The notes below the pieces were generated by a model. The model was not told the origin of the DNA. It worked only from the letters and a program-made list of their open reading frames with translations, and did not search any database. Below, piece after piece: positions 1 through 64,000 of a stretch of 64,000 nucleotides of DNA (the first letter of the stretch is position 1; every line of letters starts with the position of its first letter). Source of the DNA: Bolinopsis microptera (taxonomy: Eukaryota > Ctenophora > Tentaculata > Lobata > Bolinopsidae); the NCBI RefSeq assembly GCF_026151205.1, contig NC_087079.1, forward strand, positions 1,576,028 to 1,640,027. Reading direction: 5' to 3'. The position numbers and the translations under genes were made by a program.

Positions 1-1864
1 GTAAAATTTATAGAGTATAGTATATATAGTATGTATCCTAGTGTGAGGGGTGTTAGGCAAGCTATATTATAGTTTTTGAAGTTCAGACCAGTTTGCCTAG
101 GTCATAAAGGGTTCCATCAACCATATTATTGACCATACTTTGTACTTGGGCCCAAAACATTGAATTTTGTAACGTTTTAATGTTCCGGTCAAGCATTGAC
201 CTGACATTTTATTGTTACAAATTTCAATATATAGGGCCCAATTTCTATTTTCTATACAATTTGATATATAAATTAAACGTTTTTAAATATCCAACCTTTA
301 ATCTAATTAGCTATATTCATTTGATTAAATTTACCGCGTTCTGTCGTAAATTTAAATTACATTACATTTAAATTGTTACAAAATTCAATAATTTGGTCCC
401 AATTATCATTTTTTTAAATTTGTTAAGTTGTTTCATGTCTTTATTATAATGCATCAACCAACTTAAAATCAATACTAGATCAAACAACTCTGTATAACAT
501 ACTCATTTGTAACCATGTTACGTTATTCAAAGAAATGGGCCTTTTATTGATTATGAACCATATACCAATATTGTGGTAATGCATTTATACAAGAATTGCT
601 GCACTAATAACCTGGTTTTAGAGTTAAATACATATCCTACACTAGCTGTGGTTGTAACAAACTATAAAGATATCATGAAAACAAGATGTTACAAAATGTC
701 CATTTTGGGCCTTTTTATGAACTCAAAAGTGGGCCTTTTTTCATTCCACAGCTAAGCAAATACCTAAAGTACATTTTTGTGAAGCAAGAATCTTTAGAAT
801 TTAATAATTGGCTGAGCCAGTGAAAAGTGTAACCAAATGTTACATTTTTCAATATAACTGGGCCATTTTACAATATTATTCATAGCCGATGACCTGAGAC
901 TATTTGTTATGACAATTATAATCATATCTGAAAGTTTCAAGACCATCGAGTAATTATTAATGGAGTTATTGTAAAAATGAGAAAATCGCCCATTTTGGCA
1001 GTGTAACAAAACCACCAACCAGGTTTGAACATGTCCAACTTCAGTATAAAAGACTGCAGTGGAGATGAAAAAAATTAAGGAAGGTGGGTAGCGGTTTGTG
1101 CTAACCTTTGTCGAATGGATATGAGGAAACAAAAGATATCTCACTGTGAATGTACATTTTTCTGGTGCAGAATTCATAAACCTCAGGATGATAAGAGTCT
1201 GGAGCTTTTGTTGTACTTGACCGACATAGAGTTAAACTGAAATTTACTAATTTTTCCAAAAAACATTATTAATTAAATTGGCGTAGCACTACATCAGTTG
1301 AAAACCAGTTATAATACTTAATAGTATCACCTGAATAAATATTTCAGGTGATCAAGAGATGACTCCATGGGGCGTCATGCAAGTAAGAAATACCGGAAAT
1401 CATAAAAGCAACAAGAACTTTTGTTGTACCATGGGATGTATTGAAATTATCTTCGTTAATATTAGCATATTTTGATATTAACATATTCTTTTGATTAAAC
1501 GAAAGAAAGAAAAAAATACTCACAAAGTCTCTAAATGCATTGAATTTAGAGAGTTGCATAAAATAGCAGTAGATTTACTACAGTACACAGTGAATACAAT
1601 TACCAATAAGTCCCAGTTACAGATAGTTTTAAAATAGCACCTTTCAATAATTTGTTTCCAGAGGATCTAAATAAAGTCTGATTCAAGTTTGAATAAAAGT
1701 TTAAGTCTGATGACGAATATTGTTACAATTCTAGGTTAGAGTTGTTATCAAGAGTTGGAAGCACTGTCGGGAGATTACGAGATTATTGGATTTGTCACAG
1801 ATCCAACAATCCACAGACCTGTCATCTGTGTCACCAGTCACGAGGACACTTCCTGAGTTCAACT
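1..1864. other. No recognisable gene
   Basis: This is AT-rich DNA with only short chance-like open frames. I see no splice-supported exon chain and no conserved protein motif. A stretch near 1520-1640 is echoed imperfectly near 3155-3320 (both contain a GCAGTAGA-TTGCTACAG type motif), so part of it is an old dispersed repeat. Confidence 0.5.
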
Positions 1865-1909
1865 CAATAAACTTAGACCAACTCAGGCTGAGTTGGTCTA
1901 AGTTTATTG
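1865..1909. repeat. Perfect palindrome, 22-bp arms, 1-nt centre
   Basis: The left arm 1865-1886 (starts CAATAAACTTAG, ends CAACTCAG) is the exact reverse complement of 1888-1909, leaving only base 1887 unpaired. As single-stranded DNA it would form a loopless cruciform. It may be a recent inversion-type event or the core of a foldback element. Confidence 0.9.
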
Positions 1910-1947
1910 GTTTGTAATGCTGACTAATTCCATTTCCTACAGTATGA

Positions 1948-2265
1948 TAAAAAATGAAAGTTCCAGAAATGACAGAGCTAAAAGATTAGGGAAAGACAGA
2001 TAAAATGTCGACACAGATGAAGACTTTAATAGCACATCTAAGAACCGATCTTCACGCAGAAAATCCTCTGGCTGGAAAACTTTTAAATAGTTGGCAGGAA
2101 AAGGAAACTCCTTTTCTTGATACGAGAAGGAGAGACTGAGCAAGGACCACACAAAAGACCATCGGTATTGCAAGCTATCAGTGTTAGAAGCTCTGATGAG
2201 AGGAGAGAGAACCTCATTGTCAATGCTACCAAACAACACAGCCGCTGACTATTTTGTTAACAAGG
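1948..2265 (+). pseudogene. Possible gag/ORF1-like relic
   Basis: One forward frame, broken by stops, reads a Ser/Arg-rich stretch (SKNRSSRRKSSGWKTF) and then a charged stretch around 2120-2250 ending NTAADYFVNKG. The low-complexity basic composition resembles nucleic-acid-binding gag or ORF1 proteins. No diagnostic motif such as a zinc knuckle is visible. The reverse strand has a 100-codon open frame over the same bases, which could equally be chance. Confidence 0.2.
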
Positions 2266-3930
2266 GTTGATATTCCGTCCAGTCAATAACTGTATATCTG
2301 CTTACCTAATTATAGGTAGGTAGTAATTTAATGAAATTTATTTACGAATACCTGACATAATTCTCTTAGCTTTTGTTTTGAACTCGATTTTATCCAACAA
2401 GTGCATGTTTTAGATATCAAGTGTGTCATTATGAAGATCCAAACCCTTTTACACTTTCAGAGGGGTTGGATGTTCCCAAACCCTGCACCCAGGTATGACT
2501 AATCATGTTGACTTGTACTGTCCTTCCTCAACAAGTAATGCTCGGGAGTTGCTATTTTCCTGTTCTAGGTAAGTTGTTTTTCTCTTTTCAGTCTTGATGG
2601 TTTTTTCTTTTATCTTATTTCCTTTTTTCGTCCCTTTTTCTCTTTTCTCGTTTCTTTTCTTTGCATTTCATTCTATTTAGATGCAATCTGTTTCTTGAAA
2701 TTATGTGGTCAAGTTGATAGACCGGATGAATTGGAAATATGAAGTGTATTTAAAACATCTTCCCCCCCCCCCCTACAAAGAAGCACAAAGCACCATCATA
2801 TCCACATGGTAAGCCAGCTCAGAAAACTTCAGTTTAAGCAGAATTTTAAAAACCACCTTGTTGAAGAAGTTACTCTAAAATTTTCTTTTATTTTTAAAAA
2901 TTATATTGTATTCACACAGTACCATCTTTAAATGATTATAATGACAGAAAAAAATTATAAATAAATAAAATACTCAGGTCAAATACTCAAGTTAGGGCAT
3001 CAGATTAAGACAACATACCAGTAAATTTTCAACATACACATGTTAGAGATTGTGCGTGAAAATAACGAATATATGCATGATTACATAGCACAAGAGGATA
3101 AACAGGACATAATATAATGTGAGTTACCACAAGTAGAATCTAGAAGTAAAATCACTTCAGCGAATTTAGAGAACTATATAAACTAGCAGTAGACTTGCTA
3201 CAGAAAGCAACTGCCCACAATGTACCGGCACTTATATTAACTGTTATTATACACACGTCATAATACAAAGCAACCGAGATATTTTGGGGAACAAATTGCG
3301 AAGAGAGCACTTTTGAATAGTTATTTGGTTTCAGTATATTTCAAAATAGATCATAAACGAGTGCTCAGTACCTATTTTTTTCTTTGGATAAGCAGTTATT
3401 GAATATTTGCATTAATTAACGTAGCATCTTTTATCACCACAAGTCCCAACTAAATAACGGTCAGCAGTCGAACAACACATTTTACGTTCGATTAGTATTT
3501 TGCAATTAAGAGAGAAGAATTCACCACGAGCATATCAAAAGTGAACAAACAGAGGATGGGCGACTATACCTGTAAGTCAATTACATCGCTTGGTTTTGCT
3601 TTTATATTAAATTGTTCAGCTTGTTGTATTGCTGCTAGTACAATGATAGAAGAAATTTGCATAATTGTTTTTCATTCCCAAAGCGAAACTCAGCATATTG
3701 TCACGATAATTGGCAAAAATTTATTATCCTTCTTTCAGAGTCGCGCGTCCAGTACACTAGGAAACTAGCAATACTGCTAATATCATGCTCTGGTTTTCGA
3801 AATAAACTATAAACTCCTATATTGTTATATGAGTTTTAATAGTATTATATAATATATATATTAGATTAAGAATGGACCTTTGTCGATGTCTAAGCATCAA
3901 TAAAGGCCCAACAGATAGTATAGTTATATA
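2266..3930. other. No recognisable gene
   Basis: Apart from a poly-C tract (about 2761-2773) and repeat similarity to 1520-1640, nothing is recognised. An open frame at 3541-3768 lacks an ATG at its start and contains a strong donor-like GTAAGTC soon after its first ATG, so I do not call it. Confidence 0.4.
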
Positions 3931-3975
3931 GAATTAGGCATAATATGATATGCATGATAAGACATGCATATTTTT

Positions 3976-4250
3976 ATGTGAAATACTAATCATACAAATC
4001 CAAACCTTTGCCGAAAAAGTGTCAAATGATAGGAGCGCAATTATCTTTATCATCTTTATTATCTTTATTATCTTTGTTATCTTTATTATCTTTATCATCT
4101 TTATCATCTTTATCATCTTTATTATCTTTACTATCTTTGTTATTTTTATTATCTTTATTATCTTTATTATCTTTATTATCTTTATTATATTTATTATATT
4201 TATTATCTTTATTATCTTTATTATCTTTATTATCTTTATTATCTTTACTT
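3976..4250. repeat. 9-bp microsatellite with shared left flank
   Basis: About 23 units of ATCTTTATT/C lie at 4043-4247. The left flank (GAAATACTAATCATACAAAT... at 3978) and the right flank (ACATGTTAGCACTTTTCG at 4256) recur around a second array at 11936-12320. Both arrays therefore sit at the same place relative to family G exon 2. The open frames across the array come from a unit length divisible by three. Confidence 0.9.
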
Positions 4251-4381
4251 GTAACTACATGTTAGCACTTTTCGTAATCTGATAGCCGTGTTAATAGTAA
4301 CAGATCGAGATTGTTAATAGAGATCCGTTAGTTTATTTCACTAAACAGGATCTATTCTTATCAATATTTTCCTTTGCACAG

Positions 4382-5013
4382 CTACGTCGATTTGAGTAAC
4401 GGTAACAACGCCCTGTGTTTTAACGTGAACGTAATTAATAAGTTCAAAAAACTGGTAAGCTAATCTATTAACATGTGAATTGGCAGTGCCTTACCTTTAC
4501 CAGCCGTGCCTTACCTTTACAGCCGTGCCTTACCTTTATCAGCCGTGCCTTACCTTTAGCAGCCGTGCCTTACCTTTAACAGCCGTGCCTTACCTTTACC
4601 CTTTATTTCACAAGTTGTAGCCAGTGGAGTTATCTCCACTACTAGTATTGATATAGAGTCACATTTAAAACCAGTAGTATCTCTCCTTTTTCTCTCCATC
4701 TTATGTGCATTTTATTACTCTATATCCACTGACTTTATTCGACGTATTATCTAAAAGATTAAAAAAAAATTGTGTGCGTGTGTTTTTATATTTATTTTGC
4801 TACGGCGCATGTGAAACCCCAGGGCATCCAGCACCGGAGAAGCTGAAATGACACTCTCTGAACCCTTGGTGCCGCTCAGATTTTGCCTCTTGGCTGGTAA
4901 GCCGAGTCTTGATCGATTAACTCAGCTTCTTCGGTACAACACAGACCGGAGGGTACTATTAGCCGCTTTGCCGGTGGTATCCTCCTGGTGTCCTGGGGTT
5001 TGGCAGGTTCCTC

Positions 5014-5064
<51 letters not shown>

Positions 5065-5230
5065 ATGTGAATTGGTTTATTATTTGATTGATATAAATTT
5101 ACATGTGTGACATTCAACCATTGAATATACCTAAATAGTTATGTATGGTATTAGAGTGTAAATATTGTCATTGTTTCAGGTGCGGGATGAGTCACTGGGA
5201 GATATAGTGGAGCTAAAGATGCTGTTTTGA
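4382..5230 (+). pseudogene. Family G copy 1 (broken by a retroposon)
   Basis: Two exons of the family G gene remain. Exon 2 (4382-4454, after TTTGCACAG and before GTAAGC) reads YVDLSNGNNALCFNVN... and exon 3 (5180-5230, after TTTCAG) reads VRDESLGDIVELKMLF and then stops. Exon 1 is replaced by the microsatellite. The intron between the two exons holds a poly(A)-tailed insertion at 4484-5061. Exon 4 is absent. Compare the complete copy at 5369-6066. Confidence 0.75.
4470..5075 (+). mobile_element. Retroposed insertion with poly(A) tail and 14-bp target duplication
   Basis: The inserted body is 4484-5061. It is flanked by identical 14-mers AACATGTGAATTGG at 4470-4483 and 5062-5075 and ends in about 44 A residues, the hallmarks of LINE-mediated target-primed integration. 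Its 5' part (4484-4612) is a tandem array of about six copies of a 20-21-bp GTGCCTTACCTTTA-type unit. The 3' part (about 4790-5017) is unique GC-richer sequence. I find no clear tRNA-like A/B boxes, so it could be a SINE, a truncated LINE 3' end or a processed transcript. Confidence 0.85.
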
Positions 5231-5368
5231 GTGTAACTCTTATAGATCAGTTAATTGTATTGGTGTTAATTTATTTTACTGTATTTCTTTTAAGTCTCTC
5301 AATTGTGGTATTGTAAAACTTTGATACCCCTCTTTGATTTGTATATATTTCAACCATATTTCCGTAGA

Positions 5369-6066
5369 ATGTCAGCAATTAAAGTCATCTTAGAGAGGCG
5401 TAGCGAGACAACTGGGAAACCTTATTTGTAAGTTTTTACAAGTTGAAATTATGTAACTATATGTTAGCACTTTGCCATGTTAATAGTAACAGCTCGAGAT
5501 TGCTAATAGAGATCCGTTAGTTTATTGTACTAAACAGGATCTATTCTTATCAATATTTTCCTTTACACAGCCACTTGGAGCTAGAGAGCAGGAAGAAGTG
5601 CCTATGTTTTGATGAAAAGCTCATCACCAAACTTCAGAAGCTAGTAAGTTAATTTATTAACATGTGAATTAGTTTATTGTTTGATTGGTATAAATTTATA
5701 TGTGTGTTATTTAACCTTTGAATACAACTAAATAGTTATGTGCGATATTAGAGTGTAAATATTGTCATTTTTCAGGCGAGGGACGAGTCACTGGGGGATG
5801 TACTAGAACTGAAAACGAACCCGAATCCGCCCTACCCCGACCTGGTGGTGGTAAGTTTGACTAGTAACATCTTATATATTTTCAGTTGTTTTAATTGAAT
5901 GAAATTTCTTCAAAACATATATAAACAACTCCATCTGTATAGTCATAGATCTATAATTTAAATTATAAGTTATTATCTTTAACAGGGGGTGGTGACAACG
6001 TCGGACCAATTGTGGGCCGGAGAGACCCAGCGGAACGGTCGAGTGGTTTTTGAAAGCGGCCGGTGA
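5369..6066 (+). CDS. Family G small protein, complete four-exon gene
   Basis: Exons are 5369-5427, 5571-5643, 5776-5850 and 5986-6066, encoding 95 aa. All junctions are GT-AG (GTAAGT/TTACACAG, GTAAGT/TTCAG, GTAAGT/AACAG) and phases agree (2, 0, 0). The protein starts MSAIKVILERRSETTGKP; exon 2 reads FHLELESRKKCLCF, exon 3 ARDESLGDVLELKT and NPPYPDLVV, and exon 4 TSDQLWAGETQRNG before the stop. There is no signal peptide or membrane segment. I do not recognise the domain. The paralogue at 12429-13025 keeps splice positions, exon lengths and residues such as RDESLGD, NPPYPD and LWAGE, so it has evolved as a protein. Repeated copies beside polymerase-B and family F genes suggest a mobile-element or virus-like origin (inference). 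Confidence 0.75.
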
Positions 6067-6561
6067 ATTTCATTTTTACTTTATAACATTTTTATAATAT
6101 AAACATATCGTTGTTTTATTTATATCTAGAGACTATCCAAATAGAACATGAATCATCAAATTAAATAAATGTACAGCTTCATCTTTTGATGACACCATAA
6201 AAGTGACAGGCTTTTTATGATTGCGCCTTACATGTAGACTTCAAAAATTTAAACAAGTTCTTATTTTTAATTTAAAATAAGTACAACCGTCAGGCCTCAT
6301 TATAAGCATTTCCTAGCCTAACGCCTTCCTAGACGAATAATAGTTAAATCAATGCCGCTGTCAAAATTGCGTAATTAACAACGATCCAAAATTTAAGTTC
6401 CAAAATAGCGAAGGAGGTCCTTAGAAGGGCAAGCTATTAACAGTTACAATTGATTTGAATGTCCATAATCAGCGCATGGAAGCTTCCCTAAACTATTTAC
6501 CATTTTTATTATATGGCCAGGTAAAGTTATTTCTAAATCACATTTCTGGTTCTTAGGAGAT

Positions 6562-7083
6562 ATGAGAAACAAGACAGAACAAAAGAGGATAGACCTAAAA
6601 ATAGCACTCGTAGACAGGAGCACATCCATGTCATTCGGCTATCGCAATCAAATCATAATCAATCATCTGCAAGAAGTGTCCAAAGTATTGACAAGTTTCG
6701 AGGTCAACGATATCCGAGTGTTCGGAGGCAGTGTAAATGGATTTGGTTCAAACAACTCGGATGTGGACGTATTAGTCTCCATATCTTCAGACACCATCGG
6801 CCCAGCCCTAGACACGTTCAACAGATTCGGGCGAACAAATCCCAATTTCTCCGTGACTAGGGTAGTGAAAAGAGCTAAAGTACCCATCATTACGTTGAAA
6901 CACTAAGGCTTAAACGTAGAAGTGGACATATCAGTAGCCACTCCCAGCAAAAACAGGAGTCACGTAATAAACAACTCTCAACTGCTGAGAAATTACAGCA
7001 CGCTCAGTTACCCTTTTGTTAAAGTGTTCAAAACTTATAAATGGTTCTATACCAGGATAGTAGAAGGGGATTACCCTTTATGA
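6562..7083 (+). pseudogene. Terminal nucleotidyltransferase (Cid1/TUTase/GLD2-like), N-terminal half, in-frame stop
   Basis: The translation contains FGGSVNGFGSNNSDVDVLV (residues about 54-72), the GS...DxD signature of polymerase-beta-fold nucleotidyltransferases, followed by VKRAKVPIITL and NVEVDIS, where the third carboxylate sits in non-canonical poly(A)/poly(U) polymerases, then NNSQLLRNYSTLSYPFVKV and a KTYKWF helix. The predicted metal ligands D67, D69 and D122 are all kept. A single TAA at 6904-6906 splits the catalytic core and a second stop follows at 7081. The family adds nucleotides to RNA 3' ends. The C-terminal PAP-associated domain is missing, so this is a broken or truncated copy. 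A readthrough or rearranged gene is less likely. Confidence 0.8.
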
Positions 7084-7225
7084 CTCACTAATTTCTAGAG
7101 GGGGGGTTCTATAGAGGGAGTACAGTTTATGACTCACTAATTTCTAGAAGAGATTTCAAGAGAGTGAGTACAGTTTATGACTCACTAATTTCTAGAAGAG
7201 ATTTCTAAAAGGGATTTCTAGAGGA
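7070..7225. repeat. Three imperfect ~55-bp tandem repeats
   Basis: TTTATGACTCACTAATTTCTAGA recurs at about 7077, 7129 and 7171, with purine-rich spacers between copies. The first copy forms the end of the truncated nucleotidyltransferase frame, so the repeat probably replaced its C-terminal half. Confidence 0.8.
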
Positions 7226-7509
7226 GAGGTTACCAGCTATAACTCACCATTTTATAACTCACTCTTACAATTTCTCCTTCCAATCAATATTGAAAAAATT
7301 TACTACAAAGCTGGTCAACGATGGAATCTCATCGTTTACCCCTCAAATGCTTCATCACAATAGATCACTCCTTTGTTTTGTTCAAAAACTTTGAGTTAGT
7401 GTTTGAGTTTATCACAACAAAGACAGCTATATTAAGTCTGTTAATTACTGAGGGAACAAAGTCCTCCCCATTCCCACCCCAGGCAATAAATCTAATCAAA
7501 CAGAACTCG

Positions 7510-7752
7510 CTCCTTTGTATTAGACATTCCATTAACTTGTTAATTGCTGTAAGACTGTAGGAGGCAAACCTCTCCTCATTCCTGATAAAATTCCTCAACA
7601 AACACAGCTATGTTTAAGTGTGTAAGTCACCGGAAGAACAAAACCCTCTCCAATCCAACACAATTAGCTCCTTTGTATTGGACATTCCATTAACTTGTTA
7701 ATTGCTGTAAGACTGTAGAGGCAAACCTCTCCTCATTCCTGATAACATTCCG
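7510..7752. repeat. Direct repeat upstream of family F gene 1
   Basis: An ~83-bp segment starting CTCCTTTGTATT and ending TCATTCCTGATAA occurs at about 7510-7594 and again at 7668-7749, about 95% identical. The second copy runs directly into the TATA cassette of the gene at 7831. The remaining bases in 7226-7750 show no gene. Confidence 0.8.
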
Positions 7753-7753
7753 C

Positions 7754-7790
7754 TATATAAACCATGTACACTGTTCAGAAACTTCAATTC
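7754..7790 (+). promoter_or_regulatory. TATA core-promoter cassette of F1
   Basis: TATATAAACCATGTACACTG at 7754 is followed by TTCAGAAACTTCA, an initiator-like sequence about 20-25 nt downstream. Nearly the same cassette recurs at 8255 and 13319. In two of the three cases it lies 70-80 bp before a family F start codon. Confidence 0.7.
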
Positions 7791-7830
7791 CCAACTTTAT
7801 TCAGTTTGTTTGTGTCTAAATCAATAAATC

Positions 7831-8245
7831 ATGTACATTTGTGGAACAATTGAGTTTCTATCCTCACCGGGGAAGGAGAGGACCCTCTTAACTGTGAGGA
7901 CAACGTCTGACGAGGTGGAAGACCTCATGGTCTATAATACAGCAATACCCACGGCGTTGAAAGTAAGTATTGATATTTTTTTAATTTTATTTATTCAAAT
8001 ATTTTTTTAAATAATCTAGAAATTGTAGGTTGAGTAACTAATAAATCTGATAGTTCAATTGTAAAAATTACCATAATTGTTAGAACAAAAGCTCACATGT
8101 CTGTTAACAAAACGATTTAATCTTTCAGGAAAATGATAAAGTGCGGCTTAGAGTGGTATTAAGAACGAGTGCAAAACACGGAGGGAAAACATTCAAAAAC
8201 ATAGTAGGGATAGCGATAGAGCCTAATTATCCCGCTCCTAACGCT
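7831..8245 (+). pseudogene. Family F member 1 (two exons, 3' end lost)
   Basis: Exon 1 (7831-7962, 44 codons, donor GTAAGT) starts MYICGTIEFLSSPGKERT and contains EVEDLMVYNTAIPTALK. Exon 2 starts at 8129 after TTTCAG and reads ENDKVRLRVVLRTSAKHGG, TFKNIVGIAIEP. The alternating beta-rich pattern with a GxIxFLSSP start and a charged turn before VRLRV resembles an OB-fold or other small beta barrel, but no family is proven. At about 8245 the frame runs into the TATA cassette of the next gene, so the native C-terminus is lost. Paralogues (8458, 13391, 31305) preserve exon lengths and phase 0. Confidence 0.65.
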
Positions 8246-8254
8246 CCATTCCGC

Positions 8255-8290
8255 TATATAAACCATGTACACTGCTCAGAAACTTCAGTT
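8255..8290 (+). promoter_or_regulatory. Second TATA cassette
   Basis: TATATAAACCATGTACACTG, then CTCAGAAACTTCAGTT, repeats the cassette at 7754 with only a few changes. It lies about 200 bp before the ATG at 8458. It may still drive that gene, or it may be a stranded duplicate, since the intervening sequence contains no other exon. Confidence 0.55.
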
Positions 8291-8457
8291 CCCAATTTTA
8301 TTCAGTTTTTTTTTAAAAACTATATAATTCACGTATACTGTTGAAAAAACATAGTTACTCGTTTTCATTATATATCTTGCCGCTTCATATGAAGTAAGAT
8401 GTAAAACTTAACCTTCATTTGATTATCGATTAAATGATTTATATTCTATTAGATAGG

Positions 8458-9278
8458 ATGCTCGTGGCTGGGAAAGTAACGTTTCTTTCTTCTCCGGCAG
8501 AGAACAACAGAGTTACTATTGTCGTTGAGGATAAAGGGGGAGTCGAAAGTTCGTTCACGATATTTAAATCCACGCTACCAATCGGCTTGGAGGTTAGTAG
8601 TACAAGTACCTCTAGCTTACGATGGTGTTATCATAGTTGCTGTTGTTAAGTAAACGAGATAGAAATCTAGTCTAACCGTGACATTTGATTAAGCAGTTGA
8701 ACTTTTTCAAAGCTTTTTACATCTGTGGTGCTCTATAACTTTACGATATGAAGGTTTAATCATATAAACTTTTCTGAGACACCCGAACCATCTCCAGTAA
8801 CCACCACCACCAACCCTGTGAAGGGTGCAAAAAAAAACGGTGTGAAGAGACCGGCATCAAAACCTGTAAGTCTTTTAAACTTACCTAACTAATTCTATCT
8901 AATTAATCGTAAAAACCAAGCTTTTAATATGTAACCTTGTAAAGGTTATTCGTGTATAACTTTAACACCAGAGAAGGAAGTTTAAAACTAAGTAGTGTTC
9001 TAAAAAACAGCGGTTGTATTGTAAATAACGTATTTAAATTCTACAGAAGTTGAGTGGTAAGCAGAAACCAAGCTCAAGCGGGAAGCATATGATGCAGGTC
9101 CCGGATCTAGTTGACTGGGAAAGTCTGTTAAATGTAAGTAACTGAAACCCTAACTGTTCTGTTAAGTAACATTAATTACCTAGCTATAAAACTACTTGAT
9201 GAAATAGAGTTATTAAAATTTAAAAAATAATTCATAGAATTTTTATTAAGCTGATTTTCACCACAGGAGACAGAGTAA
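8458..9278 (+). CDS. Family F member 2, complete small gene (beta domain + basic region + acidic tip)
   Basis: Exons are 8458-8592, 8779-8865, 9047-9133 and 9267-9278, encoding 106 aa; every intron is GT-AG and phase 0. Exon 1 (MLVAGKVTFLSSPAENN...) is the family F domain. Exon 2 is a Pro/Thr then Lys-rich linker (NPVKGAKKNGVKRPASKP), exon 3 continues basic (KLSGKQKPSSSGKHMM) and turns acidic/amphipathic (VPDLVDWESLLN), and the last exon is ETE. A small beta domain, a basic region and an acidic aromatic tip are reminiscent of single-stranded-DNA-binding proteins, but this is inference. The second beta exon seen in F1 and F4 is absent between exons 1 and 2, so this copy may be an internally shortened version. 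Confidence 0.65.
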
Positions 9279-9598
9279 TCCCCCGCTAGTTGAATTCATG
9301 TTTCCAGGATACAGAAGGATGCAGGAGATCACCACTCTTGCTCTACCTAGAACTCATGAGTCTAAACAAGGAGTGGTTTGGGAATAGGTTCTGTGTTATG
9401 TAGAACGTAGATATTGATTTATGATGCGAGCCTAAAATGAAACATTCTGCCATTTCTTTGAGTAAACACTCCCAATTAGGGTTAGTGTATACAATTAGCA
9501 ATTAGGGTTAGCAAAAATTACCACAAATTAGGGTTAAATTACGTAATTACACACAGTTACAGGTGCCTCATTTTTAGGTGAGTTATAAGTACCATTAT

Positions 9599-9907
9599 GA
9601 ATACTACTCACATGAAACCGTTGTACCAATCAAACGGTTTCCTCTTTAATTACAAATTCGAGGACATCAACTTTATCTTCAACTATTATACAAGTCACAA
9701 CATATGATCTAACATTGGCGACGACAGGATCGAAGAACCACGCAAGAACCTACAACAGTACAACTGGCAAATAGCTCAAAGTTTAAGCCTGTGAAGCTCT
9801 ACATTAACCAAGGCATAACTCTTGAGATGAAAGGAATAGCAGGATTAAGCACTTATACAACACCTATATCAGTATTTATCAAAGTGAAAAAACCTGAAAT
9901 TGTATAA
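9599..9907 (+). pseudogene. Unknown protein relic with frameshifts
   Basis: From the ATG at about 9599, a frame reads MNTTHMKPLYQSNGFLFNYK... to a stop near 9705. A second frame continues with EEPRKNLQQYNWQIAQS and a third gives KPVKLYINQGITLEMKGIAG and ISVFIKVKKPEIV before TAA at about 9905. Composition is protein-like through all three pieces, suggesting one ~105-aa protein hit by two frameshifts. I do not recognise it. Confidence 0.4.
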
Positions 9908-10993
9908 AATCTTTTATTAAGAGTCGTAAAGTTACAATTTACACTACCAAGTACAGTCACACAGGAGTCTCAACTGCATTATATAAAAAACAACCAAGCA
10001 GATTGTGCTTACAATCCCGACAGGATTCTTTATAAAGAATCTCTACATTAGATAACGGAGATCCAGCACGTCAATATTACAAAGAGGAGAATAAAGGGCT
10101 CATCCCTGATTGGTTTTCTAGGAGGAGAGGTTAACACGTGCTTGGAGGAAAAGAGCACGTGCTCGGAAAAAAGTGGTTGTGCACATGGGCTCCAAAGGAG
10201 CTAAATAATAGCTGTTCTAATGTAATTTGAAAGCCTAGCCAAACGGAATCCCTTTTCAATCGTTTAATCTATATTGGGGTCGGCTGGGGAATGTTACCTT
10301 CTCTAAAAATAGTAATTAGTAATGTAAGAAAGGTAGCATATACTTTACTGTGTACTTTACAATACAATTACAGTAAAGACGTTGATATTATTGGCACAAT
10401 TTGGATTTTTTGTTTACCAACAAAGTTGAAGAGAAAGTACTATTGTTCTATTGTTCCAGAGAGAGTACCTCATCAACGTGAAAATAAATAACTATGAACA
10501 ATAAACTCTTAAAGCTATGTTTTTCTAAATTGTTCTAAAATTATGTTGTTCAAAAAGGAGCACATGGAATTAAAACATTTGCGCAATACTTGTAGGGGAG
10601 CCGTGTGAACACAATTTCAGACGTGCAACCTGCAGATAATATTCTTACTCAACTATTAGTTAAGTCTAAATGAATTGTACTCATTGCATTGTAGGGTGCG
10701 GCGTGTCAGAATTATCGCAGGAAAATATCATTTTGAGATTACCCATTTTACTAATCTACAGTCCAACAGGAGTACACGCAAGAGTTTATTTCAAAATTAA
10801 TTATTACTATTTAACGATATTCTTTCATAACATCTAACGTAACGTACGTATCTCCCCCCTCTAACATAACGTACGCGTAGGTACCTCTCTCCCCCTCCAC
10901 CTGGCTCACCAGGCCCTCACTAACCCTCTCACCTGACTCACCAGGCCCCCTTGCTAACCTTCTCTGGTCCACCAGACCTTTTTCTTCAGCCGT
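9908..10993. other. Mostly unassigned; exon-like relic near 10695
   Basis: A perfect 18-bp palindrome GATTCTTTATAAAGAATC lies at 10024-10041 and two CACGTG boxes lie near 10137-10160. Bases about 10695-10800 encode RRVRIIAGKYHFEITHFTN in one frame; a diverged copy at 16300-16378 keeps the same reading (RRVSLIAGKSHFEITHFTN), which suggests a duplicated exon of an unknown protein. A reverse-strand open frame at 10811-10999 is built from local ACGTACGTTA repeats and is not called. Confidence 0.4.
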
Positions 10994-11408
10994 TTTCATT
11001 ATATATCTTGCTGCTTCATATATGAAGTAAGATGTAAAACTTAACCTTCATTTGATTATCGATTAAATGATTTATATTCTATTAGATAGGATGCTCGTGG
11101 CTGGGAAAGTAAAGTTTCTTTCTTCTCCGGCAGAGAACAACAGAGTTACTATTGTCGTTGAGGATACAGGGGGAGTCGAAAGTTCGTTCACGATATTTAA
11201 ATCCACGCTTCCAATTGGCTTGGAGGTTAATAGTACAAGTACCTATAGCTTACGATGGTGTTATCATAGTTGCTGTTGTTAAGTAAACGAGATAGAAATC
11301 TAGTCTAACCACGACATTTGATTAAGCAGTTGAACTTTTTCAAAGCTTTTTACATCTGTGGTGCTCTATAACTTTACGATATGAAGGTTTAATCATATAA
11401 ACTTTTCA
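10994..11408 (+). pseudogene. Family F member 3: orphan duplicate of F2 exon 1
   Basis: This segment duplicates 8364-8777 at about 95% identity. It includes the 5' leader and exon 1 (11091-11225; MLVAGKVKFLSSPAENN...) and stops exactly at the acceptor where F2 exon 2 should begin. The donor has decayed from GTTAGT to GTTAAT. What follows is polymerase-B sequence, so the exon has no partner. Confidence 0.75.
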
Positions 11409-11494
11409 ACCTCTCATCTAATTGCATTGATATCGTCATGAATAAATAACAAAAATTGATAATATCAACAGAAGGGTAGTACGGTGGAGGTTAA

Positions 11495-11934
11495 GACGCT
11501 TACGGTGTTGTTTTAGAGGTATGTTCAAATAATCGCGAATTAATTTGTATGCGTTAAATATATTGTTATTACTAACGTTGTTATACTTATAATATATATT
11601 TTTTAAATATTTTTTTCAGGTTGATTTGGAATACCCCGATCATTTACACGATGCCCATCGTGATTTTCCTCTAGCTCCTGAGAATCTTACAATAACTCGA
11701 GAGATGTTGAGTGATGAAATGAAAGAGTTCCTTCGTGTTAACAATCTACCGTTCTCTAAACAGGAGAGACTCACTCAAACTCTATTGTCAAAAGAAGGGT
11801 ATATTACCCACATTAGAAATCTTAAGCTGTACAAGAGTTTGGGGCTTACAGTGACAGCCATCAAATGGGGTATAATTTTTTATCAAACACCTTGGATGGC
11901 TGAGTATATACAGATGAATACGATGCGTATGTGA
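11495..11934 (+). pseudogene. Family-B DNA polymerase fragment (transposon/virus type), two exons
   Basis: A short exon end (11495-11518, DAYGVVLE, donor GTATGT) splices in phase 0 to 11620-11934 (acceptor TTTTTCAG), which reads VDLEYPDHLHDAHRDFPLAP and later YITHIRNLKLYKSLGLTV and QTPWMAEYIQMNT. These match the motif A region (D..YP...PLAPE) and the following segment (RNL.LY..LG...PWM..YI..NT) of the protein-primed-type polymerases found in animal transposons and virus-like elements. After MNT the frame ends abruptly where the repeat flank shared with 3978 begins. Motifs B and C are absent, so the piece cannot be active alone. Confidence 0.8.
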
Positions 11935-11935
11935 A

Positions 11936-12272
11936 ATACTAATCATACAAATTCAAACCTTTGCCGAAAAAATTTCAAATGATAGGAGAGCAATTATCTT
12001 TGTTATCTTTATCATCTTTATCATCTTTATTATCTTTACTATCTTTGTTATCTTTATCATCTTTATTATCTTTGCTATCTTTACTATCTTTGTTATCTGT
12101 ATTATCTTTATTATCTTTATTATCTTTATTATCTTTACTATCTTTATTATCTTTACTATCTTTATTATCTTTATTATCTTTATTATCTTTACTATCTTTA
12201 CTATCTTTATTATCTTTATTATCTTTACTATCTTTGTTTTCGAAAGACGCAGAGTACTGCAAAACCTTATTT
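11936..12272. repeat. Second 9-bp microsatellite, running into family G exon 1
   Basis: About 27 ATCTTTATT-type units lie at 11995-12238, with the same left flank as the array at 3976. The array ends inside what aligns to family G exon 1: 12241-12272 (CGAAAGACGCAGAGTACTGC..., then CCTTATTT before GTAAGT) matches the last ~30 bases of the intact exon at 5397-5427 with a 4-base loss. Repeat expansion appears to have consumed the start codon. Confidence 0.8.
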
Positions 12273-12428
12273 GTAAGTATTTATAAGTTAAAATTATGTA
12301 ACTACATGTTAGCACTTTTCGTAATCTGATAGCCGTGTAAATAGTAACAGATCGAGATTGTTAATAGATATCCGTTAGTTTATTTCACTCAACAGGATAT
12401 ATTCTTATCAATATTTTCCTTTGCACAG

Positions 12429-13025
12429 CTACGTGGAGTTGGGCAATGGAACGTATGCGTTGTGCTTCAATGGGAAACTCATGGAGAAGTTACAGAAATT
12501 GGTAAGTTAATCTATTAAGCTATTAACATGTGAATTAGTTTATTATTTGATTGATATAAATTTACATGTGTGGCATTCAACCATTGAATATACCTAAATA
12601 GAGTGTGAATATTGTCATTTTTCAGGTGCGGGATGAATCACTGGGCGACATTACAGAAATAAACATGGAGGCAAATCCGCCGTACCCCGATGTAGTAGTG
12701 GTAAGTTTGACTAGAAGCATCTTATACATTTTGAGTTGTTTTAATTGAATGAAATTTCTTCAAAAACATTTATAAACAACTCCATCTGTATAGTCTTATA
12801 GTCATAGATCCACAATTCAAATTATAAGTTATTATCTTTAACAGGAGATACAGACAACGTGGGATCACCTGTGGGCCGGCGAAGTTACACTACGTAAACT
12901 TTTATACGCTGGAATGGTGAGTATTATAGAAATCAAGGACATAAGCTAGTAAAATCAACAATTGAATAATATTACTATCAAAGTAATGTTCGGTATTTCA
13001 GAAAATATACGATAACGACCATTAA
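12429..13025 (+). CDS. Family G copy 3, exons 2-5 (exon 1 eroded)
   Basis: Exons are 12429-12501, 12626-12700, 12845-12916 and a final 13002-13025, all GT-AG with the same lengths and phases as the complete copy up to exon 4. The reading is YVELGNGTYALCFNGKLMEK, VRDESLGDITEINMEANPP, WDHLWAGEVTLRKLLYAGM and KIYDNDH. Exon 4 has gained a donor (GTGAGT) and an extra short exon compared with 5986-6066. The start codon is lost to the upstream microsatellite, so expression is doubtful. Another frame of the last exon stays open longer (about 30 codons) and may represent the older C-terminus. Confidence 0.6.
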
Positions 13026-13318
13026 AAATGTTACCGGAGATAAGTGGAGTGAAGACAGCGATCTTTACACAACGATTTGCAGACTACAACCATACCTTCA
13101 GTGAGCTAGGCAGCGGGCAGTCTTACGGTGTCCTGTGGCATCAAACTACTATGGGGAGGAATGACGAGGACATAACTAGCGTATTTATCAGGTTAAGCTA
13201 TTTGTAACTAAATATATTACACTTCTAAATATAATATTACACTAATTAGTTCGCATTTTTAATTTCATTATTTTTATTATTATATTCATTTTTGCTAAAA
13301 CAAAGGAACTCTCGTTAC

Positions 13319-13345
13319 TATATAACCCATGTACACTGCTGAGAA
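13319..13345 (+). promoter_or_regulatory. TATA cassette of F4
   Basis: TATATAACCCATGTACACTG at 13319, then CTGAGAAACTTCAGTTTCCC. The ATG of the family F exon follows 72 bp downstream, the same spacing as at F1. Confidence 0.65.
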
Positions 13346-13390
13346 ACTTCAGTTTCCCGTTTTCTTCCAGTTTCCCATTTTCTCCCAGTT

Positions 13391-14393
13391 ATGTATATCA
13401 CCAGTATCGTCGAGTTCTTATCCTCACCGGGGAAAGAATGAACTGTTATGCCAGTCAAAACAGAAAGTGGAGAAATCGAGGATCTGACTGTTTATAACGC
13501 CACTATACCCGCCGAGAAAGAAGAGGGCGCATGAACCTACAACGGAGGATATCCTCGAGAGCACCAAGAGAAACCCGACGGGACTGTACACCAGTAGGGT
13601 TGATATTGTTATCACCGAATACGATTTGACCACCAGATCGTGGGAGAAGATTGCTCCTGTATTTGGGACAATGGCTGAGAGAATGTTGGCGCTGGGGAGT
13701 GGGGGTTTCCGGGATGTTTATCCTGCGAGCGTCAGCTGTGAAGCTTTTGGCTGGACTGACCGGAGCATGGTCAGTAAGCACTATCATGCAGAACTGGCGC
13801 CGGAGGCTGCCTTAGAGGAGGAAACTCGGGTTGGCGTTCAACTGAACGAGACTGTCATGGAACTGGCCGGGCAGTTTAGTGAGGTTATCACCCAGCCCCT
13901 GCGGTACACAAACGTATACCTTGTAACGGATAAGGTAAGCGGTAAAACCTATGTAATCGAGGAGTTTGTGGAGGGGAAGCCATGGAAAGTCCTCCTTAAT
14001 TCTGGCATGCCGGACGATATGTCGCCATAACCTGAGGACAAGAAACTTGCAGATTTGGCCACTGCGTTCGCACACTTCACCCTTGCCACGACAAATGAGG
14101 CCATGATCGTCCTGGATGTGCAAATTTGCCGCGCTGAAAGTAAGTATTGATATTTTTTTAAATATTTTTTAAAATGATCTAGAAATTGTGGGTTAAGTTG
14201 AAAGTACTAATAAATCTGATAGTTCAATTGCAAAAATTACCATAATTGTTAGAATAAAAGTTCTCATGTCTTTTAACAAAACGATTTAATATTTTAGGAG
14301 AATAATAGAGTACGCAAGAAAGTGTCTCTAAAAACCAGTCAACACCATGGCGACTGCACGTTCAAGAACGTTAAGTATATAATCAAACAACTG
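13391..14393 (+). pseudogene. Family F member 4, exon 1 split by an alpha-kinase insertion
   Basis: Exon 1 starts at 13391 (MYITSIVEFLSSPGKE), hits an in-frame TGA at 13439 and continues TESGEIEDLTVYNATIPA to 13513. After 614 foreign bases it resumes at 14128 with the last codons (AALK) and the donor GTAAGT at 14140. Exon 2 (14298-14393, acceptor ATTTTAG, donor GTAAAG) reads ENNRVRKKVSLKTSQHHGD and CTFKNVKYIIKQL, aligning along its length with F1 exon 2. Without the insertion this would be a two-exon gene of the standard F layout. Confidence 0.8.
13514..14127 (+). pseudogene. Alpha-kinase domain fragment inserted in F4
   Basis: A frame open from 13512 to a TAA at 14028 and continuing afterwards reads a basic start (PRKKRA), LGSGGFRDVYPAS (nucleotide-binding loop region), VSKHYHAELAPE, TYVIEEFVEGKPWKVLLNSG and, past the stop, AFAHFTLATTNEAMIVLDVQ, which fits the AFSHFTYEHS...VVDLQG core of atypical alpha-kinases (eEF2K/VWKA type). 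It ends just before the zinc-binding C-terminal part. GCCG lies at both edges (13511, 14128), consistent with a short target duplication or microhomology. A deletion derivative at 28231 starts at the same base. Confidence 0.75.
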
Positions 14394-14394
14394 G

Positions 14395-14650
14395 TAAAGA
14401 TCCTTATTGTTATCCTGGTGCACAATCTGCTCCCTTTGTTGTTGATCAGCAACATGGTCCCTCAGGAGGAGGCCAATCAATGCAGCTGATAACTCTCAAA
14501 TTCATACATACTAGCAATATGACGAAACTGTATAAAATGAGAAGGATGGCTCTAACAGAGAAGAATTTTTTTCCAAAGTTAAAAGTGTTGTTGGGCGAGG
14601 TCATCTTAGTGAGTTTCTCGTGCAACTACATTGTATTAAGTTGCAGGGAT
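14395..14650 (+). CDS. Unknown open frame downstream of F4
   Basis: An uninterrupted 84-codon frame reads KDPYCYPGAQSAPFVVDQQ, HGPSGGGQSMQLITLKFIHT and MALTEKNFFPKLKVLLGEV to TAA at about 14648. It carries no start codon near its beginning, and in-frame Mets occur at about 14479 and 14519. The F4 exon 2 frame also continues unspliced into an alternative hydrophobic frame (LVKILIVILVHNLLPLLLIS), so the two readings compete. I do not recognise either. Confidence 0.35.
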
Positions 14651-14760
14651 TAAAATTAAATTTGTCATTTTAAAGTACATTTATTAAAATGCTACGTGAA
14701 AGGGTTGAGCTACGTAGCAGAGAACATAAAACAAGACTGACTAACATGTACATTCGCTAG

Positions 14761-14939
14761 GAGGAACTTTCCCAATCGGGCAACATTCGATATGGAATGC
14801 TTGTTCAAGAACACAGATCAACCTAGAACTGAAAAGATTGAATACTCAGCATCTAGTATGACGTATCAGTGTCTTTATCGACAACAACAAAAGATGGCTA
14901 CTGCAGGTGTCAAACGATGTATGCACCGATTATCAACAG
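14761..14939 (+). CDS. Exon-like open frame, unknown protein
   Basis: Between an acceptor (ATTCGCTAG) and a donor (GTTAGT) lies an open frame reading RNFPNRATFDMECLFKNTDQ and later MTYQCLYRQQQKMATAGVK, RCMHRLST. Its protein-like composition and bracketing splice signals argue for a real or recently real internal exon. No family is recognised. Confidence 0.4.
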
Positions 14940-15119
14940 GTTAGTAGTTACAGTTATATAATTAAACAATTTTATTTTCTGAAGCTTAAATTTCATAACA
15001 TTCATTAGTATAGATCATCTCGCTTTAACATTCTATATTTTCATAAGGGGCCAACGAAGAGGGCCGGGAAATGGGGAAGCGGAGAGAAAGAATAAAGTAT
15101 TGATACACAGTTGTAGAAG

Positions 15120-15560
15120 TTAGTAGACGAATTTCCTTCAAGGTGGAAAAATTTCTTACCTCTATTGCAATTGGCAGTAAACTCAGCGCAGAATAGAAGT
15201 ACAGGGTTTGCCGCATTTAAGTTAATGACAGGGAGGGAAATGAGGGGTTTAGAGAATGTCGTATTTGATGTAAGAAGTACAGAGTATTATCAGAGAGAAG
15301 CACATTTAGCGAATCAAACGTATAAGGAATTAAGGAGGGTGTTTTAGATTGCCAGTGATAATTTAGATTTGTCACATGCACTGCAAAAGAAACTGTATGA
15401 TCGTAATAAAACACATATTGATCTGGTAAAGGAAGACAGGGTGCTGCTGCACAGACCGAAGGATACGTCAAATCCATATCATAAATTAAAGTCGCATTGG
15501 CAGGGTCCCCACGTTACCTTCTCAGGTCAGAGTGAAATAAAGGTAAAAAAGTAAATTACA
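15120..15560 (+). pseudogene. Ty3/gypsy-type integrase C-terminal fragment
   Basis: One frame with a single TAG (15345-15347) reads FPSRWKNFLPLLQLAVNSAQ, NRSTGFAAFKLMTGREMRGL and later LYDRNKTHIDLVKEDRVLLH, KLKSHWQGPHVTF. These are the end of the integrase core (AYN...STG.SP..LM.GRE) and the C-terminal GPY/F-like module (V.L..P......KL...W.GP). The catalytic DDE residues lie upstream and are not present. It is an isolated relic with no LTR beside it. Confidence 0.85.
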
Positions 15561-15787
15561 AGGCTGAAAGAAGGGGCCATAGATAAAATGGGGTAAATTG
15601 GTTACATTATAGATCGAACAATTAAAAAGGATCCAACCTTTAAAAAGGAAATAACCAGAAAATCATCAGATAGGGGATGATGGATTAGGTGATGGTGGGA
15701 ACAAAACTGGTAACGGGGATGAAAAGAGCGATGGTGGTTCATTGGAGGGAAGAGAAAATGAAGAAGGAAAAGAGGGAATCTTGACAA

Positions 15788-15950
15788 CATTAAAAAACCT
15801 TCGTTGTAATTATAAAACACATAACGTAAAGTCACCTCAAAGGAAAAGCGTTTTACAGGAGGATTCAGTATAAGTCTCTGTAAAACGCTTTTCCTTCATG
15901 AGGTGACTTTATGTTATGTGTTTTATAATTACAACGTAGCTTTTTTAATG
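15788..15950. mobile_element. Foldback/MITE-like hairpin, ~71-bp arms
   Basis: The left arm 15788-15858 (CATTAAAAAACC... to ...GCGTTTTACAG) pairs with 15878-15950 with only a few mismatches and a 2-base bulge; the loop is about 19 nt. There is no coding capacity. It resembles a short foldback transposon or snapback MITE. No clear target duplication is seen. Confidence 0.85.
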
Positions 15951-16760
15951 AACTGTAAATAGTTTAAATGTTAATCATTATTATCGATATTTTTGTTCAG
16001 TTATCAAAAGTTTAATTAGTTATTATATCACTGATATGCACCAACAATGCTGTGTTTGTCACAGTGTGGTTAAACTAACAAAAAAGGAATGTTTTCATCC
16101 GAATAATGGGTAAGGAATAGGTGTTCTTGCTAGATTTTATATTCGTGCAATTCACAGTATATATTTTAAGTGTGATGTTTAATGTTACAAATCTTTCCTT
16201 GATTATTTATTTCTTAATACGGCAAAACAACAGAGCTTGGAGGAAAAATGTTCAAATAAACATAAAAGAAACAATTTCAGTTCCTGGAGTAGCGGAAATT
16301 CGGCGTGTCAGTTTAATCGCTGGAAAATCTCATTTTGAGATTACACATTTTACTAATCTGCTGTCCAGTGTCCAGTAGGAGTACAGAGAGTATAGCAGTA
16401 GGGAATTGAAGTGGGAATGGGGGTAAAACCAGGAGGAATTGCAAAAGCAAAATTCAGAGAAGTGCACAAATAGACTAATCATACTACAGAAAACAAGAAA
16501 ACTACTGGACATATTGTTCAACATTAAAAACTGCTAAGAATGGACTGTAAGCACCCGAGTACTGCCCAGTGCCCCGTTCTTAACGTTTTTGACAACAGCA
16601 TTAATAATTGTAAAATTCAGTTCCACTTACAATACTCAATAGGATTGATGTCTGACGATAAAATGCAAGTTTTCATTTGCAGTATTAGTGAGCCTATTTT
16701 AGCTCACTCAGTTTTTCAGTTATAATTTAAATGATAATCAGTTATCAATATATTTGTTTA
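15951..16760. other. Weakly coding region with a duplicated exon relic
   Basis: Bases about 16246-16378 read VQINIKETISVPGVAEIRR and VSLIAGKSHFEITHFTNLLS before a stop. The second half is conserved in translation with 10695-10775. Nothing else is recognised. Confidence 0.35.
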
Positions 16761-17700
16761 GCTAAGAGCTCACAATGCGCCGATTCGGCCGTGTTATTTC
16801 AATCGTTTTTTATTAATAGTTATAGTTGGTTTAATCAAACATCTACAAATTAGCTGTGTATTAGCTGACGACAACAATTGTAAAACCGAACGTAAAGAAA
16901 GTGACACTTAAGATAACAACAAATAGTAATATAAACAATACATATTATGTAAGTATTTAGTTAAAAGTACGTAACTACGTCTTGTTAACTTTATGGACGA
17001 CAGGAAGCCGAAGGATGACAACAAATATAAATAAACCTATAATAACAAAGGTTACGGTTAAAACTTCAAAGAGAGAAGAAAAATACATAAGTATTTACAA
17101 ATAAAAAGTATGTAACTACGACTTTTGTTTGCGGATGTTTGGCCAGCTGAATGAGTCACGTGACCGCTTTTCGTCTATCGAAACCTGCTGGGTGTGCCAC
17201 GTTCACTATTTAAACTGTGTCGATTTATATATCATGACCACTTCTTATTTTAACTTTGTGAGACTTGAGCATCTGATCTATTACCTTACTAGTAATTATT
17301 GCTTAATCGCTCTCCGTTATTTCAAAATAGCTAAATAAATAAAATAGGCGGTTCTGAAGTTTGTTAGCTTTTGGTTAGCTCTGTCATCTTCTGTTATCTT
17401 TTATTAACAAATAGTTTTATATTATTTTAAATTATAATCGATCATCTCCAAATAGCAAGCGAAGATGAGTGCAACAACTACAGTAAAACCGGTTACCATT
17501 AAACAAGTTCGCACAAAAACCTCGAAAAATCACGCCGAATATTTGTAAGTATTCACAAAAATATGTTAATGTATCTCAATCTGTTATAATTTAAATAATA
17601 ATCAGTTATCAACATATTTGTTTAGTTAAGAGCTCACAGTTGCCGAGAGCTGTATCAAAATAAAGAGCATAGGAGTAGAAATAGTAGGCATTATATTTCT
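16761..17700 (+). pseudogene. Cluster of family G exon 1 and exon 2 relics
   Basis: Three exon-1-like blocks occur: about 16865-16949 (before GTAAGTATTT), 17015-17086 (donor G mutated to A) and 17465-17544. The last starts MSATTTVKPVTIKQVRTK and ends in phase 2 before GTAAGT, exactly like the complete gene. Two degenerate exon 2 blocks follow homologous acceptors (ATCAATATATTTGTTTAG at about 16742-16759 and its copy at 17608-17625), but both begin with a stop where the paralogues have Y/H. This points to tandem duplication of the 5' half of the gene followed by decay. Confidence 0.6.
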
Positions 17701-18451
17701 TTAACACTAAGATACAAAAATAGCATCATGTACTTCAACATCACAGTTAAATTAGAAGGATTTTAAAAGGTAAGACAGATCTCAGTTTAAAGTTGTAATA
17801 GACTGACTTAAAAATGAATAAATAAAATAGCCTCATTTATCATTATTAGTACCAAATCAGTTAAAACCAAATGATAGAGCCAAACAAAGAGACTGAATTC
17901 TACAAAATAGCTATAATAACAGTACGTGCCTTCATGAAATATAAGTTTGTCGGTCGCGCTGGCGGGCCTACACACAGAGAACACAATCTAATCATGCTAC
18001 CTAGGTACTACTAATTAGCCCATAACACGCAGAACGTTACACACACAGAACTACTGTAAAGAGAGGGCCAGATGTACCTTTGTGTGGACACGTACCTCAA
18101 TATTTAACAGTATACTGCGACTATATATCTATCATGTGAACGCGGACCTCAACATTGTAGTGTGAATATATATCTCACCGCCACACTCGCACTAATATTT
18201 CAAATTTAACAAGATGCTAATCACAATAATATTACCCTGCACAATTATTACCTGAACGTGTGTTGAGGAAAAGGGGGACCCTGAACCATGGAAAATGTAG
18301 CAGAAAAAATGTTGTAACTTTGTAACAATTAAAATAGTTGCTCTCGAACCCAGTCGCGAGGCTTTTAGTTTTGATAATCCTGATCCACCAATACCTAACA
18401 TTTTAATTACCACCAGTATAAAATAAAATCGTCGGGAATTAGGTCAAAGAC
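17701..18451. other. No recognisable gene
   Basis: This is AT-rich DNA with short diverged repeats of a GCGGACCTCAA...GTATATATCT type near 18085-18180. I see no supported exon. Confidence 0.4.
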
Positions 18452-18738
18452 CGACCACCGCTTAAGAGCCGGTTAAGAGCCGTTTAAGAGCCGTTTAAGA
18501 ACCGCTTAAGAGCCGCTTAAGAACCGTTGAAGAACCGGCTAAGAACCGGCTAAGAACCGCTTAAGAACCGGTTAAGAACCGGTTAAGAACCGGTTAAGAG
18601 CCGGTTTAGAGCCGGTCAAGAGCCGGTGAGCGGCCGCTTAAGAACCGTCTAAGGACCGCTTAAGAACCGCTTAAGAACCATTGAAGAAAAACTGCATTTA
18701 AACAACCTAAGAACCAACCGGCTCTCAAGCGGTGGTCG
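18452..18738. mobile_element. TIR-bounded array of 10-bp repeats
   Basis: About 24 copies of a TTAAGAACCG/TTAAGAGCCG unit lie between inverted ends: CGACCACCGCTTAAGAGCC at 18452 and its complement, ending GCGGTGGTCG at 18738 (one mismatch over ~23 bp). The inverted ends suggest a small non-autonomous element whose interior became satellite-like. No target duplication is visible. Confidence 0.65.
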
Positions 18739-18983
18739 CTGTTTGCCCTATTAGCCAATATAATAATTCTCTTTTATTAAACATACACGTACTTAACTCA
18801 TGGGGTATCTTAACAGTTAACTCATCGTGTTTGATTTTTTGTTTGTTTGTGTGACCTGTACTCTGACTCATGTAAGCACAAAAAGGGTTTAACACTTTGT
18901 AAATTATTTGTTCATTTTCCACATATTCACTGCGATTATATTGCAAAGAAAAATCACATTTTGAGACTTATCATAATCAAAAA

Positions 18984-19634
18984 ATGTTTTGCAGCTCAGT
19001 AAGTGGATACTATACACATCTTGTATACTATAAATACAAGATGTGCTGGGACAGCGGGCTGGAATACGCTGATGGCAGGATCAAAGGCACCAGTAATTCA
19101 TATTGTAATCTTTTAAAAGTGGCTGCACTCTTTGGCCTTTTCATGATTGTCTTCCAGGTAACAGAAATAATATTGTTTTTACAGCATTTCAATACAATGA
19201 CTTGCATTTATTATCGCACTGAAACTTTAAATTAAAATTGTATTTTTTTAATACCGAAATTTCTGTTTAATTGAACTGAATTAACGCATTTATTCGTATT
19301 AATAAAATCTGTGTATCTTATTCAGTCAGCATGGATGGTGATACCAAATATAATTAAGTTTGATAGTATAAATCGAGAGAGACAGATCGCTGATGAAGGG
19401 TCGTGTGAATTCTCTGGTGAGTTAACAAAGGATTTTTTGTAAAGATTTAAATTTTCACATCACTACAAGTACAGGGTGACTAAAAACCAATTCATTTTCT
19501 TCTCATTTCATTGTTAATCGTGAGAAATAATTGTTCACCCCACAAATACAATTTCAGGTCATTCCTCTATGGCAGTAGCGTCAGATAACGACATATGTAC
19601 AAAAATAGGGTCTGATACCCTATATGACTATTAA
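18984..19634 (+). CDS. Three-exon gene for a small membrane protein
   Basis: Exons are 18984-19157, 19326-19416 and 19558-19634, encoding 113 aa. Junctions are CAG|GTAACA...TTCAG and CTG|GTGAGT...TTTCAG, with matching phases 0 and 1. The protein starts MFCSSVSGYYTHLVYYKYK, has one likely membrane segment around residues 42-66 (LLKVAALFGLFMIVFQSAWM, spanning the first splice site) and a soluble acidic tail (ERQIADEGSCEF... to SDTLYDY). Six cysteines are present, four of them in the N-terminal part. The family is not recognised. A perfect 12-bp stem (19015-19026/19034-19045) lies inside exon 1. Phase-consistent introns without stops make it one of the best-supported genes here. Confidence 0.7.
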
Positions 19635-19660
19635 TTACTTATTTTACGTTTTAATTTAAT

Positions 19661-19879
19661 TCGGCATCAACCTTGTTCATAGGTTTTGAAAAAGCGTTTG
19701 ACTCAGTCTTTGAGATGCCCCCAAAGATGGATAAGGAAAAAAAAGTGGCCGGGCCGGAATCGTCAAATTATGTACAATTACAGGCAAATGTCAAAGATAA
19801 TGACAAGTATAATGAATTTATGTCTAGACTCAGTCTTAACCAAAAAGAGGTTTTGAAACTAAGAAGACATATTAGTTAG
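19661..19879 (+). pseudogene. Reverse-transcriptase motif A fused to an unknown open frame
   Basis: TLFIGFEKAFDSV (from about 19669) is the motif A region of LINE reverse transcriptases (usually F.DF.KAFD.V) with the first catalytic Asp replaced by Gly. Directly after it the frame turns into a charged sequence, MPPKMDKEKKVAGPESSN to LNQKEVLKLRRHIS, that is not RT-like. The result is a chimaeric 68-codon frame that may start at ATG 19716. Confidence 0.5.
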
Positions 19880-20277
19880 AAGGGATAGCGTCAAACCAGA
19901 ATGGATATACCACCCTAAAGGTGTTTGAGAAGTTTTCAAAACAAACAGATTCAGTGTTACAATAGAATGATAGCGCATCTAGGAACACAAATACGGAGGT
20001 TTATTCTCCGTTACGTGTCAGCTCTGGCCGCTACTTATCAGTCTAAGTAATAATAACTTGTTAAAAAAAACGTTTTCATTTCAATATTATTTAATTAATG
20101 TTCTTTGATAATCTGGGGACACAACCACCACTTATAACCAGTTATTTGGACAAAATATTTTACCATACATTTATTAAGTATCGATAAAATACATAAAAAT
20201 AAAATGATATGTATAACTATTGTAAATAGGATTACATATTTTTGCCGAAGGAACGATATTTAAACAACAAGTAATTA

Positions 20278-20721
20278 CTAACCATAGACCAGTTGATAAC
20301 AACGGAAGAGCCGACAGAAACAATTTGTAACAGAGTTACGTTCGAGAAAACGACTCCGTAAAGAGGATATTTGTATAATTAGTACAAATTTAAAAGTAGC
20401 ATAAATGTAAGTAAGTAAGGCGCATAAAGTACAATCTAGAAGCTGGGTTAGTAGAAAACTGTGTAACGAGGATATTTGACTTATCACCTGACATTGTCTA
20501 CCGAGTAGTCGTATTTTAATAACCCGGACATTGGAGAGAGAAACTTGAGGAAGAGATTCATTGCAAACATAAACGATGCATACCTCGCTTCCCGGTGCGA
20601 AAAATGGCTTATCTAGACCTGGGGCAAAGACAATCATATTTCCCGTACGAATACCTGGATTCTGATGAAAAAAGTTGTTTAAATGTAAGTAAGTAAGTGC
20701 ACATAAAGTAAAATATTTCAC
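20278..20721 (-). CDS. Uncertain open frame, 147 codons
   Basis: A reverse-strand frame contains GIRTGNMIVFAPGLDKPFFA and EVCIVYVCNESLP, which look more protein-like than chance. The same bases carry forward-strand repeats (AAGTAAGTAAG...CATAAAGTACAAT at about 20404 and 20681) that recur at 21089 and 27001. The assignment is doubtful and no family is recognised. Confidence 0.2.
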   Translation of the reverse strand: MKYFTLCALTYLHLNNFFHQNPGIRTGNMIVFAPGLDKPFFAPGSEVCIVYVCNESLPQVSLSNVRVIKIRLLGRQCQVISQISSLHSFLLTQLLDCTLCALLTYIYATFKFVLIIQISSLRSRFLERNSVTNCFCRLFRCYQLVYG

Positions 20722-21138
20722 AATATTTCACAATATTTCACAATATTTCACGCCAGACAAAAGATATCTTTATGTTAAAAGGGCACCATAAAGTTTTTAA
20801 GAAACAAAATTACCAGTCAGGATAAACCGATGTAAATGTTTGCGGTGAGCAGACAGAGGTTATAACGTATTTCCCAGGAGAGGAGGACCGTTTAGCCGTA
20901 AGTCTTAGTGGATTTTTTTAATGTATGATTTTAAATGTATTTGCTTAAACCAAAACGGATACACAACACTTATAGTGGTAGACACAGCAATAATGCTACA
21001 CGGATGCCAGACAATAAAAGAAAAAGAGAAAATCTAATTCCCCGAATGAATACCTGGATTCTGATGAAAAACAGGTAGTAAGTTGTATAAATGTAAGTAA
21101 GTAAGTGCACATATAAAGTACAATATAGAAGTAGTGTT
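20404..21138. repeat. Dispersed repeat carrying an exon/donor block
   Basis: A block GTAAGTAAGTAAGTGCACAT...AAAGTACAATATAGAAG occurs at about 20404, 20681, 21089 and 27001. At 20650 and 21044 it is preceded by the same sequence, GAATACCTGGATTCTGATGA, readable as EYLDSDEK before the GTAAGT-like donor. This suggests repeated copies of one exon end plus intron start. Confidence 0.5.
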
Positions 21139-21315
21139 AGTGTAACAAGCTACTTGTTAGTGGTTATCTAATTTGGGGTTATTTAATTAACAACGGTAAT
21201 CTAGACATATATATAATAACCAGTTATTTGCAGATCAACTAACAGACGGAGCCACAAGATTAAAGCGGAAGATTAAAGCGGAAGATATTTTCAAATAATT
21301 TATGTACCAGAAGGT

Positions 21316-21478
21316 ATGGTGATGGTAGAACGAAAGTTTGTCACAGAAGAGTGTTTCTTCGGAATAAAGACAAACGAGAAAACGATAAGTTATGTGGAGT
21401 TGACCAGGGACACCGCAGACAAGCTAATGAATCAACAGCGCTGTCTGGATGATAAAGGAGAACTGGTCTCGACTGAGG
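21316..21478 (+). CDS. Exon of an unknown protein, distantly like family G
   Basis: From ATG 21316 to a donor GTAAGA at 21479 the frame reads MVMVERKFVTEECFFGIKTN, EKTISYVELTRDTADKLMNQ and CLDDKGELVSTE (54 codons, phase 1). The K...SYVEL...KLM.. spacing recalls family G exons 1-2 (KP-YF-YVEL...KLMEKL) without the intron. This is a weak similarity and I mark the relation as a guess. Confidence 0.4.
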
Positions 21479-21849
21479 GTAAGAGATTTTAAAATTGTAA
21501 ATTGGAATGGATGAAAAGGGTGACTACAGTGGAAATCAGTTGCAAACATGTTAAGGGGTCAGTGTATGTTAGGCATGATAGTTAGCAATACTTTAATCGT
21601 TTAATGCAGCGATATAGCCAGTTATCAATGCCACATAGTAGATTTTAGCCTGTTCCAATCATCCTTATCATATGCTTATATCGAGTTAATGAAATTTATG
21701 AAATTCAAATCGCTCTCTGTTGTTAGCACCACACTGATTAACTACAATGTTCCAATTTTTAAGAATTATGTCCGACAAAGCTAATTTTGTTTGTCAAACT
21801 TGTAGTAGGAAGTATCAGACGATAATGCAAGAAAAAGTTTCGAACTTTT

Positions 21850-22047
21850 ATGACAGTCAAAACAGAAAGTGGAGAAATCGAGGATCTGACTGTTTATTAT
21901 AACGCCACTAATCACTATACCTGCCGCGCTGAAAGTTAGTATTGATATTTTTTTTAGATATTTAAAAAAATGATCTAGAAATTGTGGGTTGAAAGTACTA
22001 ATAAATCTGATAGGTTACTTTTAAAATTACCATAATTGTTAGAATAA
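21850..22047 (+). pseudogene. Family F member 5 (half exon 1 plus intron)
   Basis: The segment 21850-21934 reads MTVKTESGEIEDLTVY, as in F4, has a small internal insertion and keeps the donor (GTTAGT, versus GTAAGT in F4). About 110 bases of F4-like intron follow until about 22047, where transposase sequence takes over. The MYIT..FLSSP half is missing. Confidence 0.75.
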
Positions 22048-22055
22048 AAGTTCAC

Positions 22056-22775
22056 AATGTGAACTTCATCAATAATCTCCCACCAGAAGTGGAGGAGGTG
22101 GCCATCTACATGGATACGTGCTGGGGCCAGAACAAAAACCAGCATGTAGCTGCAATGTTGCTGAAAGCGGTGAATTGCCTCCCAAATATAAATTCCATCA
22201 CCAATCACCATGAAGTTCTTTGAACCCGGTCTTAATCAATCAGAAGTGGACTCCATTCACAGCACCCTGGAAAGGAACTTGAAGAATCAAAATCTGTTTA
22301 CTCCTGGCCAGGTAAAAACAAATGCTGAAACAAACACCAATTACACTGTAGTCGACTTAGGAACAGATGACTGCCCAGTTTACGACCTACACAGACTAAA
22401 TGAGAAAATAATCAACAACAGAAATAAGTATCTGGAAGTTAGTGAGGATGGTTCAAAGCGACGTATTGCTTCTGCCAGCAGTGCTGGGCAGACGCAAAAC
22501 TAATAAGGGTAGAGAAAGGGAGGCAGGTCATTAAACTCAGTAGTGACCACTACGTGAAAAATTCTGTCGAGGTGGACACGAGTAAGACACCAGTGACCAC
22601 AAGAACTAGGGCTGGAGGTAAACCAAATGTGTCCCTTAAAGATCTATCGGAGGTGGCCTACGAAAAGCTCTTCGAGGAAAGACTGACAGTACCAGAAAAA
22701 AACTGTCAAAGGTCTATTGACCCTTATAAAAAGGGCAAATTCCTGTCCGCCACCACAACGTTTATCATGAACTAA
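22056..22775 (+). pseudogene. DDE-like transposase C-terminal relic
   Basis: The first frame reads EVAIYMDTCWGQNKNQHVAA and MLLKAVNCLPNINSITNH. After a +1 shift near 22205 the second gives KFFEPGLNQSEVDSIHSTLE and LFTPGQ. After a stop at 22501 the third ends with KPNVSLKDLSEVAYEKLFEE. This order (D.C.GQNKN.....ML, H.F.PG.....D..H...E, later a ..K..L.. tail) is that of a transposase-like family I know from invertebrate genomes; the exact superfamily is uncertain. Two breaks and missing N-terminal acidic residues make it inactive. Confidence 0.65.
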
Positions 22776-23129
22776 AGCCCGGTGAAGAGGGCATTTATTA
22801 AACATTGTATAAATTTTATGTTATACGAATGTATGAGATATCATTTTAATTCCATTGGGTTAGTGATATACAAGCCTTTAGATTTTGTTAATACTCCTAC
22901 CAATGGCAAGCACATTTGGAAAATTAATTCCAAGATATTATATATAGAAGAGACACACACAGTTTACTCACTTTTTGTTCATCTCTGCTGGCAGTAAGAG
23001 ATATTTACCATCTGTAGCACACATTTTCCTATTGCACTAGGATAAGTTGGGTCAAGGAACGATTTCAGGAGTAGATGCTTAAAGTTCTCCTCCTCAAACC
23101 CCGTCATTATCAATGCCCTACCGGGAATC

Positions 23130-23593
23130 GTCAATGAAGCGCTACCGGGATGGACGACCTGCACTGTGCCAGATGAATTTCCTGAAACATCTTTCCTACT
23201 AACAATCGACAGTCAGTGTCCTGAGTCACAGCTAACCGATAGAGACGCAATATGGGAACTCATTGACGCTGCCCTTCGTCCTTACATCACGGTCGATGAC
23301 GTTATTATTATAAGACCCCCGATCAAGAAGGGTAAGAAGTCCACTCTCTGGTGCAAGGTAAACAGTGAATCTCTGACAACTCTATAAAAACAATCGCAGA
23401 GGAACAACGAAACCAGGTGCACTGCATACTAAGCAGAGTGTGGATAAACTTTCCCAGTTCAGATCTAGGGAGAGGAATTAGGAAAATGAACTTGAAACCC
23501 GGCACTAGCTCAGACTCAGCGAATGGTCAAGGGGGGAAGCCAGAAGAGAACCCTGTAAATGAACTGGTGACACCCAAGACGACCAAAATCTAG
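23130..23593 (+). pseudogene. Unknown protein relic, one frameshift
   Basis: One frame (about 23166-23387) reads PDEFPETSFLLTIDSQCPES, DAIWELIDAALRPYITVDDV and RPPIKKGKKSTLWCKVN. Shifting frame at about 23380 continues IAEEQRNQVHCILSRVWINF to ENPVNELVTPKTTKI and TAG at about 23591. Together about 140 residues with consistent composition. Not recognised. Confidence 0.4.
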
Positions 23594-24315
23594 TTAATTC
23601 AAAAGTATGCTAAAACTTTCTCAACCTTTGACCAAAAATTAAGTTTGTTTTACTGATCTTATCATCTGAAATTAAAATCGTTACTTCAGTGCGCGTGCGG
23701 AAATAAACAAGACTCTGTACCTGTATGTTCTATCTCCTAACCACATCGTCACAACAATATACCACTTTAATAAGGCCACATCTATCTCTCTTTCTTACCA
23801 AGACTAATACAATGAAAAGTCCAGCACAACTCGTCATGATGTAACCACGGTATCATGCTCGAGGGACCAGGCATAATAACCTAAGTTTCTTTCCAAGGGA
23901 ACTATGGTAGTCAATCCTAGGAGGGGCGCCCCCGCTCAGTTGCAGCCCTCGGGCTGTACCATCTGGTGTCTAGGAAAGAGACCTTAGCAAAACTAACGGT
24001 GCAACCAGATGGACCCCAGTAGTTCAGTAGAATGCTCCTTTCTGGAGAGTTGCTGTGCTCTTTCTAGAGTCACAGTCTGTGGGTACTGCACTCAAAAAAA
24101 ATTTTTCCTATTGCACACATTTTCCGACACTTGTAAAAATTTCACGGATTTTCGGTTGAAGTTATTATCATCACAAGCTCGCTCCTTTATTCAGTTTTTA
24201 GATAAAAGTATAGTTTATTTGACAGATCCACAACATTACAGCGCACTTGAGCTTGACAATTCTTTGTATAATACAATAATATTAACGTTTTTGACACAAC
24301 CATCCAATCCATAGA
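23594..24315. other. No gene; shared repeat block
   Basis: GACACTTGTAAAAATTTCAC near 24128 and the CTATTGCACACATTTTCC block before it recur in both duplicated units (35835 and 49997). A GGGGCGCCCC palindrome lies near 23924. The 101-codon frame at 24009-24314 spans this repeat and is not called. Confidence 0.5.
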
Positions 24316-25323
24316 ATGCTTGTTCGAGGGGTTGTAACGTTCATATCTAGTGAAACCGTAACGAAACAAATCAGACTTGTCATTAAGAACGAAAACGAGG
24401 AGGAAAAAAGCCTATACCTTATGGAAATCCTTGCTTCCAAACAATGTGGCGGTTAGTAATCTGTTATACAAGTGCGATCATCTTTAACATTGTCCATCTT
24501 TTAATGCAAAACAGATAGTATTTAGTAAAAGATTAAAAAGTAACATCTGCTTGAGGGATAGCTAATTAGGTCTGATTTTTAATAGAACTAATATTTCTAG
24601 AGTGATACACTTTCTATATGAGATCTTCGCTACATTATTTTTTCAATTTACTATCTACTTTGTATAGTAATAAATTATATTAACAGATTAACAGCCATGT
24701 AACCCTCAAAGTTCAGACGATTGACAGGGACTCCGAAAACCTACACGAATGTTTTAGGTATCTTGACATCAGAACCAACTACAGCTGTCAAACCAAAGCC
24801 ACGCAGAAAAGTAAGATTATTTTCCTAGAATCTAAGATGTAGATGTATTTCTAACCTTAAATCTACAAGTTTTGACAAGCATGCACCACCGTGTAAATTC
24901 CAAAATCTTCACATGTCATTGCTTCATTACACAGTGATTTTAATTTGTTAAGTTACCTCGTATGTCAATTTGAAAATTTTCCAGATAGTTAAACGATCTG
25001 CCGCCAGTACCAGAAGGTAAAAAAAGGTCTTCTTTTAGATTGGGAAGACCTTCTTAGAAATAGTACATATTTAATTTTTATTAAAATTATACATTATTCG
25101 AGTTATCACCTTTTGATTCGTAAGTGACGATATATAATTCTACTTCGCATAGTGGAATCACGTTACTTTATTTCATAGAATAAAAATTCACCAAATAATT
25201 TATATACTATATGAATCTAACCTATGCTATATTTTAAAATAAGAACAGACTGACAGAACTACAGACGGTAAAAAAATAATCGGCACTATAGAAGAAGTCA
25301 CGGAAAAGATGTCAAAACAGGGT
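24316..25323 (+). pseudogene. Family F member 6, 3-4 exons with phase errors
   Basis: Exon 1 (24316-24451) starts MLVRGVVTFISSETVTKQ. Exon 2 (24687-24810, after TTAACAG, donor GTAAGA) reads INSHVTLKVQTIDRDSENLH, CFRYLDIRTNYSCQTKA. An exon-like end at 24985 reads IVKRSAASTRR and then stops. A further exon 25249-25323 (donor GTGAGT) reads TDRTTDGKKIIGTIEEVTEK. Order and character (beta exon, beta exon, basic tail) match F1/F2/F4. Exon 1 is one base off phase with exon 2, and exon 2 with exon 3, so as read here it is a decaying copy. A small hairpin (AAGGTCTTC/GAAGACCTT, 25024-25052) follows the basic tail. Confidence 0.5.
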
Positions 25324-25382
25324 GTGAGTAATAAATCCATAGTTATAAACACAGAGACTAATGGGTGTATAATCACGACATA

Positions 25383-26883
25383 CCTTAGTGCAAGAAATAT
25401 AGGCGGCAAGAATATAAGGCGCTAGAAATTAAGGCGGCAAGAAATTAAGGCGATATTTTTTTCGGAAAAAATACGATTTTTGATCGCAAATTTGGTTATA
25501 GTTTTGGTCGAAATAGTGTCAATTTTATTCTTTTATCAGTCTATAAAGCATAGAAATCTGTTTAAAAATACGATATATTGGACATTGGACGAAAGGCAAA
25601 TATTATAGTACCTAATTAAGCATAAATTAAGCTAAATTGAGTACTTAAGCAAATGAGTACTTAAGCAAATTGAGTACTTAAGCAAATGCAAGCAAATGGC
25701 ACAATTCATCACTCGAATGTAATCATGAAACACTGAAACTGTGCGAAAGTGGGTCGGCACTGCTGCACTGGCAGGAGGCAGAGTGAAGTGACGTCACTCG
25801 CAGGAGTCAGGACTGCAGGAGCGCCAGGCTGCAGTTGTCACGGCCGGCTCATAGATTTGATCAGATGTAAGAATGCGATCAGTTACCGTGTGTATGATAA
25901 ATTTCACGCGCATTGCTCACTTGCACCCACATCCCACAAGACCACAAGAGGTAGTTTAAAAAGTTAATCAAATCGTAACTTCAAGTCAAGAGGTCACTCA
26001 GCTTTCTATTTCGGTCCAGTTCCACGCTCTCTTCTACACACACACTCCCACCTCGCTGTTGTATAAAGGTATAACAATGTGTACTACTACAGTGACAATT
26101 GACATACCAGAGACATCATTTGTCATGGGGGTGAGAGGGTATCACTTTTATCAAAAGGATTGGACAAAACCATCTAAAGACGATACTTTATCATTCGAGA
26201 AGGAAGATAATAATCCCTACGATTCTTTTGCAGTCGCAGTGAAAGCGAAATTTCCGCACAAGCTAGTACCGATAACTGTAGGACATGTGCCAATTGAAAT
26301 ATCACGAATTGTCTACTTTTCGATTGGTCATGGCTGCTCCTACAAAGTAAAAGTCCTGGAGGAGAAACCTGCACGTTCTCCTCTTACACAGGGCGGCTTA
26401 GAAGTGAAGTGCTCTGTAACTGCTTCATGGACCAATGAGAAGGGAATAACGCTCCTCAAGAAGTTAGTCGACGAAAAGTACAGCTTCGACAAACGTTTGG
26501 AGGATGAATCAGCTGATATTATCAAGAAGCTATTCACGACGGAGCAAGATGACGACGACTATCTTGGTTATGGATTGCAGCTGCTGGAGATATATGACTC
26601 TGATGAAGAAGGAGAAGACGAGAATATTAATTGATATATTAATGTATTTAGACTCAAGTTAATTTATTTTAAATATGTATTTCATTGAATTCTAGCAAAT
26701 AACGAAATCGACATGTAAATTTAAAATAATAAAATCACACGAAAATTTCTTATGAAAAAATCGCAAGAAAAAAAATTAAGGCGGTTAGAAATTACGCTGG
26801 TCAGATATTAAGGCGGCAAGAAATTAAGGCGATTTTGTCAGAATCGCCTTAATTTCTTGCCGCCTATATTTCTTGCACTAAGG
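25383..26883. mobile_element. HIRAN-gene element with TIRs and TA target duplication
   Basis: The left end CCTTAGTGCAAGAAATATAG at 25383 is matched in inverse at 26883, with about 30-40 bp of inverted similarity, and TA lies immediately outside both ends (25381-25382, 26884-26885). Subterminal copies of AAGAAATTAAGGCG occur in both direct and inverted orientation, and the right end folds into a perfect 24-bp hairpin (26811-26834/26842-26865). The only plausible gene inside is the HIRAN ORF; no transposase is present, so it would be mobilised in trans (inference). It sits in the last visible intron of F6. Confidence 0.85.
26077..26634 (+). CDS. HIRAN-domain protein
   Basis: The intronless gene starts at ATG 26077 (AACAATGTG) and encodes 185 aa. 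Residues about 16-115 form a HIRAN domain: RGYHFYQKDW, EKEDNNPYDSFAVAV, VGHVPIEISRIVYF and LTQGGLEVKC match the conserved R-G, E.DN..D..AV.V, GH.P..IS and GG.E blocks. The rest is a charged helix-rich tail ending in a Glu/Asp run (DSDEEGEDENIN). HIRAN domains bind single-stranded 3' DNA ends in HLTF-type remodellers; here the domain stands alone. AATAAA-like signals follow near 26728. Its position inside a TIR element suggests it is transposon cargo or part of its replication strategy. Confidence 0.85.
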   Translation: MCTTTVTIDIPETSFVMGVRGYHFYQKDWTKPSKDDTLSFEKEDNNPYDSFAVAVKAKFPHKLVPITVGHVPIEISRIVYFSIGHGCSYKVKVLEEKPARSPLTQGGLEVKCSVTASWTNEKGITLLKKLVDEKYSFDKRLEDESADIIKKLFTTEQDDDDYLGYGLQLLEIYDSDEEGEDENIN

Positions 26884-26927
26884 TACTTTGATAACGAAAT
26901 CTCCCCACATGAGGGTCGAGGGAGACG

Positions 26928-26946
26928 GGGGGGGGGGGGGGGGGGG
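26928..26946. repeat. Poly-G run
   Basis: About 18 consecutive G residues precede TACC. This may be polymorphic or a sequencing-sensitive homopolymer. Confidence 0.9.
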
Positions 26947-27075
26947 TACCAATGGCATAGAATGGAGTACTGGCAAACTGCACTATTCACACACATGATT
27001 AGTATAAATTTAAGTAAATAAATACACATAATGTACAATATAGAAGCAGTGTATGTTTAACACTGATCATGGAGA

Positions 27076-27609
27076 ATGACTTGGAGAATGATCATGGAAA
27101 ACAACTTAGAGAGCAGAGGAGCTGAAATGTTGTTTGCTCTATTAAAAAGGAGAGACACCATATTCAACATACCTGCGGGGAAAAGGGAGACAGAAACTCT
27201 AGCAGCTGCCACCCTTCTGCCCTATTTTACTCACTTTTAATATGTTGGAGTTTTATATCTTGAAACAATTTAATTTTAATATTTAAACATTGTTCGGTAT
27301 ACAGAGAATTGTAGACAGTCCTGGTTGAGAATGTAGACACAAAGTTATTTTATTTCGAAGTATCCCCTTTCAAGAGTGAGAGTGCGGAAACGAAAACAAA
27401 TTACATCCCCCTCAAGTCTATAGGAAAGTTGAAGACATGGCCTACACAGGGAGTGTCACATATCTTCTTGACAGCAGATATATACAAGCATTCCTTGTAA
27501 AGATATAAAGATAAGTATATAATAAAGATTCCAACATACTTTATTTAAGGTTGGACAGAAATGCGATGTAGTATTTGACATCAGCGGGGAGTCAACAAAC
27601 TTCTCGTGA
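27076..27609 (+). pseudogene. Family K copy (exon-like blocks)
   Basis: A 54-codon frame from ATG 27076 reads MTWRMIMENNLESRGAEM and RRDTIFNIPAGKRETETLAA to TAA 27240. A block at 27319-27500 reads VENVDTKLFYFEVSPFKSES and GKLKTWPTQGVSHIFLTADI. A block at 27550-27609 (after TTTAAG) reads VGQKCDVVFDISGESTNFS. The intron sequence between the first two (TTAATATGTTGGAGTTTTATAT...GAATTGTAGAC) is homologous to 56072-56155, tying this to the gene at 55961-56356. Phases do not all match, so it is probably broken. Confidence 0.4.
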
Positions 27610-28103
27610 TTAATCTTATCGTAAGTTAGTTCTCATCGACACAGGGAATGAAGAAAAATTACCGGTTGGGGTTTTTGTGGAGCGACGGCATATAATGGTT
27701 CTTTTTACCATTTAACAACTTATTGAGCTTAAAAAAATATGTGTCAGGGACACGTCAGACACCAAACTTTTTCTTCACATGAAATTTAATCAGGGTACGT
27801 TTGTGCTGATACTTGCAAAACCGCTGTATTCCAAGTGTTTAATATTCCGCTGCACTCCAGTATAGTTTATCAATATTATTCGTAATTTTAATATTCGTTT
27901 ATTAGGTTATCGCCTTTTTTTTCAGTTAAAGCAAGGACAGTTATAAGCGTGCAATACCAGCACAACAGCAGAACAGTTAATGTAACGGTAAAATAGAAAC
28001 AAGGGAGCTAAGATTCTAAACATGTAACATTTATGTTCTTTGATAATGTAGACACATAACCAAGACAATATTATATCCCATAATACAATAATAACAGACT
28101 TAG

Positions 28104-28346
28104 GATGAAGACTGGAAGGGGCTCAAGTTTGAGGAACACTCCTGTGTTAATAAGTGTCATTTAATTAAGAACTTTTTGATCAACTATTCACTCTTCAGCA
28201 CGAAGTTCAAAGCCTACCAATTCGGTTTATGTGCCGAGAAAGAAGAGGGCGCGTGAACCTACAACGGAGGATATCCTCGAGAGCACCAAGAGAAACCCGA
28301 CGGGACTGTACAGCTGTGAAGCTTTTGGCTGGACTGACCGGAGCAT
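28104..28346 (+). pseudogene. Unknown exon joined to a deleted alpha-kinase fragment
   Basis: After an acceptor-like CAGACTTAG the frame 28104-28256 reads DEDWKGLKFEEHSCVNKCHL, then LINYSLFSTKFKAYQFGLCA. At 28233 it meets GCCGAGAAAGAAG, the same first base as the alpha-kinase insert at 13511. In the kinase frame it continues PRKKRAREPTTEDILESTKR and then skips to SCEAFGWTDRSMA, lacking the bases equivalent to 13588-13731. The skipped part has no GT-AG ends, so it is a deletion and not an intron. Confidence 0.55.
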
Positions 28347-28379
28347 GGCCATGGCCTTAAACTCAATAGCAAGAATGTA

Positions 28380-28645
28380 ACGAAATCAAAGACGAGGACA
28401 TACCAGAAAGACTATGCAGTAATAAAGTGCTGGTGAAGGAGATAGTACGGAAAAAGTTAAGATATAACAAAGCTATCTGAGTATCTGTATTGTGGTGACG
28501 ATTTTTGTAATTAATTTTAATTTAAACATTGTTTGGTAAACAGATATTTGTAGACTTGGTTAAATATAACCTTTTATTACAGACACGAGAGACAGAATGT
28601 GTATACCTTGTACCCAGGGGGGAAATAATGGCAAATCTCGCATAG
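28380..28645 (+). pseudogene. Family K exon relics
   Basis: One frame near 28380-28480 reads NEIKDEDIPERLCSNKVLVK then EIVRKKLRYNKAI. After an intron-like stretch, an exon at 28583 (acceptor TTATTACAG) reads TRETECVYLVPRGEIMANLA and stops. ET..YLVPRG matches the exon at 56168 (QETGYIYLVPRG). It is a second, more decayed member of family K. Confidence 0.45.
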
Positions 28646-28849
28646 GACCTAAACAGTTGTTGTTGGACTATGAAGTGAGGAGGTAGAAGAAGAGGGGAAC
28701 GAATGCAAAATGGGCAGAGATATGGACCGCACTTGAGGATAAAAGGGATAGAAGGGATAAAAGGGAATACCTAAATTCGCTAAGGATCAACATATTAGAA
28801 GAAAGAACATGGTGACTTGAATTATTTTGACTGCAGTCTAGTTGATACC

Positions 28850-28947
28850 ATGTCCCTCTACTTCCTATCGTGTACCTCCTGTACCTCCCTGGTGATGTCC
28901 ACTCCTTTCCGTTGTTATGATGGCGATATCCTCTACGACAGTTCGCC
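28850..28947 (+). CDS. First-exon candidate, unknown protein
   Basis: From an ATG shortly after an acceptor-like CTGCAG, the frame reads MSLYFLSCTSCTSLVMSTPF and RCYDGDILYDSSP, ending in phase 2 at a strong GTAAGT donor. The N-terminus is moderately hydrophobic and Cys/Ser-rich. I cannot find the following exon or a family. Confidence 0.35.
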
Positions 28948-29505
28948 GTAAGTTCTCAAGCCTTATAAACAGTTATAGATTGTGGAAGCTTCATTAGCTT
29001 CTGACATTGTATTATTATAATTATATAGTTTAATATCTTGTAACCCTATTTATTACTCTCGTTTTCGTTGTTCACACCTTAAATTGCTGCAAATAAAATA
29101 CGAATCTGAAGCAAACAATGATTGCTTACAAATATTCTGCTTACTTTACTCCGTCTTAACTATGTCTGACTCCGTGTAACATGATGAAATCAGTTCTTCC
29201 AAAGATCCTCCTCCTAGTTTGAACAGTACCTTATGTCAGGTGCTTCTCCCACCCAACGCAAGATTCTTTTCAGATTTATTTCCTTTTAACTTTCTTTTAA
29301 TGTCTACTCTTATGGATATATATTCACGTGAAACTTTCAGTTGGAAGATAATATCGTTAACGCTGTTACATTTACATATTTATATAATAAAATAAGGTTA
29401 CCTTAAACAGCTCTAATAACACTGCACAGTCTACCAATTTAACAGATGTTGGTAAGTTTTACGGACCACTGTTGAAATATAGTATGATGTGACGTACCTT
29501 ATACC

Positions 29506-30394
29506 ATGTACCAGACTCGCTGAAGGATTTCTTTCAGGAAATGCCTCCGATATTTAAGAACACTTCTGTCAAATACGAAAATATTGGAGGCTTCATGCAG
29601 AACTTTCTAAAAGAAACAGGGCAAACATTAATTAAAGACACGAGATATTTAATTGGTAGCATGGAAAACACTCAACGAAATATTGAGAAGCTCCTCGACG
29701 GAGAAAAGATCAGTATCCCGACAATTTGGAAAGATAAAGGTCGATACATGTGTTCATTGATCCCTTTCACCGTAGCAAATCCTCATCATCAGTCATCACG
29801 CCATTATTACTTTGGTTTATTGATCACGGGTTAATCGTGACCCGGGTGTGTCAAGTAATGGAGTTAAAACCTGCGAAATATTAAATTAAAACTTTTGCCG
29901 ACAGCGTCTCAGATGATCAGCGCACGGGGGATTGAAACCCAGACCTGAAAGCGATTGCAGAAACCTCTAAACTGATAGGCAATTCGTTCTACGGGTATAC
30001 CATCGTCTATCATGAACAAAGCGAAACATCGAGATGTTAAATTTCTATCCGAAGAGTTAACGCGGTGAAAAATCCACGATTTATCTCATTGGAAGAACTT
30101 GACGGTTGCCACGATGTTTGAGATTATTATTTAACTTCACGTTTACTGTTTAAATCTATAAATATCCCGTTTTCCTCATTCTGTAAATAGATAAAATACA
30201 AAAAAAATATGTTTCAGGTCACATCTAAAATACGTACTATGAAACACGATTTACCAGTCCAAATCGGGTTCTTTGTCTATCAGTTCGCCAAACTACACAT
30301 GCTCAACTTCTTCTATGACGTCATCGACCGCTTCATCTCTCGAGAGGATTATAACATGTGTGAGATGGAAACAGCCGACAAATTACGAGGGTAA
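29506..30394 (+). pseudogene. Second family-B DNA polymerase relic
   Basis: Block 1 (29506-29666) reads SLKDFFQEMPPIFKNTSVKY and IKDTRYLIGSM; block 2 (29935-29992) NPDLKAIAETSKLIGNSFYG, the motif B (K...NS.YG) region; block 3 (about 30009-30125), across two frame changes, MNKAKHRDVKFLSEEL and KNPRFISLEELDGCHDV; block 4 (30218-30394, after TTTCAG) MKHDLPVQIGFFVYQFAKLH and DRFISREDYNMCEMETAD. The order matches polymerase-B proteins of virus-like animal transposons. The motif C position has METAD where DTDS is expected, so catalysis is lost. It is a different lineage from 11495-11934. An unrelated frame (TIWKDKGRYMCSLIPFTVA) lies between blocks 1 and 2. Confidence 0.8.
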
Positions 30395-31304
30395 ATTATA
30401 CTTTTTATTATTATAAAGCTATTCACTCCCTTACTTTCTTAGGAAAGAGAGAGGGCTAAACACTTGCACTGTATAATATAATGCAGTGTGCAAGTAAATT
30501 AAAATGAATTCATTAATCATTTCAGAACTGTTAATCTAACCTTCTCAACAGTCTTTGCCCTGCAGATCAGCATAGTCGATACTAACCAACTTATCCACTG
30601 AGCAGTCAAACACTTCTCTTATATAGTCTTATGCATACATATTCTATTTAGTATTATGTATATTTAACTTGTTTTAAACAAACAAGTTTTTGTATTCTTT
30701 TAGAGTAAAATAAAAACCGTCAAGTAATAAATAGTGTACTCCATCTTTAAATTTCAACGGGTAAATTTAGTAAATGTTGACTTTACTCCTATTTTATTAT
30801 AGTTTTATTATTACAAAGAACAGGACCGGTTCTATTGAACAATAGCCTAGCACAGAGAGATGTGATATAAAAATGGATTCAAAAGTTTCTTATTTCTTTG
30901 TTAAGTTATCTCAACGTAAAACTTGAAGCAAAGTGACAATATACCAGTTGCTATAGTAATCAGGGATCGACCATCTAACAAAGCTATATTTTTATTAAGT
31001 TCGTTACAACAGGGGCTTCGGGGTTGAACAAAGGGTCCAGGTTTATAACAGAGAAGTGAATGACAATACACCAGCTGTTGTAGTAACCATGGATCACGGT
31101 AGATGTCACTTTAGTCAAATCTAACTTTTTGTTCCAAGATATTACATAGACTAGAGACGCACACATTTTTATTCACTTCTTGTTCATCTCTATTGGTTCC
31201 TCCAACAATCTTAAAACCCACTGATTAATCCATGTAAACTATTGAGACACTTTAGTTATCCATTTTCTCATACCCTTAACCATTTGTTCAACTTTAGAAA
31301 GATT
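30395..31304. other. No gene; direct repeat
   Basis: Diverged direct repeats start CAATATACCAGTTGCTATAG near 30940 and CAATACACCAGCTGTTGTAG near 31063. Bases 31228-31300 resemble the leader of family F genes (CCATGTAAAC...TTGAGACACTTTAGTT), but without a TATA box. Confidence 0.45.
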
Positions 31305-31582
31305 ATGTACGTAACCGGAAAGATAGAATTCTTGGCATCTCCAGGCAAGGATAAGACAGCACTTACCATTATGCTCAACGATGACACGGTAGAAGACTTT
31401 ACAGTTTACAACCAGATCATACCGCAAATGTTAAAAGTAAGTACTGTAGCTTAGCTCGTTACTTACATGACATTAAAAGTATTGAAATACCCCTGATAAT
31501 AAAAGATATTATATCTGTAAACGAATTCACTAAACTACCACATTTATTAGTATTGTCATATACGATCTTTCGATGGTAACAT
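31305..31582 (+). pseudogene. Family F member 7, exon 1 cut off by an LTR
   Basis: Exon 1 (31305-31436, 44 codons, phase 0) starts MYVTGKIEFLASPGKDKT, continues EDFTVYNQIIPQMLK and has donor GTAAGT. It is open and otherwise intact, with the exact length of F1 exon 1. The intron continues only to 31582, where the LTR at 31583 starts, so exon 2 is separated from it or lost. Confidence 0.75.
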
Positions 31583-32032
31583 TGTTAGGTTATAGGATTA
31601 GATGATAGTGACATGGGAACAGGTGGTTCATCAATTGTGACCGGTCAATCGTGACCTGCCTAGGACCATTAGGGTCGGTTCATTCAACCATGCATTTAAG
31701 TGACCGAAATAAAGTAAAAGAGTTGCTGTGCAAAATATACTGGAATTTTACCATTGGTTGACAACTAGGCGAGGTAGCCGTCCATTGGTTGTAAGTCATG
31801 TGACCTAGGTCACATGACCATAGCAGGTGGACTAAGCCTCATTTAACCTCGGTCAGCTCGAGCACTATACATTAGTGTGACGTCAGAATAGTTATTAAGA
31901 TCGGCACGGCAAGTAATATATATACAGATGTTTCGTGTCGTAAAAGTTAGTTTTTAGTTTATTTTAAACCACTTCTCCTAAACTGTTGTTTTCCGTTGTT
32001 CCCAAAAATACAAGAGAAGAACCCCGTTAACA
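31583..32032 (+). repeat. LTR, unit A (450 bp)
   Basis: The LTR begins TGTTAGG and ends CCCGTTAACA, with matching TGTTA/TAACA termini. It has a TATA-like AATATATATACAG at about 31914. The tRNA primer site follows one base later: TGGCGACGAGGAT at 32034-32046 is complementary to 13 nt at the 3' end of metazoan tRNA-Ser(GCT) (…ATCCTCGTCG plus CCA). Confidence 0.85.
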
Positions 32033-32159
32033 TTGGCGACGAGGATTACGACCGACGTTGGGACATCTTGCTACTGAAGGCTACAACAATTACGCCTTAC
32101 TGCAGAATAAATGATGGAGAAAAGGTAACAACGGACAACTGAGATCCTGGTTCCAGATA

Positions 32160-32480
32160 AAGTCCTTGCTGGGAGGTAACCCAGATAAAGTCCTTGTTGG
32201 GAGGTAACCCAGATAAAGTCCTTGCTGGGAGGTAACCCAGATAAAGTCCTTGCTGGGAGGTAACCCAGATATCAAGTCCTTGCTGGGAGGTAACCCAGAT
32301 ATCAAGTCCTTGCTGGGAGGTAACCCAGATATCAAGTCCTTGCTGGGAGGTAACCCAGATATCAAGTCCTTGCTGGGAGGTAACCCAGATATCAAGTCCT
32401 TGCTGGGAGGTAACCCAGATATCAAGTCCGTGCTGGGAGGTAACCCAGATATCAAGTCCTTGCTGGGAGGTAACCCAGAT
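32160..32480. repeat. 11 tandem 28/30-bp repeats in the LTR element
   Basis: The repeat is CTTGCTGGGAGGTAACCCAG plus ATATCAAGTC (30 bp) or ATAAAGTC (28 bp, first three or four copies). In one forward frame the 30-bp units encode repeats of LLGGNPDIKS; two reverse frames are also open, as expected for any stop-free unit divisible by three. Unit B has the same number of copies. Confidence 0.9.
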
Positions 32481-35400
32481 CTGATGTTTCCCCAAGATCC
32501 TGTAAACTTAAAATGGAACTCAATCCATGGTATCTATAGTGGCGAAATCAACCTACGATAGGAAAATAGTGACAGAGGGGTGTGGAGAACGGATAAGCTG
32601 ACTACAAACGGTTGATTACTCGGACAATCTAGTTCTACTTTAATCTACTGGATACAAACGAAAGAGTTGAGATAAAAAGAGGTATATTTTTTAACCTTTT
32701 AAATTTTAAAGCCTATTTGAGAAAAAATATCAAAATCAACACGAGAGCAGAAAATTTTGGAAATTTCAAAAAATTGTCAATCTTATTATTTTTTGCTACG
32801 AAATCATGAATATATTTATCTAAAATTTTAACAAAATTTTATAATAAGTTTACGAGTTTCATAATGTTCAACATTTTAATGAAACAGTCTACTTAGTAAG
32901 TGAACAAAACTAAGGTTATCACTTGAAAATTTTTCGTATAACATGGTCCAACCTCAAATTTTTGTCAATTTTTCAAGTATTATTATGCTATTTCAAGTTA
33001 ATGATATGTTGATGCTTGACTTGGAGCTAAGTTAAAGTTAAAGTCATATAAACTAGAAACTAGAGTTGTTTAGCATTTTGAACTAGGCGTGTGATCGTTT
33101 GTTCCAGTGAGATTCCAGTATGACACAGTAGGTTTAAGTGAAATACACAGTAGGTGTCTGGTGTAAGTGAAATGAACAGTGAAATGCACGGTAAATTTGA
33201 GTGAAATGCACAGTGAATTTAAGTGAAGTACACAGTAAGTGTATGTGAAATGTGCAGTAAAAATATCGATAGGTGTTTCTCGAGTGACCGCATGCTGTGA
33301 CGGTCTGATAGTGAGTGATAAGGTCCAACAATTGAGTTGGCTTGTTACAGCTTTAAAAAGTTTATGAATAATAATAATATAGCCAGCTGTTAGTGTAAAT
33401 CCCGAAAACGAATGGGTTCGAATTACTTGCGGGTCCTGCTATTTATGATAACAACTTGCTATTGACTTGTAGCCTACTATAAGAGTATAAGTTTACCTAT
33501 AATATTGGCCTTGTATAAAACATGACGGCTAGAACTGCTTCACATGGTAAAATCCATGGAAATTTGTAGTGTGTATTTCAAGTTGATATAACTCTTGAGA
33601 CTATTAATACATTAACCTGACAATATTTTGTGCAATGACGATTGTATGAAATTAAATGACAGATAAGGATGCACTGACAGGGCACTGACTCTCTTTATGC
33701 ACAAAGACTCAAGACTGAACCGACGACTTTAACTTTGAATTATTTTAGGGAAAGTTAGTAAGTTCGGCCGTTCATGGAATAGCAATATCGTTTAATATAT
33801 CATAATAGACAGAAAATTATTCAGTTGAGTAAGCCTTAGTTACTGATACTAGTATTTCAGTAAGAGCATTGAAGTATTAAATCGTACCATTCAAAGTAAG
33901 GAATTGCACTTACACGCTGGATGAATTTGAATGCATTTTAGGTCGTAGTAGTAGTTCTCTTTTGAGAGTAATGTAATAATGTATGCGTCATAAATTAGAC
34001 TGACGTTGATACTGTTAGATTTTAATGGAGGTTGACCTGTTAGCAATGTTGAAATTGCTTTGTTTGAAGTTTAGAAGTTTATGTACATATCATGACGTTG
34101 AATATTTGCTTTGTCCTTGGTTGCGAAGCTAACAGCCAAGACAAGCGGAACTTGGCGCTTTTGTTGTGAGAATTGTGTAACGGCGTGTGGTTGTTAAATT
34201 GACAACCGAGAATATGCTTGCAAGCTATTGTGGAGAGTTTTTTTTGTTGCCGTTAAATGCCAAGTTTTGAGAACTTAAACTACTGACCGTGTAATAAATG
34301 CTAAGTGTGAGTGGGAGATGTTTTGTAAGAAAATGTAAGAATAAGTATAAGTGAATTACGGGCAAGTATTTTCCGAATGGCACGGGACATTTTAATGCAA
34401 TTTAATTTATGTCTGAATAAATTACTCTGCCCATCTAGAAAGTAGAAACAGAAATCTTGTCTCAGTTTGTATGGTGAATCTTAGGGGTAGGACAGAATTT
34501 TGTCCATTAGTACATTAGGACTAGCCGACTATGGTAAACTGCCAGTTGTATTTTATACAAAGTTGCAAAGTTATAATCATTATAACTGATCGCAGCTTGT
34601 GGTTGTTTAGTGATAAAGTGAACGACCTGAATTTAGGCTTAGGAGTTGCTGATGTTTTGTGTTGCAGTGTAATGCCAAGTTTTGAGAACTTCATACCTTT
34701 AAGTTTAGAGATTGAGAGTTTATTTTTAAATGTAACACCATAGAGTGTTGTAAGTTTTACCTCATGAACATGTGACTGTGCAAGTGAGTGTGAGTGTACC
34801 AGGATTAGAATACGTTATTGATATGATTCCGAGTTATCTATCAGAAATTAAGTTTTAAAAATTCATCGGAATATTTTCCTAATTCGAAATTAGGAATAGA
34901 CGTGTAAAGTGACTTTACACTGTAAACTCAATGTGAACGTAATTGAATGTAATATTAAGTTTAAGAGCAAGTTATAACCAATTTTTTCCTCTAGTATCAT
35001 TCAGAATATTTTGTTAACCTTTAACTAAGAATATATTTTTGAAATAATGTGAAACTTATCGGTAGGTATTGACAGCAAGTTAGAGCAGAGCCGTTAAATC
35101 TGGAATTGCACTCGTAGGCCAAGGCCAAGGCTTCTGAGTAGTAAGGATTTATACAGTAGTGCATGCTCTACTTTACGACACGTTAGTCGTTAATACTGAA
35201 CGTACAATTACAAAGAAGACATTATTATGTGATCGGTATAATTACCATTAAGCTTTTCAGGATTTTAATTATAATAGTTCGTAATTATAATAATTTAATT
35301 ATAATAATCCGTAATTATAATAATTTAATTATAATAAATCGTAAGCTTTAAAATTAAAATAAATATATAAAGATAGTAATAAACTTACAATTTAAAAAGT

Positions 35401-36058
35401 TCTTAATAAGAACTTGCAAAAGCCCGTTGGTGGCCCCAAGTCCCACTCTGAGCGGACACTTCTACGAATATCTTGAATTACTTTATTAATCTCATGAGAT
35501 GCTTTATTATCAAACAATACGTAATTAATCTTGTATGTTGAGTTTTAATTCAGTCTATACACATATCTGCGTTTATTGTGGGCTTTTTCTCCACTACCGC
35601 TCTATACATATCTGCTCTGTGGTATCTATTGTGCTCGTCTCTGAACACATATCCGCTTTATTGATAACAAGAATATCCCCAAAATTGGTAGTTATTGAAG
35701 ACATATTTGTCCCTGTTGCAAGTCGAGACCTCTTATTGAGACCCGATATAATAAATACGCTTTATTTAATTTACTCTTCACTGGATACTGTAATAGTAAG
35801 AGATATTTACCCTCTGTAGCACACATTTTGCTATTGCACACATTTTCCGACACTTGTAAAAATTTCACGGATTTTCGACACTTGTAAAAATTTCACGGAT
35901 TTTCGATACTTGTAAAAATTTCGAGCAATTTCATCACTTGTAAAAATTTGTATTGAAGATGAATATCACAGAGGCTTTGTTATTGGGATCATGAGATTAC
36001 TTGCTGTACATAGTTATTTGGTTACCAGAGCTTTTAAAAATTCCTTGAGCGCGGTAAG
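32481..36058 (+). mobile_element. Non-coding interior of an LTR element (LARD-like), unit A
   Basis: The region downstream of the primer site lacks any gag, protease, RT or integrase motif in all frames. It carries a short GTGAAATGCACAGTAA-type repeat cluster (33130-33260), AT-rich unique DNA, and a three-copy 28-bp repeat (CACTTGTAAAAATTTC..., 35848-35945). A large primer-site-bearing but non-coding element is best described as a non-autonomous LTR retrotransposon, mobilised in trans. The 3' LTR is not clearly identified (see 36059). Confidence 0.6.
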
Positions 36059-36510
36059 TGTTAACTATGGAACAGGACACACTGACACAGATGGTTTGAT
36101 CGTGACCTGTCTAGAACCATTAACAAGCATTAAGTCAAGCTACGAGAGCCGTCCAGTGGACTATTGAGTCCTTAATGTACTTGACAATGCAGCGGCTTGC
36201 CTGCATCGCTCAAGGGACAAACAACATGCAATGACGTTTGTTTTCATGGTAACGGTCTGACTATATCAAGCCGGAGAACGCTGCGGGAAATCAGATTGAA
36301 TCAGTTCGTTTCGCAGAAGTTTGTAATCAATCAGTTCTTGATTGATAAATCTACTCAACTCGTTCCTCCACAGGTTCTATTTTATCTTAAAAAGATGCAC
36401 AGTTCGTTCTTTAGTCTTGTGATACATAGTTCGCTCTTCAGTTTGCTAATTTGATTCTAATTCAAGTTGCATGCTAACTTATCATAAATAGCAGGGGCTC
36501 GTATTATACA
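36059..36510 (+). repeat. Diverged LTR-like segment, unit A
   Basis: It starts TGTTAACTATGGAACAGGAC and shares TTGATCGTGACCTGTCTAG-ACCATTA and GCCGTCCA blocks with the LTRs at 31583 and 42740, but the rest is different. It may be a related solo LTR or a decayed 3' LTR. The end near TATTATACA (36509) is a guess. Confidence 0.5.
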
Positions 36511-36601
36511 ATAATATTTAAACTTTTTTAACCCAACTTGAGAGTCTAAATTTTGAATTCTAAAATTCATATTTCTTATCTAATTTTGCGATGTTGACCA
36601 G

Positions 36602-36697
36602 GTCACAGGCACGGTAAAATTTAACTACATCTCCTTCCTGAACTACACTGGTGATGTAATGTATATCGACTTTGTCTGTTTAAAGTGTGCTGTGTGA
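36602..36697 (+). CDS. Exon-like frame VTGTVKF, unit A
   Basis: After GACCAG the frame reads VTGTVKFNYISFLNYTGDVM and YIDFVCLKCAV and stops. VTGTVKF resembles the first strand of family F (VTGKIEF, VAGKVTF). The unit B copy at 50880-50975 appears identical. No initiator Met is near, so it would need an upstream exon. Confidence 0.35.
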   Translation, partial: VTGTVKFNYISFLNYTGDVMYIDFVCLKCAV

Positions 36698-36896
36698 GCT
36701 ATTTGCTTTGTTTTGTAATTTACGATTAACTCTGCTAATTTCATAGTGTCGCTTTGTCAGCAATTTTTATGCAATTTTCTGAAATTCGTAATTATTTGCC
36801 CTTTATTATTTGATTAAGAGTTATTCTTGAAAACTGTGAGGAAATTTTTTGATAAACTGTTTTTCAAATCAATACTTAACGTTTCAGTTGATAAAT

Positions 36897-37720
36897 ATGA
36901 CAACTAAACAGCAAGAGATATCAGAATCAAATGAGACTGATAAGATCGTTATACGAGAAATAAAGCCACTTTTACCTCAGGAGATATGGGAGATAATATT
37001 CTACCTGATTCCAATCAGAGATAAGTTGACATGCAGCAAGCTTATTATAGAATTCAGAGACTTTTATCAAGAATTATTCACAAACTTTGAGAAGTATGTT
37101 GACAGCTTCAGAGACTTTAAAGTTGAAAAAGCGTCGCTTAATGGACTGAACTTATACCAGATTCGATGCATCCTTATGGTTTCTCCCATGATCTGAGAAT
37201 TCCCAGCGATTCTGCATCGACAAGTATTTCATTTTCTATCTATCTTGAAAATAGTTGGGTACGATGGCTGGACGATACGTTGTCCTCATTCAAATACATA
37301 ACATACGAAGACGATGGAACGAACAATAAATACCTTACATATTTGAAGGTAAACGCAATATCTTGGTTACGATTCAGAGTGCAAAACATTATACTACCGA
37401 CGGGGCGGTACAATCTGTATTACAAAATAAAAGGGCCATGTCACAACATCAGGAACTTATACATGGTATCAGTGAAACACAGTGCCACAAGAGAAGATAA
37501 TGATGGGTACATTGATCTCAGAACACTACAGGATCTCAGTTCTGATTGGGAGTGGGTCCCAGTATACAGGGACAACACCTTCAATACACTCATGGAGGTG
37601 GGGTATAAGTTTGAGGAGGGGGATGAGCTTTCTGTTGAGTTGTTCAGTTTGAACGAGTTTTGGACCAGGGATTTGTCATTTCATATGATCAGGTTTGTTG
37701 CTGTAGAGGATGTTCAATAG
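36897..37720 (+). pseudogene. F-box protein gene, unit A copy, 5-bp frameshift
   Basis: It is the same gene as 51165-51983 in unit B but with five extra bases (TTCGA or ATTCG) at about 37162-37166, after codon 88. The N-terminal frame therefore ends at 37196 and the C-terminal half is only open in another frame (37166-37720). Elsewhere the two copies differ at a handful of sites (for example E/P, F/Y, T/S and D/V changes). As sequenced, this copy cannot make the full protein. Confidence 0.85.
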
Positions 37721-38097
37721 TTGTGAGATGTTGTTCTTGGTTACAAGTCTTGGATTGAAGAATATGGGTAATGAGTAGTAATATATATGGTACTTGGGAG
37801 TGATACAAATTGTTTTAAGACACGCTATCTCGTGCTAACTAATTGAAGTTTCAATTATTATTATTATTTATTTACTTATACTTTATCAAATTCTTGTTTT
37901 ACTTATCTAATATTCAATGAAACAAGAAATTTCAATGAAACAAGAAATTCTACTTCAAGCTGCTAATGATAATAATTAAGTGATAAAGATATTTATGCTA
38001 TAATTCAAATAATTAACTATCGTGATACCAATTCTATAATGTTTCTTTCCCCTTCTAGTTACAACATGGGTTAATGTACTTGAAATAAAAATAATAC
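37721..38097. other. 3' flank of the F-box gene
   Basis: No further gene is seen. AT-rich DNA includes a short direct repeat of AATGAAACAAGAAATTTC near 37917-37950. Confidence 0.5.
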
Positions 38098-39475
38098 ATT
38101 TATAAAGTATATTTAATACAGATATAAAAATAAGAATCTGAAAGTTATGAGAAAGCTCTGCTAAATCACTGGTAGTTTGACTATCACGCTGTGCAGTATG
38201 AGTCGAATTATATTTTAATAAAGATATAAAAATAAGAATCTGAAAGATATTCGAAAGCTCTGCTAAATCACTGGTAGTCTGACTATCACGCTGTGCGGTA
38301 TGAGTCGAATTATATTTAATACAGATATAAAAATAAGAATCTGAAAGTTATGAGAAAGCTCTGCTAAATCACTGGTAGCTTGACTATCACGCTGTGCGGT
38401 ATGAGTCGAATTATATTTAATACAGATATAAAAATAAGAATCTGAAAGTTATGAGAAAGCTCTGCTAAATCACTGGTAGCTTGCCTATCACGCTGTGCAG
38501 TATGAGTCGAATTATATTTAATACAGATATAAAAATAAGAATCTGAAAGTTATGAGAAAGCTCTGTTAAATCACTGGTAGCTTGCCTATCACGCTGTGCG
38601 GTATGAGTCGAATTATATTTTAATAAAGATATAAAAATAAAGAATCTGAAAGATATTCGAAAGCTCTGCTAAATCACTGGTAGTCTGACTATCACGCTGT
38701 GCGGTATGAGTCGAATTATATTTAATACAGATATAAAAATAAGAATCTGAAAGTTATGAGAAAGCTCTGCTAAATCACTGGTAGCTTGCCTATCACGCTG
38801 TGCGGTATGAGTCGAATTATATTTTAATAAAGATATAAAAATAAAGAATCTGAAAGATATTCGAAAGCTCTGCTAAATCACTGGTAGTCTGACTATCACG
38901 CTGTGCAGTATGAGTCGAATTATATTTAATACAGATATAAAAATAAGAATCTGAAAGTTATGAGAAAGCTCTGCTAAATCACTGGTAGCTTGCCTATCAC
39001 GCTGTGTGGTATGAGTCGAATTATATTTAATATACAGATATAAAAATAAGAATCTGAAAGATAATCGAAAGCTCTGCTAAATCACTGGTAGTCTGACTAT
39101 CACGCTGTGCGGTATGAGTCGAATTATATTTAATACAGATATAAAAATAAGAATCTGAAAGTTATGAGAAAGCTCTGCTAAATCACTGATAGCTTGACTA
39201 TCACGCGGTGCGGTATGAGTCGAATTATATTTAATACAGATATAAAAATAAGAATTTGAAAGTTATGAGAAAGCTCTGCTAAATCACTGGTAGCTTGCCT
39301 ATCACGCTGTGCGGTATGAGTCGAATTATATTTTAATACAGATATAAAAATAAGAATCTGAAAGTTACGAGAAAGCTCTGCTAAAACACTGGTAGCTTGC
39401 CTATCACGCTGTGCGGTATGAGTCGAATTATATTTAATACAGATATAAAAATAAGAATCTGAAAGATAATAAAGA
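38098..39475. repeat. ~101-bp minisatellite, 13 copies, unit A
   Basis: Each unit contains GATATAAAAATAAGAATC, AGCTCTGCTAAATCACTGG and CACGCTGTGC...TATGAGTCGAATTATATT. Two sub-types alternate (GTTATGAGAAAG versus GATATTCGAAAG), suggesting higher-order amplification. Unit B has only three copies (52520-52855). Confidence 0.95.
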
Positions 39476-40445
39476 TAATAATACATTTATAATAAATGTA
39501 AACTGTATACAAATTAAAAGTGAGAAATACTATTAAAAGTAGAAAGTGAAGAATGAAAAATTATAAAGATATGAATAAAATGAAGAATGATACGAAGCTA
39601 TGAAGAGCAAACAGGCAATCATCATCTTATTGCAATTTACAAGCAGACGGTCCCATCCGCTCTATCGAGTTTGTGTTTCCAATGCCCCCAATGGATGCGG
39701 ACCGGATTGTAGTTTAAGGCTACAAATCTGACTATCTCACGATACGGCTGGGCATTGTTTGTGTGAGATAATGGTAAGATCGCTTGTAAGCAAAGGGTTC
39801 CAGCAAGGCGGGGATTCCCGCTAACTATAACAAAATAAGAGAGTATTCTCTCTAATTCCAAAAATTGAAAAATGACTGTTTGCAATTCATACTGCTTCAA
39901 TGTTATTATCATCACTGATAATTATAATAATGAAACCACTAGTACTGAAAAATAAAAGGATTAAATTAGGTGGGAATTCCCACTATATTTAATATAATTG
40001 GAGAGCACTCTCTTCGTTTACTTTTTTTTCTAGTTATACTACTGTTTGAATTTACTTGTTATTCTATTTTAATTTTAAATATTATCTTATTACACATTTT
40101 GCTACTATCTTTTCTTGCTATCTATTTTTAAAATGGTTAACCATACTTTTTTTCTTTTTTATTTTGGGGAAAATTTGCCCTCCTCAGCTGGTCGTTACTT
40201 TATTTTTTAAATATTCTTATCATTTAAAACTTTGATCAGCTGCAGGGGGTGAATTTGCGTCAAGGTTCTGTAATATGAACCAGTTTTCACAGAAAAAAGA
40301 CCGTCCGTAGGTGGTGAATAGCCACATCCTTCACGAGGTGACCCCGTTCTCTGCATTTTATTTTACCCTACTTTTTGACTTATATTTTTATTTTCCAATG
40401 CAGAGGTTACTAAATACGGCGGATCGGTTATAAAATACTTAGTAC
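39476..40445. other. No gene recognised, unit A
   Basis: A reverse frame at 39637-39915 is open in both units but differs by a few substitutions without obvious constraint. A T-rich tract and the GTGAATTTGCGTCAAGG block precede the promoter at 40446. Confidence 0.4.
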
Positions 40446-40455
40446 TATATAAAGG
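40446..40455 (+). promoter_or_regulatory. TATA box, unit A
   Basis: TATATAAAGG lies 45 bp before the ATG at 40491, giving a predicted short leader. The unit B equivalent is at 53846. Confidence 0.65.
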
Positions 40456-40490
40456 CTTAAAAACAGACCTCTTATCACAAAACTATTAGC

Positions 40491-41589
40491 ATGAGCGAAC
40501 TGACTTTTAATGTAACACGAGCCTTGAATGACTCTGTCATTGAATTTAAGCTTAGAGCCCCTGAAACACAGTTCAACGGAACCCTTGAAGAAGGGTTGGA
40601 GGTGCTCTTGGGGGGTGTTGACATGATAATAGAGCGCTTCATGCAACGACGGAACTGTTTCAAGTTCCATGTCACTTTGGACGGGGTATTTCAGGTATTT
40701 GATTTGCTACTAACAATCTGTTAAAATAGTGATAAGGAAATTTTCAAATCCAAAAGGAGTGGTTTAACAAGGAAAAAAATATAGATAAATAGAAGTTGAT
40801 ATATTTCATTTACAGAAACATATAAACGGTGAAGAGCAGACATTTGGTTTCAAGACACGAGCAACTGTGTGTCTGAGATCATCAAACAAGGATGAGATGA
40901 TCAATGAAGTTCGAAACAAAATCTTGGATTCATACGAGTCTTTTCAAGGAATGGGTTGGTAAAGTTTTCTAATTTTTATTTCATTAACCTCCAACTACCC
41001 TGACCCTAATCAAACCAAGTTGAGTTACGTTACAATTGCAGATACAAAGATTACTACAATTAATCTCAACAGGTAGCGGTTGGATATGGAGACGATGGCA
41101 AATGGTTACAGTGCTTGTCATAAAGTACAACCCTGTATCAGGATGATTGATTGAGTGATTGATTAGGGTCTATATATAGGGATCACTATAATGTTGAAAA
41201 TTGTTGTTTTATATCTTACTAATTTCAATTAACTTTAAGAACTTTCAGTAGTTTAAAACCACAAATCAATAACAAGAGTGATTGAAATTTAAAATGTAGA
41301 AGACATATAGCATTTTAGTTGAATTATGACGTGATTTAAGAACGTAATTATCCATGTTATATATAACACTCTATATAACATTATATAAACTCTCTTAAAT
41401 TCTAGAATGTCGACTTACTTGCCAACTCCCAAACTGTTGAAAAAGAGAAGATGTCTGTTGAACAAACGGAATAAAGATGACAAATCATTCCTTTATTGCA
41501 TTGTATTGTGGCTGCTTTGAAAAGACCTGATAGAAACCCAACACGACCTGGATTCTATAAGCGTTATGTCAAGAAACTAATCACGACAG
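40491..41589 (+). pseudogene. N-terminal module of a virus-like/transposon DNA polymerase B protein, unit A
   Basis: Exon 1 is 40491-40694 (MSELTFNVTRALNDS... to VTLDGVFQ), exon 2 40816-40954 (KHINGEEQTFGFKTRA..., ending FQGMG), exon 3 from 41073 (GSGWIWRRWQMVTVLVIKYN, PVSG then stop) and exon 4 41406-41589 (STYLPTPKLLKKRRCLLN...). The order F.TRA, GSGW, KYNP..G, YLP, LNIRNKDDKSFLYC is that of the region preceding polymerase B in large transposon/virus-like proteins of invertebrates. A 5-bp insertion at about 41497-41501 breaks exon 4 in this unit. The exon 3-4 junction has no clear GT donor. Confidence 0.7.
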
Positions 41590-41804
41590 GTATGTATCAA
41601 ATATTAACAGTTATAACATATGCAACCATCACGCGACCGTAATAATCTAGTGAATATCTATAGCTTAGTGAAGAACTCCTACTACATACATCAGATCAAA
41701 AACGGGCAATAACTTGCTAGTTGCTGGTAGGACGGAGGGCAGGGAAATATGTGTTGGCTTATCCCTGTGTGGAAATAACAATCAACATTGCCAGATATGT
41801 GATA

Positions 41805-41984
41805 ATGAGGTGGGAGCTCGAGAGAATACGGAATGTCGTAATATCGGCAATACGCTTGATTTTAGGGGTATTGGTGACAATGGGAGTGTTTTACCTAAGA
41901 GAAGAAGAGAAAAAGAAAAGAATGAAAGAATCGGGGCAACAGACCGGAGACCCACACGCGTGTTATGTGTGCTTGCCGCAGTAA
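41805..41984 (+). CDS. Small single-pass membrane protein, unit A
   Basis: ATG 41805 to TAA 41984 encodes 59 aa: a charged start (MRWELERIRN), one membrane segment (VVISAIRLILGVLVTMGVFY), a highly charged LREEEKKKRMKES stretch and a Cys-containing end (DPHACYVCLPQ). From this Met the unit B protein is identical; just upstream a 3-bp indel keeps frame, so a longer start (about 41721) is possible. No family is recognised. It lies 0.2 kb after the polymerase N-terminal exons on the same strand. Confidence 0.55.
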   Translation: MRWELERIRNVVISAIRLILGVLVTMGVFYLREEEKKKRMKESGQQTGDPHACYVCLPQ

Positions 41985-42585
41985 AAACTCTTAGTTTTTA
42001 TCATGCACAAATATTGTTTATGAACAATATTTGTATGTATATAAATATGTTTATCATAATATGTACTATTTATTACACCCTTTAGTAAGATCTGTTTTTT
42101 GGACTAATCCAAAATCATAACACAAAATTACTACAAATCTCCTTCAACGGAAAATAAAATATGTCTAAACATAACAAAGTATAAGAAGAGCCTTGCTATT
42201 GCAATAACACACATCATATAAACGGAAAAATTATCTAAAATCGCCCCACTCATCATCATAGCCTTGTTTCTTATCGAGGTACACCGTATGACGAAAATTT
42301 GTGTTTCTTCCGATGTCTCGCTCTATTTCGAAGAGCAAGTGTCAATGCATTAGAGAGAAAGACAAAGGAACTTTTTATTATAAAGTCTCATCAGAAAAAC
42401 CTTTATACCTTTATATTACATACGTTTTATAAAATATATTCTTAGTACTATTTTAGTTTTCAAGACAGTAGTGTTATATTATAGCATAATGATAAAATAT
42501 GACTACTTATTTATCAGTATCCACGTTCACTATTATATATAGATCACTATATACTTATATAGATCATCACCTATGATAGATCAAG

Positions 42586-42660
42586 ATGGCAGACATGGGC
42601 TACACTCGAGGATACTTAGCAGGGTTAGCTGAAGATATCTTAGATGAGTTTATTTTATAA
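42586..42660 (+). CDS. Short first-exon-like ORF MADMGYTRG, unit A (truncated gene)
   Basis: The ORF of 24 codons reads MADMGYTRGYLAGLAEDILD, EFIL and stops. Unit B has the same ORF at 55961-56035, followed by family K sequence. In unit A the similarity ends at 42661, the 3' breakpoint of the duplication. Confidence 0.35.
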   Translation: MADMGYTRGYLAGLAEDILDEFIL

Positions 42661-42670
42661 TCTAAAATCT

Positions 42671-42736
42671 GCTTGCCGCAGTAAAAACTCTTAGTTTTTA
42701 TCATGCACAAATATTGTTTATGAACAATATTTGTAC
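42671..42736. repeat. Templated 66-bp filler at the duplication junction
   Basis: The sequence repeats 41971-42036 almost exactly (GCTTGCCGCAGTAAAAACTC... to AACAATATTTGTA), 700 bp upstream in the same orientation. It ends in a 12-bp stem (ACAAATATTGTT/AACAATATTTGT) and lies between the end of unit A and the LTR that opens unit B. Confidence 0.9.
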
Positions 42737-42739
42737 ATA

Positions 42740-43187
42740 TGTTAGGTAACAGGATTGCATAATTATGATTAAGATAATATGGAACAGGACACAGGTGTCT
42801 TGATCGTGACCTTTCTAGGACCATTAGGGTCAGTTCATTCAACCATGCATTTAAGTGACCGCTCTGACTAAGAGATGCTGTGCAAAATATACTGCAATTT
42901 TACCATTGGTCGACCACTAGGTGAGGTAGCCGTCCATTGGTTGTAAGTCATGTGACCTAGGTCACATGACCATAGCAGGTGGACTAAGCCTCATTTAATA
43001 CCGGTCAGCTCGCGCACTAACTTTAGTGTGACGTTAAAATAGTTAATAAGACCTGCAAGGTAGGTAATATAAATACAGATGTTTCGTGTCGTAAAAGTTT
43101 TAGTTTTTAGTTTATTTTAAACCACTTCTCCTAAACCGTTGTTTTCCGTTGTTCCCAAAACAATACAAGAGAAGAAGCCCGTTAACA
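42740..43187 (+). repeat. LTR, unit B (448 bp)
   Basis: It is homologous to 31583-32032 with the same TGTTAGG...GTTAACA ends and the tRNA-Ser-type primer site at 43189-43201. The first ~40 bases diverge more than the rest. Confidence 0.85.
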
Positions 43188-43315
43188 TTGGCGACGAGGA
43201 TTACGACCGACGTTGGGACATCTTGCTGCTGAAGGCTACAACAATTACGCCTTACTGCAGAATAAATGATGGAGAAAAAGTAACAACGGACAACTGAGAT
43301 CCTGGTTCCAGATAA

Positions 43316-43636
43316 AAGTCCTTGCTGGGAGGTAACCCAGATAAAGTCCTTGCTGGGAGGTAACCCAGATAAAGTCCTTGCTGGGAGGTAACCCAGATAA
43401 AGTCCTTGCTGGGAGGTAACCCAGATATCAAGTCCTTGCTGGGAGGTAACCCAGATATCAAGTCCTTGCTGGGAGGTAACCCAGATATCAAGTCCTTGCT
43501 GGGAGGTAACCCAGATATCAAGTCCTTGCTGGGAGGTAACCCAGATATCAAGTCCTTGCTGGGAGGTAACCCAGATATCAAGTCCGTGCTGGGAGGTAAC
43601 CCAGATATCAAGTCCTTGCTGGGAGGTAACCCAGAT
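43316..43636. repeat. 11 tandem 28/30-bp repeats, unit B
   Basis: The array has the same composition as 32160-32480, including a single G variant (AAGTCCGTGC) in the penultimate unit, so it was not re-expanded since the duplication. Confidence 0.9.
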
Positions 43637-46600
43637 CCGATGTTTCCCCAAGATCCTGTAAACTTAAAATGGAACTCAATCCATGGTATCTATAGTGGCG
43701 AAATCAACCTACGATAGGAAAATAGTGACAGAGGGGTGTGGAGAACGGATAAGCTGACTACAAACGGTTGATTACTCGGACAATCTAGTTCTACTTTAAT
43801 CTACTGGATACAAACGAAAGAGTTGAGATAAAAAGAGGTATATTTTTTAACCTTTTAAATTTTAAAGCCTATTTGAGAAAAAATATCAAAAATTTTTATC
43901 AAAATCAACACGAGAGCAGAAAATTTTGGAAATTTCAAAAAATTGTCAATCTTATTTTTTTTTGCTACGAAATCATGAATAGATTTATCTAAAATTTTAA
44001 CAAAATTTTATAATAAGTTTACGAGTTTCATAATGTTCAACATTCTAATGAAACAGTCTACTTAGTAAGTGAACAAAACTAAGGTTATCACTTGAAAATT
44101 TTTCGTATAACATGGTCCAACCTCACATTTTTGTCATTTTTTCAAGTATTTTGTGTGAAATACACAGTAGGTGTCTGGTGTAAGTGAAATGAACAGTGAA
44201 ATGCACGGTAAATTTGAAATGCACAGTGAATTTAAGTGAAGTACACAGTAAGTGTATGTGAAATGTGCAGTAAAAATATCGATAGGTGTTTCTCGAGTGA
44301 CCGCATGCTGTGACGGTCTGATAGTGAGTGATAAGATCCAACAATTAAATTGAGTTGGCTTGTTACAGCTTTAAAAAATTTATGAATAATACTAATATAG
44401 CCAGCTGTTAGTGTAAATCCCGAAAACGAATGGGTTCGAATTACTTGCGGGTCCTGCTATTTATGATAACAACTTGCTATTGACTTGTAGCCTACTATAA
44501 GAGTATAAGTTTACCTATAATATTGGCCTTGTAAACATGACGGCTAGAACTGCTTCACATGGTAACATCCATGGAAATTTGATATAACTCTGGAAACTAT
44601 TGAAACATTAACCTGACAATATTTTGTGCAATGATGATTGTATGACATTAAATGACAAATAAGGATCGACCAATTGACTGACTCCCTCGACGAGAGGGCA
44701 CTGACTTTCTTTTTGCACAAAGACCGAACCGACGACTTTAACTTTGAGTTATTTTATGGAGAGTTAGTAAGTTCTGCCGTTCATGGAATAGCGATATCGT
44801 ATAATATATCATAATAGACAGAAAATTATTCAGTTGAGTAAGCCTTAGTTACTGATGCTAGTATTTCAGTAAGAGCATTGAAGTATTAAATCGTACCATT
44901 CAAAGTAAGGAATTGCACTTACACGCTGGTGAATTTGAATGCATTTTAGGTCGTAGCAGTAGTTCTCTTTTGAGAGTAATGTGATAATGTATGCGTCATA
45001 AATTAGACTGACGTTGATACGGTTAGATTTTAATGGAGGTGGACCTATTAGCAATGTTGAAATTGCTTTGTTTGAAGTTTATAGTTTATGTACAGATCAT
45101 GATCATGAATATTTGCTTTGTCCTTGGTTGCGAAGCTAACAGCCAAGACAAGCGGAACTTGGCGCTTTTGTTGTGAGAATTGTGTAACGGCGTGTGGTTG
45201 TTAAGTTGACAACCGAGAATATGCTTGCAAGCTATTGTGGAGAGTTTTTTTTGTTGCCGTCGAATGCCAAGTTTTGAGAACTTAAACTACTGACCGTGTA
45301 ATAAATGCTAAGTGTGAGTGAGAGATGTTTTGTGAGAAAGTGTAAGAATAAGTCAAAGTGAATTTCGGGCAAGTATGTTCCGAGTGGCACGGGATATTTT
45401 AATGCAATTTAATTTATGTCTGAATAAATTACTCTGCCCATCTAGAAAGTAGAAACAGAAATCTTGTATCAGTTTGTTTGGTGAATCTTAGGGGTAGGAC
45501 AGAATTTTGTCCATTAGTACATTAGGACTAGCCGACTATGGTAAACTGCCATGCCAGTTGTATTTTATACAAAGTTGCAAAGTTATAATCATTATAACTG
45601 ATAGCAGCTTGTGGTTGTTTAGTGATAAAGTGAACGACCTGAATTTAGGCTTAGGAGTTGCTGATGTTTTGTGTGGCAGTATAATGCCAAGTTTTGAGAA
45701 CTTCATACCTTTAAGTTTAGAGATTGAGAGTTTATTTTTAAATGTAACATCATAGAGTGTTGTAAGTTTTCCTCATGAACATGTGACTGTGCAAGTGAGT
45801 GTGAGTGTACCAGGATTAGAATACGTTATTGATATGATTCCGAGTTATATATCGGAAATTAAGTTTTAAAAATTCATCGGAATATTTTCCTAATTCGAAA
45901 TTAGGAATAGATGTGTATTAAACTCAATGTGAACGTAATTAAATGTAATATTAAGTTTAAGAGCAAGATATAACCAATTTATTCCTCTAGTATCATTCAG
46001 AATATTTTGTTAACCTTTAACTAAGAGTATATTTTTGGAAATGTGAAACTTATCGGTAGGTATTAACAGCAAGTTAGAGCAGAGCCGTTAAATCTGGAAT
46101 TGCACTCGCAGGCCAAGGCCAAGGCTTCTGAGTAGTAAGGATTTATACAGTAGTGCATGCTCTACTTTACGACACGTTAGTCGTTAATACTGAACGTACA
46201 ATTACAAAGAAGACATTATTATGTGATCGGTATAATTACCATTAAGCTTTTCAGGATTTTAATTATAATAATTCGTAATTATAATAATTTAATTATAATA
46301 AATCGTAAGCTTTAAAATTAAAATAAATATATAAAGATAGTAATAAACTTACAATTTAAAAAGTTCTTAATAAGAACTTGCAGAAGCCCGTTGGTGGCTC
46401 CAAGTCCCACTCTGAGCGGACACTTCTACGAATGTCTTGAATTACTTTATTAATCTCATGAGATGCTTTATTATCAAACAATACGTAATAAATCTTGTAT
46501 GTTGAGTTTTAACTCAGTCTCTATACATATCTGCGTTTATTGTGGGCTCTTTCTCCACTACCGCTCTATACATATCTGCTCTGTGGTATCTATTGTGCCC

Positions 46601-46677
46601 GTCTCTGAACACATATCCGCTTTATTGATAACAAGAATATCCCCAAAATTGGTAGTTATTGAAGACATCTTTGTCCC
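43637..46677 (+). mobile_element. Non-coding interior of the LTR element, unit B
   Basis: Collinear with unit A at high identity, with small deletions (for example around 44150). No coding motif is present. The similarity to unit A stops at about 46677, after TTTGTCCCT. Confidence 0.6.
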
Positions 46678-49600
46678 TCGCTGACATTTCTTCTTCTGTC
46701 CATTCTTGGCAGTTTCTTTTGGTTGTTTTCGTCCAGGAAAACACACGACTCATCTTTTCGAAACGCTGACGAGAGAACGTGCATTTCTCTTCTATTTCTG
46801 CCCGGGGGGCAATACTAGTACAACTTACCTTAATATTATTATTATTTATTAATCAACTATTTACAGCAAACACAAGATAATAGAAATTAAATCATAAAAT
46901 CGAGTGGCCGAGTAGTCTCGACTCACCCATAACTTCTCCAAAGACGTCTATCATGAGCTTTGTACACTAAATCGTTGAAATTACTTAAACTAAATCTTTT
47001 ATTTACAATCACAATAATTTGTTTTGTCATAATGTCTTTTAATAATAAATCAAATAAATTTGAACGAGGTCTGCCCCTCCTTCCTTTGTAGTCAAAACAT
47101 CCTAAACATGCAAATCTGAAAGATAAGAAGGCGGGAGTGTCATCACCGCTTCTGAGAACGTGCCCAAGCATCTTCCATCTTGCTTTCTTGATCCTTTCAG
47201 TAAGGGGTCTGACATTACATCTCTTATATAAATTCTCGTTACTGATAACCGTAGGCCAATAGGTGTTGATTATCTGTCTCAGATGCTTCCTTTGAAGAAC
47301 GTCGACAGATGCCGTTACGGTTTCAGGAGCAGCCCAGCTGCTACAGTTATACAACAACACTGAAGTGACAAGAGCTTCGTACAGCTTCAGCTTTCTACTC
47401 TCACTGATCTGAACAGAACTATTCAACCAGACTTTCTTGTAGGTATAGAAGGCAACATTGGCTTTGTTGCGTCTGTTGACAATATCTCTTTCTGAGCAGA
47501 GCTTTGATCCTAATAGCACTGACTCTCGCCACTCTTCATCTCCTCTAATTTTATTGCCATGGGCATCTAAAGCATCTGTATCTGCCAAATACACTCTTGT
47601 AAACACCGTCTTTGATTCGTTAACAAAGAGACTCCAATCCTTTAGTATATCACTGGCAATCTCTAGTATCTTCACCAGGCTCTGACCATCTTCACTCAGA
47701 AGCTCAGCATCGTCAGCATAGGCGGACTCTAACGGGAGGCCTCTATCAGAGACTGGGGGGTTCGGTCTAGGAATCGTGACACTGATCACGGCTCTGATGT
47801 GATTCAGGGCACCGGCAAGGGTCAATGTAAACACTTTACCTGCCAGACTGTCTCCCTGGTAAGCGCCAATATTAATCACAAATTCACCAGACTCAGATCT
47901 GTTGACCGTCACCTTGAGCTTTGTATTTGAGAGGAGGTACTGAACTAGGCGAATGTCGTCTCTAGAGCATCCTGCATCAATGAGGAGGTTGATGATGGTC
48001 TGTCTGCGGATAGTATTAAACGCAGCGGTCATGTCAATGTTGATTTTACTATACTCAAACTCGCGCCTGGTAACCACTGATGTCAACATTCTCTGAGACC
48101 ATACCAGGTCAGCACAACTGCGACCCTGCTTGTATGCCGCCTGCCAAGGTCCAGTGTACATATCAACGTGGTAATTGATTCTGTTCAAGGCTACGAGGGA
48201 TAGGACTTTTCTAGTTCCATTTAGCAATGTGAGGGGCCGGATAGACTTTATCGGACCTCGGGGTTTTCCTGGCTTCTGAAGGGGTGTCAGGATACCTTCT
48301 CCAATAGCTGGGATGTATGTGTTGGTCTCAAAGGAGAGATTATAGATCCTAGCCAACTCACAGTGGAGGGGATATCCAGCAGCTTTCATTAGCTCATTAG
48401 GTATACCGTCAGGGCCACACGCTCTACCGGATTTCAGCTTCATAACAGCACGGCCAACTTCTTCAGGTGTTATGGGACAGAGGAGGCTTCCAGGAGGGTC
48501 TATGAATGCTGGGAGGTGGGGTTCATCTTTGTCATTGAACTCATTATTAAAGTATTCTTTAATAGCTTCTGCTTTTAATGAGTCAGAACCTAAGGTGTTC
48601 CCGTCTGCATCGTGGACAGTTACTCCGTCTTTCTTCATCCTACACTGGGCCAAAGTTCTATTCGCTTCAAACATGCTTCTGCAGCTGTCGGTGTTGTTGA
48701 TGACATCTACTAGGGCGTTAGCAGTGGCCTCGTTGATGGATTTCAACCTCTTTTTGATGGTACGTTTGAGATGGTTGATTCTTTTTCTGAGGTCACTCCT
48801 GTCGCTTATCCCTGTGAGACTACATTCTTGCTGAAGAGACTTTCTCTCTGCTGAAAGTTTAACGACAGTTGGATCGTCGCTGTACTGATGAGGCTTCCCC
48901 GGGGGCACTTTACCAACCACCTGGACCTTAATAAGGATAATTAAATTATAAATAATAATAATAATAAAGATATAGGTGTTTGCTGAATTGCTGTATTATA
49001 CATTCTGTGTCCAGCTCTTATGGGTCCCATCTCTTGCCCTGCAAGCCCTGTTTCTTGTTTATACAACATATTATAACTATGTAATAAACATTTTTTGTAG
49101 TGTAGGATTGTTTGAATTTCTATTTGTTAATTCATATAATATACACTTTATGATTGTTTCGCCCATTTTTCTTCCCTTGCATTGCAAGCCCTGTCTCTTG
49201 TAAAAACATCCACTTTTGTAGATACACACAGTCTCTACGTCTTTATCCTCTGGTCCCTAGGGTCAGCTGACTCCGGGCCAGAGGAAAATTACCGATTGCC
49301 AAGGTTTGATGCCTAGGCAGTCGAGACCTCTTATTGAGACCCGATATAATAAAGACTTTGTGATATACAATTGTTGCAGTTGTTTCTCTTGTTTTTCTTC
49401 CCTTGCTCTGCAAGCCCTGATTCTTGTATAAACATTGTGTTTAGTATTTTGTATATTGTATTAATTGTGGTAAATTGTGGTTCACATTTCGGTATTAGTA
49501 ATTATAGGTGTTTGCTGAATTACTGTATTATACACTCTGTTGCCAGCTCTTGTGTGTCCCATCTCTTGCCCTGCAAGCCCTGTTTCTTGTCTATACAACA

Positions 49601-49716
49601 AATTATAATTGTGCAATAAACATTTATTGTAGCGTAGGATTATTTGAATTTCTATTTGCTAATTCATATAATATTCACTTTATGATTGTTTCGCCCATTT
49701 TTCTTCCGTTGAATTG
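46678..49716. mobile_element. 3.0-kb segment present only in unit B
   Basis: Between TTTGTCCCT (unit A 35718) and TGCAAGTCGAGACC the unit B copy carries an extra ~3 kb: the RT ORF on the minus strand with AAT-rich microsatellites on both sides (46829-46847, 48950-48966), then imperfect repeats of CTGCAAGCCCTGTTTCTTG (about 49036, 49189, 49406, 49576) and two ~215-bp copies (48972 and 49504). This is an insertion in B, or a deletion in A through the GCAAG repeats. Confidence 0.7.
46923..48920 (-). CDS. Non-LTR retrotransposon reverse transcriptase ORF, 665 codons, 5'-truncated
   Basis: The uninterrupted frame contains KLKSGRACGPDGIPNELM (block 1), IRPLTLLNGTRKVLS, KINIDMTAAFNTI (motif A, D296), NIGAYQGDSLAG (motif B), ESAYADDAELLSE (motif C, YADD 401-404) and the LINE-type C-terminal region (KARWKMLGHVLRSGDD, CFDYKGRRGRPRSN). 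All RT catalytic Asps are kept. AFN instead of AFD in motif A is unusual. No apurinic endonuclease domain precedes the RT and no ATG lies near the start; the frame opens with GTG just after a CCAG, so the 5' part is truncated or on a missing exon. The exact clade is uncertain. Confidence 0.9.
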   Translation of the reverse strand: MVGKVPPGKPHQYSDDPTVVKLSAERKSLQQECSLTGISDRSDLRKRINHLKRTIKKRLKSINEATANALVDVINNTDSCRSMFEANRTLAQCRMKKDGVTVHDADGNTLGSDSLKAEAIKEYFNNEFNDKDEPHLPAFIDPPGSLLCPITPEEVGRAVMKLKSGRACGPDGIPNELMKAAGYPLHCELARIYNLSFETNTYIPAIGEGILTPLQKPGKPRGPIKSIRPLTLLNGTRKVLSLVALNRINYHVDMYTGPWQAAYKQGRSCADLVWSQRMLTSVVTRREFEYSKINIDMTAAFNTIRRQTIINLLIDAGCSRDDIRLVQYLLSNTKLKVTVNRSESGEFVINIGAYQGDSLAGKVFTLTLAGALNHIRAVISVTIPRPNPPVSDRGLPLESAYADDAELLSEDGQSLVKILEIASDILKDWSLFVNESKTVFTRVYLADTDALDAHGNKIRGDEEWRESVLLGSKLCSERDIVNRRNKANVAFYTYKKVWLNSSVQISESRKLKLYEALVTSVLLYNCSSWAAPETVTASVDVLQRKHLRQIINTYWPTVISNENLYKRCNVRPLTERIKKARWKMLGHVLRSGDDTPAFLSFRFACLGCFDYKGRRGRPRSNLFDLLLKDIMTKQIIVIVNKRFSLSNFNDLVYKAHDRRLWRSYG

Positions 49717-49969
49717 CAAGTCGAGACCTTTTATTGAGACCCGATATAATAAATACGCTTTATTTAATTTACTCTTCACTGGATACTGTAATAAACACTC
49801 TGTACATGGTCCTCTTATCTTTCTTCCCTTGTTATGCAAGCCCTGTCTCTTGTTTATACAATCTTTAACTCTATATTAGGTAGATTGCGTAATTATTATG
49901 GATTTTATATTTTCTGTATTAATAATAAACGTATTAATAATAAACATATTTGATGGACTACGGTAAGTA

Positions 49970-50220
49970 AGAGATATTTACCCTCTGTAGCACACATTTT
50001 GCTATTGCACACATTTTCCGACACGGATTTTCGACACTTGTAAAAATTTCACGGATTTTCGACACTTGTAAAAATTTCACGGATTTTCGACACTTGTAAA
50101 AATTTCACGGATTTTCGACACTTGTAAAAATTTCACGGATTTCCGACACTTGTAAAAATTTCACGGATTTTCGATACTTGTAAAAATTTCGAGCAATTTC
50201 ATCACTTGTAAAAATTTGTA
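49970..50220. repeat. 28-bp repeat array, unit B
   Basis: About seven copies of TTCGACACTTGTAAAAATTT-CACGGATT lie here, versus three in unit A (35848-35945). A single copy occurs at about 24128. Confidence 0.85.
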
Positions 50221-50326
50221 TTGAAGATGAATATCACAGAGGTTTTGTTATTGGGATCATGAGATTACTTGCTGTACATAGTTATTTGGTTACCAGAGCT
50301 TTTAAAAATTCCTTGAGCGTGGTAAG

Positions 50327-50778
50327 TGTTAACTATGGAACAGGACACACTGACACAGATGGTTTGATCGTGACCTGTCTAGAACCATTAACAAGCATTA
50401 AGTCAAGCTACGAGAGCCGTCCAGTGGACTATTGAGTCCTTAATGTACTTGACAATGCAGCGGCTTGCCTGCATCGCTCAAGGGACAAACAACATGCAAT
50501 GACGTTTGTTTTCATGGTAACGGTCTGACTATATCAAGCCGGAGAACGCTGCGGGAAATCAGATTGAATCAGTTCGTTTCGCAGAAGTTTGTAATCAATC
50601 AGTTCTTGATTGATAAATCTACTCAACTCGTTCCTCCACAGGTTCTATTTTATCTTAAAAAGATGCACAGTTCGTTCTTTAGTCTTGTGATACATAGTTC
50701 GCTCTTCAGTTTGCTATTTTGATTCTAATTCAAGTTGCATGCTAACTTATCATAAATAGCAGGGGCTCGTATTATACA
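50327..50778 (+). repeat. Diverged LTR-like segment, unit B
   Basis: Counterpart of 36059-36510 with nearly identical sequence (TGTTAACTATGGAACAGGAC...). Confidence 0.5.
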
Positions 50779-50879
50779 ATAATATTTAAACTTTTTTAAC
50801 CCAACTTGAGAGTCTAAATTTTGAATTCTAAAATTCATATTTCTTATCTAATTTTGCGATGTTGACCAGGTCACAGGCA

Positions 50880-50975
50880 CGGTAAAATTTAACTACATCT
50901 CCTTCCTGAACTACACTGGTGATGTAATGTATATCGACTTTGTCTGTTTAAAGTGTGCTGTGTGAGCTATTTGCT
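50880..50975 (+). CDS. Exon-like frame VTGTVKF, unit B
   Basis: Same 31-codon reading as 36602-36697. Conservation here may only reflect recent duplication. Confidence 0.35.
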
Positions 50976-51164
50976 TTGTTTTGTAATTTACGATTAACTC
51001 TGCTAATTTCATAGTGTCGCTTTGTCAGCAATTTTTGTGCAATTTTCTGAAATTCGTAATTATTTGCCCTTTATTATTTGATTAAGAGTTATTCTTGAAA
51101 ACTGTGAGGAAATTTTTTGATAAACTGTTTTTCAAATCAATACTTAACGTTTCAGTTGATAAAT

Positions 51165-51983
51165 ATGACAACTAAACAGCAAGAGATATCAGAACCAAAT
51201 GAGACTGATAAGATCGTTATACGAGAAATAAAGCCACTTTTACCTCGGGAGATATGGGAGATAATATTCTACCTGATTCCAATCAGAGATAAGTTGACAT
51301 GCAGCAAGCTTATTATAGAATTCAGAGACTTTTATCAAGAATTATTCACAAACTATGAGAAGTATGTTGACAGCTTCAGAGACTTTAAAGTTGAAAAAGC
51401 GTCGCTTAATGGACTGAACTTATACCAGATGCATCCTTATGGTTTCTCCCATGATCTGAGAATTCCCAGCGATTCTGCATCGTCAAGTATTTCATTTTCT
51501 ATCTATCTTGAAAATAGTTGGGTACGATGGCTGGACGATACGTTGTCCTCATTCAAATACATAACATACGAAGACGATGGAACGAACAATAAATACCTTA
51601 CATATTTGAAGGTAAACGCAATATCTTGGTTACGATTCAGAGTGCAAAACATTATACTACCGACGGGGCGGTACAATCTGTATTACAAAATAAAAGGGCC
51701 ATGTCACAACATCAGGAACTTATACATGGTATCAGTGAAACACAGTGCCACAAGAGAAGATAATGTTGGGTACATTGATCTCAGAACACTACAGGATCTC
51801 AGTTCTGATTGGGAGTGGGTCCCAGTATACAGGGACAACACCTTCAATACACTCATGGAGGTGGGGTATAAGTTTGAGGAGGGGGATGAGCTTTCTGTTG
51901 AGTTGTTCAGTTTGAACGAGTTTTGGATCAGGGATTTGTCATTTCATATGATCAGGTTTGTTGCTGTAGAGGATGTTCAATAG
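51165..51983 (+). CDS. F-box protein with a C-terminal PP2/FBA-like beta domain, unit B
   Basis: ATG 51165 follows an acceptor-like ACGTTTCAG, so a 5' UTR exon is likely; 272 aa. An F-box spans about residues 24-65 (LLPREIWEIIFYLIP, then RDKLTCSKLIIEFRDFYQEL), which in the family docks Skp1 of SCF ubiquitin ligases. Residues about 95-272 are beta-rich: SISFSIYLENSWVRW, YLKVNAISWLRFRVQNIILP, TGRYNLYYKIKG, DWEWVPV and GDELSVELFSLNEFW, then FHMIRFVAVE. The order resembles phloem-protein-2-like (Nictaba) or F-box-associated galactose-binding-like domains; I favour PP2-like on the WLRFR...Y.LYYKIK pattern, with moderate confidence. Unit A carries a frameshifted duplicate. Confidence 0.75.
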   Translation: MTTKQQEISEPNETDKIVIREIKPLLPREIWEIIFYLIPIRDKLTCSKLIIEFRDFYQELFTNYEKYVDSFRDFKVEKASLNGLNLYQMHPYGFSHDLRIPSDSASSSISFSIYLENSWVRWLDDTLSSFKYITYEDDGTNNKYLTYLKVNAISWLRFRVQNIILPTGRYNLYYKIKGPCHNIRNLYMVSVKHSATREDNVGYIDLRTLQDLSSDWEWVPVYRDNTFNTLMEVGYKFEEGDELSVELFSLNEFWIRDLSFHMIRFVAVEDVQ

Positions 51984-52504
51984 TTGTGAGATGTTGTTCT
52001 TGGTTACAAGTCTTGGATTGAAGAATATGGGTAATGAGTAGTAATATATATGGTACTTGGGAGTGATACAAATTGTTTTAAGACACGCTATCTCGTGCTA
52101 ACTAATTGAAGTTTAAATTATTATTATTATTTATTTACTTATACTTTATCAAATTCTTGTTTTACTTATCTAATATTCAATGAAACAAGAAATTTCAATG
52201 AAACAAGAAATTCTACTTCAAGCTGCTAATGATAATAATTAAGTGATAAAGATATTTATGCTATAATTCAAATAATTAACTATCGTGATACCAATTCTAT
52301 AATGTTTCTTTCCCCTTTCAAGGACGAAATGGCAGGTGTCGAAATCCATCAGTTTGCCGGGTGTAGAGCCAAATGCTACTCTATAGTTACAGATGAAGAA
52401 CAGAAAATGGGAGCCGCGGGAGTGAAGAGAAATATGTAAAAGAGACTGAAGCATGTCGATTTTGTAACATGAGTCCATGTACTTGAAATAAAAATAATAC
52501 ATTT

Positions 52505-52855
52505 ATAAAGTATATTTAATAAAGATATAAAAATAAAGAATCTGAAAGATATTCGAAAGCTCTGCTAAATCACTGGTAGTCTGACTATCACGCTGTGCAG
52601 TATGAGTCGAATTATATTTTAATAAAGATATAAAAATAAAGAATCTGAAAGATATTCGAAAGCTCTGCTAAATCACTGGTAGCTTGCCTATCACGCTGTG
52701 CGGTATGAGTTGAATTATATTTAATACAGATATAAAAATAAGAATCTGAAAGTTATGAGAAAGCTCTGCTAAATCACTGGTAGCTTGACTATCACGCTGT
52801 GCGGTATGAGTCGAATTATATTTAATACAGATATAAAAATAAGAATCTGAAAGAT
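52505..52855. repeat. ~101-bp minisatellite, 3 copies, unit B
   Basis: Same unit as 38098-39475. A 120-bp sequence unique to unit B (about 52317-52470) precedes it. Confidence 0.9.
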
Positions 52856-53845
52856 AATAAAGATAATAATACATTTATAATAAATGTAAACTGTATACAA
52901 ATTAAAGTGAGAAATACTATTAAAAGTAGAAAGTGAAGAATGAAAAATTATAAAGATATGAATAAAATGAAGAATGATACGAAGCTATGAAGAGCAAACA
53001 GTCAATCATCATCTTATTGCAATTTACAAGCAGACGGTCCCATCCGCTCTATCGAGTTTGTGTTTCCAATGCCCCCAATGGATGTGGACCGGATTGTAGT
53101 TTAAGGCTACAAATCTGACTATCTCATGATACGGCTGGGCATTGTTTGTGTGAGATAATGGTAAGATCGCTTGTAAGCAAAGGGTTCCAGCAAGGCGGGG
53201 ATTCCCGCTAACTATAACAAAATAAGATAGTATTCTCTCTAATTCCAAAAATTGAAAAATGACTGTTTGCAATTCACACTGCTTCAATGTTATTATCATC
53301 ACTGATAATTATAATAATGAAACCACTAGTACTGAAAAATAAAAGGATTAAATTAGGTGGGAATTCCCACTATATTTAATATAATAGGAGAGCACTCTCT
53401 TCGTTTACTTTTTTCTAGTTATACTACTGTTTGAATTTACTTGTTATTCTATTTTAATTTTAAATATTATCTTATTACACATTTTGCTACTATCTTTTCT
53501 TGCTATCTATTTTTAAATGGTTAACCATACTTTTTTCTTTTTTTTTTTTTTTTCTTTTTTTTTTTGGGGAAAATTTGTCTTCCTCAGCTGGTCGTTACTT
53601 TATTTTTTAAATATTCTTATCATTTAAAACTTTGATCAGCTGCAGGGGGTGAATTTGCGTCAAGGTTCTGTAATATGAACCAGTTTTCACAGAAAAAAGA
53701 CCGTCCGTAGGTGGTGAATAGCCACATCCTTCACGAGGTGACCCCGTTCTCTGCATTTTATTTTACCCTACTTTTTGACTTATATTTTTATTTTCCAATG
53801 CAGAGGTTACTAAATACGGCGGATCGGTTATAAAATACTTAGTAC

Positions 53846-53855
53846 TATATAAAGG
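53846..53855 (+). promoter_or_regulatory. TATA box, unit B
   Basis: TATATAAAGG, 45 bp before the ATG at 53891, identical in context to 40446. Confidence 0.65.
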
Positions 53856-53890
53856 CTTAAAAACAGACCTCTTATCACAAAACTATTAGC

Positions 53891-54974
53891 ATGAGCGAAC
53901 TGACTTTTAATGTAACACGAGCCTTGAATGACTCTGTCATTGAATTTAAGGTTAGAGCCCCTGAAACACAGTTCAACGGAACCCCTGAAGAAGGGTTGGA
54001 GGTGCTCTTGGGGGGTGTTGACACGATAATAGAGCGCTTCATGCAACGACGGAACTGTTTCAAGTTCCATGTCACTTTGGACGGGGTATTTCAGGTATTT
54101 GATTTGCTACTAACAATCTGTTAAAATAGTGATAAGGAAATTTTCAAATCCAAAAGAAGTGGTTTAACAAGGAAAAAAAATATAGATAAATAGAAGTTGA
54201 TATATTTCATTTACAGAAACATATAAACGGTGAAGAGCAGACATTTGGTTTCAAGACACGAGCAACTGTGTGCCTGAGATCATCAAACAAGGATGAGATG
54301 ATCAATGAAGTTCGAAACAAAATCTTGGATTCATACGAGTCTTTTCAAGGAATGGGTTGGTAAAGTTTTCTAATTTTTATTTCATTAACCTCCAACTACC
54401 TTGACCCTAATCAAACCAAGTTGAGTTATGTTACAATTGCAGATACAAAGATTATTACAAATAATCTCAACAGGTAGCGGTTGGATATGGAGACGATGGC
54501 AAATGGTTACAGTGCTTGTCATAAAGTACAACCCTGTATCAGGATGATTGATTGAGTGATTGATTAGGGTCTATATATAGGGATCACTATAATGTTGAAA
54601 ATTGTTGTTTTATATCTTACTAATTTCAATTAACTTTAAGAACTTTAAAACCACAAATCAATAACAAGAGTGATTGAAATTTAAAATGTAGAAGACATAT
54701 AGCATTTTAGTTGAATTATGACGTGATTTAAGAACGTAATTATCCATGTTATATATAACACTCTATATAACATTATATAAACTCTTAAATTCTAGAATGT
54801 CGACTTACTTGCCAACTCCCAAACTGTTGAAAAAGAGAAGATGTCTGTTGAACATACGGAATAAAGATGACAAATCATTCCTTTATTGTATTGTGGCTGC
54901 TTTGAAAAGACCTGATAGAAACCCAACACGACCTGGATTCTATAAGCGTTATGTCAAGAAACTAATCACGACAG
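53891..54974 (+). CDS. N-terminal module of a virus-like/transposon DNA polymerase B protein, unit B
   Basis: Exons are 53891-54094, 54217-54355, 54474-54544 (then TGA) and 54796-54974. Exon 4 is open here (STYLPTPKLLKKRRCLLNI, RNKDDKSFLYCIVAALKRPD, YKRYVKKLITTG) and ends at donor GTATGT. The exon 2-3 join (ATGG|GTTGGT...AACAG|GTAGCGG) rebuilds GMGSGW across the splice. The exon 3 end lacks an obvious GT donor, so the chain may be interrupted there. The polymerase domain itself does not follow, so the copy is 3'-truncated. Confidence 0.7.
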
Positions 54975-55185
54975 GTATGTATCAAATATTAACAGTTATA
55001 ACATATGCAACCATCACGCGACCGTAATAATCTAGTGAATATCTATAGCTTAGTGAAGAACTCCTACTACATACATCAGATCAAAAACGGGCAATAACTT
55101 GCTGGTAGGACGGAGGGCAGGGAAATATGTGGTGGCTTATCCCTGTGTGGAAATAACAATCAATATTACCAGATATAATGTGATA

Positions 55186-55365
55186 ATGAGGTGGGAGCTC
55201 GAGAGAATACGGAATGTCGTAATATCGGCAATACGCTTGATTTTAGGGGTATTGGTGACAATGGGAGTGTTTTACCTAAGAGAAGAAGAGAAAAAGAAAA
55301 GAATGAAAGAATCGGGGCAACAGACCGGAGACCCACACGCGTGTTATGTGTGCTTGCCGCAGTAA
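55186..55365 (+). CDS. Small single-pass membrane protein, unit B
   Basis: Identical 59-aa protein to 41805-41984 from MRWELERIRN on. The upstream in-frame 3-bp difference argues for conserved coding upstream too, but cannot prove it at this low divergence. Confidence 0.55.
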   Translation: MRWELERIRNVVISAIRLILGVLVTMGVFYLREEEKKKRMKESGQQTGDPHACYVCLPQ

Positions 55366-55960
55366 AAACTCTTAGTTTTTATCATGCACAAATATTGTTT
55401 ATGAACAATATTTGTATGTATATAAATATGTTTATCATAATATGTACTATTTATTACACCCTTTAGTAAGATCTGTTTTTTGGACTGGTCCAAAATCATA
55501 ACACAAAATTACTACAAATCTCCTTCAACGGAAAATAAAATCTGTCTAAACATAACAAAGTATAAGAAGAGCCTTGCTATTGCAATAACACACATCATAT
55601 AAACGGAAAAATTATCTAAAATCGCCCCACTCATCATCATAGCCTTGTTTCTTATCGAGGTACACCGTATGACGATAATTTGTGTTTCTTCCGATGTCTC
55701 GCTCTATTTCGAAGAGCAAGTGTCAATGCATTAGAGAGAAAGACAAAGGAACTTTTTATTATAAAGTCTCATCAGAAAAACCTTTATACCTTTATATTAT
55801 ATACGTTTTATAAAATATATTCTTACTATTTTAGTTTTCAAGACAGTAGTGTTATATTATAGCATAATGATAAAATATGACTACTTATTTATCAGTATCC
55901 ACGTTCACTATATATAGATCACTATATACTTATATAGATCATCACCTATGATAGATCAAG

Positions 55961-56356
55961 ATGGCAGACATGGGCTACACTCGAGGATACTTAGCAGGGT
56001 TAGCTGAAGATATCTTAGATGAGTTTATTTTATAATCTAAACTTGAACAATTTCTATTTGACTCGCTTTCATTATGTTGGGATTTTATCTTGAATCAACT
56101 TAATTTAACTTCAATAAAAACTCTGTTTGATATTATACGAGGAATTGTAGACTTAACTTCATTACAGGTGCAAGAGACGGGATACATATATTTAGTACCA
56201 AGAGGCACTCACCCCTCAACCTTACAGAAGAAAACATATAGATCGACTGTACCATCCTCCTCACCTGGTCCACTTTATCCTATGCTAACAAACCCAAGCC
56301 AACTTCTACCCACCTACATCACTGAGTTCCTTTTCTCAACTCTAAACGTTGGATAA
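55961..56356 (+). CDS. Family K gene end, unit B
   Basis: ORF 55961-56035 (MADMGYTRGYLAGLAEDILD...) is followed by an intron-like stretch and an exon 56168-56356 (acceptor TTCATTACAG) reading VQETGYIYLVPRGTHPSTLQ, a Pro/Ser-rich middle and LPTYITEFLFSTLNVG. How the first ORF connects is unclear. Further on, 56348-56470 reads LDNEKLLKIDDIPGVTPSNV in a shifted frame. Relatives lie at 27076-27609 and 28380-28645. Function unknown. Confidence 0.4.
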
Positions 56357-56479
56357 TGAAAAGCTGCTGAAAATCGATGATATCCCGGGCGTGACACCTT
56401 CCAACGTCGCCTCAAGAACCCTCATCCCGACCTCGCGCCCGGATTATTATTACCTTTTATTTATTATCACCTAAGTGTA

Positions 56480-56890
56480 ACACACCCTGAGTTTTATTTA
56501 ACAGGACCGTCCTGTAAAAGGAGGAGGACTAATGTAATTGTACAGATAAAGCTGGTAATCCTGTTGTTGGAGTAGAATTTCTATAAACATCATTGCTCAG
56601 AGACGAAAAACAAAACAAGTCTTGAGATTTGCTTTCCAGTTGGCAACAGAAACATGTATAGTAACAAGGAACAACTTGTATAGTCCGAACAAGCCATCTC
56701 AATCTGGGAAAAAGACGTACCACTCATAACTATTTTACTATAATAAAATAACTTGCAGTTAAGAAGGCTATAATAATGTACTTATGACAAAGTTACCTTA
56801 ATTGGATTTAAAACCTTAATCTTATAGTTTTTTATTTTTGTTACATGTTGAAAATCAGAGTTCCCTTATCTCTGTTATATCGGCAATTTT
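56480..56890. other. No gene recognised
   Basis: The reverse frame at 56529-56723 has no motif and no splice support. Confidence 0.4.
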
Positions 56891-56958
56891 AACTGCCACT
56901 GCCACTGCACAGTGCTGGTGCTGTACCTTTACCCGAACTATACAAGTACAAATACATA

Positions 56959-57111
56959 ATGGAGAACCAAGATTTATTCCAAAGATTGTCGGCTTGCTCT
57001 ACATTCTTCACCGAGGCACATCAGGAATTTAACAATTGGATCTTGGAACTAGCGGAAGCCTTGAACTGTCACGATCCAACAGATTTTCAGCTGAAATATT
57101 TGAAGAAGTAA
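56959..57111 (+). CDS. Small ORF, helical protein, possibly retroelement ORF1
   Basis: ATG 56959 to TAA 57111 encodes 50 aa: MENQDLFQRLSACSTFFTEA, HQEFNNWILELAEALN and TDFQLKYLKK, mostly amphipathic helix. In-frame coding extends upstream to an acceptor-like CACTGCACAG. It may belong to the LINE remnants downstream or be independent. Confidence 0.35.
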   Translation: MENQDLFQRLSACSTFFTEAHQEFNNWILELAEALNCHDPTDFQLKYLKK

Positions 57112-57686
57112 ACAAAGAAGGATATAACAATGAAATTATTTACCTTTGTTGGATTTAAAACCTTTATTTTATTATGTTGATTTGTGTAGTGTTGACTGTA
57201 ATCAATGTCATTATATATCATAGCTCAGTTGAACATCCACAGGGCAGTGCAGGAGGATGAGTTAACCTATGAAAACGAAAAAAGGAAATAAAGACTGGGC
57301 AAGAGGAAGGCAAGGGCAGGTTTAGAGATTGGGAATCAGTTAAATAGGTCACCCCAAGCCCCACCAGGATCTCATTATTATTAAAGGATTATTATTAAAA
57401 TCATAACTTTTCAATAGGTATTATAAAGTATAAACATGTATTTAAACACTAATGGTTATTACAAAGGTGAGTCCAAGGGATAAAACCTTACAGAGCGAGA
57501 TGCGATAACTGCCCCATATCTCATAGTCGAATTGAGTGGCAGATATAGCATCTCATGATCTGGACATTATATATAGTAATATGTAAGACATGATGATTTG
57601 ATAGATTTTAAGCAGTATTGACTATTGTGTAATATCAATGTACCAGTTAGTTATATTTCTTCTTAGTTATAAATCTAACAGTCAGT

Positions 57687-57960
57687 GTGAGACAGCTATT
57701 GCTGCGGAGAAGCATCTCAGCTTTTGGTGAAAAACTTGCCAAGGTTGACCTTCATATCCAGCACCTATTGGTTAGAGATAAGGGCACTGAAAAAGCCCCA
57801 GCATGGGTTGAAAAGATAGAAGGAAATCTGAACCAGCTGAACTTGAGTTGACTCCAGACTTGGGAAGGTTTCTGTGGCAGATAATAGTTGCCTAACAGAA
57901 CAAATCAAGGTTTCTAACGAGCAACTGCAGGACTTCTCTATTCCTCAGGTGAGTGTTTAA
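57687..57960 (+). pseudogene. Coiled-coil relic, LINE ORF1-like
   Basis: Frame 57687-57851 reads VRQLLLRRSISAFGEKLAKV, HIQHLLVRDKGTEK and WVEKIEGNLNQLNLS; a shifted frame continues KVSVADNSCLTEQIKVSNEQ and LQDFSIPQ. Another shift gives DDLMEKIEKNLRELRNK near 57980-58030. Repeated E/K/L heptad character is typical of LINE ORF1 proteins and the position just 5' of endonuclease-RT sequence supports this. Confidence 0.45.
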
Positions 57961-58159
57961 TCAACATCCAAGACTGATGATTTGATGGAAAAAATTGAGA
58001 AGAATCTTCGTGAACTAAGGAATAAGCACTCAGAACCAGTTCCAAAAAATTGAATTTGATAAATTATTAATGTTGATGGAAAGATATATTTATTTTAAAT
58101 TATTTTTCTATTTAGTGCACAATGATATTTTGTAGACACTTGTGAAGATGTTATGTCAT

Positions 58160-58314
58160 AATCTTTACTTACTTACTTACTTACTTACTTACTCACAACC
58201 CCGAACCGGTGCTTACCCATGAAGAAGAGATTCTCCCTGATCCAAACGAGTCTCCAGTTCATAGAGCTTACTGTTTTTAATTCTTTCGACTACAGTCAAA
58301 AGAATTAAAAACTG
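58160..58314. repeat. ACTT microsatellite and a hairpin
   Basis: About eight ACTT/TTAC units lie at 58162-58192. A stem (GTTTTTAATTCTTT / AAAGAATTAAAAAC) with a short loop lies at about 58272-58312. Confidence 0.75.
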
Positions 58315-58722
58315 TAAGGTTAAAGTTAAAGCTAATAACAATTAGCTGAAGCAGAGACACATTTTATTCAACACACAACTGAACGCTAAGTAATAGTGTA
58401 AGAAAAGTTTCAGGTCTTGTCCTAAACATCCTTATCTGCAAGAAAAGAAGCTTTGTTAACAGCAGGAGGCCAGGTGCAACACTAAAAAAACTAAATTTAA
58501 TAGCTCACGTATCGTCTTTGGCTCCTCGTTGCTGAAAAAGAAGGTTTTAATCAAGCTGCATAGGAGAGAAATTTGAAATAGAGACTTCATCTGTATGCAT
58601 GATACAATACTGAATGTCAATAACAATTAATAATATACCAAAGTAATCCAAAAATAAAATTCTAACCAGTTTCACAACACGTGTCAGAAAGGTTGGTGAT
58701 ACTTCCCAGTGTTCATTGTTAG

Positions 58723-59276
58723 ATCAGGTCTTCTGCACTGGATATACTAGCCCCACTTGGAAAAAGTGATCATGTATCCCTACTGGTTGATCTAAAGGTC
58801 AGAAACAATATAGAATTTCTAACATCAACAAAGAAAAGTTGGCATAAGGTTGATCAGAAGTTTGTAATTGAACAGTCATCAGATATCGACTGGAAATACT
58901 CAAAAGAGGACCTCTCTGTCGAGGAAAATTGGGGGGAATTACTTCATAAACTAACTGTAATTTCAGACCAAGTGCCAACCACCAACTTAAAAACAACAAA
59001 AGGTGGTTGGATCCTACAGAGATTGCCTTGGGATTGCTCCAGTTTGGCCTCATATTCAGAGCAGCGTATGTATCAGAACGCTGACGTCAAAGCCAAGATG
59101 AAATACGAGAAATTGGCACTCAAGTTTTTACAGCAAATTGTAAGCCATTGTTTAATTATCTAGTCTAAAAGTGTCCTGAGAAAGTCTATAGAGAGACTAA
59201 AAAGGGATGATGGTTCTGCGACCAAATCCCCTTTTGAAACTGCTGAGGTCCTAGCTGATTTCTTCCATTCTGTCTA
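58723..59276 (+). pseudogene. LINE endonuclease C-terminus and RT N-terminal region
   Basis: One frame reads SALDILAPLGKSDHVSLLVD (the SDH motif of apurinic-type endonucleases), then W..VD, IDW and VEENW.ELL linker residues, VPTTNLKTTKGGWILQRLPW, and after a stop LRKSIERLKRDDGSATKSPF with ETAEVLADFFHSV, the classic stretch before RT block 1. It ends where the TIR element at 59281 begins. The RT core is not found on the far side. Confidence 0.75.
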
Positions 59277-59280
59277 AAAA

Positions 59281-60437
59281 ATTACCTGGGGACCCAAGGC
59301 TATTATGTTCATAAAGATTCGGCGGAATGACAGGCTGAGCGGCGAGCGCCGCCCAGTAATCTTTAAACGTGAACCCTTCGGCCCTTTGCCAAAGGAATGT
59401 TATGACTTATGCAGAACTTAACAATGATTATTTCTGGGATGTGTTTATGGTGCACCCTGAAAGTGTTGCTAAGATTTTAAGTTCTTTAGACATTAGTAAG
59501 CAGGGACAAAAGGATTTCGCAATTATTTTGAGTGTATCGGGAGAGTACATGTGAGAAAGTTTCACGACAGCGCTCGATTTCTTGAAAGATTTTTGAAACC
59601 ACGCGTGACCCCAAAATTTGTGCGCGGCGGAGCTTTACAGTGTGGGGCAAAAAATCATGTACATATTACTTTTTTGAATAAAAGTGTACTCTCTTAAAAC
59701 TTTTACTTCCGATATTATTCAATTACTCACTACAGTGAAATATTTTAACTGGATATACTCGAGAAATATTTGTTTTAAAAATATTAGACGATTGCAATTT
59801 CTCAAAAAGTTCTACTCTGTACTCTGCCATTTGGCATTTGCGCGCATTTTGACATATAATCCGGTTGTCGGTTATATTATATACACCTAGCTACAATAAA
59901 ATGTTTGGCCATAGAAATACCCAGAAAACCTTACCGCCTGCTGGGCTTGCTAGAGGTGATAGATTTTCAACAGCACGTATGGCGTCGCGCGTCACGTCAA
60001 GTTTACCTTTCGCACGCTGCATTGAGCCTAGTAGTCATGACAACGACATTTCTTTGCAAAGTTTAAAAGCTGTGATCATTTATTTAGCCCAAAATCAAAC
60101 TTTTCGGTTTAATTCAAAATCTACGTTGTCCCCAATTTGGCTCCTGGGGAGCCAACTGTAAATTCACGAGACGGAAATTTTGTTGAAAACCGGAAGGTTC
60201 TATCTATTTTACTTTTGGAGATATACCCCAGATGGTAGGGTTTGCTGGGTATGTATAATGTATATTGTTGATTAACTAACCTTGTCGTGTGCTATTTCAC
60301 TAAATTTTAAGTATTTTTGTAGTTTATTAGTAATAGTTGTTTTATGTTACCTCCTATAGTATTACTGGGCCGCGCTCAGCCTGTCATTCCGCCTAATCTC
60401 TATTTATAAACATGATAGCCTGAGGTCCCCAGGTAAT
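59281..60437. mobile_element. TIR element (~1.16 kb) nested in the LINE
   Basis: The termini ATTACCTGGGGACC... (59281-59360) and the inverse at 60361-60437 match over ~80 bp with small gaps (shared GGCGGAATGACAGGCTGAGC and GCCCAGTAAT blocks). No clear target duplication. Internal open frames of 61 and 98 codons (59369-59554, 59865-60161) show no transposase motif, so it looks non-autonomous. Confidence 0.75.
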
Positions 60438-61246
60438 CCAACTGCGCGGCCCAATTTTTGCCTTCGAAGCTTCTATTCGTGAGAGGAGTGCGCCGTGCGC
60501 GCCGAGCAGTAGTATAGTGAATATAGCAAGCTATTATATACGTAAAATAATATGACGGTCGCGGTAAAAAATTGTGTGGGTCGCGGTTAAAAATTGTGTG
60601 GGCGTCGGGCGATGGGGCGGCAAAAAAATTTTACTGCACTGATTAGTATTTGTTTTTCATACATGCTAAACAGGTTACCCTTAAATCCTGTATTTCAAGT
60701 CTATTGGACTTTAGCCAGACACAGTATGCCGTATAAAGTGAGGCTTAGTCTTCTCACCAAATAAGTTTAACAAATTACTGTCACGTACAGCTGCTGCTGC
60801 GGTGGTGTCATTTTTTATCAATATTTTTGAGTTAAAAATTTGTGCGATTAACTAATCAACCACCCGCAGTGACTGTTCAAATTAGTAAATCCGTGTCATC
60901 GGATATTAATTCCTAAGAGTAATAAAATAACCAGAATAGCAGAACGAGATAAATGATGAACCGGTAGATACACCTAGCGTTATGTATGCCAGATGCCTCC
61001 GTGGCATTGTCTCCAACAATTATCTAGAGAATGTTGGACTCTAATTTTAAAACAGAAACCATAACTTATCAGTCGTCTTCTGCTGCTCGAAAAGATCCCT
61101 TATTAACAGCGCTGAGTGCTTAGCCATTTGATGTTTTATGCTAAAGATGTAAATATTTAATAACGGAGTAGTCAACCGGATATTATCCAACTAGCATTAT
61201 TAGCTCATATTATCCAACTAAGCATTATCCAACTATCAGTATGTAA
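60438..61246. other. No recognisable gene
   Basis: A GC-rich patch with CGCGCCGAGC and a repeated GGTCGCGGTTAAAAATTGTG motif near 60555-60605; nothing coding is seen. Confidence 0.5.
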
Positions 61247-61588
61247 ATTTGACCAAAACCCATAATCATGGGTAGAGTGAACCGCTGCCAGTGTCTCTCT
61301 TTTCCAAACAAAAGGAAATGATATTAATTTGAGGAACTGTCCGCAAATGCAAATTGAGAAATTGATACCGAGAATGAAATCGGTCGCTCGCTTTTCCCAT
61401 TCAATATAATAAGCTTTATTACAATTCGTAAGCCGTGAATGAAAGGGAAAAGCGAGCGACCGATTTCATTCTCGTTATCAATTTGCATTTGCGGACGGTT
61501 TCTCAAATTAATATCATTTCCTTTTGTTTGGAAAAGACAGACACTAGCAGCGGTTCACTCTACCCATGATTATGGGTTTTGGTCAAAT
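61247..61588. mobile_element. Foldback element, ~150-bp arms
   Basis: The left arm from 61247 (ATTTGACCAAAACCC...) to about 61403 pairs with about 61435-61588 (ending GGGTTTTGGTCAAAT) at roughly 93% identity, leaving a ~32-nt centre with AAGCTT. No coding capacity. A MITE or foldback transposon; the target duplication is not evident. Confidence 0.9.
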
Positions 61589-63059
61589 ATCATCTCATTT
61601 TGATTATAATGTCAGAATAAATTACACAGTCGAAACTTCATTATTCATTAATAAGGAGGTAATTTCAACGATTTCGAAATTTTACCTTTGAAAACATTTC
61701 CTTGTGTTTAGGTAGGTATATCTGTCGATAACAGACTGAATATGGCACTTTTTACTCATTCAAGTTGGCATTAAATTCATATATAATGCCATTTAAATAT
61801 CGTGGGAAAGCAGAATATATTCGAAATCACGAATGAGCAAAATTCTCACCTTTCGCACGTGCAAACTTTGAGCGGACGTTGCGTGCGCATACAATATTGA
61901 ATCACCATAAATTTTTGCATAGTGGTATTTAATACATAGTTTGATAAGCATGAAAAGTTTCAGAAGATTTCAAAAAGAACTTGGATCACAACGGGACTCC
62001 AAAGTTGATAAAAATCGTGAAAATAACAATTTTCAGTGATTTTAGCTATTTTAAATCAATTTGGGCGTGTCCCCACGTGTGCAACTTTTCGATTTTCTAC
62101 TTTAAAACTAGCCTATTACACAATTTAGACCTTTAAGAAGCAAAATTGAGCTCCACAACCCAAGGGATAGTCCAACACCAGAGAATACTAATTCACAACT
62201 TTTGTGTTTTTATAAAATTATTATTCAAAAAAGCACTAACTTCAATAGCGAATATCGTTATGAAGGAGTAAGGTAGGAAACTTTTCCGGTAGATTTTCAG
62301 AATGCTTGAACAACTATCTAAGGTGAAAATGTCCTCAGATTTTGAATAAAATTTCTAAATAATGGTTTAAAATCGATTTGAAAAGTTGTTATTTTGTCAA
62401 AAATCAAGTTTTAAAAACACTTAAATTGATGACGTCATCAAGTGATGATGATGACGATAAATTATTTTTTGATATAATGTAAACTAAAGTATAAACAATT
62501 ATCTTTAAAACATGTGGTTCGAAATGACTGTAGCTTTTATACTTTTGAATCTACGGACACTTAAATAGTTAAATGTAGGCTACAATTGACTGCCAAAGCG
62601 TCTATACATACATATTGATATACTTCACGACAATCTGTTGTAAAACAGGGGTTCCAGAAAACCCACTTCCCGATACTCCTGAAACATGAAATTTTGTTTA
62701 CAGTCGATTTGGACAAGGTCTAGACGCCCTGCAAAGTTTTAGATCTCTAACTCAATTTTAACATGGTTTTTAAGGCACCTGAATATGGCGATTTTGGGTT
62801 TTTTGCCTAATTTCGTATAACATGCTGGCGCGTATTTTGCGCAAAACCTCCACATAACTATTTCTTATTGCTGTCATCTTTAACATTGAATTAGAATGTT
62901 TTGAACTTAAATATACCTGCTGAACTACTTTCGATGAATCTTAATGCCTGGAAAACAATAAAAGAATAAAGGGGATATAATAGTATAGGGGGTAAATAGT
63001 GTTGTGAATATAAGGGCAACGGTTATGCTAGCCAGCATTGTGATATTTCTTGCATCCTG
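61589..63059. other. No gene recognised; 3' flank of the GPCR
   Basis: AT-rich DNA with scattered ATGATGATGACG repeats near 62440-62455. No conserved frame is seen. It probably holds the receptor's 3' UTR on the minus strand next to 63060. Confidence 0.5.
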
Positions 63060-63974
63060 TTAGTCGAAGTTCAAGACGAATTTTTTCAGTTCTTTCATCC
63101 GCCAGAAATATAGCATCGGGTTCAGCGCCGCATTTAACACCATGCAGAAAAGGTTAGACACAAACCACCAGTAAAATCTCATGAACTCTGCCGATTTTAG
63201 CAGTGTAGTATTGTTCAGAATCCTTACAGTAACCAGATACAAGACTCCATTTGTGAAGGCCGCCAAATTACAAGCCAGAAACACTGCTGTAAAGTAGGAT
63301 ATCGTCACGGATGCTTGAAAGTTATTTTTCCTCGATAGTGATTGAAGATCTTTTTGTCCCGTTGTAAGTTTCGTTAGTGTAACAGTGAAAGCCACTGTTA
63401 TTACTATCGGGGGAATGCCAATGCAGATATTGTAGTGGATGTTGTATGCAATACCCAAGAGGTGATTTTGTGATGCCAGATAACAGAATGGATCGTTCTT
63501 TGTGAAGACCGACTTGGCATTGTAATAGTTTACTGTGAACCGCAAAATCAAATACGCCGCGTAGACAGGTATCGATAGAATAACAGCTCTTTTATTAATT
63601 CTAAAGAAAGGAAACATGATGACTAAAGTTCTTGACACCGACATTAACAAGACCAAGAACATTGACATCTTTTGTAGAAATAAAAACATCATGTACCAAA
63701 ATGAACAAAAGGTAGGATTGTCCATTATCCCAGGGTTCCGTTGGTTAAACAGAACTGCAGCTACAGGTAGGTGGAAGATGCTGGTAACACTGTCGATACA
63801 GCATGATGCTATGTACAGGTTATTTGATAAGCTTCGTCCTGGTTTAGAAAGAAAGTATCTCAGAGAAAAAATGTTGCCTGGAAATCCCACCAAGAAGCAA
63901 ACACTCAATACTGTCGCCAGTAAGACATCGCAGATTCTGTAGTGGAGTTTCTCCAATATTTCTGCGTCATCCAT
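63060..63974 (-). CDS. Class A (rhodopsin-like) G-protein-coupled receptor
   Basis: The intronless gene starts at ATG 63974 (MDDAEILEKLH) and encodes 304 aa. A longer TTG-initiated frame is not needed. Seven hydrophobic segments are visible: TM1 with GFPGNIFSL, TM3 preceded by the conserved Cys (PTFCSFWYM), TM3 end SVSRTLVIMFPF (SRT in place of DRY), TM4 AVILSIPVYAAYLILRF, extracellular-loop Cys (DPFCYLAS), TM5 with the PP of GIPPIVITV, TM6 lacking CWxP (TAVFLACNLAAF) and TM7 NAALNPMLYFWRMKELKK. Such short intronless receptors with SRT and NPxxYFWRMK-type motifs form large lineage-specific sets in cnidarians. The ligand cannot be inferred. This gene looks intact and is the best candidate for a normal host gene here. 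Confidence 0.9.
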   Translation of the reverse strand: MDDAEILEKLHYRICDVLLATVLSVCFLVGFPGNIFSLRYFLSKPGRSLSNNLYIASCCIDSVTSIFHLPVAAVLFNQRNPGIMDNPTFCSFWYMMFLFLQKMSMFLVLLMSVSRTLVIMFPFFRINKRAVILSIPVYAAYLILRFTVNYYNAKSVFTKNDPFCYLASQNHLLGIAYNIHYNICIGIPPIVITVAFTVTLTKLTTGQKDLQSLSRKNNFQASVTISYFTAVFLACNLAAFTNGVLYLVTVRILNNTTLLKSAEFMRFYWWFVSNLFCMVLNAALNPMLYFWRMKELKKFVLNFD

Positions 63975-64000
63975 TATGAAACCTGTTCCTGTCAAATTAT

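Follow-up and report, generated by a model that had tools for sequence, protein, structure and literature searches.

Transposons of the Tc1/mariner and pogo groups, which serve as genetic tools, as a rule carry one gene. Cleavage in the Tc1/mariner group leaves short 3′ overhangs, and KP and other internally deleted P elements carry private internal deletions with both ends retained. Six families of the pogo superfamily (Passer, Tigger, pogoR, Lemi, Mover, and Fot/Fot-like) have been surveyed, with one or two ORFs that encode transposases (PMC7386202). The HIRAN domain of HLTF binds 3′-OH ends and is disabled by the N90A-N91A substitution (PMC11237066), with Y72 and Y93 stacking a dinucleotide (PMC4666394). 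When isolated, the HLTF HIRAN domain is a dominant negative that blocks HLTF from stripping Cas9, a post-cleavage complex, off cut DNA (PMC11237066).

Here, we describe a lineage of pogo-type transposons in Bolinopsis microptera that encode a free-standing HIRAN protein alongside the transposase. The starting point was a short element in a 64,000-nucleotide stretch of genomic DNA, referred to as the window, for which a preliminary description had reported a HIRAN gene as the only gene between inverted repeats.

Results

Ends and target site of the window element

The element in the window is an internally deleted copy of what we call family A (Table 1). Its limits, previously placed at 25381-26885, are corrected here so that the duplicated TA lies outside the element proper. 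With the TA counted in, the terminal inverted repeats match over 41 nt at 95% complementarity (25381-25421 versus 26845-26885). The window element holds ten 16-bp subterminal units, where ~2.8 matches are expected in a whole shuffled 4.1-kb element, and the array at the left end is probably bound by the transposase. The hairpin arises at the meeting point of the direct and inverted units. The flank to the left of the element is single-copy in the genome, and no second TACCTTA element is present in the window. Upstream of the HIRAN gene lies a 17-bp tandem repeat of 3.6 copies (25627-25687) that full-length copies have too. Elsewhere in the window, a direct segmental duplication with rearrangement links 31648-42666 to 42803-56041; its blocks measure 1.4-3.6 kb at 93-99% identity, and it contains tandem arrays with 30-bp and 101-bp units.

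Table 1. Positions of features of the family A copy, numbered from the first nucleotide of the window
Feature	Position	Strand	Basis or remark
Left TA target-site duplication	25381..25382	.	Fetched copies and empty-site match
Internally deleted, non-autonomous family A copy, 1,501 bp	25383..26883	+	26 genomic left ends; alignment to reference
Left terminal inverted repeat	25383..25421	+	Starts with CCTTAGTGCAAGAAATATAGGCGG
Four head-to-tail 16-bp subterminal units, left	25390..25452	+	Consensus GCAAGAAATTAAGGCG
Internal deletion junction	25588..25589	.	2,627 bp lost
HIRAN gene, open, 185 aa	26077..26634	+	Pfam PF08797, E 6.9e-6; predicted fold matches HLTF HIRAN
NNPYD codons, residues 45-49	26209..26223	+	Aligned with HLTF N90-N91-P92-Y93-D94, 3′-end pocket
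Four direct 16-bp subterminal units, right end	26768..26831	+	
Perfect 24-bp hairpin	26811..26865	.	26811-26834 paired with 26842-26865
Right terminal inverted repeat	26845..26883	-	
Two inverted 16-bp units, right end	26845..26876	-	
Right TA target-site duplication	26884..26885	.	

Across the 265 Mb and 232 contigs of the genome, the family A left end occurs in 26 copies that are ~100% identical, and this near-identity points to recent activity. The structure is no accident of one locus: the same termini bound all 19 copies that were read with their flanks, 18 of which have TA on both sides; the exception, C3:7565606-7566473, has CT at its left. One copy on C4 is inserted in a repeat, and its rejoined flanks match at least 40 uninterrupted copies of that repeat at 97-100% with a single TA. 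Given the TA flanks and this empty-site match, family A is a TA-duplicating transposon. The inverted repeats, TA duplication, subterminal repeats, and 24-bp hairpin of the preliminary description are all confirmed. Two family A copies, C4:14442429-14443085 and C1:4029053-4029970, lie in opposite orientation at an identical TA position of one repeat, and this repeat codes for part of a related transposase of pogo type.

The HIRAN protein

The only coding gene recognised in the window element is the HIRAN ORF (26077-26634), which has a 6-bp in-frame deletion relative to the full-length, 187-aa version. That this open frame encodes a true HIRAN protein is upheld by its PF08797 score of 26.3 bits, above the curated cut-off of 24.7 (the family B and F proteins described below also exceed the cut-off), and by an HLTF-like predicted fold. 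The model reaches a mean pLDDT of ~90 over residues 11-100, and it matches HIRAN structures of HLTF that were determined with DNA (6kcs, Z 13.4, rmsd 2.5 over 113 residues; 4xzf, Z 13.2; 4s0n, Z 12.9, Foldseek E 2.3e-5), followed by Rad5 (Z 9.5). A profile search of PDB sequences reached HLTF at E 0.19 only; it was the fold comparison that gave the assignment. The sole match of a single-protein search, an avidin stretch at E 0.0073, was disregarded. N45-N46-P47-Y48-D49 align with HLTF N90-N91-P92-Y93-D94; the pocket aspartate is invariant across the seven HIRAN proteins aligned, and the asparagine pair is complete in families A and B only.

The intact element has two genes

Four family A copies are 4.1-4.7 kb long and carry both genes (C12:10542603-10546757, C2:5319495-5323636, C13:9874129-9878256, and C9:7312460-7317130), with a 499-aa transposase and the 187-aa HIRAN protein encoded head to head on opposite strands. 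The transposase frame of the C2 copy is interrupted by a stop, and the C9 copy has a ~530-bp insertion close to its right end. The check proposed in the preliminary description thus succeeds: transposase-bearing elements share the inverted repeats, and other copies combine these repeats with HIRAN, the complete HIRAN frame being present in seven copies.

The transposase matches DDE_1 (PF03184, E 3.4e-8) in Pfam and has a DD35D triad at D242, D359, and D395; the triad is DD35D in families A, C, and F. A PDB sequence search with the transposase returned nothing relevant, and the structural assignment comes from fold comparison, in which a model whose own mean pLDDT is low, at 59, finds the Mos1 mariner transpososome with a Foldseek E of 4.9e-8 and a probability of 1.00. 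Because it combines a TA duplication, CCTTA termini, and a DD35D transposase with DDE_1, the intact element is assigned, on catalytic and target-site features, to the pogo/Tc1-mariner group as a cut-and-paste transposon of ~4.1 kb. A bacterial or phage mobile element was considered and rejected, as the transposase had no relative among viral and prokaryote contigs, and the HIRAN protein had none among viral contigs.

Pfam searches of the A, C, F, and partial B and D transposases gave no CENP-B_N, HTH_Tnp_Tc5, HTH_psq, BrkDBD, or HTH_ABP1_N match at E 10. At their N-termini the transposases read MSLHRFFQ in B, MPRTDIRHFFGVP in C, MSLHRYFQP in D, and MDIRSFFQP in F, all similar to the PCNA-binding box Qxx[ILM]xxF[FY] minus its Q; in A the sequence is MSVRNLLGYY, where the motif is poor and the similarity less clear. 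They are putative PCNA-binding motifs, a reading that is suggestive only; the pogo transposase of flies is a PCNA binder whose PIP box recurs as a conserved motif in Tigger and Lemi1 (PMC5371812). A likeness of these N-termini to that of RFC1, for which a PDB sequence search gave no match, carries no weight in this reading.

Five divergent families keep the gene pair

Searching this one genome with both family A proteins revealed five families, A, B, C, D, and F, that hold both genes inside ends of TA followed by CCTTA. They comprise, besides A, family B (C2:12.084-12.091 Mb; HIRAN 51% and transposase 49% identical to those of A, transposase broken), family C (C4:10.988, C2:7.643, and C3:19.424 Mb), family D (C10:16.844 Mb), and family F (C3:1.228-1.232 Mb). 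The genes are divergent in A to D and tandem in F. The transposases of B, C, D, and F are 27-49% identical to that of A, and identity among the proteins of the five families falls to about 30%. Every one of the 10 Pfam-level HIRAN matches in the genome belongs to an element of family A, B, or F. Among the matches listed, no HIRAN neighbour accompanies the strongest DDE_1 genes located elsewhere (e.g., C1:22244421). The closest pairs, A-B and C-F, are the same for HIRAN and transposase; a Mantel test of the two sets of identities finds a weak correlation, with a rho of 0.37 that 14 of 120 permutations equalled or exceeded.

HIRAN comparisons between families give pN 0.31 and pS 0.83 for A-B and pN 0.19 and pS 0.88 for D-E; silent sites are saturated in both, so that constraint is clear and dN/dS is not expressible as a number. 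These substitution values show strong purifying selection on HIRAN within the lineage that bears the transposase. Since five divergent families keep the pair under such between-family constraint, HIRAN is a selected working part of the transposon lineage.

The lone HIRAN gene is a deletion product

Aligned to C13:9874129-9878256 as the reference, the window copy consists of 1-206 joined to 2834-4128; the 2,627 bp that are absent include the whole transposase, and the HIRAN gene is kept with ~480 bp upstream of it. The earlier claim that HIRAN is the only gene thus stands for the window copy, which lost its transposase in this internal deletion, and fails for the element by nature. Fifteen of the 19 fetched family A copies are internally deleted, each with a different breakpoint. 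In three of these the HIRAN gene is complete and open; in the other 12 it is truncated or missing, and one of the 12 retains most of the transposase. As the deletions differ copy by copy and most lose HIRAN, a lone HIRAN gene is one deletion outcome among many. We infer that repair synthesis which is aborted after excision would produce such private breakpoints between retained ends. There are also MITE-like copies in which no gene is intact, and HIRAN therefore need not be supplied in cis.

HIRAN-only elements occur in two further families. Family D2 consists of ~1.09-kb elements that begin with TA followed by CCTTACAAGACTTTTTTGTGGC (C12:1571170+, L041; C9:14423459+, L035; C1:8821791+, L040). 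These are related to two-gene family D, and HIRAN-only derivatives therefore arose more than once. Between D and D2, HIRAN differs by few changes (pN 0.042, pS 0.063), values compatible with relaxed selection. Family G, which begins with TA followed by CCTTACTCGGGAATATTATAACCGGG, consists of ~1.0-kb MITE-like elements with a lone HIRAN-fragment frame of ~146 aa (e.g., L075:1047-2043, C10:4471046-4472042) and numbers at least 40 copies that are 91-99% identical. Most of the G frames read are without the initial part of the HIRAN domain.

Discussion

In these two-gene pogo-type transposons, HIRAN is probably an accessory protein that would handle 3′ DNA ends in excision, integration, or gap repair. 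The transposase would bind the 16-bp subterminal units, pair the ends, and excise the element, and excision would leave short 3′-OH overhangs as in other Tc1/mariner elements. Short overhangs of this kind suit a pocket for a 3′-terminal dinucleotide, and the HIRAN protein is therefore proposed to hold or guard 3′ ends, at the element or the donor site, after cleavage. It would then help the post-cleavage complex to finish integration, or guide repair synthesis, perhaps with PCNA as a partner through the PIP-like transposase N-terminus; the internal deletions would be the products of aborted gap repair. The function that the preliminary description had suggested for 3′-end binding, in transposition or in repair at excision sites, is plausible. 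A bolder picture, offered tentatively and with some doubt, is that of a dedicated two-protein machine in a distinct pogo-related lineage, in which a PCNA-binding transposase and a free HIRAN protein that captures 3′ overhangs would link excision and the repair of the gap with the replication machinery; the element would in this way be copied back, or its post-cleavage complex would be protected.

HIRAN retention could alternatively reflect gene regulation or evasion of host defence. The protein would then be a regulator or anti-host factor that competes with host 3′-end binders of the HLTF/Rad5 type or represses transposition, and not a helper of catalysis. The dominant-negative action of the isolated HLTF HIRAN domain against removal of Cas9 by HLTF (PMC11237066) offers a precedent, and the divergent layout in families A to D would permit separate control of the two genes. 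However, no host HIRAN gene is found at the Pfam level, so the competitor to be blocked may be absent here, and we consider this explanation unlikely.

The preliminary description had left room for chance capture of one gene, and the window copy by itself, with HIRAN only, would fit a host or viral HIRAN gene that was picked up once and persists as a functionless passenger, as gene capture by transposons does occur. This is very improbable, and for the lineage it is ruled out by the five families that, at about 30% identity, all keep the pair with HIRAN under strong constraint; nor does the genome offer another Pfam-level HIRAN gene as a donor, though introns could hide one. Equally improbable is that elements of the window type are functional units selected to keep HIRAN: the open frame in three deleted A copies and the copy number of family G would agree with this, but the A breakpoints each seem private and 12 of the 15 mapped deletions removed or cut HIRAN, the D2 derivatives seem relaxed, and most G frames lack part of the domain.

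A lineage in which a DNA-end-binding partner is conserved would reveal how the DNA ends of a cut-and-paste transposon are managed by the transposon itself, and with two proteins it would allow a direct test of what 3′-end binding does in transposition. By extension, transposon genes and not host repair genes may account for some of the free-standing “HIRAN domain-containing” proteins annotated in eukaryotic genomes. Within the literature searched, which covered few subscription journals, no paper pairs HIRAN with pogo, none is relevant to HIRAN together with transposases or transposable elements, and we found no published description of a HIRAN-carrying pogo-type lineage.

In terms of known systems, P elements with internal deletions, KP among them, are like family A in having private deletions that keep both ends; they belong to another superfamily, and the window copy retains an accessory gene in place of a truncated transposase. 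The HIRAN protein shares with HLTF and Rad5 the fold and the NNPYD pocket, whereas it is free-standing, transposon-encoded, and has an acidic disordered tail and neither SNF2 translocase nor RING. Passer elements have in common a DD35D triad, TA duplication, and a transposase of 400-500 aa, but have a single ORF, TIRs mostly <30 bp, and Brk and HTH motifs (PMC9976928); with two genes and no Brk match, the intact element was not assigned to Passer. The pogo superfamily as a whole shares with the element the TA duplication, short TIRs, DDE_1, and a Mos1-like catalytic fold, and the DD35D triad is that of Passer and Fot (PMC7386202). In contrast to that superfamily, no CENP-B, HTH_Tnp_Tc5, or Brk DNA-binding domain is recognised in the transposase, although Mover is also without detectable N-terminal DNA-binding motifs (PMC7386202). 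What further sets the element apart from the pogo superfamily is its second, non-transposase gene, encoding HIRAN, together with its long subterminal arrays of 16-bp units.
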